Shown here one piece after another: positions 1 to 64,000 of a stretch of 64,000 bases of DNA (position 1 is the first letter of the stretch; each line of letters starts with the position of its first letter). Location of the stretch: positions 5,704,001-5,768,000 of the forward strand of contig OX359194.1 in assembly GCA_947172415.1 (NCBI GenBank). Direction: 5' to 3'. This DNA comes from Chondrosia reniformis (taxonomy: Eukaryota > Porifera > Demospongiae > Chondrillida > Chondrillidae). Both the position numbers and the translations under genes were made by a program. The notes beneath the pieces were generated by a model, which was not told where the DNA came from, ran no database searches, and saw only the letters and a list, made by a program, of their open reading frames with translations.

Positions 1-233
1 CATATGGACAAATCACATTGTAAGCCTTTAATATTCAGCAAACGGTACGCACTGTGTACGTACGTACGTATGTATCAAAGATGTACACAGCACATATATA
101 CGTACATACTTATAGGTATATGTGCAGCTCAAGTTAAGAAGTCGTGATTTAAAATTCTATAACTTGTGTACAATAGCATTCATACAATATACGTACGTAC
201 AGTAAATACATACGTATGTATGTATGTACATAC

Positions 234-2604
234 CTTCCATTTTCAGTTCCTCTGATTTCTAGCATACCAATATTGTCAGAGGGCAGTGAGAAGAGTGGCT
301 CGGGGAGTAGATGCATTTCCATAAAGGGATCTTCACTTGAACCTAAAAGGCACACAAACATACATATACGTACATACGGATTGTATCATACGTATATATA
401 AGGATTGCATCATACGTATAAGGATTGCATCATACTGTACGTCATTGCATAATACAGTAAATACTATTCTGCACATTTCCCAGTGAGGGAACAGTCCTGT
501 TTGGATAATGGCCAGTAACTGTCTTCCACAAGCCCAAAGATGTATTAAATAGCTGTTAATATTTTAAGAGCCCATTCTTAAAATATTTTACCCCCCCCCC
601 CTTATAAAGAAGTCAATAACAGCTTTTTAGTATACATTAAACGGGTACTTGCTGGGACAAAGATAGCTATTCAACTAATCCATAAATTCGAGCTAGCAGA
701 GAGATCGACGTACTTGTGAAACTGACTCCCAAAATGACAATATCTACTGTAGTACAGAGGACTAGCAGATGCACAACGTGGTCTTGAAATATTCCAGGCT
801 TAGGTCGGACGAGTCCAACCGAAAGTATGACTTCATTTAATCCATCAAAGAATGCCAAATCTCCACTACATATCATAAGAGACAGATACTGTATGTACAC
901 ATTTACACACAACCTAATAATCACTGTCAACCCACCCATCTCACTCTCAACCCACCCATCTCACTCTCAACCCACCCATCTCACTGTCAACCCACCCATC
1001 TCACTCTCAACCCACCCATCTCACTGTCAACCCACCCATCTCACTCTCAACCCACCCATCTCACTCTCAACCCACCCATCTCACTCTCAACCCACCCATC
1101 TCACTCTTAACCCACCCATCTCACTGTCAACCCACCCATCTCACTCTCAACCCACCCATCTCACTGTCAACCAACCCATCTCACTGTCAACCCACCCATC
1201 TCACTCTCAACCCGCCCATCTCACTCTCAACCCACCCATCTCACTCTCAACCCACCCATCTCACTCTCAACCCACCCATCTCACTCTCAACCCACCCATC
1301 TCACTCTCAACCCACCCATCTCACTGTCAACCCACCCATCTCACTGTCAACCAACCCATCTCACCGTCAACCAACCCATCTCACTGTCAGCCAACCCATC
1401 TCACTGTCAACCCACCCATCCTCATAGTTCCATATGTACAGATTGCTATCAATGGTCAACCAAGCTCGATTTATTTCTGGGAACACTCCCATGGCACAGT
1501 TACATTGCATCTCTGGTAGTCATCAGTTAAGTCATCATACAAATCTGTTACAGTGAATCATACAGACTAAATGGCATTAAACCAAACAATTGTAAAAAAA
1601 AACAACTAAAATTAGGCACAAACAGACAAAATGAAATGCTTCATATAAGAATAGGCTTTTAGAAACAATGTGATCATACACTAAAGTACAACCAACTGGT
1701 TTCATTTGATGGAGGATACGGTCAAAGTGCTCTACAAGTTCAGGTGGTAGAGGCGTGTGTTTGAAGCTCCCGACATACGGCAGGCCTGAAAGTGCTGGCA
1801 GCTGCATTGAAAGTGTTGGGTAATCCACATCCCTAACACCACTCACGGTTGTATGGGCTGCAGAGAAAGAAATTAGGTATATATGACACTCAGAAAATCA
1901 ACTACACTTTGAGAGAGCAAATGAAAATATACAGCTGCGTTGTCCTTTTAATAGCAAACTGTGCATATACGTACATATGGGTCCAATAATACATAATGTG
2001 CTTCATCTTAACGTGTGCATACGTTTTCTCCTGGGTTTAACTATTAACAAAGTTTGGGGACCATATATTTATGCAACTCTTATATGATGATTGGTTGATT
2101 ACCTAACCTACTTTCCAAGAATTATCTATAGTAGTTGTTACAATGATAGAAAAGCAATAACAGCGAAAATCTTTACATTAAAGAAACGCCTATTCGGGCA
2201 CCTGTGTAATTTGGGAAACTACACTGACATAGCTTGCTAGTTAATGCTCCATCAGTAAAAGGTTAACATTCAATATCTAAACTAACACAATTCAAGAACA
2301 TAATGATTGATAGAGATTAAATAGGTTAGGTAGTCTATATAATCCATGAAAAGAGTAATTACAACTTCTACAGCAGGATAACATTTAGCAACTAATATAT
2401 TCAGCATATGTACGTAGCGGGTAGGTAGCATGTACGTAGCGGTAGCATGTGAGAGACGAAGGTAATCTTACTATGATTTTGCTGTAGACCAAGCAATCGT
2501 CCAAGCTCCAACTGACTAGTATCCGAATGCAACTGAGTATCGACCTGCGTGCACGCATTTTCAAGTGCTTCTGATTCTCTGGAATTACGATGCGAGGCCG
2601 CCAT
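234..2604 (-). CDS. NUP155: Nucleoporin NUP155, N-terminal part (partial)
   Basis: Scaffold nucleoporin of the inner ring of the nuclear pore. Five coding exons on the minus strand: 2604-2472, 1857-1720, 1512-1416, 865-714 and 342-234. All have GT-AG borders and phases that join to one frame of about 209 codons. Recognisable NUP155 blocks, in order: an N-terminal helix with [50 protein letters not shown], then [27 protein letters not shown]-like [12 protein letters not shown], and [19 protein letters not shown]. These belong to the start of the N-terminal beta-propeller. Vertebrate NUP155 is about 1,390 residues, so most of the gene lies left of the window. The start was set at the ATG in AAAATGGCGGC; a second in-frame ATG lies three codons upstream at 2613. 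Intron 3 is mostly a minisatellite that overlaps the end of exon 3. RNF11 starts 711 bp away on the other strand, so the spacer may be a divergent promoter. Confidence 0.93.
921..1420. repeat. 20-bp minisatellite, 25 copies, overlapping a NUP155 splice donor
   Basis: Unit tcactctcaacccacccatc, 25 head-to-tail copies filling exactly 500 bp. Variants are a C/G change in the seventh base and a few ccaaccc or cccgccc copies. On the minus strand each unit reads GATGGGTGGGTTGA, which is the end of NUP155 exon 3 plus the start of its intron. The last five bases of the array (1416-1420) are themselves coding. The plus-strand 230-codon open frame across the array is a by-product of the repeat. Confidence 0.97.
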
Positions 2605-3315
2605 TTTGATCATTTAATCAACGCGCGTGGACCACATATTCTATTTGGAGCGCATCATTGTGAAAAGCCAATGGCATTACCTCATCCAATGGATCTTCCC
2701 CTTATTAAATATTCGTACGTCAGGGCGTAGAGATCAGGTGATTGTAGATGGGCGGATGAGACAAGGTTATAAACAAACTGACTCCCTGCTGAGTGTAAAT
2801 TTGTGGTTTCAGTTGTTGTATATGTACGTCTGATTTTCCTTCGCTCTGGACACAGACAGACGGTTAGCGAGAACTTGGGACTGAACTAAATTTATCTTAA
2901 ACACCAGAAATCGCCAAAGTGAACTAAAGGTATTTCTATATGTCAGTATATTGGAGTACGAGTATGTACATAATAGATGAAAGCCAAACGATATGGCTAC
3001 GTAGTCAAGGACTATCACTAGTCAAAATTATGGTCTTAATTCTTTTTTATTTGTCATTGTACCGGGTCTTAGTGTATCTTTGGGACAGCTGACTTATTGA
3101 GTGACCTTTACGCTGTTAAGGTTACCGTTTGTTTATATTTGATTGGATAATAGCTCATACGGATCAAATAGGCTGTCGGACGGATCGGCTTTGTCGCGGA
3201 GAACCTGTAAATAGATTACCTCCAAGAATTCTCTGACTGAGTTAGACTGAACGTACCTCTTGTCGCTGAACTGCCAACAAGTCTTGGTTCTTATTTTGAA
3301 ATAACTGCTATCATC
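2605..3315. promoter_or_regulatory. Divergent intergenic spacer NUP155 / RNF11
   Basis: The 711 bp between two start codons on opposite strands. A YY1-like GCCGCCATTTT (plus strand, 2597-2607) covers the NUP155 start itself. No TATA box is obvious near either start. The spacer holds more CpG near 2617-2650 than the AT-rich sequence around it. Open frames in it show no protein similarity I recognise. The promoter role is inferred from gene layout. Confidence 0.4.
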
Positions 3316-6300
3316 ATGGGCAACTCGTGTACAAGATGTGTTACAGGAGAGCACGATGGAGCTGACTTGGAAGACGACAGGGAGATGCTTCTTCCTGGCC
3401 AGTTCCATGTTCCAAATGGACCACCGCCACCTTATCAGGTACATCTCATGCAACACCTAGGCCGGCTTTGAAGGTGCACAGACTGTGCGACTGAGGGGGT
3501 AAATGGATCCTATAAAAAGTGTCTTAACTGCAATTATAAACTTCTAGCTTAATGGTAGAGCTAGGACTTATCCTGTTTGTAAACAAATATAATATTTCTA
3601 TCATGCATTCTTAGCTTTGATTGTCTTTAGCCCTTCAAAGACAAAACAGAAAATAGTATCATGTCTAACTCATCATTTTACTAATAATATTTACACTAAA
3701 TATGTCACTAAATGCATAATATTCAGTTTAACTATGGTTTAACATTGTTGAAATCATTCATTAGACGTGTTTAGTGTGTTTTTATTGCAGTATTACATAT
3801 TAAGTGATGCCTAACAACTTTTTGTAACAATTCTTTTGTGCTGTGTGTTGAAGCATGAAAGTTGCTTTTATTTTCAATTATATGTTAGATGATAGATAAA
3901 TGTTTACACATTTTATGGAGTATGTTGTGCTGAATGCTTTTAGATGTGAGCATAGTACAGGTTTGCTGTAAAGTAGCAGCTTTTCAAACAAGTTTGCTGT
4001 GTTGATTAATGAAGTTGGGACCAACTGACCCTTTTGGCTGTTTGCTGGTACATGGCATGCAATTGTCAATCATAACTATGTGTGGAATGTGATTTGTGCT
4101 GATTCCAAGTACGTATGAATGTTACAAATTCAACCTGCCTACTTCAGTAGCATTTTATTGAAATTTGAATTGTATTAATATTGAATGCGAAATGGGATTT
4201 GAAGTGAGAGATCATTTACATTAGTCTGTGTAAAGACTGTGATGAATTATTACTGGGAGAGATAAGTCTTCTGTTACTTGGCTGGTTGGTGTAAAATCTC
4301 CAAGTGAAAATTCACTTCTTCAAAAATGGATTTGGGTAAGATCCATTCTTATAAGAAATTAATTAAGAAATTGTACCAGTAAATTTCTACTTTTAAAGTT
4401 TCCTCTTAAACTTTTTTCCTTATACTGAGCCTTTTTCAATGGCTTAGGTAAGGACATTTTGAATGCCCTATTGTGCACATGTGATTTATTAAATTGTGTT
4501 TAAACTCCTTTGAAAGGACACATGACTCATGTTAGTGAATGTGATAGCTCAAATTGTGTTTAAACTCCTTTCAAAGGACACATGACTCATGTTAGTGAGT
4601 GTGATAGCTCAAATTGTGTTTAAACTCCTTTCAAAGGACACATGACTGATGTTAGTGAGTGTGATAGCTCAAATAGTCTTCAGGATAAGGCCATTTTTGG
4701 GTTGGAGCAGGAAATTCTTACATTCCTTAATGATACATTTTAATGATTTTAATTGTGGTTTTGTCTTGTATGGGCTTAGTAATCAGTGAAAGCCTATCTT
4801 AACCATAACCTATTAACTGCTGGTCAACCACAAGCTAACCAGATGAGCTCTCCATATGACATCATCCAATACAAGTTGTGTTTGTACTAAACCTAGTGAG
4901 AGATTTGGATGGATTCTATATGACCTGGGAATCTTTGTTTTCTTCTTGACCCTGGGAATCTTTGTTTTCTTCTTGATCCTGGGAATCTTTGTTTTCTGCA
5001 TGCAATTTTAACAGTAGGAAATGACATCAAATGAATTGACAGTATTCAGTATGTAAATCCGTGTGTGATTGTGTTGTATGAATATAATTATAGGAACATG
5101 CCCCACAAATGCATCAAAGACTATCAGACAGAAATCAGGTTCAGTGGCTCCAGAGGATTGCCCTCATCCACAGGCTTCCTTGGGACAAGTTCTCTCTCAA
5201 GGATGAAAAGGATGACAAAACAGGCAAGGAAGATAATATCAAGGAGTGAGTTACATAATAGTTAAGCAAGCAGCTCTTAGGAGAGAGACTCTATACGTAT
5301 GTACTTATGTGAGGACTAGTCTGGTGACATATTTGTACATTCTCATTCATTGCTTATGAAGACCTTCAGGTCCAAACGTTCAATTTATAATAATTGTCTT
5401 GCTGAGGTTCATTAGAATTTCTCTATTCTCATGTAATGTACCTACGTATACTTTTATGTACATTGGAACCTACGTATGCTCGTCAAAGGAAATCTGACCT
5501 TATATATGCAAGGATCCGGTTTACTATTAGATTTGGTGTAGCCTTTCCTAGTTATCAAAGATGGGTAATGACAGTTGTTGCTACAAAGTTGAGATTATCT
5601 TCCTCATTCCTACTAGCTGGCATCCACACCTCACTTGACTGGTTTATAAAAGAACAGCACATTGTAAAGGATTTTCTCTGTGTCAAACAGCCCAGAGGCT
5701 GTTGTTATTACCTTTAACATTTATGGGGAATTACATTTATATTTTCAAAATACTTTGAATGTTTACAATTTCCTTAGAATTCTATCTGTTTAGAAGATCA
5801 AGTTACATAAGTTGCTATATTTCCCCTCCATACTGCTATATTTCCCCTCCATACATGTCATACCAATTGTAAATGTACATTATCAAAATACTTATAACAT
5901 ATATGTGTACATATATACAGTGCAAATTACAATATACTATAGTAATCAAATATGTAAATAAATACATATATACACGTGTGTATTTATAATTACCCCTCTC
6001 TTTCTATTCTAGATGTGCCATCTGTATGATGGATTTTGCCACTGGAGAACCCATCCGGTTTCTGCCCTGCATGCACTATTATCACACTGAGTGTGTGGAT
6101 GACTGGTTGATGCGATCCCCCACCTGCCCAACATGCATGCAGAGGGTGGACCTGGCGCTCTCCAGCTACCCCTGGTCTCAGAGCAACCAACAGCTCTCTT
6201 ATCCTCGGAACAGCAGCACCAGCTCCTTGTCTTCGGAATCATCACAAAGCTCCCATACTGGTAGGAGAGGCTCAACCTCATCAACTGGATGCAGTGGTGC

Positions 6301-6388
6301 TGGAAGTACTTTAAGGCTTAGGCCTGCAAGGATCTCTAGATTTAGACCCAGCAGACAAAGAGCTAGGTCTCCTCCATCTAATCACTAG
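3316..6388 (+). CDS. RNF11: RNF11-like RING-H2 protein with long C-terminal tail
   Basis: Small membrane-anchored RING ubiquitin ligase/adaptor. Three exons: 3316-3438, 5094-5245 and 6013-6388, giving 216 residues. The N-terminus MGNSCTRC carries a likely N-myristoylation glycine with nearby cysteines for palmitoylation, as in human RNF11 (MGNCL). PPPPYQ at about residues 36-41 is the PPxY motif that binds NEDD4-family WW domains. Exon 2 encodes the helical linker (QVQWLQRIALIHRLP, like human AQRIGLIQHLP). Exon 3 encodes the RING-H2: ECAICMMDF, EPIRFLPCMHYYHTECVDDW, LMRSPTCPTC. Human RNF11 (154 aa) stops soon after the RING; here about 75 further residues follow, rich in Ser, Arg, Gly and Thr. 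The next gene starts only 237 bp downstream. Intron 1 holds two short tandem arrays and a degraded repeat near 5346. Confidence 0.93.
4491..4670. repeat. 60-bp tandem repeat, three copies
   Basis: Three adjacent 60-bp copies begin aaattgtgtttaaactcctt and end gtgatagctc. They differ from each other at only a few positions. The array lies in RNF11 intron 1. Confidence 0.95.
4924..4998. repeat. 27-bp tandem repeat, nearly three copies
   Basis: Unit ctgggaatctttgttttctt plus cttgacc, repeated almost perfectly, in RNF11 intron 1 about 100 bp before exon 2. Confidence 0.9.
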
Positions 6389-6606
6389 CAGGCCTGATCC
6401 ATTAAAATGGTGGATTCATAATTCTGTATATAGAATTCGTATTTATTAACTCTTTTAATTATGTTATATCTCTTTGTCATTCATAATTACAGTAACCAAG
6501 GCTTAATGAATTGTTTAAGTATGTGGAAATGAACTTTGTCACCATTTCGAAGGGCAAAGGCCAAAATCTAATTTGTCCATGGAGACACTTCCGGCCAAAC
6601 ATCAAA

Positions 6607-6618
6607 ATGGCCGGGTAA
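6607..6618 (+). promoter_or_regulatory. Minimal upstream ORF in a YY1-like start element
   Basis: CAAAATGGCCGGGTAA reads ATG GCC GGG TAA, a three-codon ORF ending 7 bases before the main ATG at 6626. The same CAAAATGGC string surrounds the SDHB start and CAAAATGGCGG the NUP155 start, so it may be a transcription-start or initiator element. A second upstream ATG at 6579 opens a 15-codon frame whose TAA overlaps the main start as TAATG. Whether either ATG is in the mRNA is not visible here. Confidence 0.5.
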
Positions 6619-6625
6619 TTTCATA

Positions 6626-9600
6626 ATGTCTGCTGGCGCTCCTTTCGGTACGGACCTCACTCCTGAATGTGAATTTAAGCTGGTTGCGGGAAAATGGGTT
6701 CGCGTACCTGTAGGAGATAAAGTTAAGGAAGACGATTCATCAGCTCTTCGAAGTGATTTAGCAATCCTCAGAAAAGATGCCGCTTATGAACGTAATCTAA
6801 GAAGGCAGCTAACCCGTAAAACAGACCACAGTAATCGTGTTCGTTCGCAAACCTTCCCAATGCTCCCCCCAATCTCTAACAGCATGTCCACTCACCGGCG
6901 ACAGCATGTTTCCGTTACTAGTGGCGCCTCAACAGGGAAGGGAAGCAATGTCATTGAAGACGAGGCAATCTTACGCAACATTAGCAAGAAATTAAACAGG
7001 ATACCTCGTTGTAGGAGTAAGGTGCAAGATGTATATAGGTCACTTCAAAAATTAGACCATCTTCACGTCGGGTCACTGTCGGCTGACGACTTTTTCCGGG
7101 CACTTTCAAACTTTGTCTTTTCACTCGACGATGATGAATGTACCATTTTAGTTAATTCAGCAAATGCATCTGGAGGAGGGTCAAGAGTTAAATATGGGCG
7201 CTTGTGTGATTATCTAGATGGGCTCTTATCTAAAGAAGATTTTAGTAGAAATGGTCCAGCAGCATTGCACAAGCCTTCTTCAACACCTGGTCACTTGCAT
7301 GATATTCCTCTCTCCCATAGCCGAAATGTTGCATGTGAAAAGCACCGCATGCATCACAGTAGCCCCAGAAGGCTTACAGTTCCAAAACTGGCAATGTATC
7401 AACACAAAGCACAAGAGATTAAAGGACCTTTGCAATCTGTAGGCAACCAGTTTGCCTTTCAAGAGCGTGACTTGGCCAGGCTCCTTGTCAAGGTAGAACA
7501 CACTCTGCAAGATGCTGGATGGGGACTAGATATGGACATTAGACAACTTGAAAGGGCACTGGCAGTCAAAGACCATGGACGAACTGGTTATCTTTCTATG
7601 GAAGAGGTATGATGCCAAGCTAGCTGAATGATTCCTAAATGGACCATATTTGTTCATATTGTTCAATTGGTTAATGTGTTTAAACCACATTCTGGAGTCA
7701 ATAACTATATTCATTACTTATATTATGGCTAAGGTAGACCACTTCTTTACATACGTATATACATAAATTACTTCATCCAAAGCTATCTTCACATTTACTG
7801 TAGTCCCCCTATAGGCTTTTTACAGAATAGGCATAACATATAGGAAAATGGTATATTAGATTTTTTATATAGAAGCCAGGTGTGAATGGAACCCCAGGCC
7901 TCTCTTTGGACAAACATGGTAGATGCATACATATACAGTCCTACTAGTGGGAACTGACTTTAAAAGGAAATTTCTATCAATAGGATGCCTGCCATAAGTC
8001 ACTGAAAACATAGTGTATAGTAATTACTTGTGTTAAATCGATATTAAATCCTTTCATAAGGTTTAGTATTATTCCCCAAGCATATTTTATGAATGGAAAG
8101 GAGCTCTCTTTCTTGAAGAGGAAAATTTTCAAAATCTTTTAAACTGCTACTTTTTGAAGGATAAATAAAAGAAGACATTACAAAGATCACAATGCCAGTC
8201 CATTGCAGTTTAGGAGACTGTGCAGCTGTATGTCCCCTATTTTTGTATGCAGCATGTATATTTTTGTTACTATAGTTTCCATAGTGAGCTCTTGAATTTG
8301 ATTGTCTTAAATTTATACTTATATATGTACATACGTACATATGTACGTATGTATCCCTTCTATTAGAGGTGTAGCATTTTCTATATATCATATAATATCA
8401 CATACGTATGTCTGAACCGGAAATATATTTTAAATTAGTCATTTATAGGAAGGTTTCAAGTTTTAGAATGCAGGAAAATCAATCTTAGATTGATTTTTTT
8501 ATCTGGAGAACTTGCACCCAAAACCCATATTATATAGATGATTCCACAATTTATATGTGCCAGAATGAGCATTGGTGCACTACATATGTTTGCCCCCCTC
8601 CCCTTCATTTCTATTATCATCATTTTGCCCCCCTCCCCTTGCTAAATACTCTGAAAAAACACTGTAGTTGCTCTTTACTCCCCACATTTTTCACCATGTA
8701 TGTATATTATTAGTATGGTTTATCTATTAAAAGTATGTATACATAACTAATATAATACGTACGTGTATGTACATACATAAAATCATACTGTAGCTGCTAG
8801 ATGTGTGCAGCTCTGTTGATGTTCCTCTGTCTCAAGACCTCCTGGTTTCGCTGGCACACCACTGTACTACCAACCAACCTGCCAGGCTGATAAGGTACAA
8901 AGCACTTGCACAGGTGTAACCCTAGCTTACTGTATGGAGACTACTGATTTACTAGGTTTGCTCTTGAGTATATGTGAGTTACTTATTAGTGCCTAGAACT
9001 AATGTGATAGATGTGTATGCTATAAAATGTTGTGTACTGTAAGATTGAAGAGTTCCTGAGCTGAATTAGTGTGAGATTGGCTCTTACTGCACTCTATACT
9101 AGCGGTCATGCTAAGATTGGTCTTGTGCAAGTATGCACTGAGACAACGCTATAGCACTTAACTGTATCCACTTGTTTTTCCACTTTAAAGACTGCATTAC
9201 TATACAATACGTAGCTTATGTAATTATGTATTCCCAGATCCCTACGTATGTATATTCCGGTATAGGTGTAGTTTAAGCAATATTGTCATAAGGTTATAAC
9301 TGATTTTCTGTGTTAAACTATATGTATAACATTTAATTTTCTTTTCTTAGAAACTTTATGTAGACATTCAGATAGTACATTAATTATTAACTTATAAGTT
9401 AATACATTTAGCTTCCATACTTGTCCCTTCCCATTTTAATTGGAACCTGTTTTGTCCCAGTACCTCCTACATACAGTATATACATACGTACGTATATTTT
9501 ATATAGAAGGTTACCCAGTCTAACAGTACAATACAAATGTATATGTCATTTCAGGTGGATAGCTTTCATTGACTTGCTGGAGAAAGCCAAGCCAGTGTTG

Positions 9601-10050
9601 TATGATGACGTGCACCCTAATGTACAGCAGTCTAAACAGGTTCTGGGTAGCATTTCAGAAGGATACAATGCTATTCTTGAAGAAGATGAAGAAGAAGTAG
9701 AGAACGACCGGTTAGGTACATCTGAATCAGGACTGTCTCTGGGATCAAGTGAATTACCACACATAAGTAATCTACTAAAGGTGGCTTCTGATAAGAGAGG
9801 TAATGCTTTATTCACAATGTACCAGGTGTGTATGTATCAGTGTGTACGTATGTATATAACTCTCAAAGCATTTCTCATTACAGGACACATTCCAGTTAAT
9901 GTAGCAGTCGATATTGTGAAAGATTATTCAAAGTCCCACAATCTAGAAGTAGACTTTGAGCAACTGACCAGTTTTTGTCTCAAACGTATTATTCACTACA
10001 GAGGCAAGGCTTTGGTTCATGTTCAAGACATAATTGACTATCTGGAGTAG
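6626..10050 (+). CDS. EF-hand-like protein, possibly C1orf87-like
   Basis: Four exons join in frame: 6626-7606, 8794-8894, 9555-9799 and 9884-10050, giving 497 residues. Exon 1 begins with a basic stretch (LRRQLTRK) and a Ser/Thr-rich linker. Two EF-hand-like helical units follow: one around residues 120-195 (RSLQKLDHLHVGSLSADDFF, then SLDDDECTILVNSA) and one around 290-360 (ALAVKDHGRTGYLSMEE continuing across the splice into LLDVCSSVDVPLSQDLLVSL). Exon 3 carries an acidic run (LEEDEEEVEND). A last helix pair ends HVQDIIDYLE. The loops lack a full set of calcium ligands, so they may be structural. Length and layout resemble vertebrate C1orf87 (EF-hand, about 546 aa), but I could not align them, so no symbol is given. 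The promoter lies within 237 bp of the RNF11 stop codon. Confidence 0.75.
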
Positions 10051-10512
10051 CTATTCCGACTATTATAAAATTTTCTATCTTGTGACTCCTTTTGACTTAG
10101 TTTAGACTGGTGGTAAGGAAAGAGGAATGTTTAAATTTTGAAATTTTTATCAAATTTTTCTTGTAAAATTTAGTATTTGAAATTTATTGAGCAGTTACAT
10201 GTAATGTGACTCCTTACACTTGTGAATTGTATAAACTTCAATAGTATAGTTGAAGGTTTAGCATGCAGTAATAGTGGCAGTAAAAAGCATGTGAGTAATA
10301 AATCTTACATTTTCTTCAACATTTTACATATACGTACATGCATGCAATACGTTATATGTATGTGTGTATGTATTTGAGGAGTTATACTAATAATAGAGTA
10401 TATAATTAATAATTGAGTATATAAGATAGGAGACGTGTTCTATACGTATCTCTTCCTATGCAGCTTGCTACTCCTAATATCACACTATTTTGGTTTACCT
10501 TGTATGTAGCAA
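10051..10512. other. Intergenic spacer between convergent genes
   Basis: AT-rich 3' flank shared by the EF-hand-like gene (plus) and the orphan receptor (minus). From about 10278 to 10512 it is nearly identical to 32161-32399, the 3' flank of the second receptor, so it belongs to the duplicated unit. AATAAA near 10296 could end the plus-strand transcript. No gene seen. Confidence 0.7.
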
Positions 10513-13500
10513 TTAATTGTCTAGCAATCCTTCACTTTGATCCCTTTCTTCTGAAGCTCCTTGACTGAAAGGTGTTTCATCTTCATCAGAATTATCAGAT
10601 TCACTTTGTGCTCTAATTACTAAAGTCTGGATGTGCTTGAAGGGAAACTCTTCTATTTTATCATCTATTTTGACCAATTGTTTCTGTAGTGCCTTTAGAG
10701 CTATTGCTCGGTTGTGTCTTTCTCTTTGTAATTCTTTGAATTTTATCCACCTCTCTTTGATGCAATTTGGTATAGGAAAATACATGTATCCATGATATAC
10801 AGTGATGATCCCAAGTTGTATGATAGCAACTGATATTGAAAGAATGCTTGCTGCTTTAGATAGAGCGGGCATTGAGTTCAGGCTTACAAAGACACTTATC
10901 ACTGTAAGATTCAAGAGGTAGAGAGTCTCATTGTTTTCAATCTTTGTAAACCATATCACTATATTTCTACATGTCTTTCTGAACCCTTTAGCACTGGCTG
11001 CATGAGGCCAGTGGCCAATAATTAACATTTTTCGAAAAGGCTTTACTGCATGTATTTCTACAAAAAAGTAACTCAAAATTACAATGAAAACAAGCAAAGC
11101 AAATGCTTGCAACGGTAGCGCAATCTGTAACATGAGGAAAGCCACTCTGATGAGTAGCCTGAATCCCAACCAGAAGCCAAGTGGCCAGCGGTAGGCTCCA
11201 TGGAAGACATCAAGGAAGTGGCTGAACCATAAACTTCTGATGCACATTCTTCTGAATAGGTCTCCGAGGAGAATGACAATGGTGATTGGAATGAGGTAGA
11301 GAAGAGAGGCTACCAGTGCTGTCAGTCCCAAGGCCAGGTGCTTTCCCTCAAAATAGTAGAGTGTTGGTTGATAGAGCCAGCGAGGTGACGGGTATGGGGA
11401 ATCATGTGTATAGACATTTGTATATCTCAGAGCAGTTATGATAGCTCCAGTGAGACTAGTGTAAGTTAACAATATCAATGTAGCCAACACAGGTACAGCT
11501 CTTTTAGCCACAAATTCAACCTTGAATATCTTGAAGTTAAACTTGTGTGCTCCAATAATGATGATAATCACAAGTGAGAAGAGGTAAATTGGAAAGACAA
11601 ATTGAAGCATGACCTTTGCAAACTCATCCATTCCATCATAGAAACAATTTCCACTTGCACTTCCAAAATTGAGCATGGAAATGATGCTATAAAATGGCTC
11701 TCCAGCATGTTCCTGCAAAAAGTCATCGTAAAGATACATGATGTTTGCATAGAAACTGATTCCATTGATGATTCCTTGTACGATTGTCAAATTGAATAGG
11801 AAGAGAAGAGCAATCAGTGAGAGTCCAGCAATAGCATAGAAGAGAGTGATCAGGTACCAAGGTCCATGACACTTTGTGCACTCAAATCCCCCAAAAACAG
11901 AACTGTATCCATGTGGACACTCACTACAGAGGAAACCTTGACGGAGGTTTGTACAAAAGTATTGATTTGATGAGTTTAATGCCTTTAAAGTGGTTCCAAT
12001 TTCCATTAAGTTATCGTTGCAGAAAAATGGAGGACAGAAATCTGAGAATATGAGTTGTTTATGTTGTAATCCTAACCAATAAGATTGTCTGCTTTGCTTA
12101 AAGGCTGCTATTTCTGTAATGTTGGCAATAGAACAGGAAAATCCCTTCAATTTTAATACATTGTTACAGATACATTGAGAGCCTTGCATTTGTTCAATTG
12201 TTAAAAGCTGTAATCCAAGTGGACACTCAGGAAGGGTTACAATACTGACTTTGTGTTCAAGATCACTTACACCGGTAAAAGTAGGTAAATTATAGCTTAT
12301 TGTTACTTTCTTGGAAGCAAAAACAGACTTGAAAAATACTCTTTTACATTCTTTGCCTAAAAATACACTTTGTGTGTCCTGCTCTACTGACTCAGTAATT
12401 TGAACTGTTCTATTGATGATAACCTTTTTGAAGTCACCCATTAATGCAGCCCTAATAGAAACCCTTTGTCCAGGAAAGATGGTGTAGTTAGTATAATGAC
12501 TACAGTCCCAAAGATTTTTCTTGTTCGGGTCGATTTCATTGCAGATGCATATAAAGTAGGGAGGTGAGGCTATGTCGTGTTCTTGCCACTCATCAGCATA
12601 TCCTGTTACTTCTGTATGAATGAACCTCCTGTGGTCTGTTATATTCATTGTGATAAGTCCACCAGTAGTTTCCATTGTGCAATTATCTAAATGTCCATTA
12701 TATATTTTATATGCTTCAAAAGGTAGATAAAAACCTAATGTGAAAATGGATGCTTCGTTTTCAGCAATATCTTTCTCACTCACAAGTTTACCATTTTCAC
12801 TGACCAATTGATAGAAGCAAAGTCCATCACATCCAATATGGTTGATGATACAATTTGAATACTTGTTATACAAAACATTACTGACGCCTTTGAAACCATT
12901 TGGAATAACAAATATATTTCCACCTTGTCTTGTATAATACTGAGACATTCGCAAACTTGATGAATTATCTAGTAAAAGCCTTGAATTGTAATTCATTTCA
13001 ATGCCAATATATTTCTCCTTTACCCAAGAATACAAATTTGGGTTGCTTTCTTTATTTCCTATGTAGTTGATATTGTGAAAATGGAGTATGCTATTGCTCA
13101 ATGAAAGTGTTATTCCTGTAGAACTCTTAATATTAACAGAATCAAATAAAACATAATATTCTTGAAAATTTTCAATAAGAAAACCATTAATATTATGGTC
13201 TAACTTCAAGATACACTGCCTGAATACCAGAATAGGGTATTTTATATATTCTGTTCTATTTATTGGTACTTGTTCTTTAGCAGAGATGTACTTAAGTTTA
13301 ATGTTGAAAATTTCTGTCAAATCGTAGCTATATCTATTGACCACTGTAGTGTTTTGCAGAAATATAGCTCTTTTTGGCACTTTGTATGTATCATCCAATG
13401 GGTTATATGGTGTCTTTGGTGTAGTATAGTAGCTATAAGTTATTGAGATGGGTGAATTAATGATACTGCTGTCAATTGATATCAAACTAAAACTGCTTCT

Positions 13501-14358
13501 CTGGTATACCAGACAATTTATAATAATTTCAACAGGCCATACATATGATTGAAAATGAGGACGATGGGATACAGTTGTTATGAAGTTTGTTTTGTTTAGT
13601 ATCAGTTGAAAATTTCCAATTAGTCCAACTAACTTTACATGTAATAAGTTTTCCTCTCCAATGAAAGCGCAATTTTCCAAGATTACATGAGTAGTATAGT
13701 TCTTTGGCGAAAAATTAAAATGTCTTACGTGGAAGCCCTTTATGCTAGAAATTTCAGAGTCAGTTATTAATAGCTGAGATTTGACTGGGATGTTAGATAT
13801 AAACTGTATAATAACTAGAAACAGACCAGATATTTTGGAATTACGTATAACATTGTTTCCTGCTAAATCAAACATTTGAAAGTCTGTTTCAAAGACAGTT
13901 TGCCATATAACATCCACCATATTCATGCTTTCTGTGTTCTCAATAGTAAGAATAGCGCTTTCTGCTAATATAGAGATGACTAAACTTTGAAAGGTCACTT
14001 TTCTACAGTTTTCAATCAGCAGTGGTCGTCTGCCTTTCACAAAGTACAATGAAGTCTCCTTAACAGTATCACCTCTCCAAGTTACATTTTGAGAATTGAT
14101 TATTGCGATAGTTATATTACTTGTTTCAATGAAATGCCTACCTTTCAGAAAGATCCATGTAGCATTAGATGTTGAGAAGATACTGGTATTCTGTTGGTAG
14201 TACTCATCAACTGTGTGACATGGTGTACTGTCCTGACAGCTCTCCTGCTGACAATTTGGAGTTACCCAGAAGGTATGTGTCTGGTGTTCCCCAATGGTAG
14301 AGTATGTAGTTGCCAACGTTAACACTACTACTATTGTCAGTGCTCTTAGCTGACGCAT
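10513..14358 (-). CDS. Orphan multi-pass membrane protein with beta-helix-like ectodomain, copy 1
   Basis: A single uninterrupted 1,281-codon frame. Residues 1 to about 23 form a signal peptide (LTIVVVLTLATTYSTIG). The ectodomain (about 24-830) starts HTFWVTPNCQQESCQDSTPC and has many N-x-S/T sites. Recurrent short strands (NVTWRGD, VTFQSLVISI, ILHFHNINYI) look like a right-handed parallel beta-helix. A Cys-rich neck follows (CSECPHGYSSVFGGFECTKC, just before the membrane). From about 836 to 1190 there are seven or eight hydrophobic spans (WYLITLFYAIAGLSLIALLF; FPIYLFSLVIIIIIGAHKF; HLALGLTALVASLLYLIPI). The roughly 90-residue tail is acidic (SDNSDEDETPFSQ) and ends EGLLDN. I do not recognise a named family. 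The layout suggests a surface receptor or adhesion protein; ligand and signalling route are unknown. The lack of introns contrasts with its neighbours. Copy 2 lies 21.9 kb away in the same orientation. Confidence 0.9.
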   Translation of the reverse strand: MRQLRALTIVVVLTLATTYSTIGEHQTHTFWVTPNCQQESCQDSTPCHTVDEYYQQNTSIFSTSNATWIFLKGRHFIETSNITIAIINSQNVTWRGDTVKETSLYFVKGRRPLLIENCRKVTFQSLVISILAESAILTIENTESMNMVDVIWQTVFETDFQMFDLAGNNVIRNSKISGLFLVIIQFISNIPVKSQLLITDSEISSIKGFHVRHFNFSPKNYTTHVILENCAFIGEENLLHVKLVGLIGNFQLILNKTNFITTVSHRPHFQSYVWPVEIIINCLVYQRSSFSLISIDSSIINSPISITYSYYTTPKTPYNPLDDTYKVPKRAIFLQNTTVVNRYSYDLTEIFNIKLKYISAKEQVPINRTEYIKYPILVFRQCILKLDHNINGFLIENFQEYYVLFDSVNIKSSTGITLSLSNSILHFHNINYIGNKESNPNLYSWVKEKYIGIEMNYNSRLLLDNSSSLRMSQYYTRQGGNIFVIPNGFKGVSNVLYNKYSNCIINHIGCDGLCFYQLVSENGKLVSEKDIAENEASIFTLGFYLPFEAYKIYNGHLDNCTMETTGGLITMNITDHRRFIHTEVTGYADEWQEHDIASPPYFICICNEIDPNKKNLWDCSHYTNYTIFPGQRVSIRAALMGDFKKVIINRTVQITESVEQDTQSVFLGKECKRVFFKSVFASKKVTISYNLPTFTGVSDLEHKVSIVTLPECPLGLQLLTIEQMQGSQCICNNVLKLKGFSCSIANITEIAAFKQSRQSYWLGLQHKQLIFSDFCPPFFCNDNLMEIGTTLKALNSSNQYFCTNLRQGFLCSECPHGYSSVFGGFECTKCHGPWYLITLFYAIAGLSLIALLFLFNLTIVQGIINGISFYANIMYLYDDFLQEHAGEPFYSIISMLNFGSASGNCFYDGMDEFAKVMLQFVFPIYLFSLVIIIIIGAHKFNFKIFKVEFVAKRAVPVLATLILLTYTSLTGAIITALRYTNVYTHDSPYPSPRWLYQPTLYYFEGKHLALGLTALVASLLYLIPITIVILLGDLFRRMCIRSLWFSHFLDVFHGAYRWPLGFWLGFRLLIRVAFLMLQIALPLQAFALLVFIVILSYFFVEIHAVKPFRKMLIIGHWPHAASAKGFRKTCRNIVIWFTKIENNETLYLLNLTVISVFVSLNSMPALSKAASILSISVAIIQLGIITVYHGYMYFPIPNCIKERWIKFKELQRERHNRAIALKALQKQLVKIDDKIEEFPFKHIQTLVIRAQSESDNSDEDETPFSQGASEERDQSEGLLDN

Positions 14359-14743
14359 TTCTAATTTTAACTGTTAATGTATATATACAATTGTAGCTAG
14401 TGTATTTATATATACCTATGTATGTGTGGGTATATATTACATAACTTATTGTACTGAAATTTTATATTCTATATAATAACATTTACTATGATACGTATTA
14501 TACTACAATTTTTATGCTGAAGGCAGAAGCATACACAACTATATATAATGTTTCCCCACACTACACTAAAATTGAAAATTCGTGTTTTGTAAACTTTTCA
14601 AAAGGCAGTTTCTATTTCTTTTAACATTTCTATTCATTTTGAATTAAAACAATAGTACTAATGTGTCCCCCTGAAAATAAAAGCAATGTGCCACTTTTAA
14701 TCTGACTCATTTTAACATACGTACAGTACATACATATAACAAG
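14359..14743. other. AT-rich upstream region of receptor copy 1
   Basis: No gene and no TATA box at a clear distance. It does not resemble the sequence upstream of copy 2, so the duplication's 5' homology ends at or near the start codon. Confidence 0.6.
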
Positions 14744-14749
14744 CTAAAA

Positions 14750-15030
14750 CAACAAGTTATTGTTGCAGAAAAATGGAGGACAGAAATATGAGAATATGAG
14801 TTGTTTATGTTGTAATCCTAATATTTCATTACAGATGCATATAAAGTAGGGAGGTGAGGCTATGTCGTGTTCTTGCCACTCATCAGCATATCCTGTTACT
14901 TCTGTATGAATGAACCTCCTGTGGTCTGTTATATTCATTGTGATAAGTCCATTGGTAGTTTCCGTTGTGCAATTATCTAAATGTCCATTATATATTTTAT
15001 ATGCTTCAAAAAGTAGATATAAACCTAATG
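14750..15030 (-). pseudogene. Rearranged fragment of the orphan receptor gene
   Basis: About 280 bp matching the receptor genes on the minus strand. One part matches 11998-12074 of copy 1 (CNxNL/FCPPFF region). It is joined directly to a part matching about 12536-12740 (MNITDHRRFIHTEVTGYADE region), with some 460 bp between them missing. Single-base variants are mixed: tccattggtag agrees with copy 2, while the absence of the gaa insert after ttacttc agrees with copy 1. It cannot encode a working protein. It probably derives from a third paralogue or a gene-conversion product. Confidence 0.85.
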
Positions 15031-15040
15031 TGGTTAATTA

Positions 15041-15180
15041 TCATAATCAACAGAGTTAGAGACTATTTTGTAACTTGTATATACACAAGGACATAAAAGG
15101 CCAAGGCCTTTATATACGTAAGTCATATGATGTCCCTTGTGTACAAGTTACAAAACGGTCTCTAACCCTGTTGATTATGT
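15041..15180. repeat. Fold-back inverted repeat, ~50-bp arms
   Basis: Left arm 15041-15093 (tcataatcaacagagttaga...) and right arm 15131-15180 (...accctgttgattatgt) are reverse complements with few mismatches. The spacer is about 37 bp and contains the palindrome aaggccaaggcctt. The right-arm sequence cttgtgtacaagttacaa recurs near 39411 in an FCHO intron, so this is part of a dispersed repeat. Confidence 0.88.
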
Positions 15181-15289
15181 GAATGCATGCAACCAACCGT
15201 CGGCATTCTTGGCTCCCTCACAAGGCAAATCAAATCTGCTTTGTTTATTAGCTGAGACCCCTTTAAGACTGGAACCTTTGTTGATATAT

Positions 15290-15590
15290 GGCATGCAGAT
15301 GCATCATCTTCAGTCTATACTAAGGCGTGAAAGGGTAATTGGTAGGCCATGGGTTCTACCTTGGATGATCTGTATCAACTACTACTCTCTATACAGTAGT
15401 TGAGGATTTCAAAGCCTGCAACAGTGTGACTAAAGTCTTGTACTGTTTAAAATACTGATTATCCTAGGGGTCACTTGGATCTCTTTTTATTTGTAACTTG
15501 CACTGCATGTGTAGCTAGGTACTTGATTGTAATTTTAATATTGTATAGTCACTTGGACTTCTTAAATTTGTAACTTTTACTGTGTAGTAC
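15290..15590 (+). repeat. Dispersed repeat, left copy (inverted relative to 20240-20530)
   Basis: Starts near gcatgcagatgcatcatctt, passes ggtaattggtaggccatgg and ends in alternating gtcacttgga and ttgtaactt blocks. The reverse complement of most of it is at 20240-20530, and a short third piece (atcctaggggtcacttgga) lies near 20861. It is likely a transposon end; no transposase was seen. Confidence 0.8.
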
Positions 15591-15599
15591 TATATATAT

Positions 15600-16320
15600 A
15601 TACGTATATACCTGTATATATAAGTAAACATTATGATCATCCAATTAACTGATTTCATAAGTATAATGTACAATGTCATTTGAATGATTCAATGGAATAT
15701 GTATAATAATAATCATGATTATTAGAGTGACAATCAGTAATCTGACCAGCCAAAATAGGCTTAGTAGTCACAAAAAATTGGTGGGGGTGATTACATTAAG
15801 TTGTGAAGTTTATACATCAAACAAAAAGTGGATAATTTTTTTTATTATATATTGTCTGTGTTTAAGAGAAAATATAGCTTGTTGCTTTGGGACATGGACA
15901 TGAATGTAGAGTTGATTTGGTTACAATTAGAAAACAAGTCAGATCTGATAGAGTTCAGTTTAGTACAGTACAATAGAAAATGAGCTTGGTCCTCCACTGT
16001 ACCCCACGACATACTTGGCAGAGCCTCTCCCCAAATGGTATGGAGGTTTAACGACCAACCTCAACAGCCAGGGGAAGAAACCAGTACGCAGACCAGCCAT
16101 GATTCTTCTTCTACCACTGTCACAACTAATTACATATGGCTCTACATTAGGTCTAAATTTAATGTTACAGTATATAATAATCTGCCTCCAGAGTTTGAAT
16201 CACTAGGAATTATGTTAATATTGTTGAGCCATCACCCTTCATACAACATAGTACATGTATATTCAATAAAGAGGTTAATAATTGAGGTAACAAAGATCAT
16301 GGGTAAGGGGTGGTAAATGG
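15600..16320. other. AT-rich stretch without a supported gene
   Basis: There are short open frames only. A frame at 16035-16316 includes a hydrophilic Ser/Thr run (TSTQTSHDSSSTTVTT) but has no recognisable domain or clear splice sites. It lies just downstream of the LINE remnant on the opposite strand. Confidence 0.4.
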
Positions 16321-16329
16321 TTAGGTAGA

Positions 16330-19270
16330 TTGGTGGAGAGAAGTTTCCTTATTGAGGAAACTCAAATATAGGAATACCTTGATCAGCTAATCTACAGCTT
16401 TCATTAAAAGTAAGTTTAGTGATCCTAAAATCTGACATTTGACAGATTCGCTTCCAGAACTTGATACACACAATCTCGGTAATAAGTGAAATCGGTTTCC
16501 ATCCCATTTCCCCTAACAGAGCCTTGATCCAAGGGTGCGGTGCATTCCTATTTAGTCCAAGAAAATTTCTTATTAACTTGTATTAATTTCGGGATAGGAT
16601 TTGAAGCCCCATAGAAATTAACTATAATTAATCAATGGAAGAATCAAACATTCATATAATCTTGAGTAAATCTTGTGGTTAAATCCTCCACAGGATCTAT
16701 ATTTACAAATCAAAAGGCTAGCTGCCCTACTGGCCGTGGTGGATATGGCTTCAATAGCAGTTTTCCAATTTAAATGTTGGGTAAATACTTAACTAGCCCA
16801 AGGTATTTATAGCTGGAATTTCGAAGTTACAACAACTGAATCTAGCAGAGTCCAACATCTTCCTGTTATTGCATTATTTTAGTTTTTATGGGGTTAATTG
16901 TGAGGGACCAAGTGTCACAGAATTGGGTAAGCCTATGTAATTTGTCCTGTAGGGCTTTTGGACAATCAGCTAAAATAAACAGATCATCAGCATATAGAAG
17001 ACAGTCTAGTTTCAATTTGCCAAAGTCACAGGATCAAATTACAGGTTTCATATGGTGTGAAATCTATTTTGAACAGCCAGGGTTCAGAGGGTGCTCAAGA
17101 ATGTGCTAACAGACTAATTTCACTGGGTTCAAATTTTAGCAGCCCCCTTTCCAAGTTTTATACATACTTTTATACCTATTGAAACCTGGCAGTTCATAGA
17201 GTTCAACCTGATATTTGATCCTGTGAGTTAAGAGGTCTGGCAGTGGGTGAGGTTATTAGGTATTCAACTAGGTCGTTAATATTAAATTTTAAATAGTGTG
17301 GGTGACAGAATACATCCTTGCTTTATCCCAGAATTAACTGAAAACCAAACAGTTGGTGCTATCATTATTGAAGCGTACTGAGTATTGTGTTATTAAGTAC
17401 AATCTACGTGTGGTCTCCAAGAAATCTCCATTACTTCCAATCCTTTCTAGTTTTTGCCATATTTGTCTCTTGGAATTGAGTCAAAGGCTTTCTTAAAATC
17501 TATAAAGTAGGCATATGTGTCCTTTTTATGATTTTCAAGGATGTTAAAAAGAGTAAAAATCTGGTCTTGTTTTTTCCTGAATCCACATTGTTCTTCACAT
17601 AAGATATTATTAGAATCAAGGTATATGTTGTTAGGCGATTATTACAAAAGCCTTTCACAATACAGGATTGCATTGCTATTCCCCTATGATTTTTAGGATC
17701 GTATTTATTACCATTACCCTTATATAGATAGGGGTAAGGGAGCTGAGGTACCAGTCAGAGGGAATCTCAGCGTTTTTAAAACAGCGGTTATATAATTGAT
17801 GTAAATATCTAATGACAATAGCGATTTTTATAGTACTTGCACCTAATCCATCTGGGCCAGGAGATTTCTTATCATCTAATAAGTAAATAGCCTCCGAGAC
17901 TTCTTCTAGGCTAATTTCCATATTGAGATATGGTTCTGGCTGAGAAGTAAGGTTGTTTGTTAATGGATTGTTTACTTCTGACATAAGATATATGACGAGG
18001 TTGGGGATTTAGCAGGTTCTTTGTCTGATAGTAGGCAAGCGATCCTGAGGTCCCTGCAGTGGGATGGCACTTCCTTTTCATCCAGCGAACACCTAGCTGT
18101 GTGCTTGGCTGCAGCTGGTGTGTCGGATGAGTCAGTGGCTATGCGGTTAAGGGCGTTTTATAAAGTAAGGTGCGATATAGGAGAATGAGGATATAATACT
18201 TAAATTGATTTAATACAAGCTCCCTCCGGTACCATATACATGGTGACAAGAATATAGATAGGTAGGCATGCAGTAATTTTAATATATGCATATCATTTAT
18301 GATGACTCTTTAAAGTAATTTATTGATGAATTGATGCATGAGACTACTACATGCAATAGGGTAATTCAAGATAAGAGGTTAGACTGTTATACATTTAGAA
18401 TTTAGGTAGGTGTACACGTAGATGATCCTCTGGGTATTAGTTTATTTTATTTGTATTGTACTCTTATCTGTATACACAATGACCTGTATCCTCAGCAGAC
18501 CCATTTAGGACGATTTAGGCTTGAGAACATTGGAGTGTTGATAGTACCTTACTATATGGTGTCAATTTTCCGATAAATGTGTCAGATATATATATTCCAG
18601 TCATCAATAGAGACCCAAGTCCATATGCATGCAATTGCAAGAAATCAAGGAAGAGATATAGTAATATTGATTGAAACTCTTTAGATGTACATGTAGCTTC
18701 GATTCTGATCTGTGTTATGGTATTTTAACTGACCCTTGTATTTTATATTTTATAGTGACTCATGGGCCCAGTCTGGCCTAGTGCATACATCATATTTTGA
18801 TTTGCACGTGTCACTCTAATAAATGTTATTATTATTATTATAAAATAGTTTAGCCATATATCCTTAATTTCATTGTGATCGTTAGTTAGATTTCAGTTTG
18901 AATTTAAAAGAGATTTACGTAGGTGTGGTATGTCCTTTATGGTCATTTAATTGTATCGAATAACTTCCAAAATTTATGGGACCTTCCATGGTTCAGGTGC
19001 TTTAGTAAATTGGTGTACATGTGTTTAAGATTATTGCATGAATTTACGTTTTTCTTGTCTAACTAGCTTATCAAAAGTTTTCTGTTTATCTTTGCAAATG
19101 TTCCAGAGATATATTCTATCAGGGTTAGTATTATTGCATCTCATCCAATTCTTTTGTGCTTTCCTAAGATCTTGTCTACATTTGGATAACTTTTGATTCC
19201 ACCATGGTTTTGGTGATGCTCCATGCATGTTTGAGTTTGAACATGGTCTATATGCCTTGTCTATATGCAC
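16330..19270 (-). mobile_element. Decayed non-LTR retrotransposon (LINE), 5' truncated
   Basis: Read on the minus strand, pieces of one LINE ORF2 appear in order. The post-endonuclease linker is at 19270-19031 (KPWWNQKLSKCRQDLRKAQK), followed by FWKLFD near 18960. RT N-terminal motifs are at 17984-17676 (KKSPGPDGLG, IPSDWYLSSLTPIY). Then come GFRKKQDQIFTLFNIL and YAYFIDFKKAFDSIPRDK near 17600-17460. The catalytic LLYADDLFILAD is near 17000-16970. The C-terminal part follows near 16600-16440 (FLGLNRNAPHPWIKALLGEM). The frame is broken by several stops and shifts, and an unrelated insert separates linker and RT. No endonuclease domain is visible. The layout suggests a CR1/Jockey-like clade, not resolved further. 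Confidence 0.88.
17998..18845 (+). mobile_element. Unclassified insert splitting the LINE
   Basis: About 850 bp lies between the LINE linker and RT parts. Its plus strand ends with aataaatgttattattatta, like the 3' end of a retroposed element with a TTA-type tail. At its other end, 18015-18187 is open on the plus strand (DLAGSLSDSRQAILRSLQWD, then EHLAVCLAAAGVSDESVAMR). I do not recognise that protein. Exact ends were not fixed. Confidence 0.45.
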
Positions 19271-19499
19271 CTAAAATATTAAGGTACTATACGTATCGTG
19301 TGTAACTCCTTCATTCTATATAGAGCCTTGCCTTGGACATACATTTGTGTTTCAATCATTTTCAAAATTATTCTTGGAATTGTACTTATAAGCTTTAAAT
19401 CTGTTACTAAACAGTTTCTCTTCTATTATCACTCTTTGTATTATGTGTATGTAGTTCTTATTCAAAGTTCATACAAATGGAGGTAGTTCTTCAAAAGAT

Positions 19500-20150
19500 G
19501 ATTAGTCATTCCTAGTGACCTCCACTTCCATATACTCCAATTTATATTCCTCGTTTACATCGTTGTCGCCATAAAGTTCTACAAAAAGGCCTTGCTTAAC
19601 ATCCAGTTTAGTTGTAAACGTAGCTGCAGCTGTGAAGCCTCCATCTTACGTAAGATGGAAAGAGCCCCATTGCTGTGTGGGCTTAAGAGTAACAATGACC
19701 TCTTTTGGTGAAACATCACTTTCTAGTGTAAGACCTCCACAATTACTGCTATGAAGACGGTCAGTGGCAGTATTCCCAGGCGTTAGGCTTGTAAAGAGGC
19801 AGGCTGTACCAACATTGGTGATATCTGCAATCAGGTTACCATGGCAGGTGGTTTGATTGCACAGCATGATAATAGGATCTGAGTCACTAGTTGGTGGATC
19901 TTGAAAATATAACTTTATTTTTACAGTTATGTCATCTGTGCATAGCTCATCTTTTTGAAAAAGTGGAATGCGAATCAATCTCTAATTGGTCTGAGGATTT
20001 CTAAAGTGAAGCAAGGTACTGGAAGTACTTATGAGTCCAGTGATTGAGGCATGGTCCAGCAACCAATCTGGGTTCATTACTTTTGTGTAGAGTAATTGTG
20101 GACATTCACAAGAGCAGTTTTGTAAGCATGTGACACCTATATAAGACAGC
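19500..20150 (-). pseudogene. Broken extracellular-protein fragment, possibly integrin-alpha-like
   Basis: On the minus strand an exon-like stretch opens after an acceptor near 20140: GVTCLQNCSCECPQLLY, then NPDWLLDHASITGLIS. It reads through FQKDELCTDDITVKIKLYF, CNQTTCHGNLIADITNVGTA and VIVTLKPTQQWGSFHLT, and on to GDNDVNEEYKLEYMEVEVT. Two in-frame stops interrupt it. The alternating Cys and Asp-Asp pattern recalls the stalk of integrin alpha chains (CxxDNxC-type), but this is a weak resemblance. It sits inside the mobile-element cluster, so it may be a dead host-gene piece. Confidence 0.35.
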
Positions 20151-20239
20151 CTACATATTATTCAATATATAGAGACACAAATCTTAAATTCTTCTTTTTG
20201 CATTTATATACTTTATATATAGTTACTGGCAAATATGTA

Positions 20240-20530
20240 AAATAATAAAATTACAATCAAGTGCTACACAGTACAATTATTGCAAGTTACAAATTTAAGA
20301 GGTCCAAGTGACTATATAATATTAAAATTACAATCAAGAGATCGAAGTGGCCCATACAATAATCAGTATTTTAAACAGTATAAAACTTTAGTCACACTGT
20401 TGCAGGCTTTGAATTCCTCAACTACTGCATAGAGAGTAGTAGTTGATACAGATCATGCAAGGTAGAAGCCATGGCCTACCAATTACCTTTTCATGCCTTA
20501 GTATAGACTGAAGATGATGCATCATTAGAA
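20240..20530 (-). repeat. Dispersed repeat, right copy (inverted partner of 15290-15590)
   Basis: Reverse complement of the left copy: ggcctaccaattaccttttc, tagtatagactgaagatgat and the ttacaatcaag/ttgcaagttac blocks. Together the copies bracket about 4.6 kb that holds the LINE and the broken fragment. Confidence 0.8.
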
Positions 20531-20609
20531 TATTTACGAGTTCTAACATATTCTGTGATATTCCAGATATATACATAATAGTAAATTATAAATACGTATA
20601 AATAGGTGA

Positions 20610-20691
20610 TACACATCACTTCTATGTTTGGGCGCATCGATCCCTACTTCTAGTATATCCATGATGCGCCCAAACACAGAAGTGATGTGTA
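20610..20691. repeat. Fold-back hairpin, 29-bp arms
   Basis: Arms 20610-20638 (tacacatcacttctatgttt...) and 20663-20691 (...acacagaagtgatgtgta) pair with one mismatch across a 24-bp loop. The arms include the CpG-bearing gggcgcatc, which is rare in this AT-rich stretch. Downstream sequence gccatccctacttttaa matches several other places in the window. Confidence 0.9.
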
Positions 20692-20779
20692 TATATAGTT
20701 AAGTTTCAGTATGCCACTTCTGCAATGTTAGCCTTACCATATGATCACTTTCTTGTTTCGTTACTTTTTCTAGATGTGC

Positions 20780-20860
20780 CAATCACTGTTATAGTGCCAT
20801 CCCTACTTTTAACTTCACTTTTTAATGTTTTTATTTAACTTTTTAAAATACTAATTATCC
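20780..20860 (+). repeat. Dispersed repeat family 'ccatccctacttctaa'
   Basis: A short consensus of the form ttgttac...ttccagatgtg...gccatccctacttyt...tttttaatgttttta recurs here, near 31386-31500, 53830-54000 and 57740-57825. Some copies also carry gccacttctctag or agaagtgatgtgtat. It looks like an old MITE or SINE family. Boundaries are uncertain. Confidence 0.55.
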
Positions 20861-21378
20861 TAGGGGTCACTTGGATTTCTAACTTGCACTGTGTAGCTAG
20901 TACTTGATTGTAATCAAATTATATAATAACACCAGATAAGCTGTTGGTTTACTCCATATTATATGACATGTATAGTTATTGAAACATTTTAATGTGTAAT
21001 GTGTGGGTTTTAGCTTGTGAAATTGTCCAGGAAGACAATTTTAAAGCTATATAGCTAGCCACACAAAATTGTTCTCTCTCACACACCTCCTCCTCCTCCT
21101 CCTCCTCTGTTCACCGTGTCAATTAGGGACATTGGGCAGAAAGTAGCTGTTTTGCAAATACCACTGCAGAGTCAGATGTACTAGAGTGTTACCCTCCACT
21201 CTAATCTGGCCACTACTGCTTATATCCATTTGGGCATACCCCCTTAGGTCCTGGCTGACGAGGTAGCACCAGCGTAGAGGCACATCCCCACACATTATTT
21301 GTGTATATGTACTAAGAGAGTAAATACGTTTAATACAGTACCACTGTATTGATTTAATGATGTCTGTATATTGTACAG

Positions 21379-24300
21379 AATGTTCCCAAGGACTGTCCCC
21401 AGCTATTTCCCAATCCACTCTCCACTCTTGGTTATCCAGTTCACAGTGGAATGGTCTCTTCAAGTAGAACCCTGAATCTCACTGTCCGAAATCTTGTGAA
21501 TTATAATGTGAGTTTTCCTATAATAAATTTAAAAGTACACATATACATACATACATATTATTTCAGTAAGGTTTTTAAAAACTTAAATGTGAATGGTTTT
21601 TTACTTAATATGAACCAGTAACCAGTCAATTACAGCATGGATATACATAATTAAGTTTCTTACTTATAATAACTGCTTCAGACAAACAAGAATTTATCCT
21701 TAAATACGTATACTTTTCAAGAGGTACATACGTATAAGGGAATACAGTACCACCGAAAACTCTTGTATCCTCATCCAAAGCTCTCACTAGCTTTAGTTCT
21801 CTATAGGCCTTTACTCTAAAATAGATGTAAGCATATAAGGCAAATGGCATGTTAGATTATTCATTTAGTGTTCAGTATGTACCTGTAGGACTATATACGT
21901 ATTTGAAATATTATGAATATCAAATTATATAGTTAAGCAATGAGTGCCAACTGTCTGTTGAAAGCAATACCGTAAAACTGAGGGCAGTTGTACTTGATGC
22001 CACTTCTCTAATGTGTTTGATAACCTCTCTATTTGAGCTGCTCACACCAAACAGAACCAAAGTGATTGGGACTGTTAGAGTTCTCTGCAGCTGGACAAAT
22101 GGAGTTGATGAGTTTCCCATCGACAACCAGAAGGATCTGTTCCAAGTATGTTTATAGAGAGAAACTTAGTGTCGTTAAACTAGGAATAAACATGAAATTA
22201 CAATTACCAGCTAACTCTCTGTTCTACACCTTCACTGCCTGGTATGACTATAAGCTGCTGTCTAAAGTTAGGATCACATTGCATTAGTATGTAGTGCCCA
22301 TATATATATATATAACTGTGACTTCTTGAGAAGTTTCAAATTTACTCCCTTTAGCATGCAGTACTATATACACTTATTTAGTAATATATATGACATATCT
22401 CTGTATATTATATTTTTTATGTATGTACGTGTAAGGATACTGCCTTGAAGTTCAAATATTACTTTTTTAATATACTTACATAACTCTGTTTACAATACGT
22501 ATGTTGAAAGTCATACGAGATTCATTTTCACCCTTTAATTATTGAAATCCTGCATTCACATAACATATAATTGATGGGTATGTTCTTCAATCACATATGT
22601 TGGCAATCACAATTAATTTTATATATATTATTGTATAACGGTATTATTATATAATAACCCATATGTATATAGGATCTTACAGAGATGTCTTGCCTTTCCC
22701 CACTTCCAGTTGTCATTTATGATTGCTTCAAGATTGGTTTGCAAGGTTGCTCAGCCTGTTTCGCTCAAGAAGACATACTTCAGTGTAGCTATTGTACAAC
22801 TACTAACACTTGTGTTTATGGACATGTTGTATCATCAATGTGTCGTCATAGCAACAGCTTTAGTTACTGTGGCCTACCAAGTGTAACAAGTATAAACTGT
22901 TTTGATTTTGACCAGAAGTGTTCCATTATGTCCAGTTATATGTCCTTAAGTTTTGGATTGGCTTACTGTTACACTGCAATGCACAACGAGTGAATGCTTT
23001 ATAAACCTCATTTAATGTATAAGTATTGCTTTACACATTTAATAATATGTTTAATTATATGTTAAGCTTTGATTAGCTCCAATTCTTATGTTGACAGATT
23101 TCACCATTGTCTGGTCCAGTAAAGGTGGGACAGCTTTGACTATCACAGGACAAAATTTGGGTTTCTTTCCAAAAGAAAATGTATCTATATTAATTGGCGG
23201 GCAATTGTGTCCCATAGTCAGTGACAAGATAATTCCTGGGGTACAGTTAGTGTGTGTAATACCACCATCAATGGACAGAGAACCAACTAGTGTGGCCATA
23301 ACGCTGGAGATATCGTTTCAGCTAAGTGTCGGCAACTACATGTACAAAGAGCCAGTAATTAATAAAATATTTCCAAATCGTGGCCCATCTGCTGGAGGAA
23401 CTAATATAATGATATTTGGATCAAATTTAGACATTGGAAATATTGAAAACACAATTGTATCAATTGATGGGCATGTTTGCATAAGGTAAAATGTCTTCTA
23501 TTTTACTAATTATATCAGAGAGTATGTTACTCTCTAAGCCATGCAGGATGGCCAAACAATGGCTGCCCTATTCTATGTATTATCAATTATTACCTCAAAA
23601 AGTTTGGTTATATCCAAATACGTATGCAGTCATTTACATACGTATACGTATACGCCTTTTGAGCTGTCATAAATGTGTTACTGCTCTTTATACTACATGT
23701 GCAAGGTACTATGTATAGACCTAATTCTTAAATTCATCATTTTTCTTCTTATATAATTACAGAATTGAAATACAATCTTCAAGTATTTTATGTACCACTA
23801 CTTCAACTGATAAATCCAACGTCACAGCAGAGATTCAGCTAACAATCGATGGGAATAACTTTCTTGGTCCATCAAGTGTATTATATACATATGTGAAGCC
23901 TATTTTCAAGTCTCTCTTTGATAAATCAAATTTCAATGATGGAAATATCATTTCAAGGTAAATTGCTGAGATTTTTGCTGAGATTTTGTACGTATACAGA
24001 GAGAGAACTGCATTAAATATTGTTCTCTTACTTATATGCTTTTGTATTTAATAGAGGTGGGGTCACTATCTTTATTAATGGAGAGAATATGGATGCAGCA
24101 ATCCAACCACAATTATCCCTTAAAGTTGACAACATGACATATATTACAGTTAGTATCTTATCCATAATAACTAATATATTTCTATATATTCCTATGTACC
24201 TATTATTATATATTTAAAATGTGTTTAATGTATATACGTATGTAGAACTGCAGCGTGGATACTCATATAAGACTCTTGTGTGTGGCACCAGTCTTTAAAG

Positions 24301-25489
24301 GAGTTGTAGCTGGTACTGTCTTTAAATATTTCTTGATATTTGATAATGAGGAATTAACTGATTTACAGAATGTTCAGACATTGGTTGCCGTGGTGAATCC
24401 TGTATTTGACAAGAATACCACAATCGAATACAATGAAAATAATGGGGAATTTATTCATTTACAAGTGAATATATACAGTCATCAATGTTGTTAGTTGTTT
24501 ATTTTATGACTATATATTAACATACGTATATATTTAACTGGCTGCTTTGTACATATGTATGTATGTATAGGGTAGAAACTTGAACAATGTTCTCAAGACA
24601 GATATAAGCATAACTATTGCATCACAGTATTGTTCAAGTATGAGTGTCACTGACACTATGGTAGTTTGCAAGCCATCTCAATTTAGTCCAAATGGACTAC
24701 GTATACCTATGTAACCAGATCTGTGTACGTATGTATACACAGGGAATCACATTCTGAATCAATATATATATGTGTAGCGGCTTCACTAGCTGGTTCAGTG
24801 TTTTTCTATAGTGTTTACTGGTACAAAGAGACTGCTATATACAAAAACAATGCCATATTAAAATGTACAGTTTTATATTCACATTTCATCATGGCCTTTG
24901 CACAGTGTTTGTTCAATTAGCCCCTCCTTTATACAGTGTGTTATACATCTTACTGTGTGTTCTGTACATACTGGCCATTGACCTTTGCCTATGTATTCTA
25001 GTGTCTTATGTAGTCAACCAATACTGTAATTCCTTACTGTACGTAGGTTCATATTGGCTCAGGTGAAGGCATTTAGTGGAGGAAATTGGTACAATCAGGT
25101 ACAAATCAAACTTTATTACTATCCTGATGTCAAGTCTAGCCTCCATCACACTGACATAATCAGGACACACCTATTATATACATATGTTAAATATACAGAA
25201 CTTAGCTATACTTTGTTTCGATCCATGTAATTGTGTTTCTCTAGAAACTGTTCAAGATGAAAAACAAACAAAAGCAGCCAGTAACTATGAAAATCCATAT
25301 GATATTGATGTTTTGGATTTTGAAGACCAGTTGCCAAAGATGTGCATTGAAAAGTGTAACTCGTATGCTTCTGACTCATTTCAATCACAATATGACTTTG
25401 AGAGATATGTAGAAATGACTGGCAGGAGAGCATCTGATTCAAATTGGGACTTTGATGATCCAAAAGTCTTAGCCTTAAGTGGCTTGTAA
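21379..25489 (+). CDS. Plexin-like receptor with PSI/IPT repeats and a short tail (5' end not found)
   Basis: Exons read by eye: 21379-21507, 21933-22145, 22673-22889, 23098-23485, 23763-23957, 24055-24148, 24246-24464, 24571-24700, then less certain ones near 24779 and 24923, and a final exon 25245-25489. The first eight join in phase. Features in order: plexin-type NVPKDCPQLFPNPLSTLGYP with NECQLSVES; a PSI domain (YDCFKIGLQGCSACF...CSYCTTTNTCVYG); at least three IPT/TIG units (GGTALTITGQNLGFF, GPSAGGTNIMIFGSNL, RGGVTIFINGENMD); GRNLNNVLKTDISITI; a membrane span (SVLYILLCVLYILAIDLCLC). The tail of about 80 residues has NYENPYDIDVLDFED and ends ALSGL, a class I PDZ-ligand pattern. No GAP or kinase domain follows. 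The upstream Sema domain was not seen; the left flank is transposon-rich. Phase at the last two junctions is unresolved. Confidence 0.78.
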
Positions 25490-26220
25490 AACACCTCACA
25501 ACCTGACTACTGTGCTTTGTGGTTTGCTAAACATTCCAAAGATAATTATAAATTGTATACACATACATGATATATACATCTTCAATTTCAAAATCGTTAA
25601 GTTAAGAATGTAACACTTTTGTTATGATAGTTAATGTCTTAAATTAAAAGTTAAACTACATAATTATATTATCATATTATCATTCCTTTTAAACATAAAT
25701 TGCAGGTTATTCACTTATATACATACGTACACATGATGAATTGCATGCATATATAAATACGTATATAGCATTTTTTACTGTGGAGATCTTTATATATAAT
25801 ATCCATACAGATATATGTATGGCATTACACAATCAAACCTAATTGTGTAGATTGGAGACTGATAAGAGTAATGTTGCTTGATCCATATAAACATTACTTG
25901 GTCCATATTATATACGTATAACTTTAATAAAAATGCTTTATTAATTTTTATAGTCACAGAATTGTGGATCATTGAAACAAGGAATTCGAAACTACTATTC
26001 ATTGACTTAAAATAAGAAAGTTTACATTAAAATAAGAGAACGTTTACATTCAAATAATGAAGTTTGTCAGCAGACAGTTAAAATATAGTCACTGTTGGAA
26101 ACTTTCACAATCCAATGAGATCATCTACATAGTAAACTGAGTCAGTTTCTAGCCACTTTTCATCAAAATGGACTCAATCTGCACATGTAATATATACAAG
26201 AACAAATCATATCTGATCAA

Positions 26221-26251
<31 letters not shown>

Positions 26252-26340
26252 CATAAGCAAGCTAAACACCAATGTACAAAATGTACATATATTCCAAGTC
26301 ACAATGACAACTGTAGGCCCTGGAACAACTAGCTTTTAAA
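25490..26340. other. AT-rich intergenic region
   Basis: 3' flank of the plexin-like gene. It holds a (TA)n run near 26227-26251 and no supported gene. Confidence 0.6.
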
Positions 26341-26844
26341 ATTGCTGCGTCTAAACATATTATGAGGGACACTGGAAGCTCAAATGACCAGTCAGAGAGT
26401 TATATGGCCATGTATATACAGCAGGACACAATTAAAGAATAAAGCTATAGCTAGCTTGAAAATGACAAATCAAATCAGGTCAAAAACTTGTGTCAAATTA
26501 GGCCAAGGCCTTCCTGTTTTCTGGATGAATTCTAATTCCAGTAAATTCGTAAGGGTTATGCAACTTACTTTAAAATAAGGGCCTGCATGCATCTCTCCAC
26601 TCAGTATAAATAGTGAGTGCAATATGCTATTCAGCTGGTCTATTGAGTTTAGATATGTTCCAAACAGTGCAGCCTTTAAATATATAGGGACTCCTTGATG
26701 AACTGCAAGCAGCATGAGAGAGAAAATATAAAATAAGAATATTTAGAGTTGTATATATATAATGGTAAATCTGGATCTGAACTCACTTGAGGATAATTCA
26801 TCTTCAGTTTGGTTTTGTACTCCTCTTTGTATCAACTTCCAACC

Positions 26845-27080
26845 ATGAAAAAGTTGAATCCGGGGCACACCACGCGGAGGTGGGAGTACATCGTGCCCCC
26901 CACTCCGCCCAGTAGTGCTCCACGTTCCCAGCTAGGAGGGGAGGAAGATGCGCGGGAACGGCTCGGCGTACCTAGCCGCCCTGTGACCAGTTACTAGATC
27001 AAGGTACAAATGCTACGTGTACAATGACCCGACCCTGGCGGACCTCAAACCTTCTTCATTGAGAATCATGACACACCGGC
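26845..27080. other. GC-rich island 1 in the repeat locus
   Basis: Abrupt CpG-containing stretch (aatccggggcacaccacgcg, agatgcgcgggaacggctcg) in AT-rich surroundings. I could not match it to an rRNA, tRNA, SRP or spliceosomal RNA, and it has no clear pol III B box. It may be a promoter island, a structured RNA or a foreign repeat. Confidence 0.4.
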
Positions 27081-28439
27081 GTAGCACCAGAGAACAGTGC
27101 GTCACTTTACCTCAAATCAGACCTGCCTTCGTATGAGATAGGGACCACTAAAGGAATGGAAAGGATTGGACTAAAGGAATGGAAAGGATATCATACTAAA
27201 CATGGTAAACTTAAGCATGTACATTACCTACAAGTAAAATATGGCTAAACACATTGTCAGGTAGAATGTACACAGTCTAACACACTATGCATGGTAGGAG
27301 AAAATTAATAGGACATGACAACCAGCTCAAATGACTATAAACATGACCAAATAGACCAGAGACAACTCGCACAAAGTGATTAGGGACTGCCACAAGCAAG
27401 CTCATAGTTGTAAAATCCAAAAACAGACCAGGAACAGGAACCACCAGCTCAAAATGACAAGTTCAGATTGATGAAAGTAGATGAAGTATAGTCAGGAATT
27501 AAAATGGTAAAACCTGTAGAATGTAGGAAATATATACTATAAATACAACTGAATATTGTACATGTAAATATGGTAAACCTTTGAAAGACAAGATCAAGTG
27601 CTGGCAAATCTCTATTTCTTCAGTTGAATTGTTTTGTAATTTTGTTATTTTTACTGGCATTAAATCAATGTACGAAGAATGTAATTTTACATTCAAAGAT
27701 GAAATTTGGGACTGCCAGCTGAAATTTGCAAAATCCATGATAAATAGGCTATCCAGCTCAAAGTATAAGAAAAAAGTAGAAAATTTGCCAAGTCATCTAT
27801 AAACCTTGCAGAACCTGTAGAATATAAAAATACTATAATGCATGAAACTGAATAATGTACATATATAAATATGTCAAACCTTCATGACAAAGATCCAGCT
27901 GGTTGCTTGATATCTTTTCTGTTCTGAAGTTAAATTGACTGATGTGTTCTGAAGTTAAATTGAATTGATGTATCTTTCCGTTCTGATGTTATCTTTCTGT
28001 TTTGTAGTTAAACGCAGTAGACTTAATGTATCTTTCCGTTCTAAAGTTAAATTGATTTTTGCGGACATCCAGCACAATTAAGTCAAAGTAGAAGAAAAAG
28101 TCCAAAATTTTCATATCAAATGGAAAACTTGCATGTGCAGAACCTGAAGAATGTATATATATATAAAATAGAGCTGAACAGTGTGCATATATATAAACAT
28201 GTTAACCTTTAAAAGATTGCTTGGTGCATCTTTCTGTTCTTGAAGGTAAATTTCTGTTCGTTGAGTTGAAATTTCTGTTCAAGTTGAAAAATTGTTCAGT
28301 TAAAAATTAAAAATTTCAGTTGAGTTGAGTTGAAATTTCTGTTGAAGTTAATTTGAAATTTCTAAGTTATGTTAATTTAAAAGATGAAATTAAGTGACCA
28401 TTCTTAAGTAATCCAGGCCCTGTTTTCTTCTTGAAGCAA

Positions 28440-28640
28440 AATGAATTGTTTAAAATTAAAATGCAAAAATGCCAATCTTGATGAATTGTTGAATTAAAAT
28501 GCAAAAATGCCAATCTTGATGAATTGTTAGAAATAAAATGCAAAAAAGCCAATCTTGCTGAATTGTTAGAAATAAAATGCAAAAATGCCAATCTTGCTGA
28601 ATTGTTAGAAATAAAATGCAAAAATACCAATCTTGCTGCA
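28440..28640. repeat. ~37-bp tandem array (atgcaaaaatgccaatcttg...)
   Basis: About five units containing atgcaaaaatgccaatcttg followed by a tgaattgttagaaataaa-type spacer. Open frames across it on the minus strand are by-products. Confidence 0.9.
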
Positions 28641-29364
28641 TTTATAAATGCAATTTACTGAGTATTTAGGCCAAAAGCCAATGTCTGAGTTAACCGTTGC
28701 AATGCACAAGGCCAAATTAATCTCATATGCATGCCTTGGGTTTACTAATCGATCAATATATAGCCAGCTCAAAGTGGCAAGTCTTTTAAACAACAGCCAG
28801 CTCAAAGTGGTAAGTTGAAAGGATATTAAGAGCTATTTTAAAGTAACAATTCAAAAAAAAACAGACCATGGACTGCCAGCTCGGTGGCGAGTCAAAAATG
28901 GAACAGGGCAGCCAATTCAAAGTTGCAACTCCACAGAAACTTGGACATCCAATTCAAATTATGTCTTAGAAAATGAGTCCCGAAAGATTGCATTTCAAAG
29001 ATTGCAGAACCTGTGGAATGTAGAAAAATAATAATACAACCGAATGTACGTATATACAAATATGACAAACCTTCAAAAGGTGAAGATCTGGCTGCCTTGG
29101 TGATAAATTACTGTTCTGAAGTCATGAATTGAAGTTCAGTTGATTTTATGGTCCTGAAGTCATGAATTGCATGAAGTTCAGTTGATTTTTTAAATTTTCT
29201 TAACACTGGCATCTTTGCAGTTAAGAGTTGTAAGTTATTTTTTTTCATTTACGTTGCAATTTTTAAACTGCTGATATTACATTGACTTCAGCATTTTTTA
29301 AATTCAAAAATAAAATAAGTGACCATTCAAAGTCGGCCATATTTTCTTACAACGCAAAATGCTA

Positions 29365-29505
29365 ATCTTTTGCAAATCTTGAAAAAATGCAAATCTTGAA
29401 AAAATGCAAATCTTGAAAAAATGCAAATCTTGAAAAAATGCAAATCTTGAAAAATGCAAATCTTGAAAAATGCAAATCTTGAAAAATGCAAATCTTGAAA
29501 ATGTC
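29365..29505. repeat. 16-18-bp tandem array (aaatgcaaatcttgaaaa)
   Basis: About eight units of aaatgcaaatcttgaaaa, some with two bases fewer. The unit resembles the core of the 28440 array and sits at the matching position of the second long module. Confidence 0.92.
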
Positions 29506-29689
29506 AAACTTACCTTAAGTCTACATATATACTACCCTTAAATCACATACACAAAATCTTACTGTCAATATATACACATCCAAATTTCCTGTGCTAACCA
29601 ATGCAGACGTTTGTAAAATGCCCCAATGATAACCAAATTCCAAGTGTATGCAAATGACTGTGGTGTATGCAAATGCAATTACCTTAAAA

Positions 29690-30020
29690 CGGGCAGCCTA
29701 AAACAGGGACTCCGGTCAGAGCTTCTCTTCGCCGAGTCGGTGGGTATTGGTCCCACGCACTGCTTCCAGACCATCAGCCTCGATCTTCGGGAGAACAAAC
29801 GCACAAAGGCGAGTTGCTAGGGAGGAACAACCCCGGATCCTAGGCCATATTGGAGAAGACCATCCCCCTCAGAGAAACCTCAGGTCCTTCAGCAGTACAT
29901 GGTCCCATGACCGTACTCCAAGCCATGGTTGTCGCACCAAATTCCCGGAGGCTGGCGAACCGTATACTCCGGCGCTGGAGCGGAGTGGGGCCCGAAGGCC
30001 AAAGAATGAAATTTGCTAGG
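29690..30020. other. GC-rich island 2 at the edge of the repeat locus
   Basis: CpG-rich stretch (cttcgccgagtcggtgggta, ccggcgctggagcggagtgg) ending near a tttataataaacgac string. Short open frames (for example 29747-30019) have no recognisable domain. Strand and role are unknown. Confidence 0.4.
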
Positions 30021-32160
30021 GTCTATTTATAATAAACGACTTTTTGCGAACGATCTTCTGGTGGCAAGTTCGAGAACAATGAGTACGTGTAGTACATCTA
30101 TTCAGCTATTCTGCAAAGAATAGTCAATAACAGCTCAGCAAAACCTTCCTCCATAGAAAGAACATCAGCAGGCGAAAGTCACAACAGCTCAGCCACGAAC
30201 TTCTCTATAGACTCATTCTTCCGTAGTATACATCTATTGTACCCAGTACAACAGCATGTAATCAATTACAATCGAACACTCTATACACACACATCCAGAG
30301 CAAGACAGTTTGATATATGCACCGTTTACTCTATTAGGTACGTACTCTTAAGATGGAGCAGTTTACAGATCGTTTATAAGCTCGTAAGCAAGTTACAAAA
30401 TGTATTTTGTTCGCATCTTTGTAGCTTTCGTATAATGCATATACATGTATGTACAAATAAAATTTGACATTGTAACTCTTTCAATTTACCAATACATTTT
30501 ATATTGAGCATTGCAAAATTCGAAATCTAATGTGTACAATAACACCCGCGATCTACGTATTACGGGAAGATCTAGAATGATGCATTGGAGATACGTCTAC
30601 TGGCAACGTGATGATAAGATGGCAGCCGTCAAGTGAAGGTTCGGCTTTATTAAATTTTTACTTTTGCGATTACAGTTGTTTAGAAACCTCAGTCCCAGCT
30701 TTCATTATACTGTCAATGGCGTTAATAAAGCACTTCTTAAGTCGTTTGAAAGATTTTGACTGAGAAATTGATATGTGTATATAAGACAAGTCCAGACCAG
30801 CTAGTTATAACACTTGATCAAATATATACACTTTCAGGCTTATTTGAGAACTATAATATTGGTGTTGTCATGGTAATTTGTACTTGTATACTTAAATGAT
30901 TTGATAATTTCCTTCAAGTCAGACGGGAATCATTTGAATTGTTTTTAGAGTTAGCTATCTATCTCAGTCCAGGCCAATGAAAGTACATGTTCGTTCTTAT
31001 TATCTAGCTACTATAAGTTTTGTTTTAAATTTCTAATCATAAAGGAATTATATATTTATGGTGCTAACCAAAGGAATCCCAAAACGTTTCATACAATTTG
31101 CCAGTAGTTATAGCCACTGTCAAACTGTATGAAACACTTAAACATGACCGCCCAATTTGATGTATTTCAATTAGCACTTGATTAATCAGCAAAAAAGCAA
31201 CTTTGGTTACATTTGATTATTTGCAGTTATTTATGTATGCTTTGATCATCGATTTTGAACCTTTGCAAAATGGTTAACCAGCTGCAGTAATAGGTCCATT
31301 TCTGATAATTGTCATTAATTTTTATTTCCTAGAGAATGCGCTATCCCTATAGGTTTGAACAAACTCCTGCCAAACCTACGTATACCATCCCTACTTCAAC
31401 TATCATTCATGGTGTAGAAGTGATGTATATCACTTAAACTTTACTTCTATAGATTCAGTTTTAAAATGTTTTGTTTTACTTGTTTTAATTGTTATGTTAA
31501 ATATAGAAAGTGAGATATTCACACTAAAGTATGGAAAAAAGTGATGAATATTGTCATAATAAGTAGAACTAGTTGAGAAAGTCTTTAATTTTAAGAGTGT
31601 ACTGATTAGAGAACTTTGTTAGAATGTTCTGGTTAGTGTATGTTATGGGACATAACAAAGCAGATTGTAGGGTCAAGCTCAACACAAGTCATGCCATATT
31701 TAGCAGTTCATTTTCAGAATGACAGCCAAGCGGCACCAGTAGAATTGGAATAACAGCCATGCTGTGAAAACAATAATTAGGAAAATTAATTCTTGGCTAA
31801 TTATATTAGGCTTATATATATATATACAAGACTTTATGAGAATATATGTAAACTGTAAGAAGTATATATTACATCTATACTACCTATTTACCAACTGTGT
31901 GCATGCTGCATGGTTTTAATAAAAGGATTGTTGCATGTACGTATATACGTATAATTACCTAATATTATGGTACATACAGATGGTTAAGGGGAATTACAGT
32001 GGAACCTCTATTATATTATCCATTACCTAAAAGGAAAAGGAAGGTACGTATATGGGACAACTAATATACAGTGTGTATGCATTCCTTATAATCATGCACT
32101 TTTAAAGAACAAACTATAGAACTGTTGTTTGAGCAATCATTTTTTTTTCTACATTTTTCT
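30021..32160. other. Intergenic region upstream of the second receptor's 3' flank
   Basis: AT-rich with no supported gene. It contains a 15-bp-arm inverted repeat (31086-31135, gtttcatacaatttg / caaactgtatgaaac) and a copy of the ccatccctacttc dispersed repeat near 31386. Confidence 0.5.
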
Positions 32161-32399
32161 CAGTAAAAAGTATATGAGTAATAAATCTTACATTTTCTTC
32201 AACATTTTACATATACGTACATGCATGCAATACGTTATACATATGTGCGTATGTATTTGAGGAGTTATACTAATAATAGAGTATATAATTAATACATGAG
32301 TATATAAGATAGGAGACGTGTTCTATACGTATCGATCTCTTCCTATGCAGCTTGCTACTCCTAATATCACACTATTTTGGTTTACCTTGTATGTAGCAA

Positions 32400-35300
32400 T
32401 TAATTGTCTAGCAATCCTTCACTTTTATCCCTTTCTTCTGAAGCTCCCTGACTGAAAGGTGTTTCATCTTCATCAGAGTTATCAGATTCACTTTGTGCTC
32501 TAATTACTAAAGTCTGGATGTGCTTGAAGGGAAACTCTTCTATTTTATCATCTATTTTGACTGATTGTTTCTGTAGTGCCTTTAGAGCTATTTCTTGGTC
32601 ATGTTTTACTCTTTGTAATTCTTTGAATTTTATCCACCTCTCTTTGATGCAATTTGGTATAGGAAAATACATGTATCCATGATATACAGTGATGATCCCA
32701 AGTTGTATGATAGCAACTGATATTGAAAGAATGCTTGCTGCTTTAGATAGAGCGGGCATTGAGTTCAGGCTTACAAAGACACTTATCACTGTAAGATTCA
32801 AGAGGTAGAGAGTCTCATTGTTTTCAATCTTTGTAAACCATATCACTATATTTCTACATGTCTTTCTGAATCCTTTAGCACTGGCTGCATGAGGCCAGTG
32901 GCCAATAATCAACATTTTTCGAAAAGGCTTTACTGCATGTATTTCTACAAAAAAGTAACTCAAAATTACAATGAAAACAAGCAAAGCAAATGCTTGCATT
33001 GGTAGCGCAATCTGTAACATGAGGAAAGCCACTCTAATGAGTAGCCTGAATCCCAACCAGAAGCCGAGTGGCCAGCGGTAGGCTCCATGGAAGACATCAA
33101 GGAAGTGGCTGAACCATAAGCTTCTGATGCACATTCTTCTGAATAGGTCTCCGAGGAGAATGACAATGGTGATGGGAATGAGGTAGAGAAGAGACGCTAC
33201 CAGTGCTGTCAGTCCCAAGGACAGGTGCTTTCCCTCAAAATAGTGGAGTGTTGGTTGATAGAGCCAGCGAGGTGACGGGTATGGGGAATCATGTGTATAG
33301 ACATTTGTATATCTCAGAGCAGTTATGATAGCTCCAGTGAGACTAGTGTAAGTTAACAATATCAATGTAGCCAACACAGGTACAGCTCTTTTAGCCACAA
33401 ATTCTAACTTGAATATCTTGAAGTTAAACTTGTGTGCTCCAATGATGATGATAATCACAAGTGAGAAGAGATAAATTGGAAAGACAAATTGAAGCATGAC
33501 CTTTGCAAACTCATCCATTCCATCATAGAAACAATTTCCACTTGCACTTCCAAAATTGAGCATGGAAATGATGCTATAAAATGGCTCCCCAGCATGTTCC
33601 TGCAAAAAGTCATCGTAAAGATACATGATGTTTGTATAGAGACTGATTCCATTGATGATTCCTTGTACGATTGTCAAATTGAATAGGAAGAGAAGAGCAA
33701 TGAGTGACAGTCCGGCAATAGCATAGAAGAGAGTGATCAGGTACCAAGGTCCATGACACTTTGTGCACTCAAATCCTCTAAAAACAGAACTGTATCCATG
33801 TGGACACTCACTACAGAGGAAACCTTGACGGAGGTTTGTACAAAAGTGTTGATTTGATGAGTTTAATGCCTTTAAAGTGGTTCCAATTTCCATTAAGTTC
33901 TCGTTGCAGAAAAATGGAGGACAGAAATCTGAGAATATGAGTTGTTTATGTTGTAATCCTAACCAATAAGATTGTCTGCTTTGCTTAAAGGCCGCTATTT
34001 CTGTAATGTTGCCAACAGAACAGGAAAATCCCTTCAATTTTAATACATTGTTACAGATACATTGAGAGCCTTGCATTTGTTCAATTGTTACAAGCTCTAA
34101 TCCAAGTGGACACTCAGGAAGGGTTACAATACTGACTTTGTGTTCAAGATCATTTACACTGGTAAAAGTAGGAAAATTATAGCTTATTGTAACTTTCTTG
34201 GAAGCAAAAACAGACTTGAAAAATACTCTTTTACATTCTTTGCCTAAAAATACACTTTGTGTGTCCTGCTCTACTGACTCAGTAATTTGAACTGTTTCAT
34301 TGATGATAACCTTTTTGAAGTCACCCATTAATGCAGCCCTAATAGAAACCCTTTGTCCAGGAAAGATGGTATAGTTAGTATAATGACTACAGTCCCAAAG
34401 AGGTTTCTTGTTCGGGTCGATTTCATTGCAGATGCATATAAAGTAGGGAGGTGAGGCTATGTCGTGTTCTTGCCACTCATCAGCATATCCTGTTACTTCG
34501 AATTCTGTATGAATGAACCTCCTGTGGTCTGTTATATTCATTGTGATAAGTCCATTGGTAGTTTCCATTGTGCAATTATCTAAATGTCCATTATATATTT
34601 GATATGCTTCAAAAGGTAGATATAACCCTGTTGTGAAAATGGATGCTCCGTTTTCAGCAATATCTTTCTCACTCACAAGTTTACCATTTTCACTAATGAT
34701 TTGATAGAAGCAAAGTCCATCACATCCAATATGGTTCATGATACAATTTGAATACTCGTTATACCAAACATTACTGGCGCCTTTGAAACCATTTGGAATA
34801 ATAAAAACATTTCCCCCTTCATTTGTAAACTCCTTAGACATTTGCAAACTTGATGAATCATCTAGTAAAAGCCTTGAATTGTAATTCATTTCAATGCCAA
34901 TGTATTTGGTTTTAAATCCATTTAACTTGCTATCACTGGTACGGCTAATTATGTCGTTAATATTGTGAAAATGGAGTATGCTATTGCTCAATGAAAGTGT
35001 TATTCCTGTAGAACTCTTGATTACAACAGAATCAAATAATGCATAATATTCTCGGAAGTTTTCAAGAAGAATAGCATTAATATAATGGTCTAATTTCAAG
35101 GTACACTTCCTGAATACCAGAATAGGGTATTTAATTGATTCAGTTCTGTTTATTGGTACTTCATCTTTAGCATAAATATACTGAAGTCTTATATAGAAAA
35201 TATCTGTCCAATCATAACCATTTCTATTGACTACTGTAGTGTTTTGCAGTAATATAGCACTTTTTGGCACTTTGTATGTATCATCCAAAGGGTTGTAAGG

Positions 35301-36251
35301 TGTCTTTGATGTGAAAAAGTACCTGTAAGTTATTGAGATGGGTGAATTAATGATACTGCTGTCAATTGATATCAAACTAAAACTACTTCTCTGGTATACC
35401 AGACAATTTATAATAAATTCGACAGGCCATACATATGATGATCGAAAATGAGGACGATGGTATGCAGTGGTAAAGAAGCCTGTATTGTTAAATATCAATT
35501 TAAAATCTCCCACTTGTCCAATTAAGTTTACATGTAGCAAACCTTCGTTTCCAATGAAATCACATTTTTCAAAGATTACATGAGTAGTATAGTTTTTTGG
35601 TGATATACTAGTATGTCTTATGTGGAAGCCTTTTATGCTAGAAAATTCGGAGCCAGTTATTAATAGCTGAGATTTGACTGGGATGTTAGATATAAACTGT
35701 ATAATAACAAGAAACAGACCAGATATTTTGGAATTATTTATAAAACTGCTTCCTGTCAAATCACGAATTTTGAAGTCAGTTTGAAAGACAGTTTGCCATA
35801 TAATACCCACCATATTCATACTGTCTGTGTTCACCACATTAAGTACAGCATTTTCTGCTAATATAGAGATGCCCAAACTTTGAAGGGTTACGTCTCTACA
35901 GTTTTCAATCAGCAGAGGTCGTCTGCTTTTCACAAAGTACAATGAAGTCTCCTTAATAGTATCACCTCTCCAAGTTACATTTTGAGAATTGATTATTGCA
36001 ATAGTTATATTACTTGTTTCAATGAAATGCCTACCTTTCAGAAAGATCCATGTAGCATTAGATGTTGAGAAGATACTGGTATTCTGTTGGTAGTACTCAT
36101 CAACTGTGTAACATGGTGTACTGTCCTGACAGCTCTCCTGCTGACAATTTGGAGTTACCCAGAAGGTATGTGTCTGGTGTTCCCCAATGCTGAAACATTT
36201 AAAAGTTACTGTCAACAATAACACCTCCAGTGTTATTCTTAGCTGACACAT
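32400..36251 (-). CDS. Orphan multi-pass membrane protein with beta-helix-like ectodomain, copy 2
   Basis: Intronless 1,283-codon paralogue of the gene at 10513-14358, with the same plan: signal peptide (EVLLLTVTFKCFSIG), glycosylation-rich beta-helix-like ectodomain, Cys-rich neck (CSECPHGYSSVFRGFECTKC), seven or eight membrane spans and an acidic tail ending EGLLDN. The membrane half differs from copy 1 at only a few residues by eye. Changes concentrate in the signal peptide and around residues 100-520, for example NDIISRTSDSKLNGFKTKY against YIGNKESNPNLYSWVKEKY in copy 1, and an added FE before VTGYADE. The 3' flank (32161-32399) is shared with copy 1; the 5' flank is not. The intact frame in both copies argues that both are functional. 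Confidence 0.9.
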   Translation of the reverse strand: MCQLRITLEVLLLTVTFKCFSIGEHQTHTFWVTPNCQQESCQDSTPCYTVDEYYQQNTSIFSTSNATWIFLKGRHFIETSNITIAIINSQNVTWRGDTIKETSLYFVKSRRPLLIENCRDVTLQSLGISILAENAVLNVVNTDSMNMVGIIWQTVFQTDFKIRDLTGSSFINNSKISGLFLVIIQFISNIPVKSQLLITGSEFSSIKGFHIRHTSISPKNYTTHVIFEKCDFIGNEGLLHVNLIGQVGDFKLIFNNTGFFTTAYHRPHFRSSYVWPVEFIINCLVYQRSSFSLISIDSSIINSPISITYRYFFTSKTPYNPLDDTYKVPKSAILLQNTTVVNRNGYDWTDIFYIRLQYIYAKDEVPINRTESIKYPILVFRKCTLKLDHYINAILLENFREYYALFDSVVIKSSTGITLSLSNSILHFHNINDIISRTSDSKLNGFKTKYIGIEMNYNSRLLLDDSSSLQMSKEFTNEGGNVFIIPNGFKGASNVWYNEYSNCIMNHIGCDGLCFYQIISENGKLVSEKDIAENGASIFTTGLYLPFEAYQIYNGHLDNCTMETTNGLITMNITDHRRFIHTEFEVTGYADEWQEHDIASPPYFICICNEIDPNKKPLWDCSHYTNYTIFPGQRVSIRAALMGDFKKVIINETVQITESVEQDTQSVFLGKECKRVFFKSVFASKKVTISYNFPTFTSVNDLEHKVSIVTLPECPLGLELVTIEQMQGSQCICNNVLKLKGFSCSVGNITEIAAFKQSRQSYWLGLQHKQLIFSDFCPPFFCNENLMEIGTTLKALNSSNQHFCTNLRQGFLCSECPHGYSSVFRGFECTKCHGPWYLITLFYAIAGLSLIALLFLFNLTIVQGIINGISLYTNIMYLYDDFLQEHAGEPFYSIISMLNFGSASGNCFYDGMDEFAKVMLQFVFPIYLFSLVIIIIIGAHKFNFKIFKLEFVAKRAVPVLATLILLTYTSLTGAIITALRYTNVYTHDSPYPSPRWLYQPTLHYFEGKHLSLGLTALVASLLYLIPITIVILLGDLFRRMCIRSLWFSHFLDVFHGAYRWPLGFWLGFRLLIRVAFLMLQIALPMQAFALLVFIVILSYFFVEIHAVKPFRKMLIIGHWPHAASAKGFRKTCRNIVIWFTKIENNETLYLLNLTVISVFVSLNSMPALSKAASILSISVAIIQLGIITVYHGYMYFPIPNCIKERWIKFKELQRVKHDQEIALKALQKQSVKIDDKIEEFPFKHIQTLVIRAQSESDNSDEDETPFSQGASEERDKSEGLLDN

Positions 36252-36263
36252 TTCTCCCTCTTA

Positions 36264-36293
36264 GTGCATATCAATGCTATGTAGCATTGATAT
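36264..36293. repeat. Short palindrome upstream of receptor copy 2
   Basis: catatcaatgcta / tagcattgatatg is a near-perfect inverted repeat about 20 bp upstream of the receptor start codon on the minus strand. It could be an operator-like site or an mRNA-leader hairpin. Confidence 0.7.
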
Positions 36294-36321
36294 GTGACAG
36301 TTATATATATATATACGCGTC

Positions 36322-36741
36322 TCAGTATTTCCTAATCTCTGACGTCATCACTTCCGAGCCCTGATATAAACAAAAAGATGGCCGCCTTTCCTCTAACGGA
36401 TGGAATCCTTGCGGTGTTCTTCTCGGGTCAGGTCTTTCGTATACCCCATTATGACATTCCCCATGCGGCGCCCTGTAACAGGCCTTCGTTAGGTTCAATC
36501 GTACGCAAGCTGCAGGAGAACAATAGAGCGATCTGACAGAACCAGCATCTGTGCCTATAGAATTATCTACCAACCACAAGTTTTTAAATTGTTTAAATGC
36601 CTCTGATACTTGCTCAGTCATATTGCTATAAATGCAATCCACAGAAACAAGAGTATTAAAAACTAGTGCAACAAGAAGTATGCATGGACTGTTAATACCA
36701 GTAGTATGGAGTTGTGGATACTTTTCATGCCGTGCAGACAT
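36322..36741 (-). CDS. Uncertain 139-codon ORF with one hydrophobic segment
   Basis: Open from an ATG at 36741. It has a hydrophobic stretch at about residues 16-36 (SPCILLVALVFNTLVSVDCI), one N-x-S/T site soon after (SNMTEQ) and several cysteines. Its 3' half overlaps a CpG-rich patch that also reads open on the plus strand (36378-36536, MAAFPLTDGILAVFFSGQ, start context AAGATGGCCGCC). Only one strand, or neither, may be coding. No family recognised. The ORF sits just upstream of receptor copy 2 on the same strand and could also be leader sequence. Confidence 0.3.
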   Translation of the reverse strand: MSARHEKYPQLHTTGINSPCILLVALVFNTLVSVDCIYSNMTEQVSEAFKQFKNLWLVDNSIGTDAGSVRSLYCSPAACVRLNLTKACYRAPHGECHNGVYERPDPRRTPQGFHPLEERRPSFCLYQGSEVMTSEIRKY

Positions 36742-37984
36742 TTTTTGAGTCTAAAGACCAGAATGATGTACATATATATATGTGAGATATGAAGTTTATT
36801 GAGCAACAGCAACATTAAATCTTTGGAATAGAATTAACTTCATATCTCATCATGATCGTGACAAATAAGCCCTATCACTTCGTATATATACGTACATACA
36901 TGGAGAAATTTGTAACAGCTAAATTACATGGTATATGTATGTATGTGAATCCACATTAAACATAACATTAATTATAATGCAAGTATATCAGTCTCAATTG
37001 CAAGTTGCAGTATATAGTATATACACAAACAGACAATAGGGATTGTCTGACTAGATTTTATTTCAATTTGTTCATTATTGTTCTCCTTATTGTCATTTGT
37101 AGAATAACAATTTTCTCTTTATATATAATATGAATAGACCTCAAAATATATATATATTTAATATCTTCATTCTGTTTCATTTAAATACAAACTAAAAACA
37201 CAAAAAAGCAGAGCACTCATATTACATATATACAGTGCAAGTTACAATATAATAAGGTAATCGAATATAAGTTATATATGTATGTATATTATGTACAATA
37301 GAAACCATTATAGTGTTGCATGATCTCTTTAATTAGCTCGAGATCTACAATATTAATACGTAGATGTTGATCAGTGGTAGCAGTGCATGATGTATGACTA
37401 TATATATATCAACAATAATACTTGTACATGTATTATTTGGACCTATTATATAGTGTGCACGATGATTGAAATCAGTCCAGATCCCTAAATTTTGTTGCAC
37501 AATAACAACGTCCCTAGCTGCACGTGAAAGAGACTATATATATTATTACAAAAAAAGAAGTTAGAACAGTATACCTTTGCTGCAGAAAAACATGATGCTA
37601 ATCTATACTTTCCTTATTCCTTATATTTTCTAAAAATATGCATATGACTATTCTACTCTGAAGGAGCAACAAAAATTTCTTACCACGGCTGGTTGTAGGG
37701 ATATTGAACGTCTGTAGATTTACTTGTGGCAATTTGGCTGGTTGTGTTCGTGTGATACCACTTCCTTGCATTTTCTGCATGCATGCATGTAAGTGTTAAA
37801 GATGTCACAATTCACTTTCTAACGTTACTTGATGTAGGTCTTATTTACATGACACACACTAAATAAGATTACATAATATAATAAATTTTACAAGCAGAAA
37901 GTAAAGGTACATGTACGTTTATCATTGGTCAGGAGACTTGTATATCAACAAGAATTCAATGACCTTCAAATATATTAACAAAAA
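36742..37984. other. Intergenic region downstream of FCHO
   Basis: AT-rich, with short TATA-type runs. A frame at 37598-37780 (minus, MQKMQGSGITRTQPAK) starts near an AG acceptor-like site and may be a 3' UTR or stray exon; I cannot support it as a gene. Confidence 0.4.
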
Positions 37985-40900
37985 TTATTTCTGCAGAGTC
38001 TCAGCTTCATATCGCCCACTTGACAACCTCTCCTTCTTGAGCGAAATCCTATAAGCAGGAGTCTTTAAATTCACTTGCAAATTAGTCAGATTGGAGCCAT
38101 CACATACAAACTGGACTTGGCTATTCTGAAATAACAGTGACCCAGTGCCCAAATGGTCCAATGAGGCTTCAAATAAACCTAATAAGGATGAAGGAGCTAA
38201 CACATATGGCACACAAATATTTGGGTCACTCCTCTTAAAAGTTCGTAATTAGGGGACAAAATAGTGTACAGAAAATAAGACCCCTAGATTTAGCACAGAG
38301 AGCCAAGAATCCAGAAAAAGACAAAGATTCTCAAGGGTCATTGCATGATAAAGGGTGAACAATGTGCTACACTAGATGATCATTGTGGTATTGAATTAAA
38401 ATGCACTTCACTTGCCTGAATCTCCAGGCTTTATTAAGGGAACCCTCCAAGTGACCCTCTTCTTGTCACCAGACCTACCACAGCAGGAAAAGACATTCAA
38501 TAAAACCATAGTACAACTGCCTTTAGTTTATCGGTGTTATACATGATACTTGAGGAGATCATATGTATATATGTAGAGGTTAACCCTATTTTCTGAGTTG
38601 ACCAACAACATGACATAGGTAGAAGGATTGAATGTATACTATATACTATACACAAACTGAGTACTGTAACACCTCTGGCAATGTATGCCAAGAGTTAAGA
38701 AACTACTTATGTATACAATGCAGGATCCAACTAAAACATACTACGTATGTACATACTGTATATAATACAGAGCAGATTTTATTTCCATTCTATTGAGTCT
38801 ATATAAAATTACACCTAAAATTCATTACACTGCTAAGTACACAAAATGAACTTATCCTTTCAAAAGATACATAAAATAACATAAAACACTTACCAAACGC
38901 CAGAAGAGCTTGCTTCCACATTTCCAACATCTCCTTCTACAGGTAGGAATATGTTGACTCCTTGCAAAGGAGTAGCACCATTTAGACTATACTTCACAGT
39001 GGCCTTAAACTTGGGCTCTTCAATTTTGTAAATGCTAGAGAGTTGCAGCGGGAGGTCTTTGGCAGGACAAGGTACCTGGTATAATGGTAAATAATAAAAT
39101 ACTAAATGTCAAAAAGTTAACCATTCATTAATACAGTGGACCTTTGCATATCTGGACCTCAAATATTCATATTATTTAATTAATCACTGACTCACTTCAT
39201 ATCTCAGAACTAAAAGGTTATAAAATGGAGCACTTGGACTCTCTCCTGCCTTTTGTGATAAGTTAAGAAACAGCTTTTCCATGTCAAATTTAAAAAGAGC
39301 TTCATCTACTTCTGGCTCTCTATAGTAACAAGTAAATTGAGTTAAAACCTCTGGACACCATGTCTGCATGCATGAAAGGCTAAAGCTTCAAAGTAAACCA
39401 CAAACTACCCTTGTGTACAAGTTACAAGACCCAGTAGCCATATATATGTGTGAATGCGTCAATCTTTATGGTCTCAGCTCCCTTGATAAGGTACATCACA
39501 CCTACGTACTGTGGTAGTGACTAAGACCCTTTAAAAGGCTCATTTTGGAATTAATGTAATATGTGGGACCTACAAAGTCTACCGGGTGCATAATGTTATT
39601 GATATGCCAAGTAATCTGTTTATTATCTGTAAGCTATTGGTCTATGCATACATGAGACTATCTCAGTCTCAATGTAAAGCTTATTAATATCAAGATTAGT
39701 ACATTTTAGGGTTGCTACACTATACAGTGCAGTGACAAAAACAAATATTAAGACTTGACTGTATTTATCCTAGGAGTCAGAACATTTTCTGTATATTACT
39801 TTTAGTACTGTACCTACGTAGGTGTATATAAGTAGAATGAAAGATCAAAGAAGCAATGTACATACAAACCAGCAGATGCATGAACCTGGACCAAGGCATG
39901 TCACTTGACCCCATCTGGAATGACATTATACCTCCAATTAACACTAACAATTGATTTTTTCATTTGACAAGATTTTGTTATTCTACTTTAATTATTTTAT
40001 CTTATTCAATTTTTCAACTCCTGTCACCTTTCCTCTATTTAAACCAACTCTGTAATCCTATTCCTCATTACTGCTGATGAAGACCTACGGGTCGAAACGT
40101 TCAATCTAGCTCAATTTTGTTGCTGATAGCTCCAATAAACTTATCTTTCAAGTAGAATGTATATGTACATACAGTCTATAAATCTTACATTACAAACATC
40201 AGGAATGTGAAAATAAATATAAGCCAATAACATTAACCAACTTTCAAATCAGTGACACAACACGTCATTAATGGTTGAACTAAATGACACTACCTTACTG
40301 TAAGAGTTACACATAATATACGTAAAAGCTAAAGTTACGTACTGATTGATAAAGTAATATACCTAATTCAAAACTTCCTCCTGTCCATAAAGTAATATAC
40401 GTACATATATGCACACATGCATGCACCCACACTTGCATATATACAGAGATAAGTACACTGATTTACCGAATGACAAACTGTGTGTTATGAAGAATATTGC
40501 ATAATCTCTCAGTTCCACTTAGAGTAAACTTCAGTTCATCATGAATTAGCAGCTGACCAATGCAGGAAGCAGGGAAAGACATGGCTAATTCACCAGTTAC
40601 CTTAACTGGGGATCTATGTATATGAAAGAAATCCAGGAGGTTCAGAAAACATCACAAAACTCAATAATAATGTTACACAACTCTACGTTATAAAATACTT
40701 ACTCAGAAAGAATTTTGGGCTTAAAAATTACATTTGCTGTTTCAAAGAATGCCACTGCTATAGGGACTACACTGGAAGGATCTGCTTGTGATGCGGATTT
40801 GTTGGCTTGCTGCACTGACAGATTAGAGTTTGGAGGTGTACTGGATCCGGACACAACACCTTGGTCAGAGATGGCTGACAGAGAGGACGTGGAACCAATA

Positions 40901-43900
40901 CTGTTGTAGGAAGTATCTCTGGGAAACTGTTGTACAAGAAACACAGACATACGTACACAATATAAACGTATACAAACGTACATACATATACATAAGCATA
41001 ATACATATACCTAATAATACAATAATATACGTAATATACATAATACATATTAAAAGATGTATTTTACTAAAGTTCGTAAACCATAAATTTAAATATAACA
41101 ATTTTTCCACAATTTATTTATAAGAAGCAATACAGTTTTACTACACACATAACATACAATACAAATAGAAAACCTACGTATATATACATTGTCCAATAAA
41201 TTTAAGCCTTACACATCCTACTATTTCATAATGTGGGAAGATGCAGTACATAGTTCAATGAACTACAGACGAGTCACTCTTTGAAGAGAGGGACTTACAT
41301 TGGGTGATTCAATACCAGACTGAGGCCCTTGTCTTTTCCGGTTCATCAAGTCTGAGTCATTCAGAGCACTGGCCAACAAAGATGGAGTCAGAGAGGTACT
41401 GTGCGGCTGACCTAACAAGGTTTTCTGGGAAATTAAAGGACTACTTGTGCCACTAGTATTAGGAGAGTTTCCACTTCTTTGACGACTACGTCTCCCAGTT
41501 TGTGGGGGTGGACGAAGTAATCCAGTCCCCCCAGGATTACCAGATGACTTTTGCTGTAGATCCAATGAAAAGTCAGTCTCAAAGCCTGTAGATTTGAGAG
41601 GCTGAGGAGAATCTGAAACATTTCTTTCCATTCTTGAGGTATGATCCAGTGATGATTCAAAGTCATTGGTTGCACTGGCCATACTCCTGTTGGGCAGCGT
41701 GGCCGAGCTTCTTCTGGGTGCAGGTATAGGCTTGAACAACTTCACAGGATCTGGTCCATCAACTAAACCATATAGCACATACATGTATAATACAGCATGC
41801 ACATTCAATAGTCAGAAATATATAAGCATAATAATTGAGACATGTAGGCACTAGACATAGCAAAAAAGGAAAATACTAATTAAGAAAGCTTATAGGATAA
41901 ACACCACTTCATCCTTTAAAGAATGTTTGCAGACTTAAATGTGTATCTCTAAAGTGTACTCTCTAGGAATCAATCAAATGCATATCAAAATTATTAGAGA
42001 TTATCATGCTTACGTGTACATACTTAAATAAGTAAATATACGTACATACGTACGTATATAATATAACATTTCCAAGAAAACCGATGTAAGGCTTGATAAC
42101 ATAAAGACAGGTACACTAAAAATGGATTCCACTTTAATATAGTACCTTTATCTCCTGTAGAATCCTTTGAAAGATTGTTGAATCCTTTAGCACTGCCTGC
42201 TGTGGAATTGGGTTTTGTCGTGATAGGCTTGATAGGAGAAGGTAACTCTTGAGGGATTGCAGCTGTTGATGGTTGTGATCCATTAGCTGATGGAGTACTG
42301 ATATTACTGGAAACATCAAAGTTTATATCAAACAAATCAGAAGATGTCGAAGATGGAATTGGCTTTGCTTTAGAGCTGTACATAGGTATAAAACAACATA
42401 CGTAGGTACATACAGTATGTACAGTATGTACAGTAAGTATGCAACTTGTAAACAATTAAGGAACCTCAGTGTGAGTTTATCACAATTTATTGGTTTGACA
42501 ACGTTAAAAAATTCTTATTCCATTCTAATTTAGTTGTTCAGTACAAACAAGTACATATACGTACGTATGTATATATATGGAAGAGACTTAATTTACAAGT
42601 AAAGGGAGCTGCATACATAATAGATACATTATATGTTGTACTACGTATATTGAGTTTACAAAGGTGGAAAGGGTAGATCTCCCTTGAAAACATAGACTCC
42701 TCGGTTTAAAAGGTGCATTGATGAGTGACATTGAAAAAGTGAACAAAAGATAGCTTTCCATAAGCAGTGAGACGGTAACACAGTGGAATCTATCTAGCTT
42801 GTCGGCTTGTATATATAGCATGACTTACCTTTCTTCGCTAATTGAACTTGCTTTACTTGGAAAATTGGGAAGAACTTCTACAAAAGGAATGACAAAATTC
42901 TTCTCTAAAATTTAGGATTTCCATTGCTTAGGCAAAAGGAGAGTGATAGGAGTGTAAATTATAGAGAGGAGAAGTGGAAATAGGGGACAGTCACGTCCCA
43001 CAGGATCATATTTTGCTATGTCTGTGTTTGAACATCAGACTTACTGTTGAGAGGGCTCATGCCAGCAATCTTAACCCCTGGACTCGGTCCTGTTAGCTTA
43101 ATGGACTTTAGCTCATCAGCAGTAGCAGTTTGTAACAGAGACTTTTCCTTAATGGTCACATTGATTTGATTCTTAGGCATATCTGTAAATTACACACACA
43201 TAATACACATTAAAGAATCAGAAGAGACAGCCCTACATGTGCATATTTAAGGTAATCAAAGCACTAACCAGAGTAACCTACTGTAAATTAGTAAAAGCAG
43301 TTTTATTTGAACATATTAACGTATACGTATGTACGTATATCCTTAATCTAGGCAAGTCTCAAATCTAGCCCCTATCCTCCGCACTTGTCACTATTGCACT
43401 ATTGCTTAGGACATCCTATCCGATTGCACAATAGTGACAAGTGCAGAGGATAGTGGCTAGATTCGAGACTAAATCTAGGCTGACCTTCATCACTGTCACT
43501 ATCACTTGAATTTCCCTTGCTCTCCTCAAAGCCCGTAATCTTGTCAGCATCAGCAGGTCTAATGCTGTATCCCTCTTCATCCACCTCAGATGGCTTGCTG
43601 TCAGGCGGAGTGGGAGACACAGCAGCATTGATAGGATCACCTCGATGACGCTGCTTGGTCGTGCGATTGAAAAATTTTATAGTACTTTTTTTAGAGACTG
43701 CAAAGTAAGGAGAACATTAACATAACTACGTACGTATCCACATTTCCATGTCTGGAAAAATGGATGTTCAAGAATTACAGTAATTAAATATATGAGGGAC
43801 AGAGTTATATATGTAAGTAGAGGGAAGACATCCATGAGTTCAACTAAGATTGAAGTGGATAAACAATATTGACTAGCAATAATATTTACTATAAATATAA

Positions 43901-46900
43901 TGTATACGTATATATAACTATTTGGAAGACCTCCTGGACAGGAGCAACACTTATTGAATCAATTATCTGGATGTTTCGACACCGAGGTCTGTATTAGTAG
44001 AATATTAATAATTAAGGTCATCAACACAAAATCACTTCATAAGCATGTACAGTACATACGTATGTACAATCATAGTTCATTTCCTAACTCACTATCTCCT
44101 CCTCCAGGTCCATCTACTCCGTCTTGCTTCAAGGCTCTAATTAGATCATTTACAATTATTTCCTTAAATAACTCTGGTCCTGGGTACCAAAACAATGAAA
44201 TAAAACTAATTATAACTGCAGTGTCCGTATATACGTACGTACGTAACATACAGCACTTTAACATAAGTGGATATATTTGTGAATCATTATAAATCCAACA
44301 TATATTCCCTAATTGTGTATACCCAATTAAAGTGTACAAATACGTACATATATCTTATATATGTCCATACCAAATTACAATACTCACTTGGTTTTTCCGA
44401 TCCAGTTCCTTTCTTTAGTGAAAATTGAGTTATGAGGAAGTCACCTGGAAGGGAATTCAGTCTCCCACATACTCTGGAGTGTACCTATCCAGCGTGAAAA
44501 TCATACAAATATAGTCAAATATGTGGATGGAAGGAGGACTTAACTGACAGTCAATAAGGAAAAATAAAGGTAATAGAAACAGAAAAAATAATGAAACAGA
44601 AATTCAATTAACACAACAAATCTTACAAATACTAAACCATTAATTATAAATAATAACAGTATGAAGTCTGGAGGATGAGAATGTAACTATTAAGTGTATA
44701 GGGCCTAATACACAGTTAAGACATTCACTGCATTGTACACACCTCTTGCAGTTGCCGGTGCTTATAGTCGATACTGGATGTGTACTTAATGGTAAACAGG
44801 TACATTTGCTGCAAATGTTCCTCCTCCAGATATTGAAATTTCTGTGTTTAAATGGATACATAATTGTGATAACTGTACTGTTACATGCATGTACATTTGT
44901 ACATACGTACGTATATGTATGTATGTACGTATTTTTGTAATAATTTAGCTAAAGGGTGAATGCCTGGTTTGTGTCAACAGAACTACTTTATCTTATGAGA
45001 ACACATTAAATAAAGACAAATGTACACATACATATGAGTATGTATTAAACATACGTACACATAACACATAAATATGAGTTATCTAAAACAATTTTCCTAC
45101 ATACGACATCTAGTCTACAGTAAAAGGCCTTGAGGGAACTAAACCTATGTAAGTATGCATATGTAGTACCTGAAGAGCTTCCTTGAATTTCCCTTGCAGG
45201 TCCATGACAATCTTACAGTGTTGACTCACCACATCTTTGTGTTCACTACCTACAGCAATAACAAGCAGCAGAGGTCAGTCAATGTCTGCTAAGTGAACAT
45301 TATCCCCTATCACTGAAAGCCACAAACTATTTCAAATGAAGTGTCAGTAGACAATTCTATCAGGTTACCCTACACAAAGTCTGGAGAGCCCAATTGGCCA
45401 ATCAAATTTGAGTGTATATTTTCCCTAATTGAGGTCTACCTATATGTATGCATACATGTATACATGTATACTGTACATATATATCATATGTATACAATAC
45501 TTATGTATGTACAGTAGGGGCCTATTTCTATCCACTTAGAAATATTGAATTACCACTTCAAGTACATAAGTGATCCATACAGCTAGCTACTACTTACAAG
45601 CATCTTTAAGCTTTCCCTCTACTTTTTTCATCTTATCTTCCAACTTTATGTACATACAGAAAGAAGGTATTTAAACACATGCTTGACATTCCATCTTGAG
45701 TACCTTCATCATCACTGAACTGAAAAGGTCATGTCATAAAGGGAATTTCTATTTCATGGAAATACCAATTTAATTACTAGTTGTACTTAAATGTATACTT
45801 GGATGTAGAAAGGCATTCAATTTCTGTATCCTAGCTAAGTAGTGTTGCTGATGCTCAAAGGAAAATCAATTTACACACGTACATACATACTGTACATATA
45901 CATATACACATACAAGTTGCATCTAGAATGGGAAATGAAAACATGCTGATGAGTGCTTTAAAGCCTAAAGCAATAATGTGTAATTTTGATAGTATTATGG
46001 AAAATATAATCCATGTTCCCAGGGTTCACATTGTGTACACATCAATACATAAACTAATAATGTACTTTTTCATTACACAACTATTACTAAATATTTTATA
46101 TTAAAAGGTATTCTCTTAAAAAGATGTAGGTACATCTCACACCTACACATACGTATACGTAGTAACCTACATATACGTATACATAGTAACCTACACATAC
46201 GTATACATAGTAACCTACATACGTATACATAGTAACCTACACATACGTATACATAGTAACCTACACATACGTATACATAGTAACCTACACATACGTATAC
46301 ATAGTAACCTACACATACGTATACATAGTAACCTACACATACGTATACGTAGTAACCTACATATACATATACATAGTAACCTACACATACGTATACGTAG
46401 TAACCTACATATATGTACATAGTAACCAACCTTTTCCTTCAGCTTTGGAGGAGCTGTTTCAATCTCAACTTTCAATGCAGCCAATTCCTGGGCCTGGTGC
46501 TCATACACCTTTTTAGTCTAAAGATGGAGTTAGGAACATACATAGCTATGTAGGTCTATGACATGGGTTGGTATGCTGTAGGTACGTATGCTATGGAATT
46601 GTAGTTGTCTACATACAGTAGGCATATACACAGACATACTATTCTTGTAGGCTAATGAGTGTATTTGTAGCAGTTGATGGTCATAAAATATTTGTATGAT
46701 GTTTCAGTCTAGTAATATCCACATGTGATTTGATTGGACAATGAAGGCATACCACAGGTACTGTACTTGGCAACAGATGAGTAGTCACTGATGTCATTAC
46801 ATTGTATGAATAATCGAATAATCTAACACACCATTTTCTTACATGCTACATCACTATATGTACGTAACTAATTGGAACTAAAATCTAGTGTGTATGTACC

Positions 46901-49505
46901 TTATTTCTTGCTTGCTCCAATGCCATGTAATGTGCATAACATTCTCTGGCGTCATCAATCTCTCCTTTAGTCTACAGAACAATATACACACAATGAATGG
47001 CACTGGATAAGGCCTATGAATCCATCATTGAAATAACGTTTTAGAACAATGTACCATATAGCTGGAAATATTGGTAGAGAATTTATTTTGGCGAATTGGT
47101 GATTTTCACATGAATTGCCAAATTATGATCTGCCAATATTATTGCATCATAGTGACATAATCCATTGTAACGTAAGTAACCGCTTGATCTTGGTGTCATT
47201 GCACCCACACAGGTATGTCTGTATAGACAATCCATTAATTATCTAGCAAACTCCAATAATTGAAACACTGAAAAGGTCACCTGTCTGCTCTGTACATATG
47301 AGGACATCTTCTTTGATCTAAATGATGTCAGTATTAATATGTTTTTTTACCCTGAAATTTAATTAACAGAACCCACCTATGTATAACCATGGGGTTTAAA
47401 ATTGAAAAAAAAAAGAAATTTAAAGTCTAGCATTCATCAGGCAATCAATTGCTGAAAAGAATTTCTTCTAACTGCTCTAAACCATCTAAAAGAATCAATT
47501 TTGTTAACTTTGCATTATATCACAAAGAGCTAATCATTATTAAAAGTCAGCAATAAATTATAGGTACTACCTACTTAGGTTGGTACACATGAAGCACAGA
47601 AAGACATAAGAACTTGTGTAACCACAAGAGAGGGTACAACAGAGTCTAAATAACAGTGATTCCTCCTCCCACCATGATGAAGTAATCATCCCACTTCCTC
47701 TGCAATAATAAGATATACATCATGAGACAGCCTACACACTAAAATACACTTAAGCACTTCACTACAGTCAGCAAATATTTTACTTTATACATCAAAGATC
47801 ACATAGGATTCAATGAACTGTGAAATGAACAAATAAGTACAAGATTCAACAACAGAATGACTAATTACATACGTACGTATATAAAATATCAGCAGATGAC
47901 TTATCTAATGTGTACATTCATGGAGCACATGTGTACTAGTACTATAAATAGAAAGATATCCTTGTTATAATTCCTTTGCTTCTTTGTGTGTAAACATAAA
48001 TAGCTGAAAGGAAACTAGGGTAATATTTTAAGTAAAGATCATTTCCTCTCTTCATTATATCATACAGAAGAGTCTGAAAAGCAGAAGTTGACCAATGCAT
48101 TTGCCTGTGGGACCTATAATTTACTGGATACAATAACAATGGTAAATTTACTATATACGTACGTACAGTAAAAATCAGTGCAAGCAGTCACCTGAAAAGA
48201 ACAATCACCTCTGAATTACACTCTTAAATCCTTATGTATGTTTGTATACATTGGGCCATACATATATTGGGCTTTCTATAATGCAGCCAAAGTTCTTATG
48301 TAATATACAGTATATTGGGCTGTACATAATGTAGCCACCTCTCTAATAAGGTCAAGTTCAGCTAGCCCCAAGCTGACTGTATTACGTAGATAGGCTTCAC
48401 TGTAGTTGGTGTTGACAAGTCTTACATTGGCCTTGTGTCTGTCCTTCTGTGCATGATGATACTCTGAGACCTCCTTCTGGAGCGCAATGAGAGTCTCTGA
48501 AAACTGCTCATGTACATGACTTAGGTCACTGAGCGACCCTAGAATCACTGACCACACGGGGAAGAAGGTTCTGAAAGGAAATTGACAAAACATTAAGTGA
48601 GCACTTAAACACTTTCTATTACTTAATGTAATCACGGCTCAGTGGCAATAAAGTTAATCTAGCATAGTCAACCTGAACAAGAAAGGTTTTAAAACGATTG
48701 CATGAGTAACTTACCCGACAGCAGAGTCAGCGACATGAGAGTAGGTCTTCCCAACCTTTTGAAGCATCTTGGCATAGGTTTCTTCAGCGGCAGATATTTC
48801 CTTCAGTAATTCCACCATCTCCTTGCTGGAGTTGGTTCCAGCACGAAAGTTGTGCATTAGGATGTCATATCCCCTGATACCCTCACCCTGAAGAACATGC
48901 ATAGCTAGATACTACAGGCAGCACTTGTAACTGCCATAATAGAGCACATTCAACTCATACTATGTACATAGTATATATTATGTACGTACATAGGTACGTA
49001 GTATATATTACATACGTACATAATATAACCTATAGCCCATTCGTAACCCATATACATAATGTCTTAGCTGCTATTCATATGGTGTACTTCATGTAATAAA
49101 TACGTTGTAGTATTCCTGGTTCAAGGTTAATCAGGGCAATAGCTTGAACTATTACAGAGCTACAGTTATTTGTACAAACTTCCTTGTAAATTATGAGATC
49201 ATATGTAGTTATCAGATATTGAAGGGTACATGGCTCTAGCTTTAAAGACATTAATACTCACTGCTAAATTGTATTAAAACCTTTATTATTCTTCAAATAC
49301 AAACAGTTATACAAATGATTTGTTAATATTCAAGTAAAGATATGCTCAGTAGTAATAACGTATTTAAGCATAAAGAAGCAATCACACAAACACGTCGAAT
49401 GGTAGGAAGTTCATTATTCTTCATTATCAACTAAACAGCTTAATTATTACTAATGCATTCACTCACCCAAAAGTGCTCTTCAAATCTAGCTTGATTCTCT
49501 GTCAT
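37985..49505 (-). CDS. FCHO: FCHO1/FCHO2-type F-BAR and mu-homology protein
   Basis: Membrane-bending adaptor that helps start clathrin-coated pits. About 20 exons on the minus strand. Firm ones are 49505-49467 (MTENQARFEEHFW), 48887-48715 and 48570-48339. Others lie near 46975, 46516-46431, 45650, 45252, 44838, 44488, 44178, 43697-43485, 43182, 42879, 42377, 41761-41301, 40928, 40614-40467, 39319, 39075 and 38210-37985. F-BAR: GYDILMHNFRAGTNSSKEMV, ETYAKMLQKVGKTYS, FFPVWSVILGSLSDLSHVHE. The linker has the FCHO signature DEEGYSIRPADADKI, then SSDSDSDEG and LPNFPSK-type Ser/Pro-rich regions with PAPRRSSATLP. The C-terminal mu-homology domain runs from VPIAVAFFETANVIFK through KVTGELAMSFPAS and APFYNLLVLRYEVS to LSSGRYEAETLQK. 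Vertebrates have two paralogues; a single ancestral-type gene is likely here. The start lies 159 bp from the SDHB start on the other strand. Two repeats touch its introns (43356, 46142). Confidence 0.92.
40074..40150 (+). repeat. Retroposon-end motif with a hammerhead-like core
   Basis: CTGATGA (40074-40080), a GACC/GGTC stem with a short loop, then GAAAC (40094-40098), followed by tgttgctgatagctccaataaac. Degraded relatives: 5353-5376 (cttatgaagaccttcaggtc, then caaacgttcaa) and 61681-61735 (gggtcgaaacgttcaa, then tgttgctgagtcttaataaa). Three copies with a shared AATAAA-like end suggest a dispersed retroposed element. One extra A precedes stem II and no stem III is evident, so ribozyme activity is doubtful. 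Confidence 0.5.
43356..43469. repeat. Fold-back hairpin in an FCHO intron, 44-bp arms
   Basis: Left arm 43356-43399 (gtctcaaatctagcccctat...) and right arm 43426-43469 (...tagtggctagattcgagac) pair with about five or six mismatches around a 26-bp loop. It lies within 20 bp of an FCHO splice donor at about 43484. A short MITE or a hairpin RNA are both possible. Confidence 0.9.
46142..46430. repeat. 24-bp minisatellite abutting an FCHO splice donor
   Basis: About 12 units of agtaacctacacatacgtat + acat. On the minus strand the exon ends AAAAG at 46431, the intron starts GTTGGTTACTATG, and every unit repeats TAGGTTACTATG. Because 24 is a multiple of 3, the exon's reading frame runs on through the array (RLLCIRMC-type repeats). 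Confidence 0.95.
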
Positions 49506-49664
49506 TCTACTTCAACGAAACGTCAATCGTAGCCAAGGAACTCCTTCTCCTTTTAATATTAATCCTACGACTAGGCAATGAATATTCGTTATACGTATAG
49601 TGACTACAAACTATGTTGACATAACGCAAATGCGTTAGCGTTTACGGTTTGTTACAGAATCAAA
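49506..49664. promoter_or_regulatory. Bidirectional promoter FCHO / SDHB
   Basis: Only 159 bp separate the two start codons, which diverge. The CAAAATGGCTGC string at the SDHB start matches the YY1-like/TISU-type context seen at NUP155. The promoter role is inferred from spacing. Confidence 0.6.
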
Positions 49665-52600
49665 ATGGCTGCGCTGTCACTGTCAGTAGGAAGACATTGG
49701 AAATGTTTGAGATCTTTGGCTATTTCAAAAGTTTGTCGCTAAGAGTTTAAGAGTAGTTTAATGACTACATCTCTGTATTGAACTAGGCCATTTCATAACC
49801 TTCTTAAAACTAGCTATTGAATTTTTTGTTCATGTTAATTGTAGTTTCCTTTTCGTACGACCCAAAGCTCTACTGTTGCGAAGGAGAAGGAAGAAACTGC
49901 AGCACAGAACCTCAAGAAATTTAGTATATATCGTTGGGTAAGTACTTGCATAGTTCTTCTTTTGGTTAGCTGTATATATTGAACGAGTATGCATGTAGAT
50001 GTTTATTAACTATACAATACATACTCATGTCACAGTCCACCGCTCGCCTCAAGCCCTATAGCCACTTTGCCCAATTAGTCATGATTAAGTATGAAATTAG
50101 TGGTCTGAGGTAGCAAGACTATTATTCTTTTGATACCTTGATTGTGAGAATAGTTACCCAAGATGGTAGTTCTTTATTGTTGCATGAAGACGTCAAGCTC
50201 AGCCCCTGCCTAACTTGTGTCCATAATCTCTGTTTTCCATTATCTAATACTTGAACTGAGTTGCAGGAGTTCGTTCGTAGCTGTGGATGTCAAACCTTTA
50301 ACTAGTATATACTGTAGTAGTAATGTTGTTTTATCTTGAACAGGTTCACTTTTGAATCTTCTGAGCACCTAAAGATGCAGTTTTAGCCTAAATCTTCTGT
50401 CAGACATATCAATCTCCTCTTCAGTGACCAATCTGTGGGTCCCCTTCAGTGACCAATCTGTGGGTCCCCTTCAGTGACCAATCTGTGGGTCCCCTTCAGT
50501 GACCAATCTGTGGGTCCCCTTCAGTGACCGTGAAGATCTGTTACCTCTTTTATAGGATTTTCAGATGCTAAAAAGATGAACCTGTTTGAACGTACGTAGG
50601 TTCAATGTAGTTAGAAGAATCCCTCTTGTGTTTCCTTGCAGGATCCTGACAAGCCAGGTGATAAGCCCAAGATGGAGGACTACGAGGTCGACCTCCATCA
50701 CTGTGGACCTATGGTACTGGATGCCCTAATAAAGATCAAGAATGAGATTGACCCCACTCTGACCTTTAGAAGATCATGCAGGGAAGGAATATGTGGTTCC
50801 TGTTCCATGAACATCAATGGTAACAATACTTTGGCCTGTCTATGGTGAGTCTTATGCAATGAATACATATTCTAAAAATGGAAGATATCCTGGGTTAACT
50901 CTCTAGGAATAGGTTTAGTGAAATAGTGTTTTAGCCTAGTAGTAGTATTCTAAGGTTCTGCTATGAGAAGCCAAAATCACACTTTCAAGAGTTTACAGTA
51001 GATGTGCACTAGCTAAGGAAACGTAGATCATTACAGTACTTATTGATTCCTGTGAGATGTACTTACTTAGTGACAAAGTGTTCTTTTGAATGCATACATA
51101 CATATATGATAGCATTATAATGAAGTCTCCTTTGTGTAACAACCAGTTGATCTGAAAATGGGTTTCTGTCCCAGTACTGTAGTAGGTATGACCTTAGGTA
51201 AATCTAGAAGTGATACTATTCAATTATTTTCTGACATCATTATAAAAGCTTTTTGTCAACAGGAAAACCATACCTTTTAATATTATTAACTGTCTGTTTT
51301 GTTAGATTTGAATTATTAGATTTTCTGCTTCCTAGCTTCCAAAGTGAAAATATATTTTGTTCATGCTAAGTATTATCTCAGCTTATGGGTAGACAGATCC
51401 ATGGGAATCAATATTGTCTATTACATCTGTGCACCTCTTATTCAGCCTATATTGATAGTATTGTTTACCTGATAGGAGCTAGTCATTTTAACTTCCTTTT
51501 TGACTATACAGTCACTTTAATCTATTATAAGTACATACGTGTACTTGTTATTTATACTCTATTGGACAGGCTTACTTATGCAATGATAACTGAGTGGTAC
51601 ATATGTAAACAATACTTATACAATGTAGTATAGTTGCTTAATTATTAGAGCTTTGTTCATATGACGAAATAATAAAATCTTTTCAATTTATTCCTCACTA
51701 CAGTAAGATTGATGCAACCTCCTCAAAGCCCATGAAGATCTACCCTCTCCCTCACATGTACGTCATTAAGGATCTGGTGGCCGACATGACAAACTTCTAT
51801 GAGCAGTATGCCTCCATCGAGCCATACCTGAAAACCAAGACTTGGGGGAAGAAGGAGGGCGAGGTCGCTCACCACCAGTCAGTGGCGGACAGGAAGAAGC
51901 TGGATGGTCTGTACGAGTGCATCCTCTGCGCCTGCTGCAGTACCTCTTGTCCCTCCTACTGGTGGAACTCCAATCAGTACTTGGGTCCTGCCGCTCTCAT
52001 GCAGGCTTACAGATGGATGATTGATAGTCGAGTAAGTAAAAGGCAGAGAATGTTCTATTGTCTCTAACATTTGACCTCTTCTATTTAGTACATACCCATA
52101 AGTAGTTTGTAAGTACTTAGATACGTACATGAATTCTTTATGAGAATAAAGCCTTATGGTGCATCAGCAACATGGAATTACTATATATTTATTCTCATAA
52201 TGATCACAACAAGGACTCCTTATTCTTTCATGAATACTTTATATGTAAATAAAGTTGCTTTTGTAGGTATTTGCAAACTTTAGGTTTCACTGGTTTTGTG
52301 TAGTATTTTCTGTAATACTTACGTAGGTACTATGTTTCTGAGGATCTAATGATAAAATAACTCATTTGACCTTTTCTGTTAAAATACCATGTGTCCCTTA
52401 ACAAGTCCGTTTGAGAAGTATGTGTTGTAGCAGTTCAATCTTCCTTTTCAACCAGTTTCAAGTGTGTGATTTTACAACAGTGAAGTTGCTGTCAAAGTAG
52501 TATTGTGAAAATAGAGGCCTCAAAGTCCTATAGGTCATAACTTAGTGATTGGAATGTTTGCTTTTCTTGGCATCAATTGATAAGAACATAAATGATTTAA

Positions 52601-53434
52601 AAGTGTATTAACCTTCAGTAGTACCAATAGAGGCCACAGAAAAATACAAGTTTGATTTCCGTGAGTCTTGGATTCTTTGTTGGATGACATATCTGTACAT
52701 CTCCAAAATTGATTTTTACTGCAGGATGAATATACTAAAGAGCGTCTAGAGAAAATGAAGGATCCTTTTTCGCTCTACAGATGTCATACAATCATGAATT
52801 GTACCAAGACATGTCCAAAGGTATGAATGTACCATACACTTGAAGGCCAGCTCATTTTGTGCTGTTTGTTTATAGGATTATAGTTTCTCCTAGAAAACTC
52901 TACTAAATCTTATTGCATAGCATGCCCCTACATACTCTAGGGATGTATTATTATGTATGTAAGTACGTATTTTAATTATTATTGACTAATAGTTGTATAC
53001 GTATGTATGTATGTAGCCTACAGTACACATAACTGCATGTACGTACGTATGTAGTTATTTTATTTACTATTCCAGATATTGTGTTGTTTACTTGTCCAGG
53101 TGTTGTGTTGTTTACTTGTCCGGGTGTTGTGTTGTTTACTTGTCCGGGTATTGTGTTGTTTACCTGTCCGGGTATTGTGTTGTTTACTTGTCCAGGTATT
53201 GTGTTGTTTACTTGTCCGGGTATTGTGTTGTTTACTTGTCTGGGTATTGTGTTGTTTACTTGTCCGGGTGTTGTGTTGTTTACTTGTCCGGGTGTTGTGT
53301 TGTTTACTTGTCCGGGTATTGTGTTGTTTACTTATAACAGCTGGATCTCTATTGGTTATCTTTGTTTTCTTTTCTAGGGTCTCAATCCAGGACAGGCGAT
53401 TGCTGACATTAAAAGATTGCTTGCATCAGCTTAA
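49665..53434 (+). CDS. SDHB: Succinate dehydrogenase iron-sulfur subunit, mitochondrial
   Basis: Iron-sulfur subunit of respiratory complex II; passes electrons from the SDHA flavin to ubiquinone. Six exons, all in phase: 49665-49730, 49845-49937, 50642-50844, 51704-52031, 52725-52820 and 53378-53434. The product is 280 residues, the same as human SDHB. An N-terminal Arg/Ser-rich presequence ([20 protein letters not shown]) targets mitochondria. The mature part starts near KKFSIYRW. The 2Fe-2S ligands lie in [21 protein letters not shown]-like sequence (split by the exon 3 donor); the 4Fe-4S and 3Fe-4S ligands are in [19 protein letters not shown] and [32 protein letters not shown] and [17 protein letters not shown] are family hallmarks. 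The C-terminus is slightly shorter after [23 protein letters not shown] at 53481 fits polyadenylation. Introns 2 and 5 carry minisatellites. Confidence 0.98.
50414..50528. repeat. 24-bp tandem repeat in SDHB intron 2
   Basis: Unit ccccttcagtgaccaatctg + tggg, about five near-identical copies, about 115 bp upstream of exon 3. Confidence 0.93.
53076..53335. repeat. 24-bp minisatellite in SDHB intron 5
   Basis: About 11 units of tgttgtttacttgtccgggt + attg (variants with gttg, ccagg, ctggg). All three plus-strand frames are open across it, giving repetitive ORFs that should not be called genes. It ends about 40 bp before the acceptor of the last exon. Confidence 0.95.
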
Positions 53435-54320
53435 CTGCAAACAAAGCACTTTTATGAACTGACTGTATCAATATTAGCTAAATAAATAGACAATTCTCTC
53501 TCGGTTTTGTAAAATGATGTAGAGAATGGTGCATTTGATATCGCTAGAATTGTTATTCTTGTACAGTATATAGTACCTGTACTGATGGACGCTTAATGCA
53601 GTTAGTTTATAATAATGAAGCAAAGAGATGTTCACTGTTTTACCAAATGTGTGTATATATCACAGTTATATAGGCAAAGACATCTTTCAAGTGGATATCT
53701 GCATGTATATAACTTTCTGTGACTAATGAAGATCTACTTATATAATGCACTTGAGAAATATAGGTTCTACGTGGTATAACTTGTATGAGCTGCTATCTAA
53801 GGAGATCTTGCCCCCTTGGCAAGTCCATATATATGCCACTTCTCTAGCTGTATCACTCGTACCACTTCTCTATGGTTAGCTCTCTCATTATCACTGTCTT
53901 GTTTCAATACATGTGTTACGTGCTATTCAATGTTGCAACACTGGCCATCCCAACTTTTTTTAACTTCATTTTTAAAATGTTTTTATTTTACTTGTTTAAT
54001 ATATAGGTGATTAAGGTGTGGTGTATCTTGAATATTTATAGATTAAATACGTACCTTAAATAATGGGTATATATACTTATGTATAATGATATGTCTATAT
54101 AGATCTCCTATTGTCATTTGAATTTGTTGCAATTTCATTGCATATTGATAAAGGTGTTGGGTAAAGTCTTTGTAAATTCAATTACTATATGTGTAATTAT
54201 ATAATGCTAAAATTATTGTTAATCCTGATAGCATAGGTCAAGTATTTCTAACCAGTATGAATTTAAATCACTTAATGTAGACAGTGCTGCACACACTTCC
54301 TTTTGTCATCGGAAGGGATA
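53435..54320. other. SDHB 3' flank and intergenic region
   Basis: Contains AATAAA at 53481 and a copy of the ccatccc-acttyt dispersed repeat (53830-54000). No gene seen. Confidence 0.6.
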
Positions 54321-54321
54321 G

Positions 54322-54328
54322 TATAAAA
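54322..54328 (+). promoter_or_regulatory. TATA box of VWA gene 1
   Basis: TATAAAA 100 bp upstream of the start codon, which would give a leader of about 70 nt. The paired gene has a TATA-like TATATAAATA in the same relative place. Confidence 0.65.
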
Positions 54329-54421
54329 AGATGAACCTGCAGCAGAACAGCAGGATCAGAAAATCTAATTCTGAAAAGTATCAAGAAAGAAATTTCTAAG
54401 CTCAACAAATTGTGGACCAAA

Positions 54422-56054
54422 ATGAAGTTCATCATCATTAGCTCTCTACTGCTACTCTCAGTAGTATCAGCCTACCCAACCACTACAAGTTCCTATTCTC
54501 CAACCACTACAAGTTCTTATCATTCAACCACAAGTAAGCAGTTATTATGTATCAACTAAGGGAGGTATATAATTGTACTATATAAGCTTAATTTGTAAAG
54601 GCTATGATGTTATGATGTTAGGCAAATAATCACTGGAATGTATTATCCCAAACCAGCCAAGTGACTGTAATATTAAGATGGGAAATAAGTATACGTACAT
54701 GATCAATAATAGAAACATACGAACGTATATATACGTATATGTCACCATTATCACACACATATATATTTATATGTGTATGCAGGTAAGCCCGATTGTACTA
54801 GTGGATGTGCAGATGTCCTATTTCTAGTGGATGGATCAGGAAGTATTCTTCCTGAAGGTTATGCTGATGAATTGGAATTTGTATCAAACCTAATTGATGC
54901 CTTCCCAAGTGAAATTCGCAGTGGTGTTATTGTCTTTAGTGATGCAATAGACCATGTTCTTCCAGTAGCTGAGCGTACAAGTACTTCACCAGATGACATA
55001 TCTGGACTAAGCTTTCCAAATGGTTTTACTTCCATTGGATCTGCTATCAATGCTGCCAGAGTTGAATTCAATAACAGTGGAAGATCTGAGTGTGTCAACC
55101 ATTTGGTAGTGCTGACTGATGGAATATCTGATGATGATGTAACTGCACCCTCAGAGGCTGCTCGTGCTGATGGAATTATAACCTATTCCATTGCTATTGG
55201 AAATAGTGTTAACCAGGATCAGTTAGATGCTATTGCTGGTGACCCTTCAAGGCAATTCAATGTGACCACTTCTGCAGCTCTCAGTGACATCGAGGATGCT
55301 ATTGAAGCTGAAATCATGACATGTGGTGAGTTAATTTTCATTTTGTTATTTGTATGTAGACAGCCAAATATGCGTATATATATAGAATCCACATATACAG
55401 GATTGGTTAAATATATATAACTGATTTAATTCTTGCTGCTTTTATTTTAAATATAGTTACTACAAAGCCTACTCCTACCTGTGATATGTCAAAGTACTGC
55501 TGCAAGCCAGTTCTGGTTGCTCCCTATACTGATCACTATGGCAACCGATTAGGATCTAACATTCAAGGATTTGGAATCTGTCAAGTCCAGGCTGCAGTCA
55601 TTATTAATTTTGGAAGTTGCAGCGTAGAAAGCAGGAGTTTCAGGTATGTTTGTACGTATGTGTACCTATTTGATCATGACTTGCGTCAATGAATGATTTT
55701 TTCATTAAATATATACATAAATATAACATTAAATTTTGGATCTGGAGTATTTGATATATGTATGACTTATGTGCAGGAGTGTTGAATATTATGAAAAGTG
55801 CTTACGTATATTATTTTATACACATACATAAATACTTTGCATAATGCAGGTGGGAAGTTGAATGGGGAGATGGCAAAGTAGACAGTGGCTATCAGAATGT
55901 GATTGGACCATTTGGACCAGTGGTACACACCTATGATTACTACAATTGTCATCATGGAGTGGCTGAAGTGACTGTCAGATATTGTCACAACTCTATGGGC
56001 TACATGGATGAGTGCTGTGACTCCTTCGTTACAACTGTGAAGCTTAATTATTAA
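54422..56054 (+). CDS. Secreted VWA / PKD-like protein, copy 1
   Basis: Four exons in phase: 54422-54533, 54783-55325, 55457-55643 and 55850-56054; 348 residues. Signal peptide (MKFIIISSLLLLSVVSA), then a Tyr/Thr/Ser linker with two near-identical TTTSSY repeats. A von Willebrand factor A domain fills exon 2: ADVLFLVDGSGSIL with the DGSGS metal-binding (MIDAS) motif, then FTSIGSAINAARVEF and HLVVLTDGISDDD supplying the Thr and Asp. Exon 3 is Cys-containing (SKYCCKPVLVAPYTD). Exon 4 is PKD-like (WEVEWGDGKVDSGYQ, HTYDYYNC, CCDSFVTTVKL). VWA domains usually bind proteins through a metal ion, so an extracellular-matrix or secreted binding role is likely. Its tail-to-tail partner is at 58264-60455. 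Confidence 0.9.
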
Positions 56055-56900
56055 AGAGAAGGAAGACAAAAAACTAATTAATTATTTGCCAAACTGATTT
56101 CTCATATGACATAATCATTTTGTAAGCCAAATTTTCAATGACTTTATTATATCATTTAAATAATATTGGTCTTTTCTAAATCATTGCATGTTTACAATTG
56201 GAGAAATTGAGAATTACCCAAAGAAGTATGTATTATCTAGTTTGAAGATCATTCAGTTAGAGGTTCTATTGCATATATATACATAAATTTCCTCTTAATT
56301 GATCATGAATCGAACACACAACTTTTAATACTTGTACGTACGTATATATACGCATATACGTACATACATGTTCCGAGCATTCTTAAACCTTGCATTGTGG
56401 TTATAATGTGTGAACATATTTATGAGCTGTTTTTAAAAGTAGTATATACAGTACGTATCTGATTCATCATTATATATAATTGTTATTATCATCATCACCA
56501 CAGCTGGAAGTATATATGTAGGGATAAGTAATGCATGCACATAGAAATGTATATATAATTTTAATTTCAGTATGCCATTGTGTAATTATCGCATGATTAC
56601 TGTCTTGTTTATTGATGTACTACTGTATGTAGTCATTCATGCAGGCACTGCTCTCCCAGGAATATGAAAAGGAAATATATAAGCCATTTTGAAAATACAA
56701 TGTCATATACGTATTTTGACTTACAGTATTAATAAGATCTATCTCAATAGGCTTGGTGAAAACTAGCTTCATGTAGGATAAGCCATAGGCATATTCATTA
56801 TATAGTTTGTTACAAATCATTATTTTGCCTTCATAATGTAAATTAGTCTTAGATCTAGAACTTTGTATTTTGACTGATGAATTCATAAATATATTATACA
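56055..56900. other. Spacer between the VWA genes, left part
   Basis: AT-rich. The first ~30 bp (to about 56085) are identical to the partner's 3' UTR; after that homology stops. Open frames at 55767-56069 and 56620-57090 on the minus strand are shadows. Confidence 0.6.
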
Positions 56901-56901
56901 G

Positions 56902-57221
56902 TACCGTAGTTCGGGAAATTTTCGTTGTTAAAATATTTTTAACAATGAATAATAACACGTTGGTACAATCTACGTATATATGTAAACGCAACACAGCTGA
57001 GCGCGGCCAAAATGGCTCTACTGCGATACCTGCAGCGCAAGGACGGTTTACCGGACCCAAAGGGCTCACTTTCGTGAAAGCCGCGAACACAGAGATCCCT
57101 TTCGTAATCCTCTATTTCTCAACGTAATTACGTAACGTGTATAAATTTTCGTGGTAGCCCCAGACCACGAAAATATTTTAACACGAAAATTTTTTCCACG
57201 AAAATTTCCCGAACTACGGTA
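56902..57221. mobile_element. MITE with TACCGTAGTTCGGG terminal inverted repeats
   Basis: Ends TACCGTAGTTCGGGAAATTT and its reverse complement match for at least 24 bp, flanked by or beginning with TA. The interior is GC-richer and holds an ORF at 57012-57077 (MALLRYLQRKDGLPDPKGSL), started by GGCCAAAATGGC and stopped after 21 codons. The TA ends suggest a Tc1/mariner-type DNA transposon derivative, about 320 bp, non-autonomous. Confidence 0.85.
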
Positions 57222-57830
57222 TATAGCTGTAAGTATAGATTTGATATACGTATGTGTGGATATGTTGACCTTCCATCTTTTATGGGTTTGGAATTACAGT
57301 CTATATATAGTGAGTTACTATGCACGTGTTGATGATTTAGACAGGATTTTGTATTTTGATTTGACATATGAATCTCTCAATTGAGTGTATGTGGGAGCCA
57401 TATACCTATGTATACTTAAGAGTTGAAATACATATGTAGTACCTTCACTATGCTATTAATATCATGTCGGACAGGAGCTCAAATAGAAGAACAACTAATA
57501 TCTACATACTTCTTCCAAATTTTATTTAAGAGAAGGAGCAGTGAACCAGTATAAAGTTAGCACCACTTTGCCCACCGCATATCAAATATGCTGTCATTTT
57601 TCCTTTTTTAATATTGGAAGTACGTACGTATGTATATATGCATATTTCAAGATTGTCACATCTGCACATAGTATATAGGATATAACAATGCAATGCACAC
57701 ATGGGCATTTTGTGGTTAACATTTACATTATAACTGTTTTGTTACTTTTTCCAGATGTGTTAACCACTGTATATAGCGAACACTGCCATCCCTACTTCTA
57801 AATTTATTTCTTAATTAATGTTTATTAACT
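57222..57830. other. Spacer between the VWA genes, right part
   Basis: AT-rich; ends with a copy of the gccatccctacttctaa repeat at about 57740-57825, directly before the LINE fragment. Confidence 0.5.
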
Positions 57831-57831
57831 A

Positions 57832-58060
57832 TTGGTGAAGAGGTCGTGTCCTTATCTGGGATGTCACCTGCCCAGATATCTTCACACCATCCCATCAGCA
57901 GCTGTCAGAGTAGCAGGTATTGTGGCAGGTCAAGCGGAACAACGGAAGGCAGGGAAGTACGTATATGAGGAGCTAGCTGCCACACACCACTTTGTTCCTG
58001 TGGTGGTTGAGACAACAGGAGTCTTTGGATTAGAAGCACACTCTTTCTTACAACATATAT
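57832..58060 (+). mobile_element. LINE fragment, C-terminal reverse-transcriptase region
   Basis: About 230 bp. One frame reads RGRVLIWDVTCPDIFTPSHQ, a typical WDxTCxD stretch of non-LTR RT proteins. A different frame continues AGQAEQRKAGKYVYEELAAT and HHFVPVVVETTGVFGLEAHS. The frame change shows it is dead. It is a different family from the LINE at 16-19 kb by sequence. Confidence 0.75.
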
Positions 58061-58263
58061 ATAAGTACTTTACTATAGCTACTGTTAACATGTCAGTTTA
58101 TATAATTTTATAATTTTGAGCAAACTTGTGTATATGTACATATGCAATCAAAATATAACTTACAAAGAGGAACTATTATGTTTTCTATAGGAGTTTAAGA
58201 ATATATACTTTGTAAAGTCAGCTTGACCAATAATAATTAATTAGTTTTTTGTCTTCCTTCTCT

Positions 58264-60455
58264 TTAATAATTAAGCTTCACAGTTGTAACGAAGGAGTCA
58301 CAGCACTCATCCATGTAGCCCATAGAGTTGTGACAATATCTGACAGTCACTTCAGCCACTCCATGATGACAATTGTAGTAATCATAGGTGTGTACCACTG
58401 GTCCAAATGGTCCAATCACATTCTGATAGCCACTGTCTACTTTGCCATCTCCCCATTCAACTTCCCACCTACATTATGCAACGTATTTATTTTAAAATTG
58501 TAATATGACTTACAATTATGTGTGTATATAATACTTATGTACATATATATAGTATATACAATTTTCCCTTAATTTTTACATCACTCTTGCACATATAAGT
58601 ATAGGTATATACATAAACTACTTCAAATCTACTGTATAATGTTACATTCACGTATTTTAATCCTTCGATATATACGTATACGTATACCTTTCCATACATT
58701 TTCAATATTTTTTCTATACTGTATATACTGTAAATACGATCTAGAAATTCCAATTCTTAATCAAATTACACCCTGATTATTTCAAAATTGTTCTTAGACT
58801 AAAGAATTAGAGATTCTTCCAATTTATCTTTTGTGGCCATGTTATACCAAGGATAATGATTGTGTAATCACTTAATAGACTTGTGCAACAGGAAATTTGT
58901 AGGCACTTTAAGATTATTTTGAATCAGTCCCTTAGGCCATTGGAGGATATACGTATGCGTATAGGAGGCTTAAGGAAAATACTTCATTACACAAGTCATG
59001 ATCAAATACATACAGTACAAACATACTTGAAACTCCTGTTTTTTACGCTGCAACTTCCAAAATCAACAATGACTGCTGCCTGTACTTGACAGATTCCAAA
59101 TCCTTGAATGTTAGATCCAAATTGGTGGCCATAGTGATCAGTATAGGGAGCAACCAGGACTGGTTTGCAGCAGTATTTTGACATATCACATTTAGGCTTA
59201 GCAGTTCCTATAAAGAATCATATATTACATTAACATGTGAAGAAGACATAATACAAGCAGGTGTTTGCCCTTGTATATTGGCTTTATAATGTGCATAATT
59301 GTTAGATAAATATTTAAACTAATTAATTGCATAATATACAGTTTATATTAATTTTACATGTATCTCATTGTACTGTACCATATATACATGTATATAAATA
59401 GTTAATGGAAATGATAGTTTTATCAATATATTATGCTAAGCATATAGTGACCATTTAAAATGCATTAACTCACCACATATCATGATTTCAGCTTCAATAG
59501 CATCCTCGATGTCACTGAGAGCTGCAGAAGTGGTTACATTAAATTGCCTGGAAGGGTCACCAGCAATAGCAGCTAACTGATTCTGGTCAACACTAGTTCC
59601 AATAGCAATGGAATAGGTTATGATTCCTTCAGCACGAGCAGCCTCTGAGGGTGTAACCACATCACCGCCAGATACCCCATCAGTCAAGACAACCAAATGG
59701 TTGACACATTCAGCTCTTCCGCTATTGTTAAATTGACTTCTGGCTGCATCAATAGCAATCCCAATGTTAGTGCCTCCAAATGGGAAGATTAGTCCAGTGA
59801 TGTTATCTGGGGCAGTGCTGCTGCGCTGAAGTATTGGAAGATTATTAACAATGATGCTACTAAAGACAATGACACCACTGTGAATTTCACTTGGGAAGGC
59901 ATCAATTAGGTTTGATACAAAATTCAATTCATCAGTAAAGCCTTCAGGAAGAATGCTTCCTGACCCATCAACTGCAAAGATAACATCTGCACATCCGGAT
60001 CCACTGGTACACCCAGGATCACCTATAAATTGACAATTTTATATATGTAGTGCATTGTGTATCCAATATACTGTATAGTTTTACCTCAAATATATATTTC
60101 TGTATTGCAAAAAATGCTTAACTAATTATAATGTAAAACATTGAGAAATTGCTGGTATGTAATTAGGTTAGAGGGAAAAAATATATGATTTAGAAAGGAA
60201 AAGGCTAAATGTCATTTGTCATTATACATTAAAATGCATGATAATACAACATGAAAATTAAACATATATGTATGTATGTAAATATATATGGATTGTTTAA
60301 TTATGTATACGTAGGTTTAGTTATTATATGGTTCTGTCTATGATATATATATATATATATACGTATGCATAAGGGTAGATGAATTGCTCCTTACTTGTAG
60401 TTGGATAGGCAGATACCAGGGATGCTGAGAAGAGTAAGATAGCCAGTAGCTTCAT
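58264..60455 (-). CDS. Secreted VWA / PKD-like protein, copy 2
   Basis: Minus-strand partner of the gene at 54422-56054, with the same four-exon plan: 60455-60395, 60022-59474, 59207-59038 and 58468-58264, all in phase. Signal peptide MKLLAILLFSASLVSA, a short linker (YPTTSDPGCTSGSGC), VWA domain with VDGSGSIL, TNIGIAIDAARSQF and VVLTDGVSGGD, Cys-containing exon SKYCCKPVLVAPYTD, and a PKD-like last exon. The linker lacks the TTTSSY repeat seen in copy 1. Exons 1-3 differ from copy 1 at many positions, but exon 4 and about 30 bp of 3' UTR are identical by eye. Both genes point toward each other with 2.2 kb between their stops. Confidence 0.9.
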
Positions 60456-60916
60456 TTTAGATAACTTTCCAGTTAAATGGGATTCTCTCGCTTGCTTAGT
60501 CTTTTCTGAACTCTTGCTTAAGCTTGTTCTGTGCTGTCCTCCTTGAAGGGACTGTATTTATATACTCTCTCTCTCTCAACTCAAAAAGGAAATGCTTGCA
60601 AATTTGCAAATTTCTTTGTAATATATCACTCAATCACTATTACCTGAATGACCTTAATTAGTTGTAGTCAAAACATTAACATCTATGACATATACGTATA
60701 TATAGCTATATATGTAGATCTAGTATTTGGCACCTGATCATGTGTATACACGTATATTTAAATATGATTTGTAAGATATACTTGCATGGAATATATTTAA
60801 ATATGATTTGTAAGATATACTTGCATGGAATATATTTAAAGCAAGCCAGTCAACAGAAACACATGCATACTTACACATACATATGTACTTATAGATATTA
60901 TTATTATTATTATTAA

Positions 60917-60947
<31 letters not shown>

Positions 60948-60955
60948 ATTGTTAT
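60456..60955. promoter_or_regulatory. Upstream region of VWA gene 2 with TATA-like box and repeats
   Basis: TATATAAATA on the minus strand at 60555-60564 lies about 100 bp from the start codon, matching the position in copy 1. Further out are a duplicated 37-bp unit (60757-60839, atatttaaatatgatttgta...) and a TTA microsatellite (60896-60956). Confidence 0.55.
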
Positions 60956-63900
60956 TAGAGTGCATTGTGTGCAGAGCACACAAGAACCTAATGGCTCCAT
61001 GTAGTACTGTACAGAGAAATATAGAGAGTATATATAGTAATGTTCAAATGTTACATCCTATATACAGTCCAAACATGTTATATATGTGCACCAGTAATAG
61101 TACTGTAACAGCGCATCCTTGTCCCCTCCCAGTGACAACAGGAATCCCAATTCCTCACGTCTCTTCAGAAATTGATCTGGAGTGGTGATGTACTTTATAT
61201 AACATTCTATCCATAGACAGATGACTATATATACACTATATATGTACAGATTAATTGATAGTAACTGCAACTTGTACATATATATTCAACAACAGGGAAA
61301 AAGCTAAAGAAATGAAAAAACCATATGTATAATTAGTCAATGACTCATCCCTAATAATATGCCTATAGGTATATATTTATATTCATTCCTGTGCATATAT
61401 GTAAGACAGAGGGGTAATTATATGTTTGTTGGTAAATCTCAATGGTTTTGATGGGCCCTTTTTAGGACACGTACGTTTATGCAAGGCATACCTACGTACT
61501 TCCTGTGGATAGTAATAATACCATATACTATACCTATATATAGAGAGAAATTACTCATATATATATATATATATATATATATACATTTAATCTTCAGTTT
61601 ATCAATCTTTAGAAATACATATATATCTACGTATGTATATACTCACCTTTTGTGTTAAGTCTATATATGTATATGTATATCCGGGTCGAAACGTTCAATT
61701 TGTTTTTAAATACAATTGTTGCTGAGTCTTAATAAATTAGTAAACTCGAAAGTAACAAAAACTTCTTATCACTTCATACATATATAATATAAATTTTCTA
61801 TAGCTTTTCTACATATAGTCCTATGGCATTTTATATGCAGACTTTGTCTTCCGTTTTCTACCAAACGGAGACCTATATAAATAAAAAATCCTTTAATTTA
61901 AAATGAGTTTTATACCCTAAACTTTGTGATATTATGCCTATTTTGTTTGTAGGTCCTTTCTTGGAGCCATATGAATTATTTAATTATATTATTTATGTTA
62001 GATTACCTTAGTATATTGTAACTTGTACTGTATATAATTATATCTATTTGTAATTAGCAAGCATCTCAAGTTGGTGGTGACCAGAGAACCAAAGTTGTTC
62101 GCCTTCTAATACAGAGGATCTCTGTTGCCATCCAGGTTGGGATGCTATATATGTTGGCAATTGCATCCCCCTGTCAGTTGACTTTATATGGTTTAATGTG
62201 ACTATGTATGTATGTAGATAACAAAAATATTTTTATATTAAGGTGCAAGACTTTGCTATTGTATATAATACTGTAAATGTTTATGGTTTAAAGACTAAAA
62301 AGTATTTAAGGTATGTGCATAAATAAATATTACACCAGTATTAAATACTGGAATTTCCTTCTAATGTAGGGAATATTTGAAGATATCAAATGTAAAACGT
62401 CCTACAGATATATTAATGTCAACAACATGCATGCATGTGGCTTCTATTGATAAATACTAGTGAGGCTTGCAATTTAAATTATAAATTCTTGCCTGTGAAA
62501 ATAAAGAATGTGTAACTTGATCATGACAAGTTAATCTCTAATAGAATCTTCTATATAAACAATAGATAGAATGCTTCAAATTTTGGGACTTCTCTATTGA
62601 CACAATAAAATAAACCCTTGAAAATTTGCTGATGCTGATTAGTCTAAATACTTCATCTTATATATCTTACCTAAAAGGATGATAGAAATATTAATAGGTC
62701 TATACATAATGGTGTACAGTGTCACACAGTCTAATCTATAGGTCTTTAGAGAATAAATACAAAAATGGTTTAATAATTGTTTTCCTCATAATCTGAGTGA
62801 ATGTTCACTAGGACTATGTATACATTAACTGTGCTTCCTACCCAGTGTATATACGTACTTTGCCCACCAATGCTTGTGGTGGATTAAGTACGTTTTAACA
62901 GTGTTAACTTTTAAATAAGTCATCAGTATGGCTCTACTCTTTTTACTTTTTCTATATATTTTCTATTTACGTATGCAGTGAAACCTTCACATCCTATATA
63001 TTGCTACGTACAAAGCATATATAATACAATGAGATGTTCTCATATAGGTGCAATTATAAGGGTTAGATATATATACCCCTGTAAGCTTAAATTTATAATA
63101 ACACTTTCAGGTTATATAGTTTAGTCTTATGTATATGACAATAATTAAGTTTAGCTGGTCAATAGTGATCATGAGTATAGTCCTGTGTTCTTTGATATTA
63201 TATAATATATGCATTAACGTTCATGTTGTAACTTCATTATATATGTATTATACATGTTAAGCTGTTGAGAAAATTGTGCAATAAAACATTTGTTATAATA
63301 TATTACCAATAAACATGTTTATGGTTCTAAAGAAAAGTAGAGGCGGAGGCTGCATTACCCCACTGGCTTGCCACAGAAACAAACTGGATGAGGAAAGCAT
63401 ATATTGATATCTCACTTCCCCTTTGGGACAGCAAGCAAATGCATATAAGTTGGTATTATAATAACAAAGGTTACATATTAGCTATAGTATATTAGCATAA
63501 CATATATAATACAGCTTATCCTTCAAAATATCCAAAATTATGAGACATCAATAAATTATATATCAAAACATGATGTCATGTGTAATAGCATGAGCAGTTT
63601 ACAGTATGAATACTTAAAATTTTCCCAGTAATAGAAAATGTTTAGGCGCTGTTCATGCAGCCATCAAACATCTTTAATCTATTAAAATTAGAAATGTATA
63701 GGACTTCTGTTGGCACAATACACTTCAATTGCTAAATAATATATATATGTATGTTTGTTACATATATATGTAGGTATGTATGACTATATTAATATATACC
63801 TATTGTATGAGATCAAGAATTGTCCCTAACAAGCTGGACTTTGAAATAAATTTTATATACTGTAAATATTTATGGTTATAAAAGGAAATTAAAGTTATAT

Positions 63901-64000
63901 ATGTAACTCTAAATAGGATATTGCACATTTCCTTATCATTAATTTAGGGAATATTTCAAGATATCAAATGCATGTAAATATAACACTAGATTTGAATGTC
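60956..64000. other. AT-rich right end with two isolated exon-like stretches
   Basis: No complete gene. On the plus strand 62058-62135 is open between an AG and a GT (QASQVGGDQRTKVVRLLIQR, then ISVAIQ). On the minus strand about 61109-61190 reads TPDQFLKRREELGFLLSLGG. Neither could be linked to other exons. Also present: a (TA)n run near 61555-61582, the hammerhead-like repeat end near 61681, and two diverged copies of one sequence (62262-62400 and 63845-63990, sharing gggaatatttsaagatatca). Confidence 0.45.

What the first reader, a model, noticed from the sequence alone, without database searches (positions are those of the whole stretch)
921..1512. A 25-copy minisatellite multiplies a NUP155 5' splice site
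Each 20-bp unit on the minus strand contains GAGATGGGTGGGTTGA. The real exon 3 end and donor read GAGGATGG followed by GTGGGTTGACAGTGAG. The array's last five bases are coding. The true donor is therefore followed by about 24 copies of nearly the same exon-end/donor string. Either splicing uses only the first, or intron-retaining mRNAs with frame-cycling inserts occur (20 is not a multiple of 3).
Basis: seen in the sequence. Interest (0 to 1): 0.7.

Follow-up and report, generated by a model that had tools for sequence, protein, structure and literature searches.

The report
Sponge intron built from repeated donors
In a sponge's NUP155 gene, one intron is almost entirely a short DNA repeat most of whose copies carry a splice-start signal identical to the real one; a similar arrangement is known from a human gene, and it seems to recur at several other genes of this sponge.

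Summary
On the minus strand, NUP155 exon 3 (1512-1416) is followed by a 550-nt intron (1415-866). A 25.0 x 20-bp array (1420-921) fills 495 nt of it and takes in the last 5 coding bases. The junction EDG|GDL aligns without a gap to a solved NUP155 chain. The donor core TGG|GTGGGT is identical in 20 of 25 units, the real donor included; four have GTTGGY, one has GC. All 72 later GTs in the array lead to a stop before exon 4 ends, so 'frame-cycling' mRNAs would be dead ends.

The genome fits Chondrosia reniformis. There, arrays of strong donors often start at the donor of an apparent coding exon: 8 of 15 examined, against 0 of 10 control arrays. Four of the 8 have good homology support, one weak, three none. 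In SART3, CEP104 and INTS14, 14, 15 and 21 nt of coding exon lie inside the unit.

Best reading: such arrays are born by tandem duplication across an exon end and tolerated because the exon-proximal donor is used. The human 6-16/IFI6 minisatellite is the precedent. No RNA evidence was available.

The parts
1416..1512 (-). NUP155 exon 3 (97 nt), ending GAGGATGG
   Evidence: homology to NUP155, gapless junction EDG|GDL; reading frame
866..1415 (-). NUP155 intron 3, 550 nt, GTGGGT...TATGTAG
921..1420 (-). 20-bp x 25.0 minisatellite; 5 nt in exon 3, 495 nt in intron 3
1410..1418 (-). real 5' splice site TGG|GTGGGT, in the first copy of the array
1341..1400 (-). units 2, 3 and 4, with the weaker GTTGGY at the donor position; unit 3 also holds ACG|GTGAGA at 1364, the best-scoring cryptic donor
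866..920 (-). 55-nt non-repeat 3' part of the intron with the acceptor TATGTAG|T
714..865 (-). NUP155 exon 4 (GDLAFFDG...ILGVSFT), 3' end read as ACAA|GTACGT
46141..46427 (-). 24-bp x 12.1 array starting at about +4 of a putative intron (AAG|GTTGGT), downstream of open frames with an FCH (F-BAR) match; this exon end is inferred from frame only
53063..53333 (-). 24-bp x 11.3 array starting 2 nt before a putative donor TAA|GTAAAC; most units repeat CAA|GTAAAC; exon without homology support

Best explanation
The array is a minisatellite that arose by tandem duplication of a short stretch spanning the exon 3/intron 3 boundary of NUP155, then expanded inside the intron. It is tolerated because the spliceosome uses the exon-proximal copy (the first donor, at 1415). 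The other 24 copies then leave with the intron, and any use of them gives a premature stop and probably nonsense-mediated decay. Shown: the anatomy, the identity of the copies, the stops, the homology of the exon junction, and similar layouts at other exons of this genome. Inferred: the founding duplication at NUP155, exon-proximal donor choice in vivo, decay of the alternatives, and near-neutrality.
For: Array and donor share register: five coding bases are inside unit 1, and 8 of 9 match if one gap is allowed (TGAGGATGG against TGA-GATGG, by eye). The junction that gives conserved NUP155 protein uses the first copy. All 72 later GTs give stops. Same layout elsewhere: SART3 (L028; 10 copies of AGGTAAGT at 20-bp spacing; 14 coding nt in the unit; junction gapless against solved SART3), CEP104 zinc finger (L034, 15 nt), INTS14 (L039, 21 nt; Pfam match to residue 75 of 76), an ABCB-type transporter (L043, 3 nt shared) and a CCDC113-like gene (L033, 2 nt shared, Pfam match below cut-off). 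Anchoring was judged in 8 of 15 strong-donor arrays with a visible 5' edge against 0 of 10 control arrays, one-sided Fisher p = 0.006.
Against: With only the homology-backed cases the comparison weakens: 5 of 15 against 0 of 10 is about p = 0.06, 4 of 15 about 0.11 (own arithmetic). Anchoring was judged by eye by the same reader who chose the loci: 6 of 9 distinct loci, 12 of about 15 in the capped list (contigs C3-C5 only), and 10 control loci picked to leave out microsatellite-like arrays. Arrays holding AGGTRAGT are not more frequent genome-wide than arrays with the motif read backwards: 60 against 68 hits, and 234 against 460. Apart from SART3, only the exon side of the pattern-found junctions has more than weak homology support. 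In NUP155 only five coding bases are shared, which alone cannot prove a founding duplication. No RNA evidence. A better-scoring cryptic donor exists in unit 3.
Confidence: 0.65

Rival explanations
1. An ordinary intronic minisatellite grew until it met the exon; the five shared bases are coincidence or the residue of selection on the donor.
For: Intron 3 is nearly all array, so contact with an exon is easy. A control array in an apparent intron comes close without touching the splice sites: L048 leaves 25 nt on the donor side and 12 on the acceptor side (exons judged from open frames).
Against: The first 15 intron bases and last 5 exon bases form an exact copy of the unit (unit 1 equals units 5, 12 and others). 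In SART3, CEP104 and INTS14, 14-21 coding nt are in the unit.
Confidence: 0.2
2. A regulatory decoy array: many equal donors lower splicing of intron 3 or produce stop-containing isoforms that set the NUP155 level.
For: 20 identical donor cores plus 24 second GTs, and every later GT gives a stop. Most units carry two GGG runs, recalled to act as intronic splicing enhancers.
Against: Nothing shows conservation or dosage control; neither was testable here. Similar layouts at unrelated genes (SART3, INTS14, CEP104, ABCB) fit a mutational process better. No RNA data.
Confidence: 0.08
3. Assembly artefact, or copy number wrong in the assembly.
For: Tandem arrays are often mis-sized; reads were not available.
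Against: The 25 units carry single-base variants scattered in order, and similar arrays occur on several contigs.
Confidence: 0.03

Closest known systems
Human interferon-induced gene 6-16 (IFI6) minisatellite with multiple splice donor sites (Turri, Cuin and Porter 1995, NAR 23:1854)
   Same: A minisatellite that provides many splice donors in one transcript (title seen only in the reference list of PMC4526556).
   Different: The human case has transcript data and a 12-bp unit (both recalled; the paper is not held). Here no RNA evidence, a 20-bp unit and a weaker donor.
Human internal tandem repeats at exon-intron boundaries (PMC2812944, passages read) and introns from tandem arrays (Zhuo et al. 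2007, seen as a reference only; not held)
   Same: Minisatellites at exon-intron boundaries that affect intron borders.
   Different: There about half of the repeats lie in coding exons, and those at boundaries can form novel introns. Here an apparently ordinary intron whose inside is copies of its own start.
C. elegans intronic minisatellites linked to alternative splicing (PMC4039745, passages read)
   Same: Minisatellites in introns near splicing decisions.
   Different: In the passages read those hold regulatory motifs; copies of a splice site are not mentioned there.

Membership tests
Minisatellite providing multiple splice donors (6-16/IFI6 kind) | tandem units that each contain a GT donor like the real one | tested here: met
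   20 of 25 units with identical -3..+6; 4 with T at +3, 1 with GC
Minisatellite providing multiple splice donors (6-16/IFI6 kind) | array begins at the donor of an exon (feature recalled) | tested here: met
   unit 1 contains exon 3 end and donor; junction supported by homology
Minisatellite providing multiple splice donors (6-16/IFI6 kind) | transcripts that use more than one copy | not testable with these tools
   no RNA reads held
Intron newly made from a tandem array (Zhuo 2007 kind, features recalled) | both intron borders lie in repeat copies | tested here: not met
   last 55 nt and the acceptor are outside the array
Intron newly made from a tandem array (Zhuo 2007 kind, features recalled) | intron absent from relatives | not tested
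   the own genome has no relatives in the genome search

The most novel reading that the evidence does not exclude
5' splice sites are birthplaces of minisatellites in this sponge: duplications across exon ends recur genome-wide and leave arrays of a few to dozens of near-equal donors, of which the exon-proximal one is the working one. That gives a natural series for testing how the spliceosome picks one of many identical donors. Where the unit is a multiple of three and open (the ABCB-type gene, 24 bp), the array could add in-frame octapeptides.
Probability: 0.35. Interest if true: 0.65.

Novelty: new member of a known kind. Interest (0 to 1): 0.45.

Why it matters
Donor choice among equal neighbours is, as I recall, usually studied with engineered duplicates. 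Here are natural arrays with up to dozens of near-identical donors in conserved genes (NUP155, SART3, INTS14, CEP104), where protein homology points to the copy that must be used. If RNA data confirm exon-proximal use, they test exon definition directly and show how an intron can lengthen without harm.

Tried and rejected
Random sample: 19 stretches of 10 kb plus the window gave 16 hand-picked arrays of good quality. Arrays of low match, few copies or microsatellite type were left out, as was L001, which repeats the NUP155 array; one edge of one array (L014 9317-10000) is cut off. By eye 6 of 16 touch a putative exon boundary: NUP155, window 46141, window 53063, L015, L019 and L020. Only NUP155 and POLG (L015) have junction homology. 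Against a density of one boundary per 546 bp (from, computed), 5 of 15 besides NUP155 gives p from 0.0002 to 0.05 depending on the assumed density and window; 3 of 15 gives 0.02 to 0.36. With only POLG counted there is no excess. Suggestive at most.

Excess of donor motifs in arrays genome-wide: not found; the backwards control is as frequent or more so.

RNA families: no match at gathering scores in the window. L029, L041 and L042 exons rest on open frames only; in L029 and L042 the exon may end one unit later than I took it to. L035, L037 and L045 lie inside longer arrays, so their edge was not seen. L030, L031, L032, L036, L038, L040 and L044 were judged not anchored. In control L050 the script showed a neighbouring array; its own array was read and is not at an evident exon. 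Paper searches.

Full report
Check of the observation. TRF reports 921-1420, period 20, 25.0 copies, 95% matches. On the minus strand the units mostly run GATGGGTGGGTTGA(G/C)AGTGA. Unit 1 starts with the last five bases of a coding exon. The exon is NUP155 exon 3: a spliced query matches NUP155 chains at about 1e-66, and the residues at the junction, [13 protein letters not shown], align without a gap in the alignment printed. This fixes the donor at 1415 (GAGGATGG|GTGGGT) and the acceptor at 866 (TATGTAG|TGGAGATTTG). Intron 3 is 550 nt, 495 of them array and 55 not.

How equal are the copies. The nine bases -3..+6 are the same in 20 of 25 units. Units 2, 3, 4 and 13 have T at +3, and unit 11 has GC. 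With a recalled weight matrix the real donor scores 3.55, as do its 19 copies. ACG|GTGAGA in unit 3 scores 5.17, and the other 23 GTGAGA sites 1.19. U1 pairing energies (U1 5' end recalled) are -9.6 for the real donor and its copies, -8.3 for the unit-3 site and -4.6 or -5.4 for the others. So local sequence does not single out the real donor; position next to the exon does.

What the other donors would give. All 24 later unit positions and all 72 later GTs in the array lead to a stop codon before the end of exon 4, as does full retention. One- and two-unit insertions shift the frame into early stops, and three or more units contain TGA. Frame-cycling proteins are therefore unlikely.

Where it lies. 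The held genome has 117,379,552 bases in 15 contigs, 14 large and one of 17,451. That fits Chondrosia reniformis, 117.37 Mb, 14 chromosomes, mitochondrion 17.45 kb (PMC12181767, abstract and section 10 read).

Is it alone. I searched the genome for three nearby copies of AGGTAAGT or AGGTGAGT and read 6 of the 9 distinct loci of the first list and 12 of about 15 in the capped second list. Three of the 12 showed no edge. Of the 15 left, 8 begin at the donor of an open coding frame: L028, L029, L033, L034, L039, L041, L042 and L043. Homology supports SART3 (L028, junction gapless), CEP104 (L034) and INTS14 (L039) and an ABCB transporter (L043); for the last three only the exon side was tested. 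The CCDC113-like L033 is weak, below Pfam's cut-off. L029, L041 and L042 have none. Of 10 arrays picked from those with the motif read backwards, none had an edge at an evident boundary, though two (L046, L048) appear to lie in introns with edges 12 to 25 nt from an exon. 8 of 15 against 0 of 10 gives one-sided p = 0.006; with 5 or 4 of 15 it is about 0.06 or 0.11 (own arithmetic). Judgement was by eye. The motif itself is no commoner in arrays than its backwards control.

Why duplication rather than contact. In SART3 the unit is GTAAGTGATACCCCTCCTAG and the exon ends GATACCCCTCCTAG. In INTS14 the last 21 coding bases, and in CEP104 the last 15, recur in the unit. Coding sequence is unlikely to have come from an intronic repeat by mere contact. 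At NUP155 the shared coding stretch is only 5 bases, so there the inference leans on the others.

The acceptor side. In POLG (L015) a 31-bp array ends at the acceptor TATATGTAG|AATGGGCCC with at least five exon bases in the unit, and the acceptor that gives conserved POLG protein is the last copy. Again the exon-proximal copy is the one that keeps the protein.

Verdict. [quoted passage not shown] paper not held), and human repeats at exon-intron boundaries are described (PMC2812944, passages). New here are the sponge cases and their apparent recurrence. I saw no report of donor-born arrays in sponges in the listings, which cover open-licence papers only and show only the top titles of the longer lists. 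Which donor is used in vivo is untested. On rechecking, confidence in the best explanation was lowered from 0.68 to 0.65 because the control choice and the edge calls were mine and by eye.

Noticed in passing
L028 (C10:497400-498250) minus strand: SART3 intron: 10 copies of AGGTAAGT, most preceded by CCCCTCCT, a pyrimidine tract with AG directly joined to a perfect donor, like a recursive-splicing (ratchet) point; L029 has 30 copies of AGGTAAGT after similar tracts.
   Followed up: partly
L015 578-744 minus strand: POLG intron with a 31-bp x 5.4 array that repeats the acceptor; the last copy is the one that fits the protein.
   Followed up: yes
L043 (C5:804950-805330) minus strand: ABCB-type gene: 24-bp unit, open in the exon frame (VSDTSDCE) in the short part read, so inner donors could add octapeptides.
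   Followed up: partly
L019 7100-7290 plus strand: Locus with fn3 and tyrosine phosphatase matches: 37-bp x 5.2 array that contains about 26 nt of the putative exon after a transmembrane-like segment; donor CAA|GTTGAT is weak and unproven.
   Followed up: partly
window 10516-14373 and 32403-36260 minus strand: Two very similar 1286-residue open frames that look like membrane proteins, apparently recent duplicates.
   Followed up: no
window 54713-55417 (+) and 59439-60038 (-): Two similar open frames in opposite orientation that look like von Willebrand A domains (recalled likeness), with further inverted similar frames at 55770-56081 and 58237-58500.
   Followed up: no
window 17679-18008 minus strand: Open frame that looks like part of a reverse transcriptase of a non-LTR element (KKSPGPDGL; recalled motif).
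   Followed up: no
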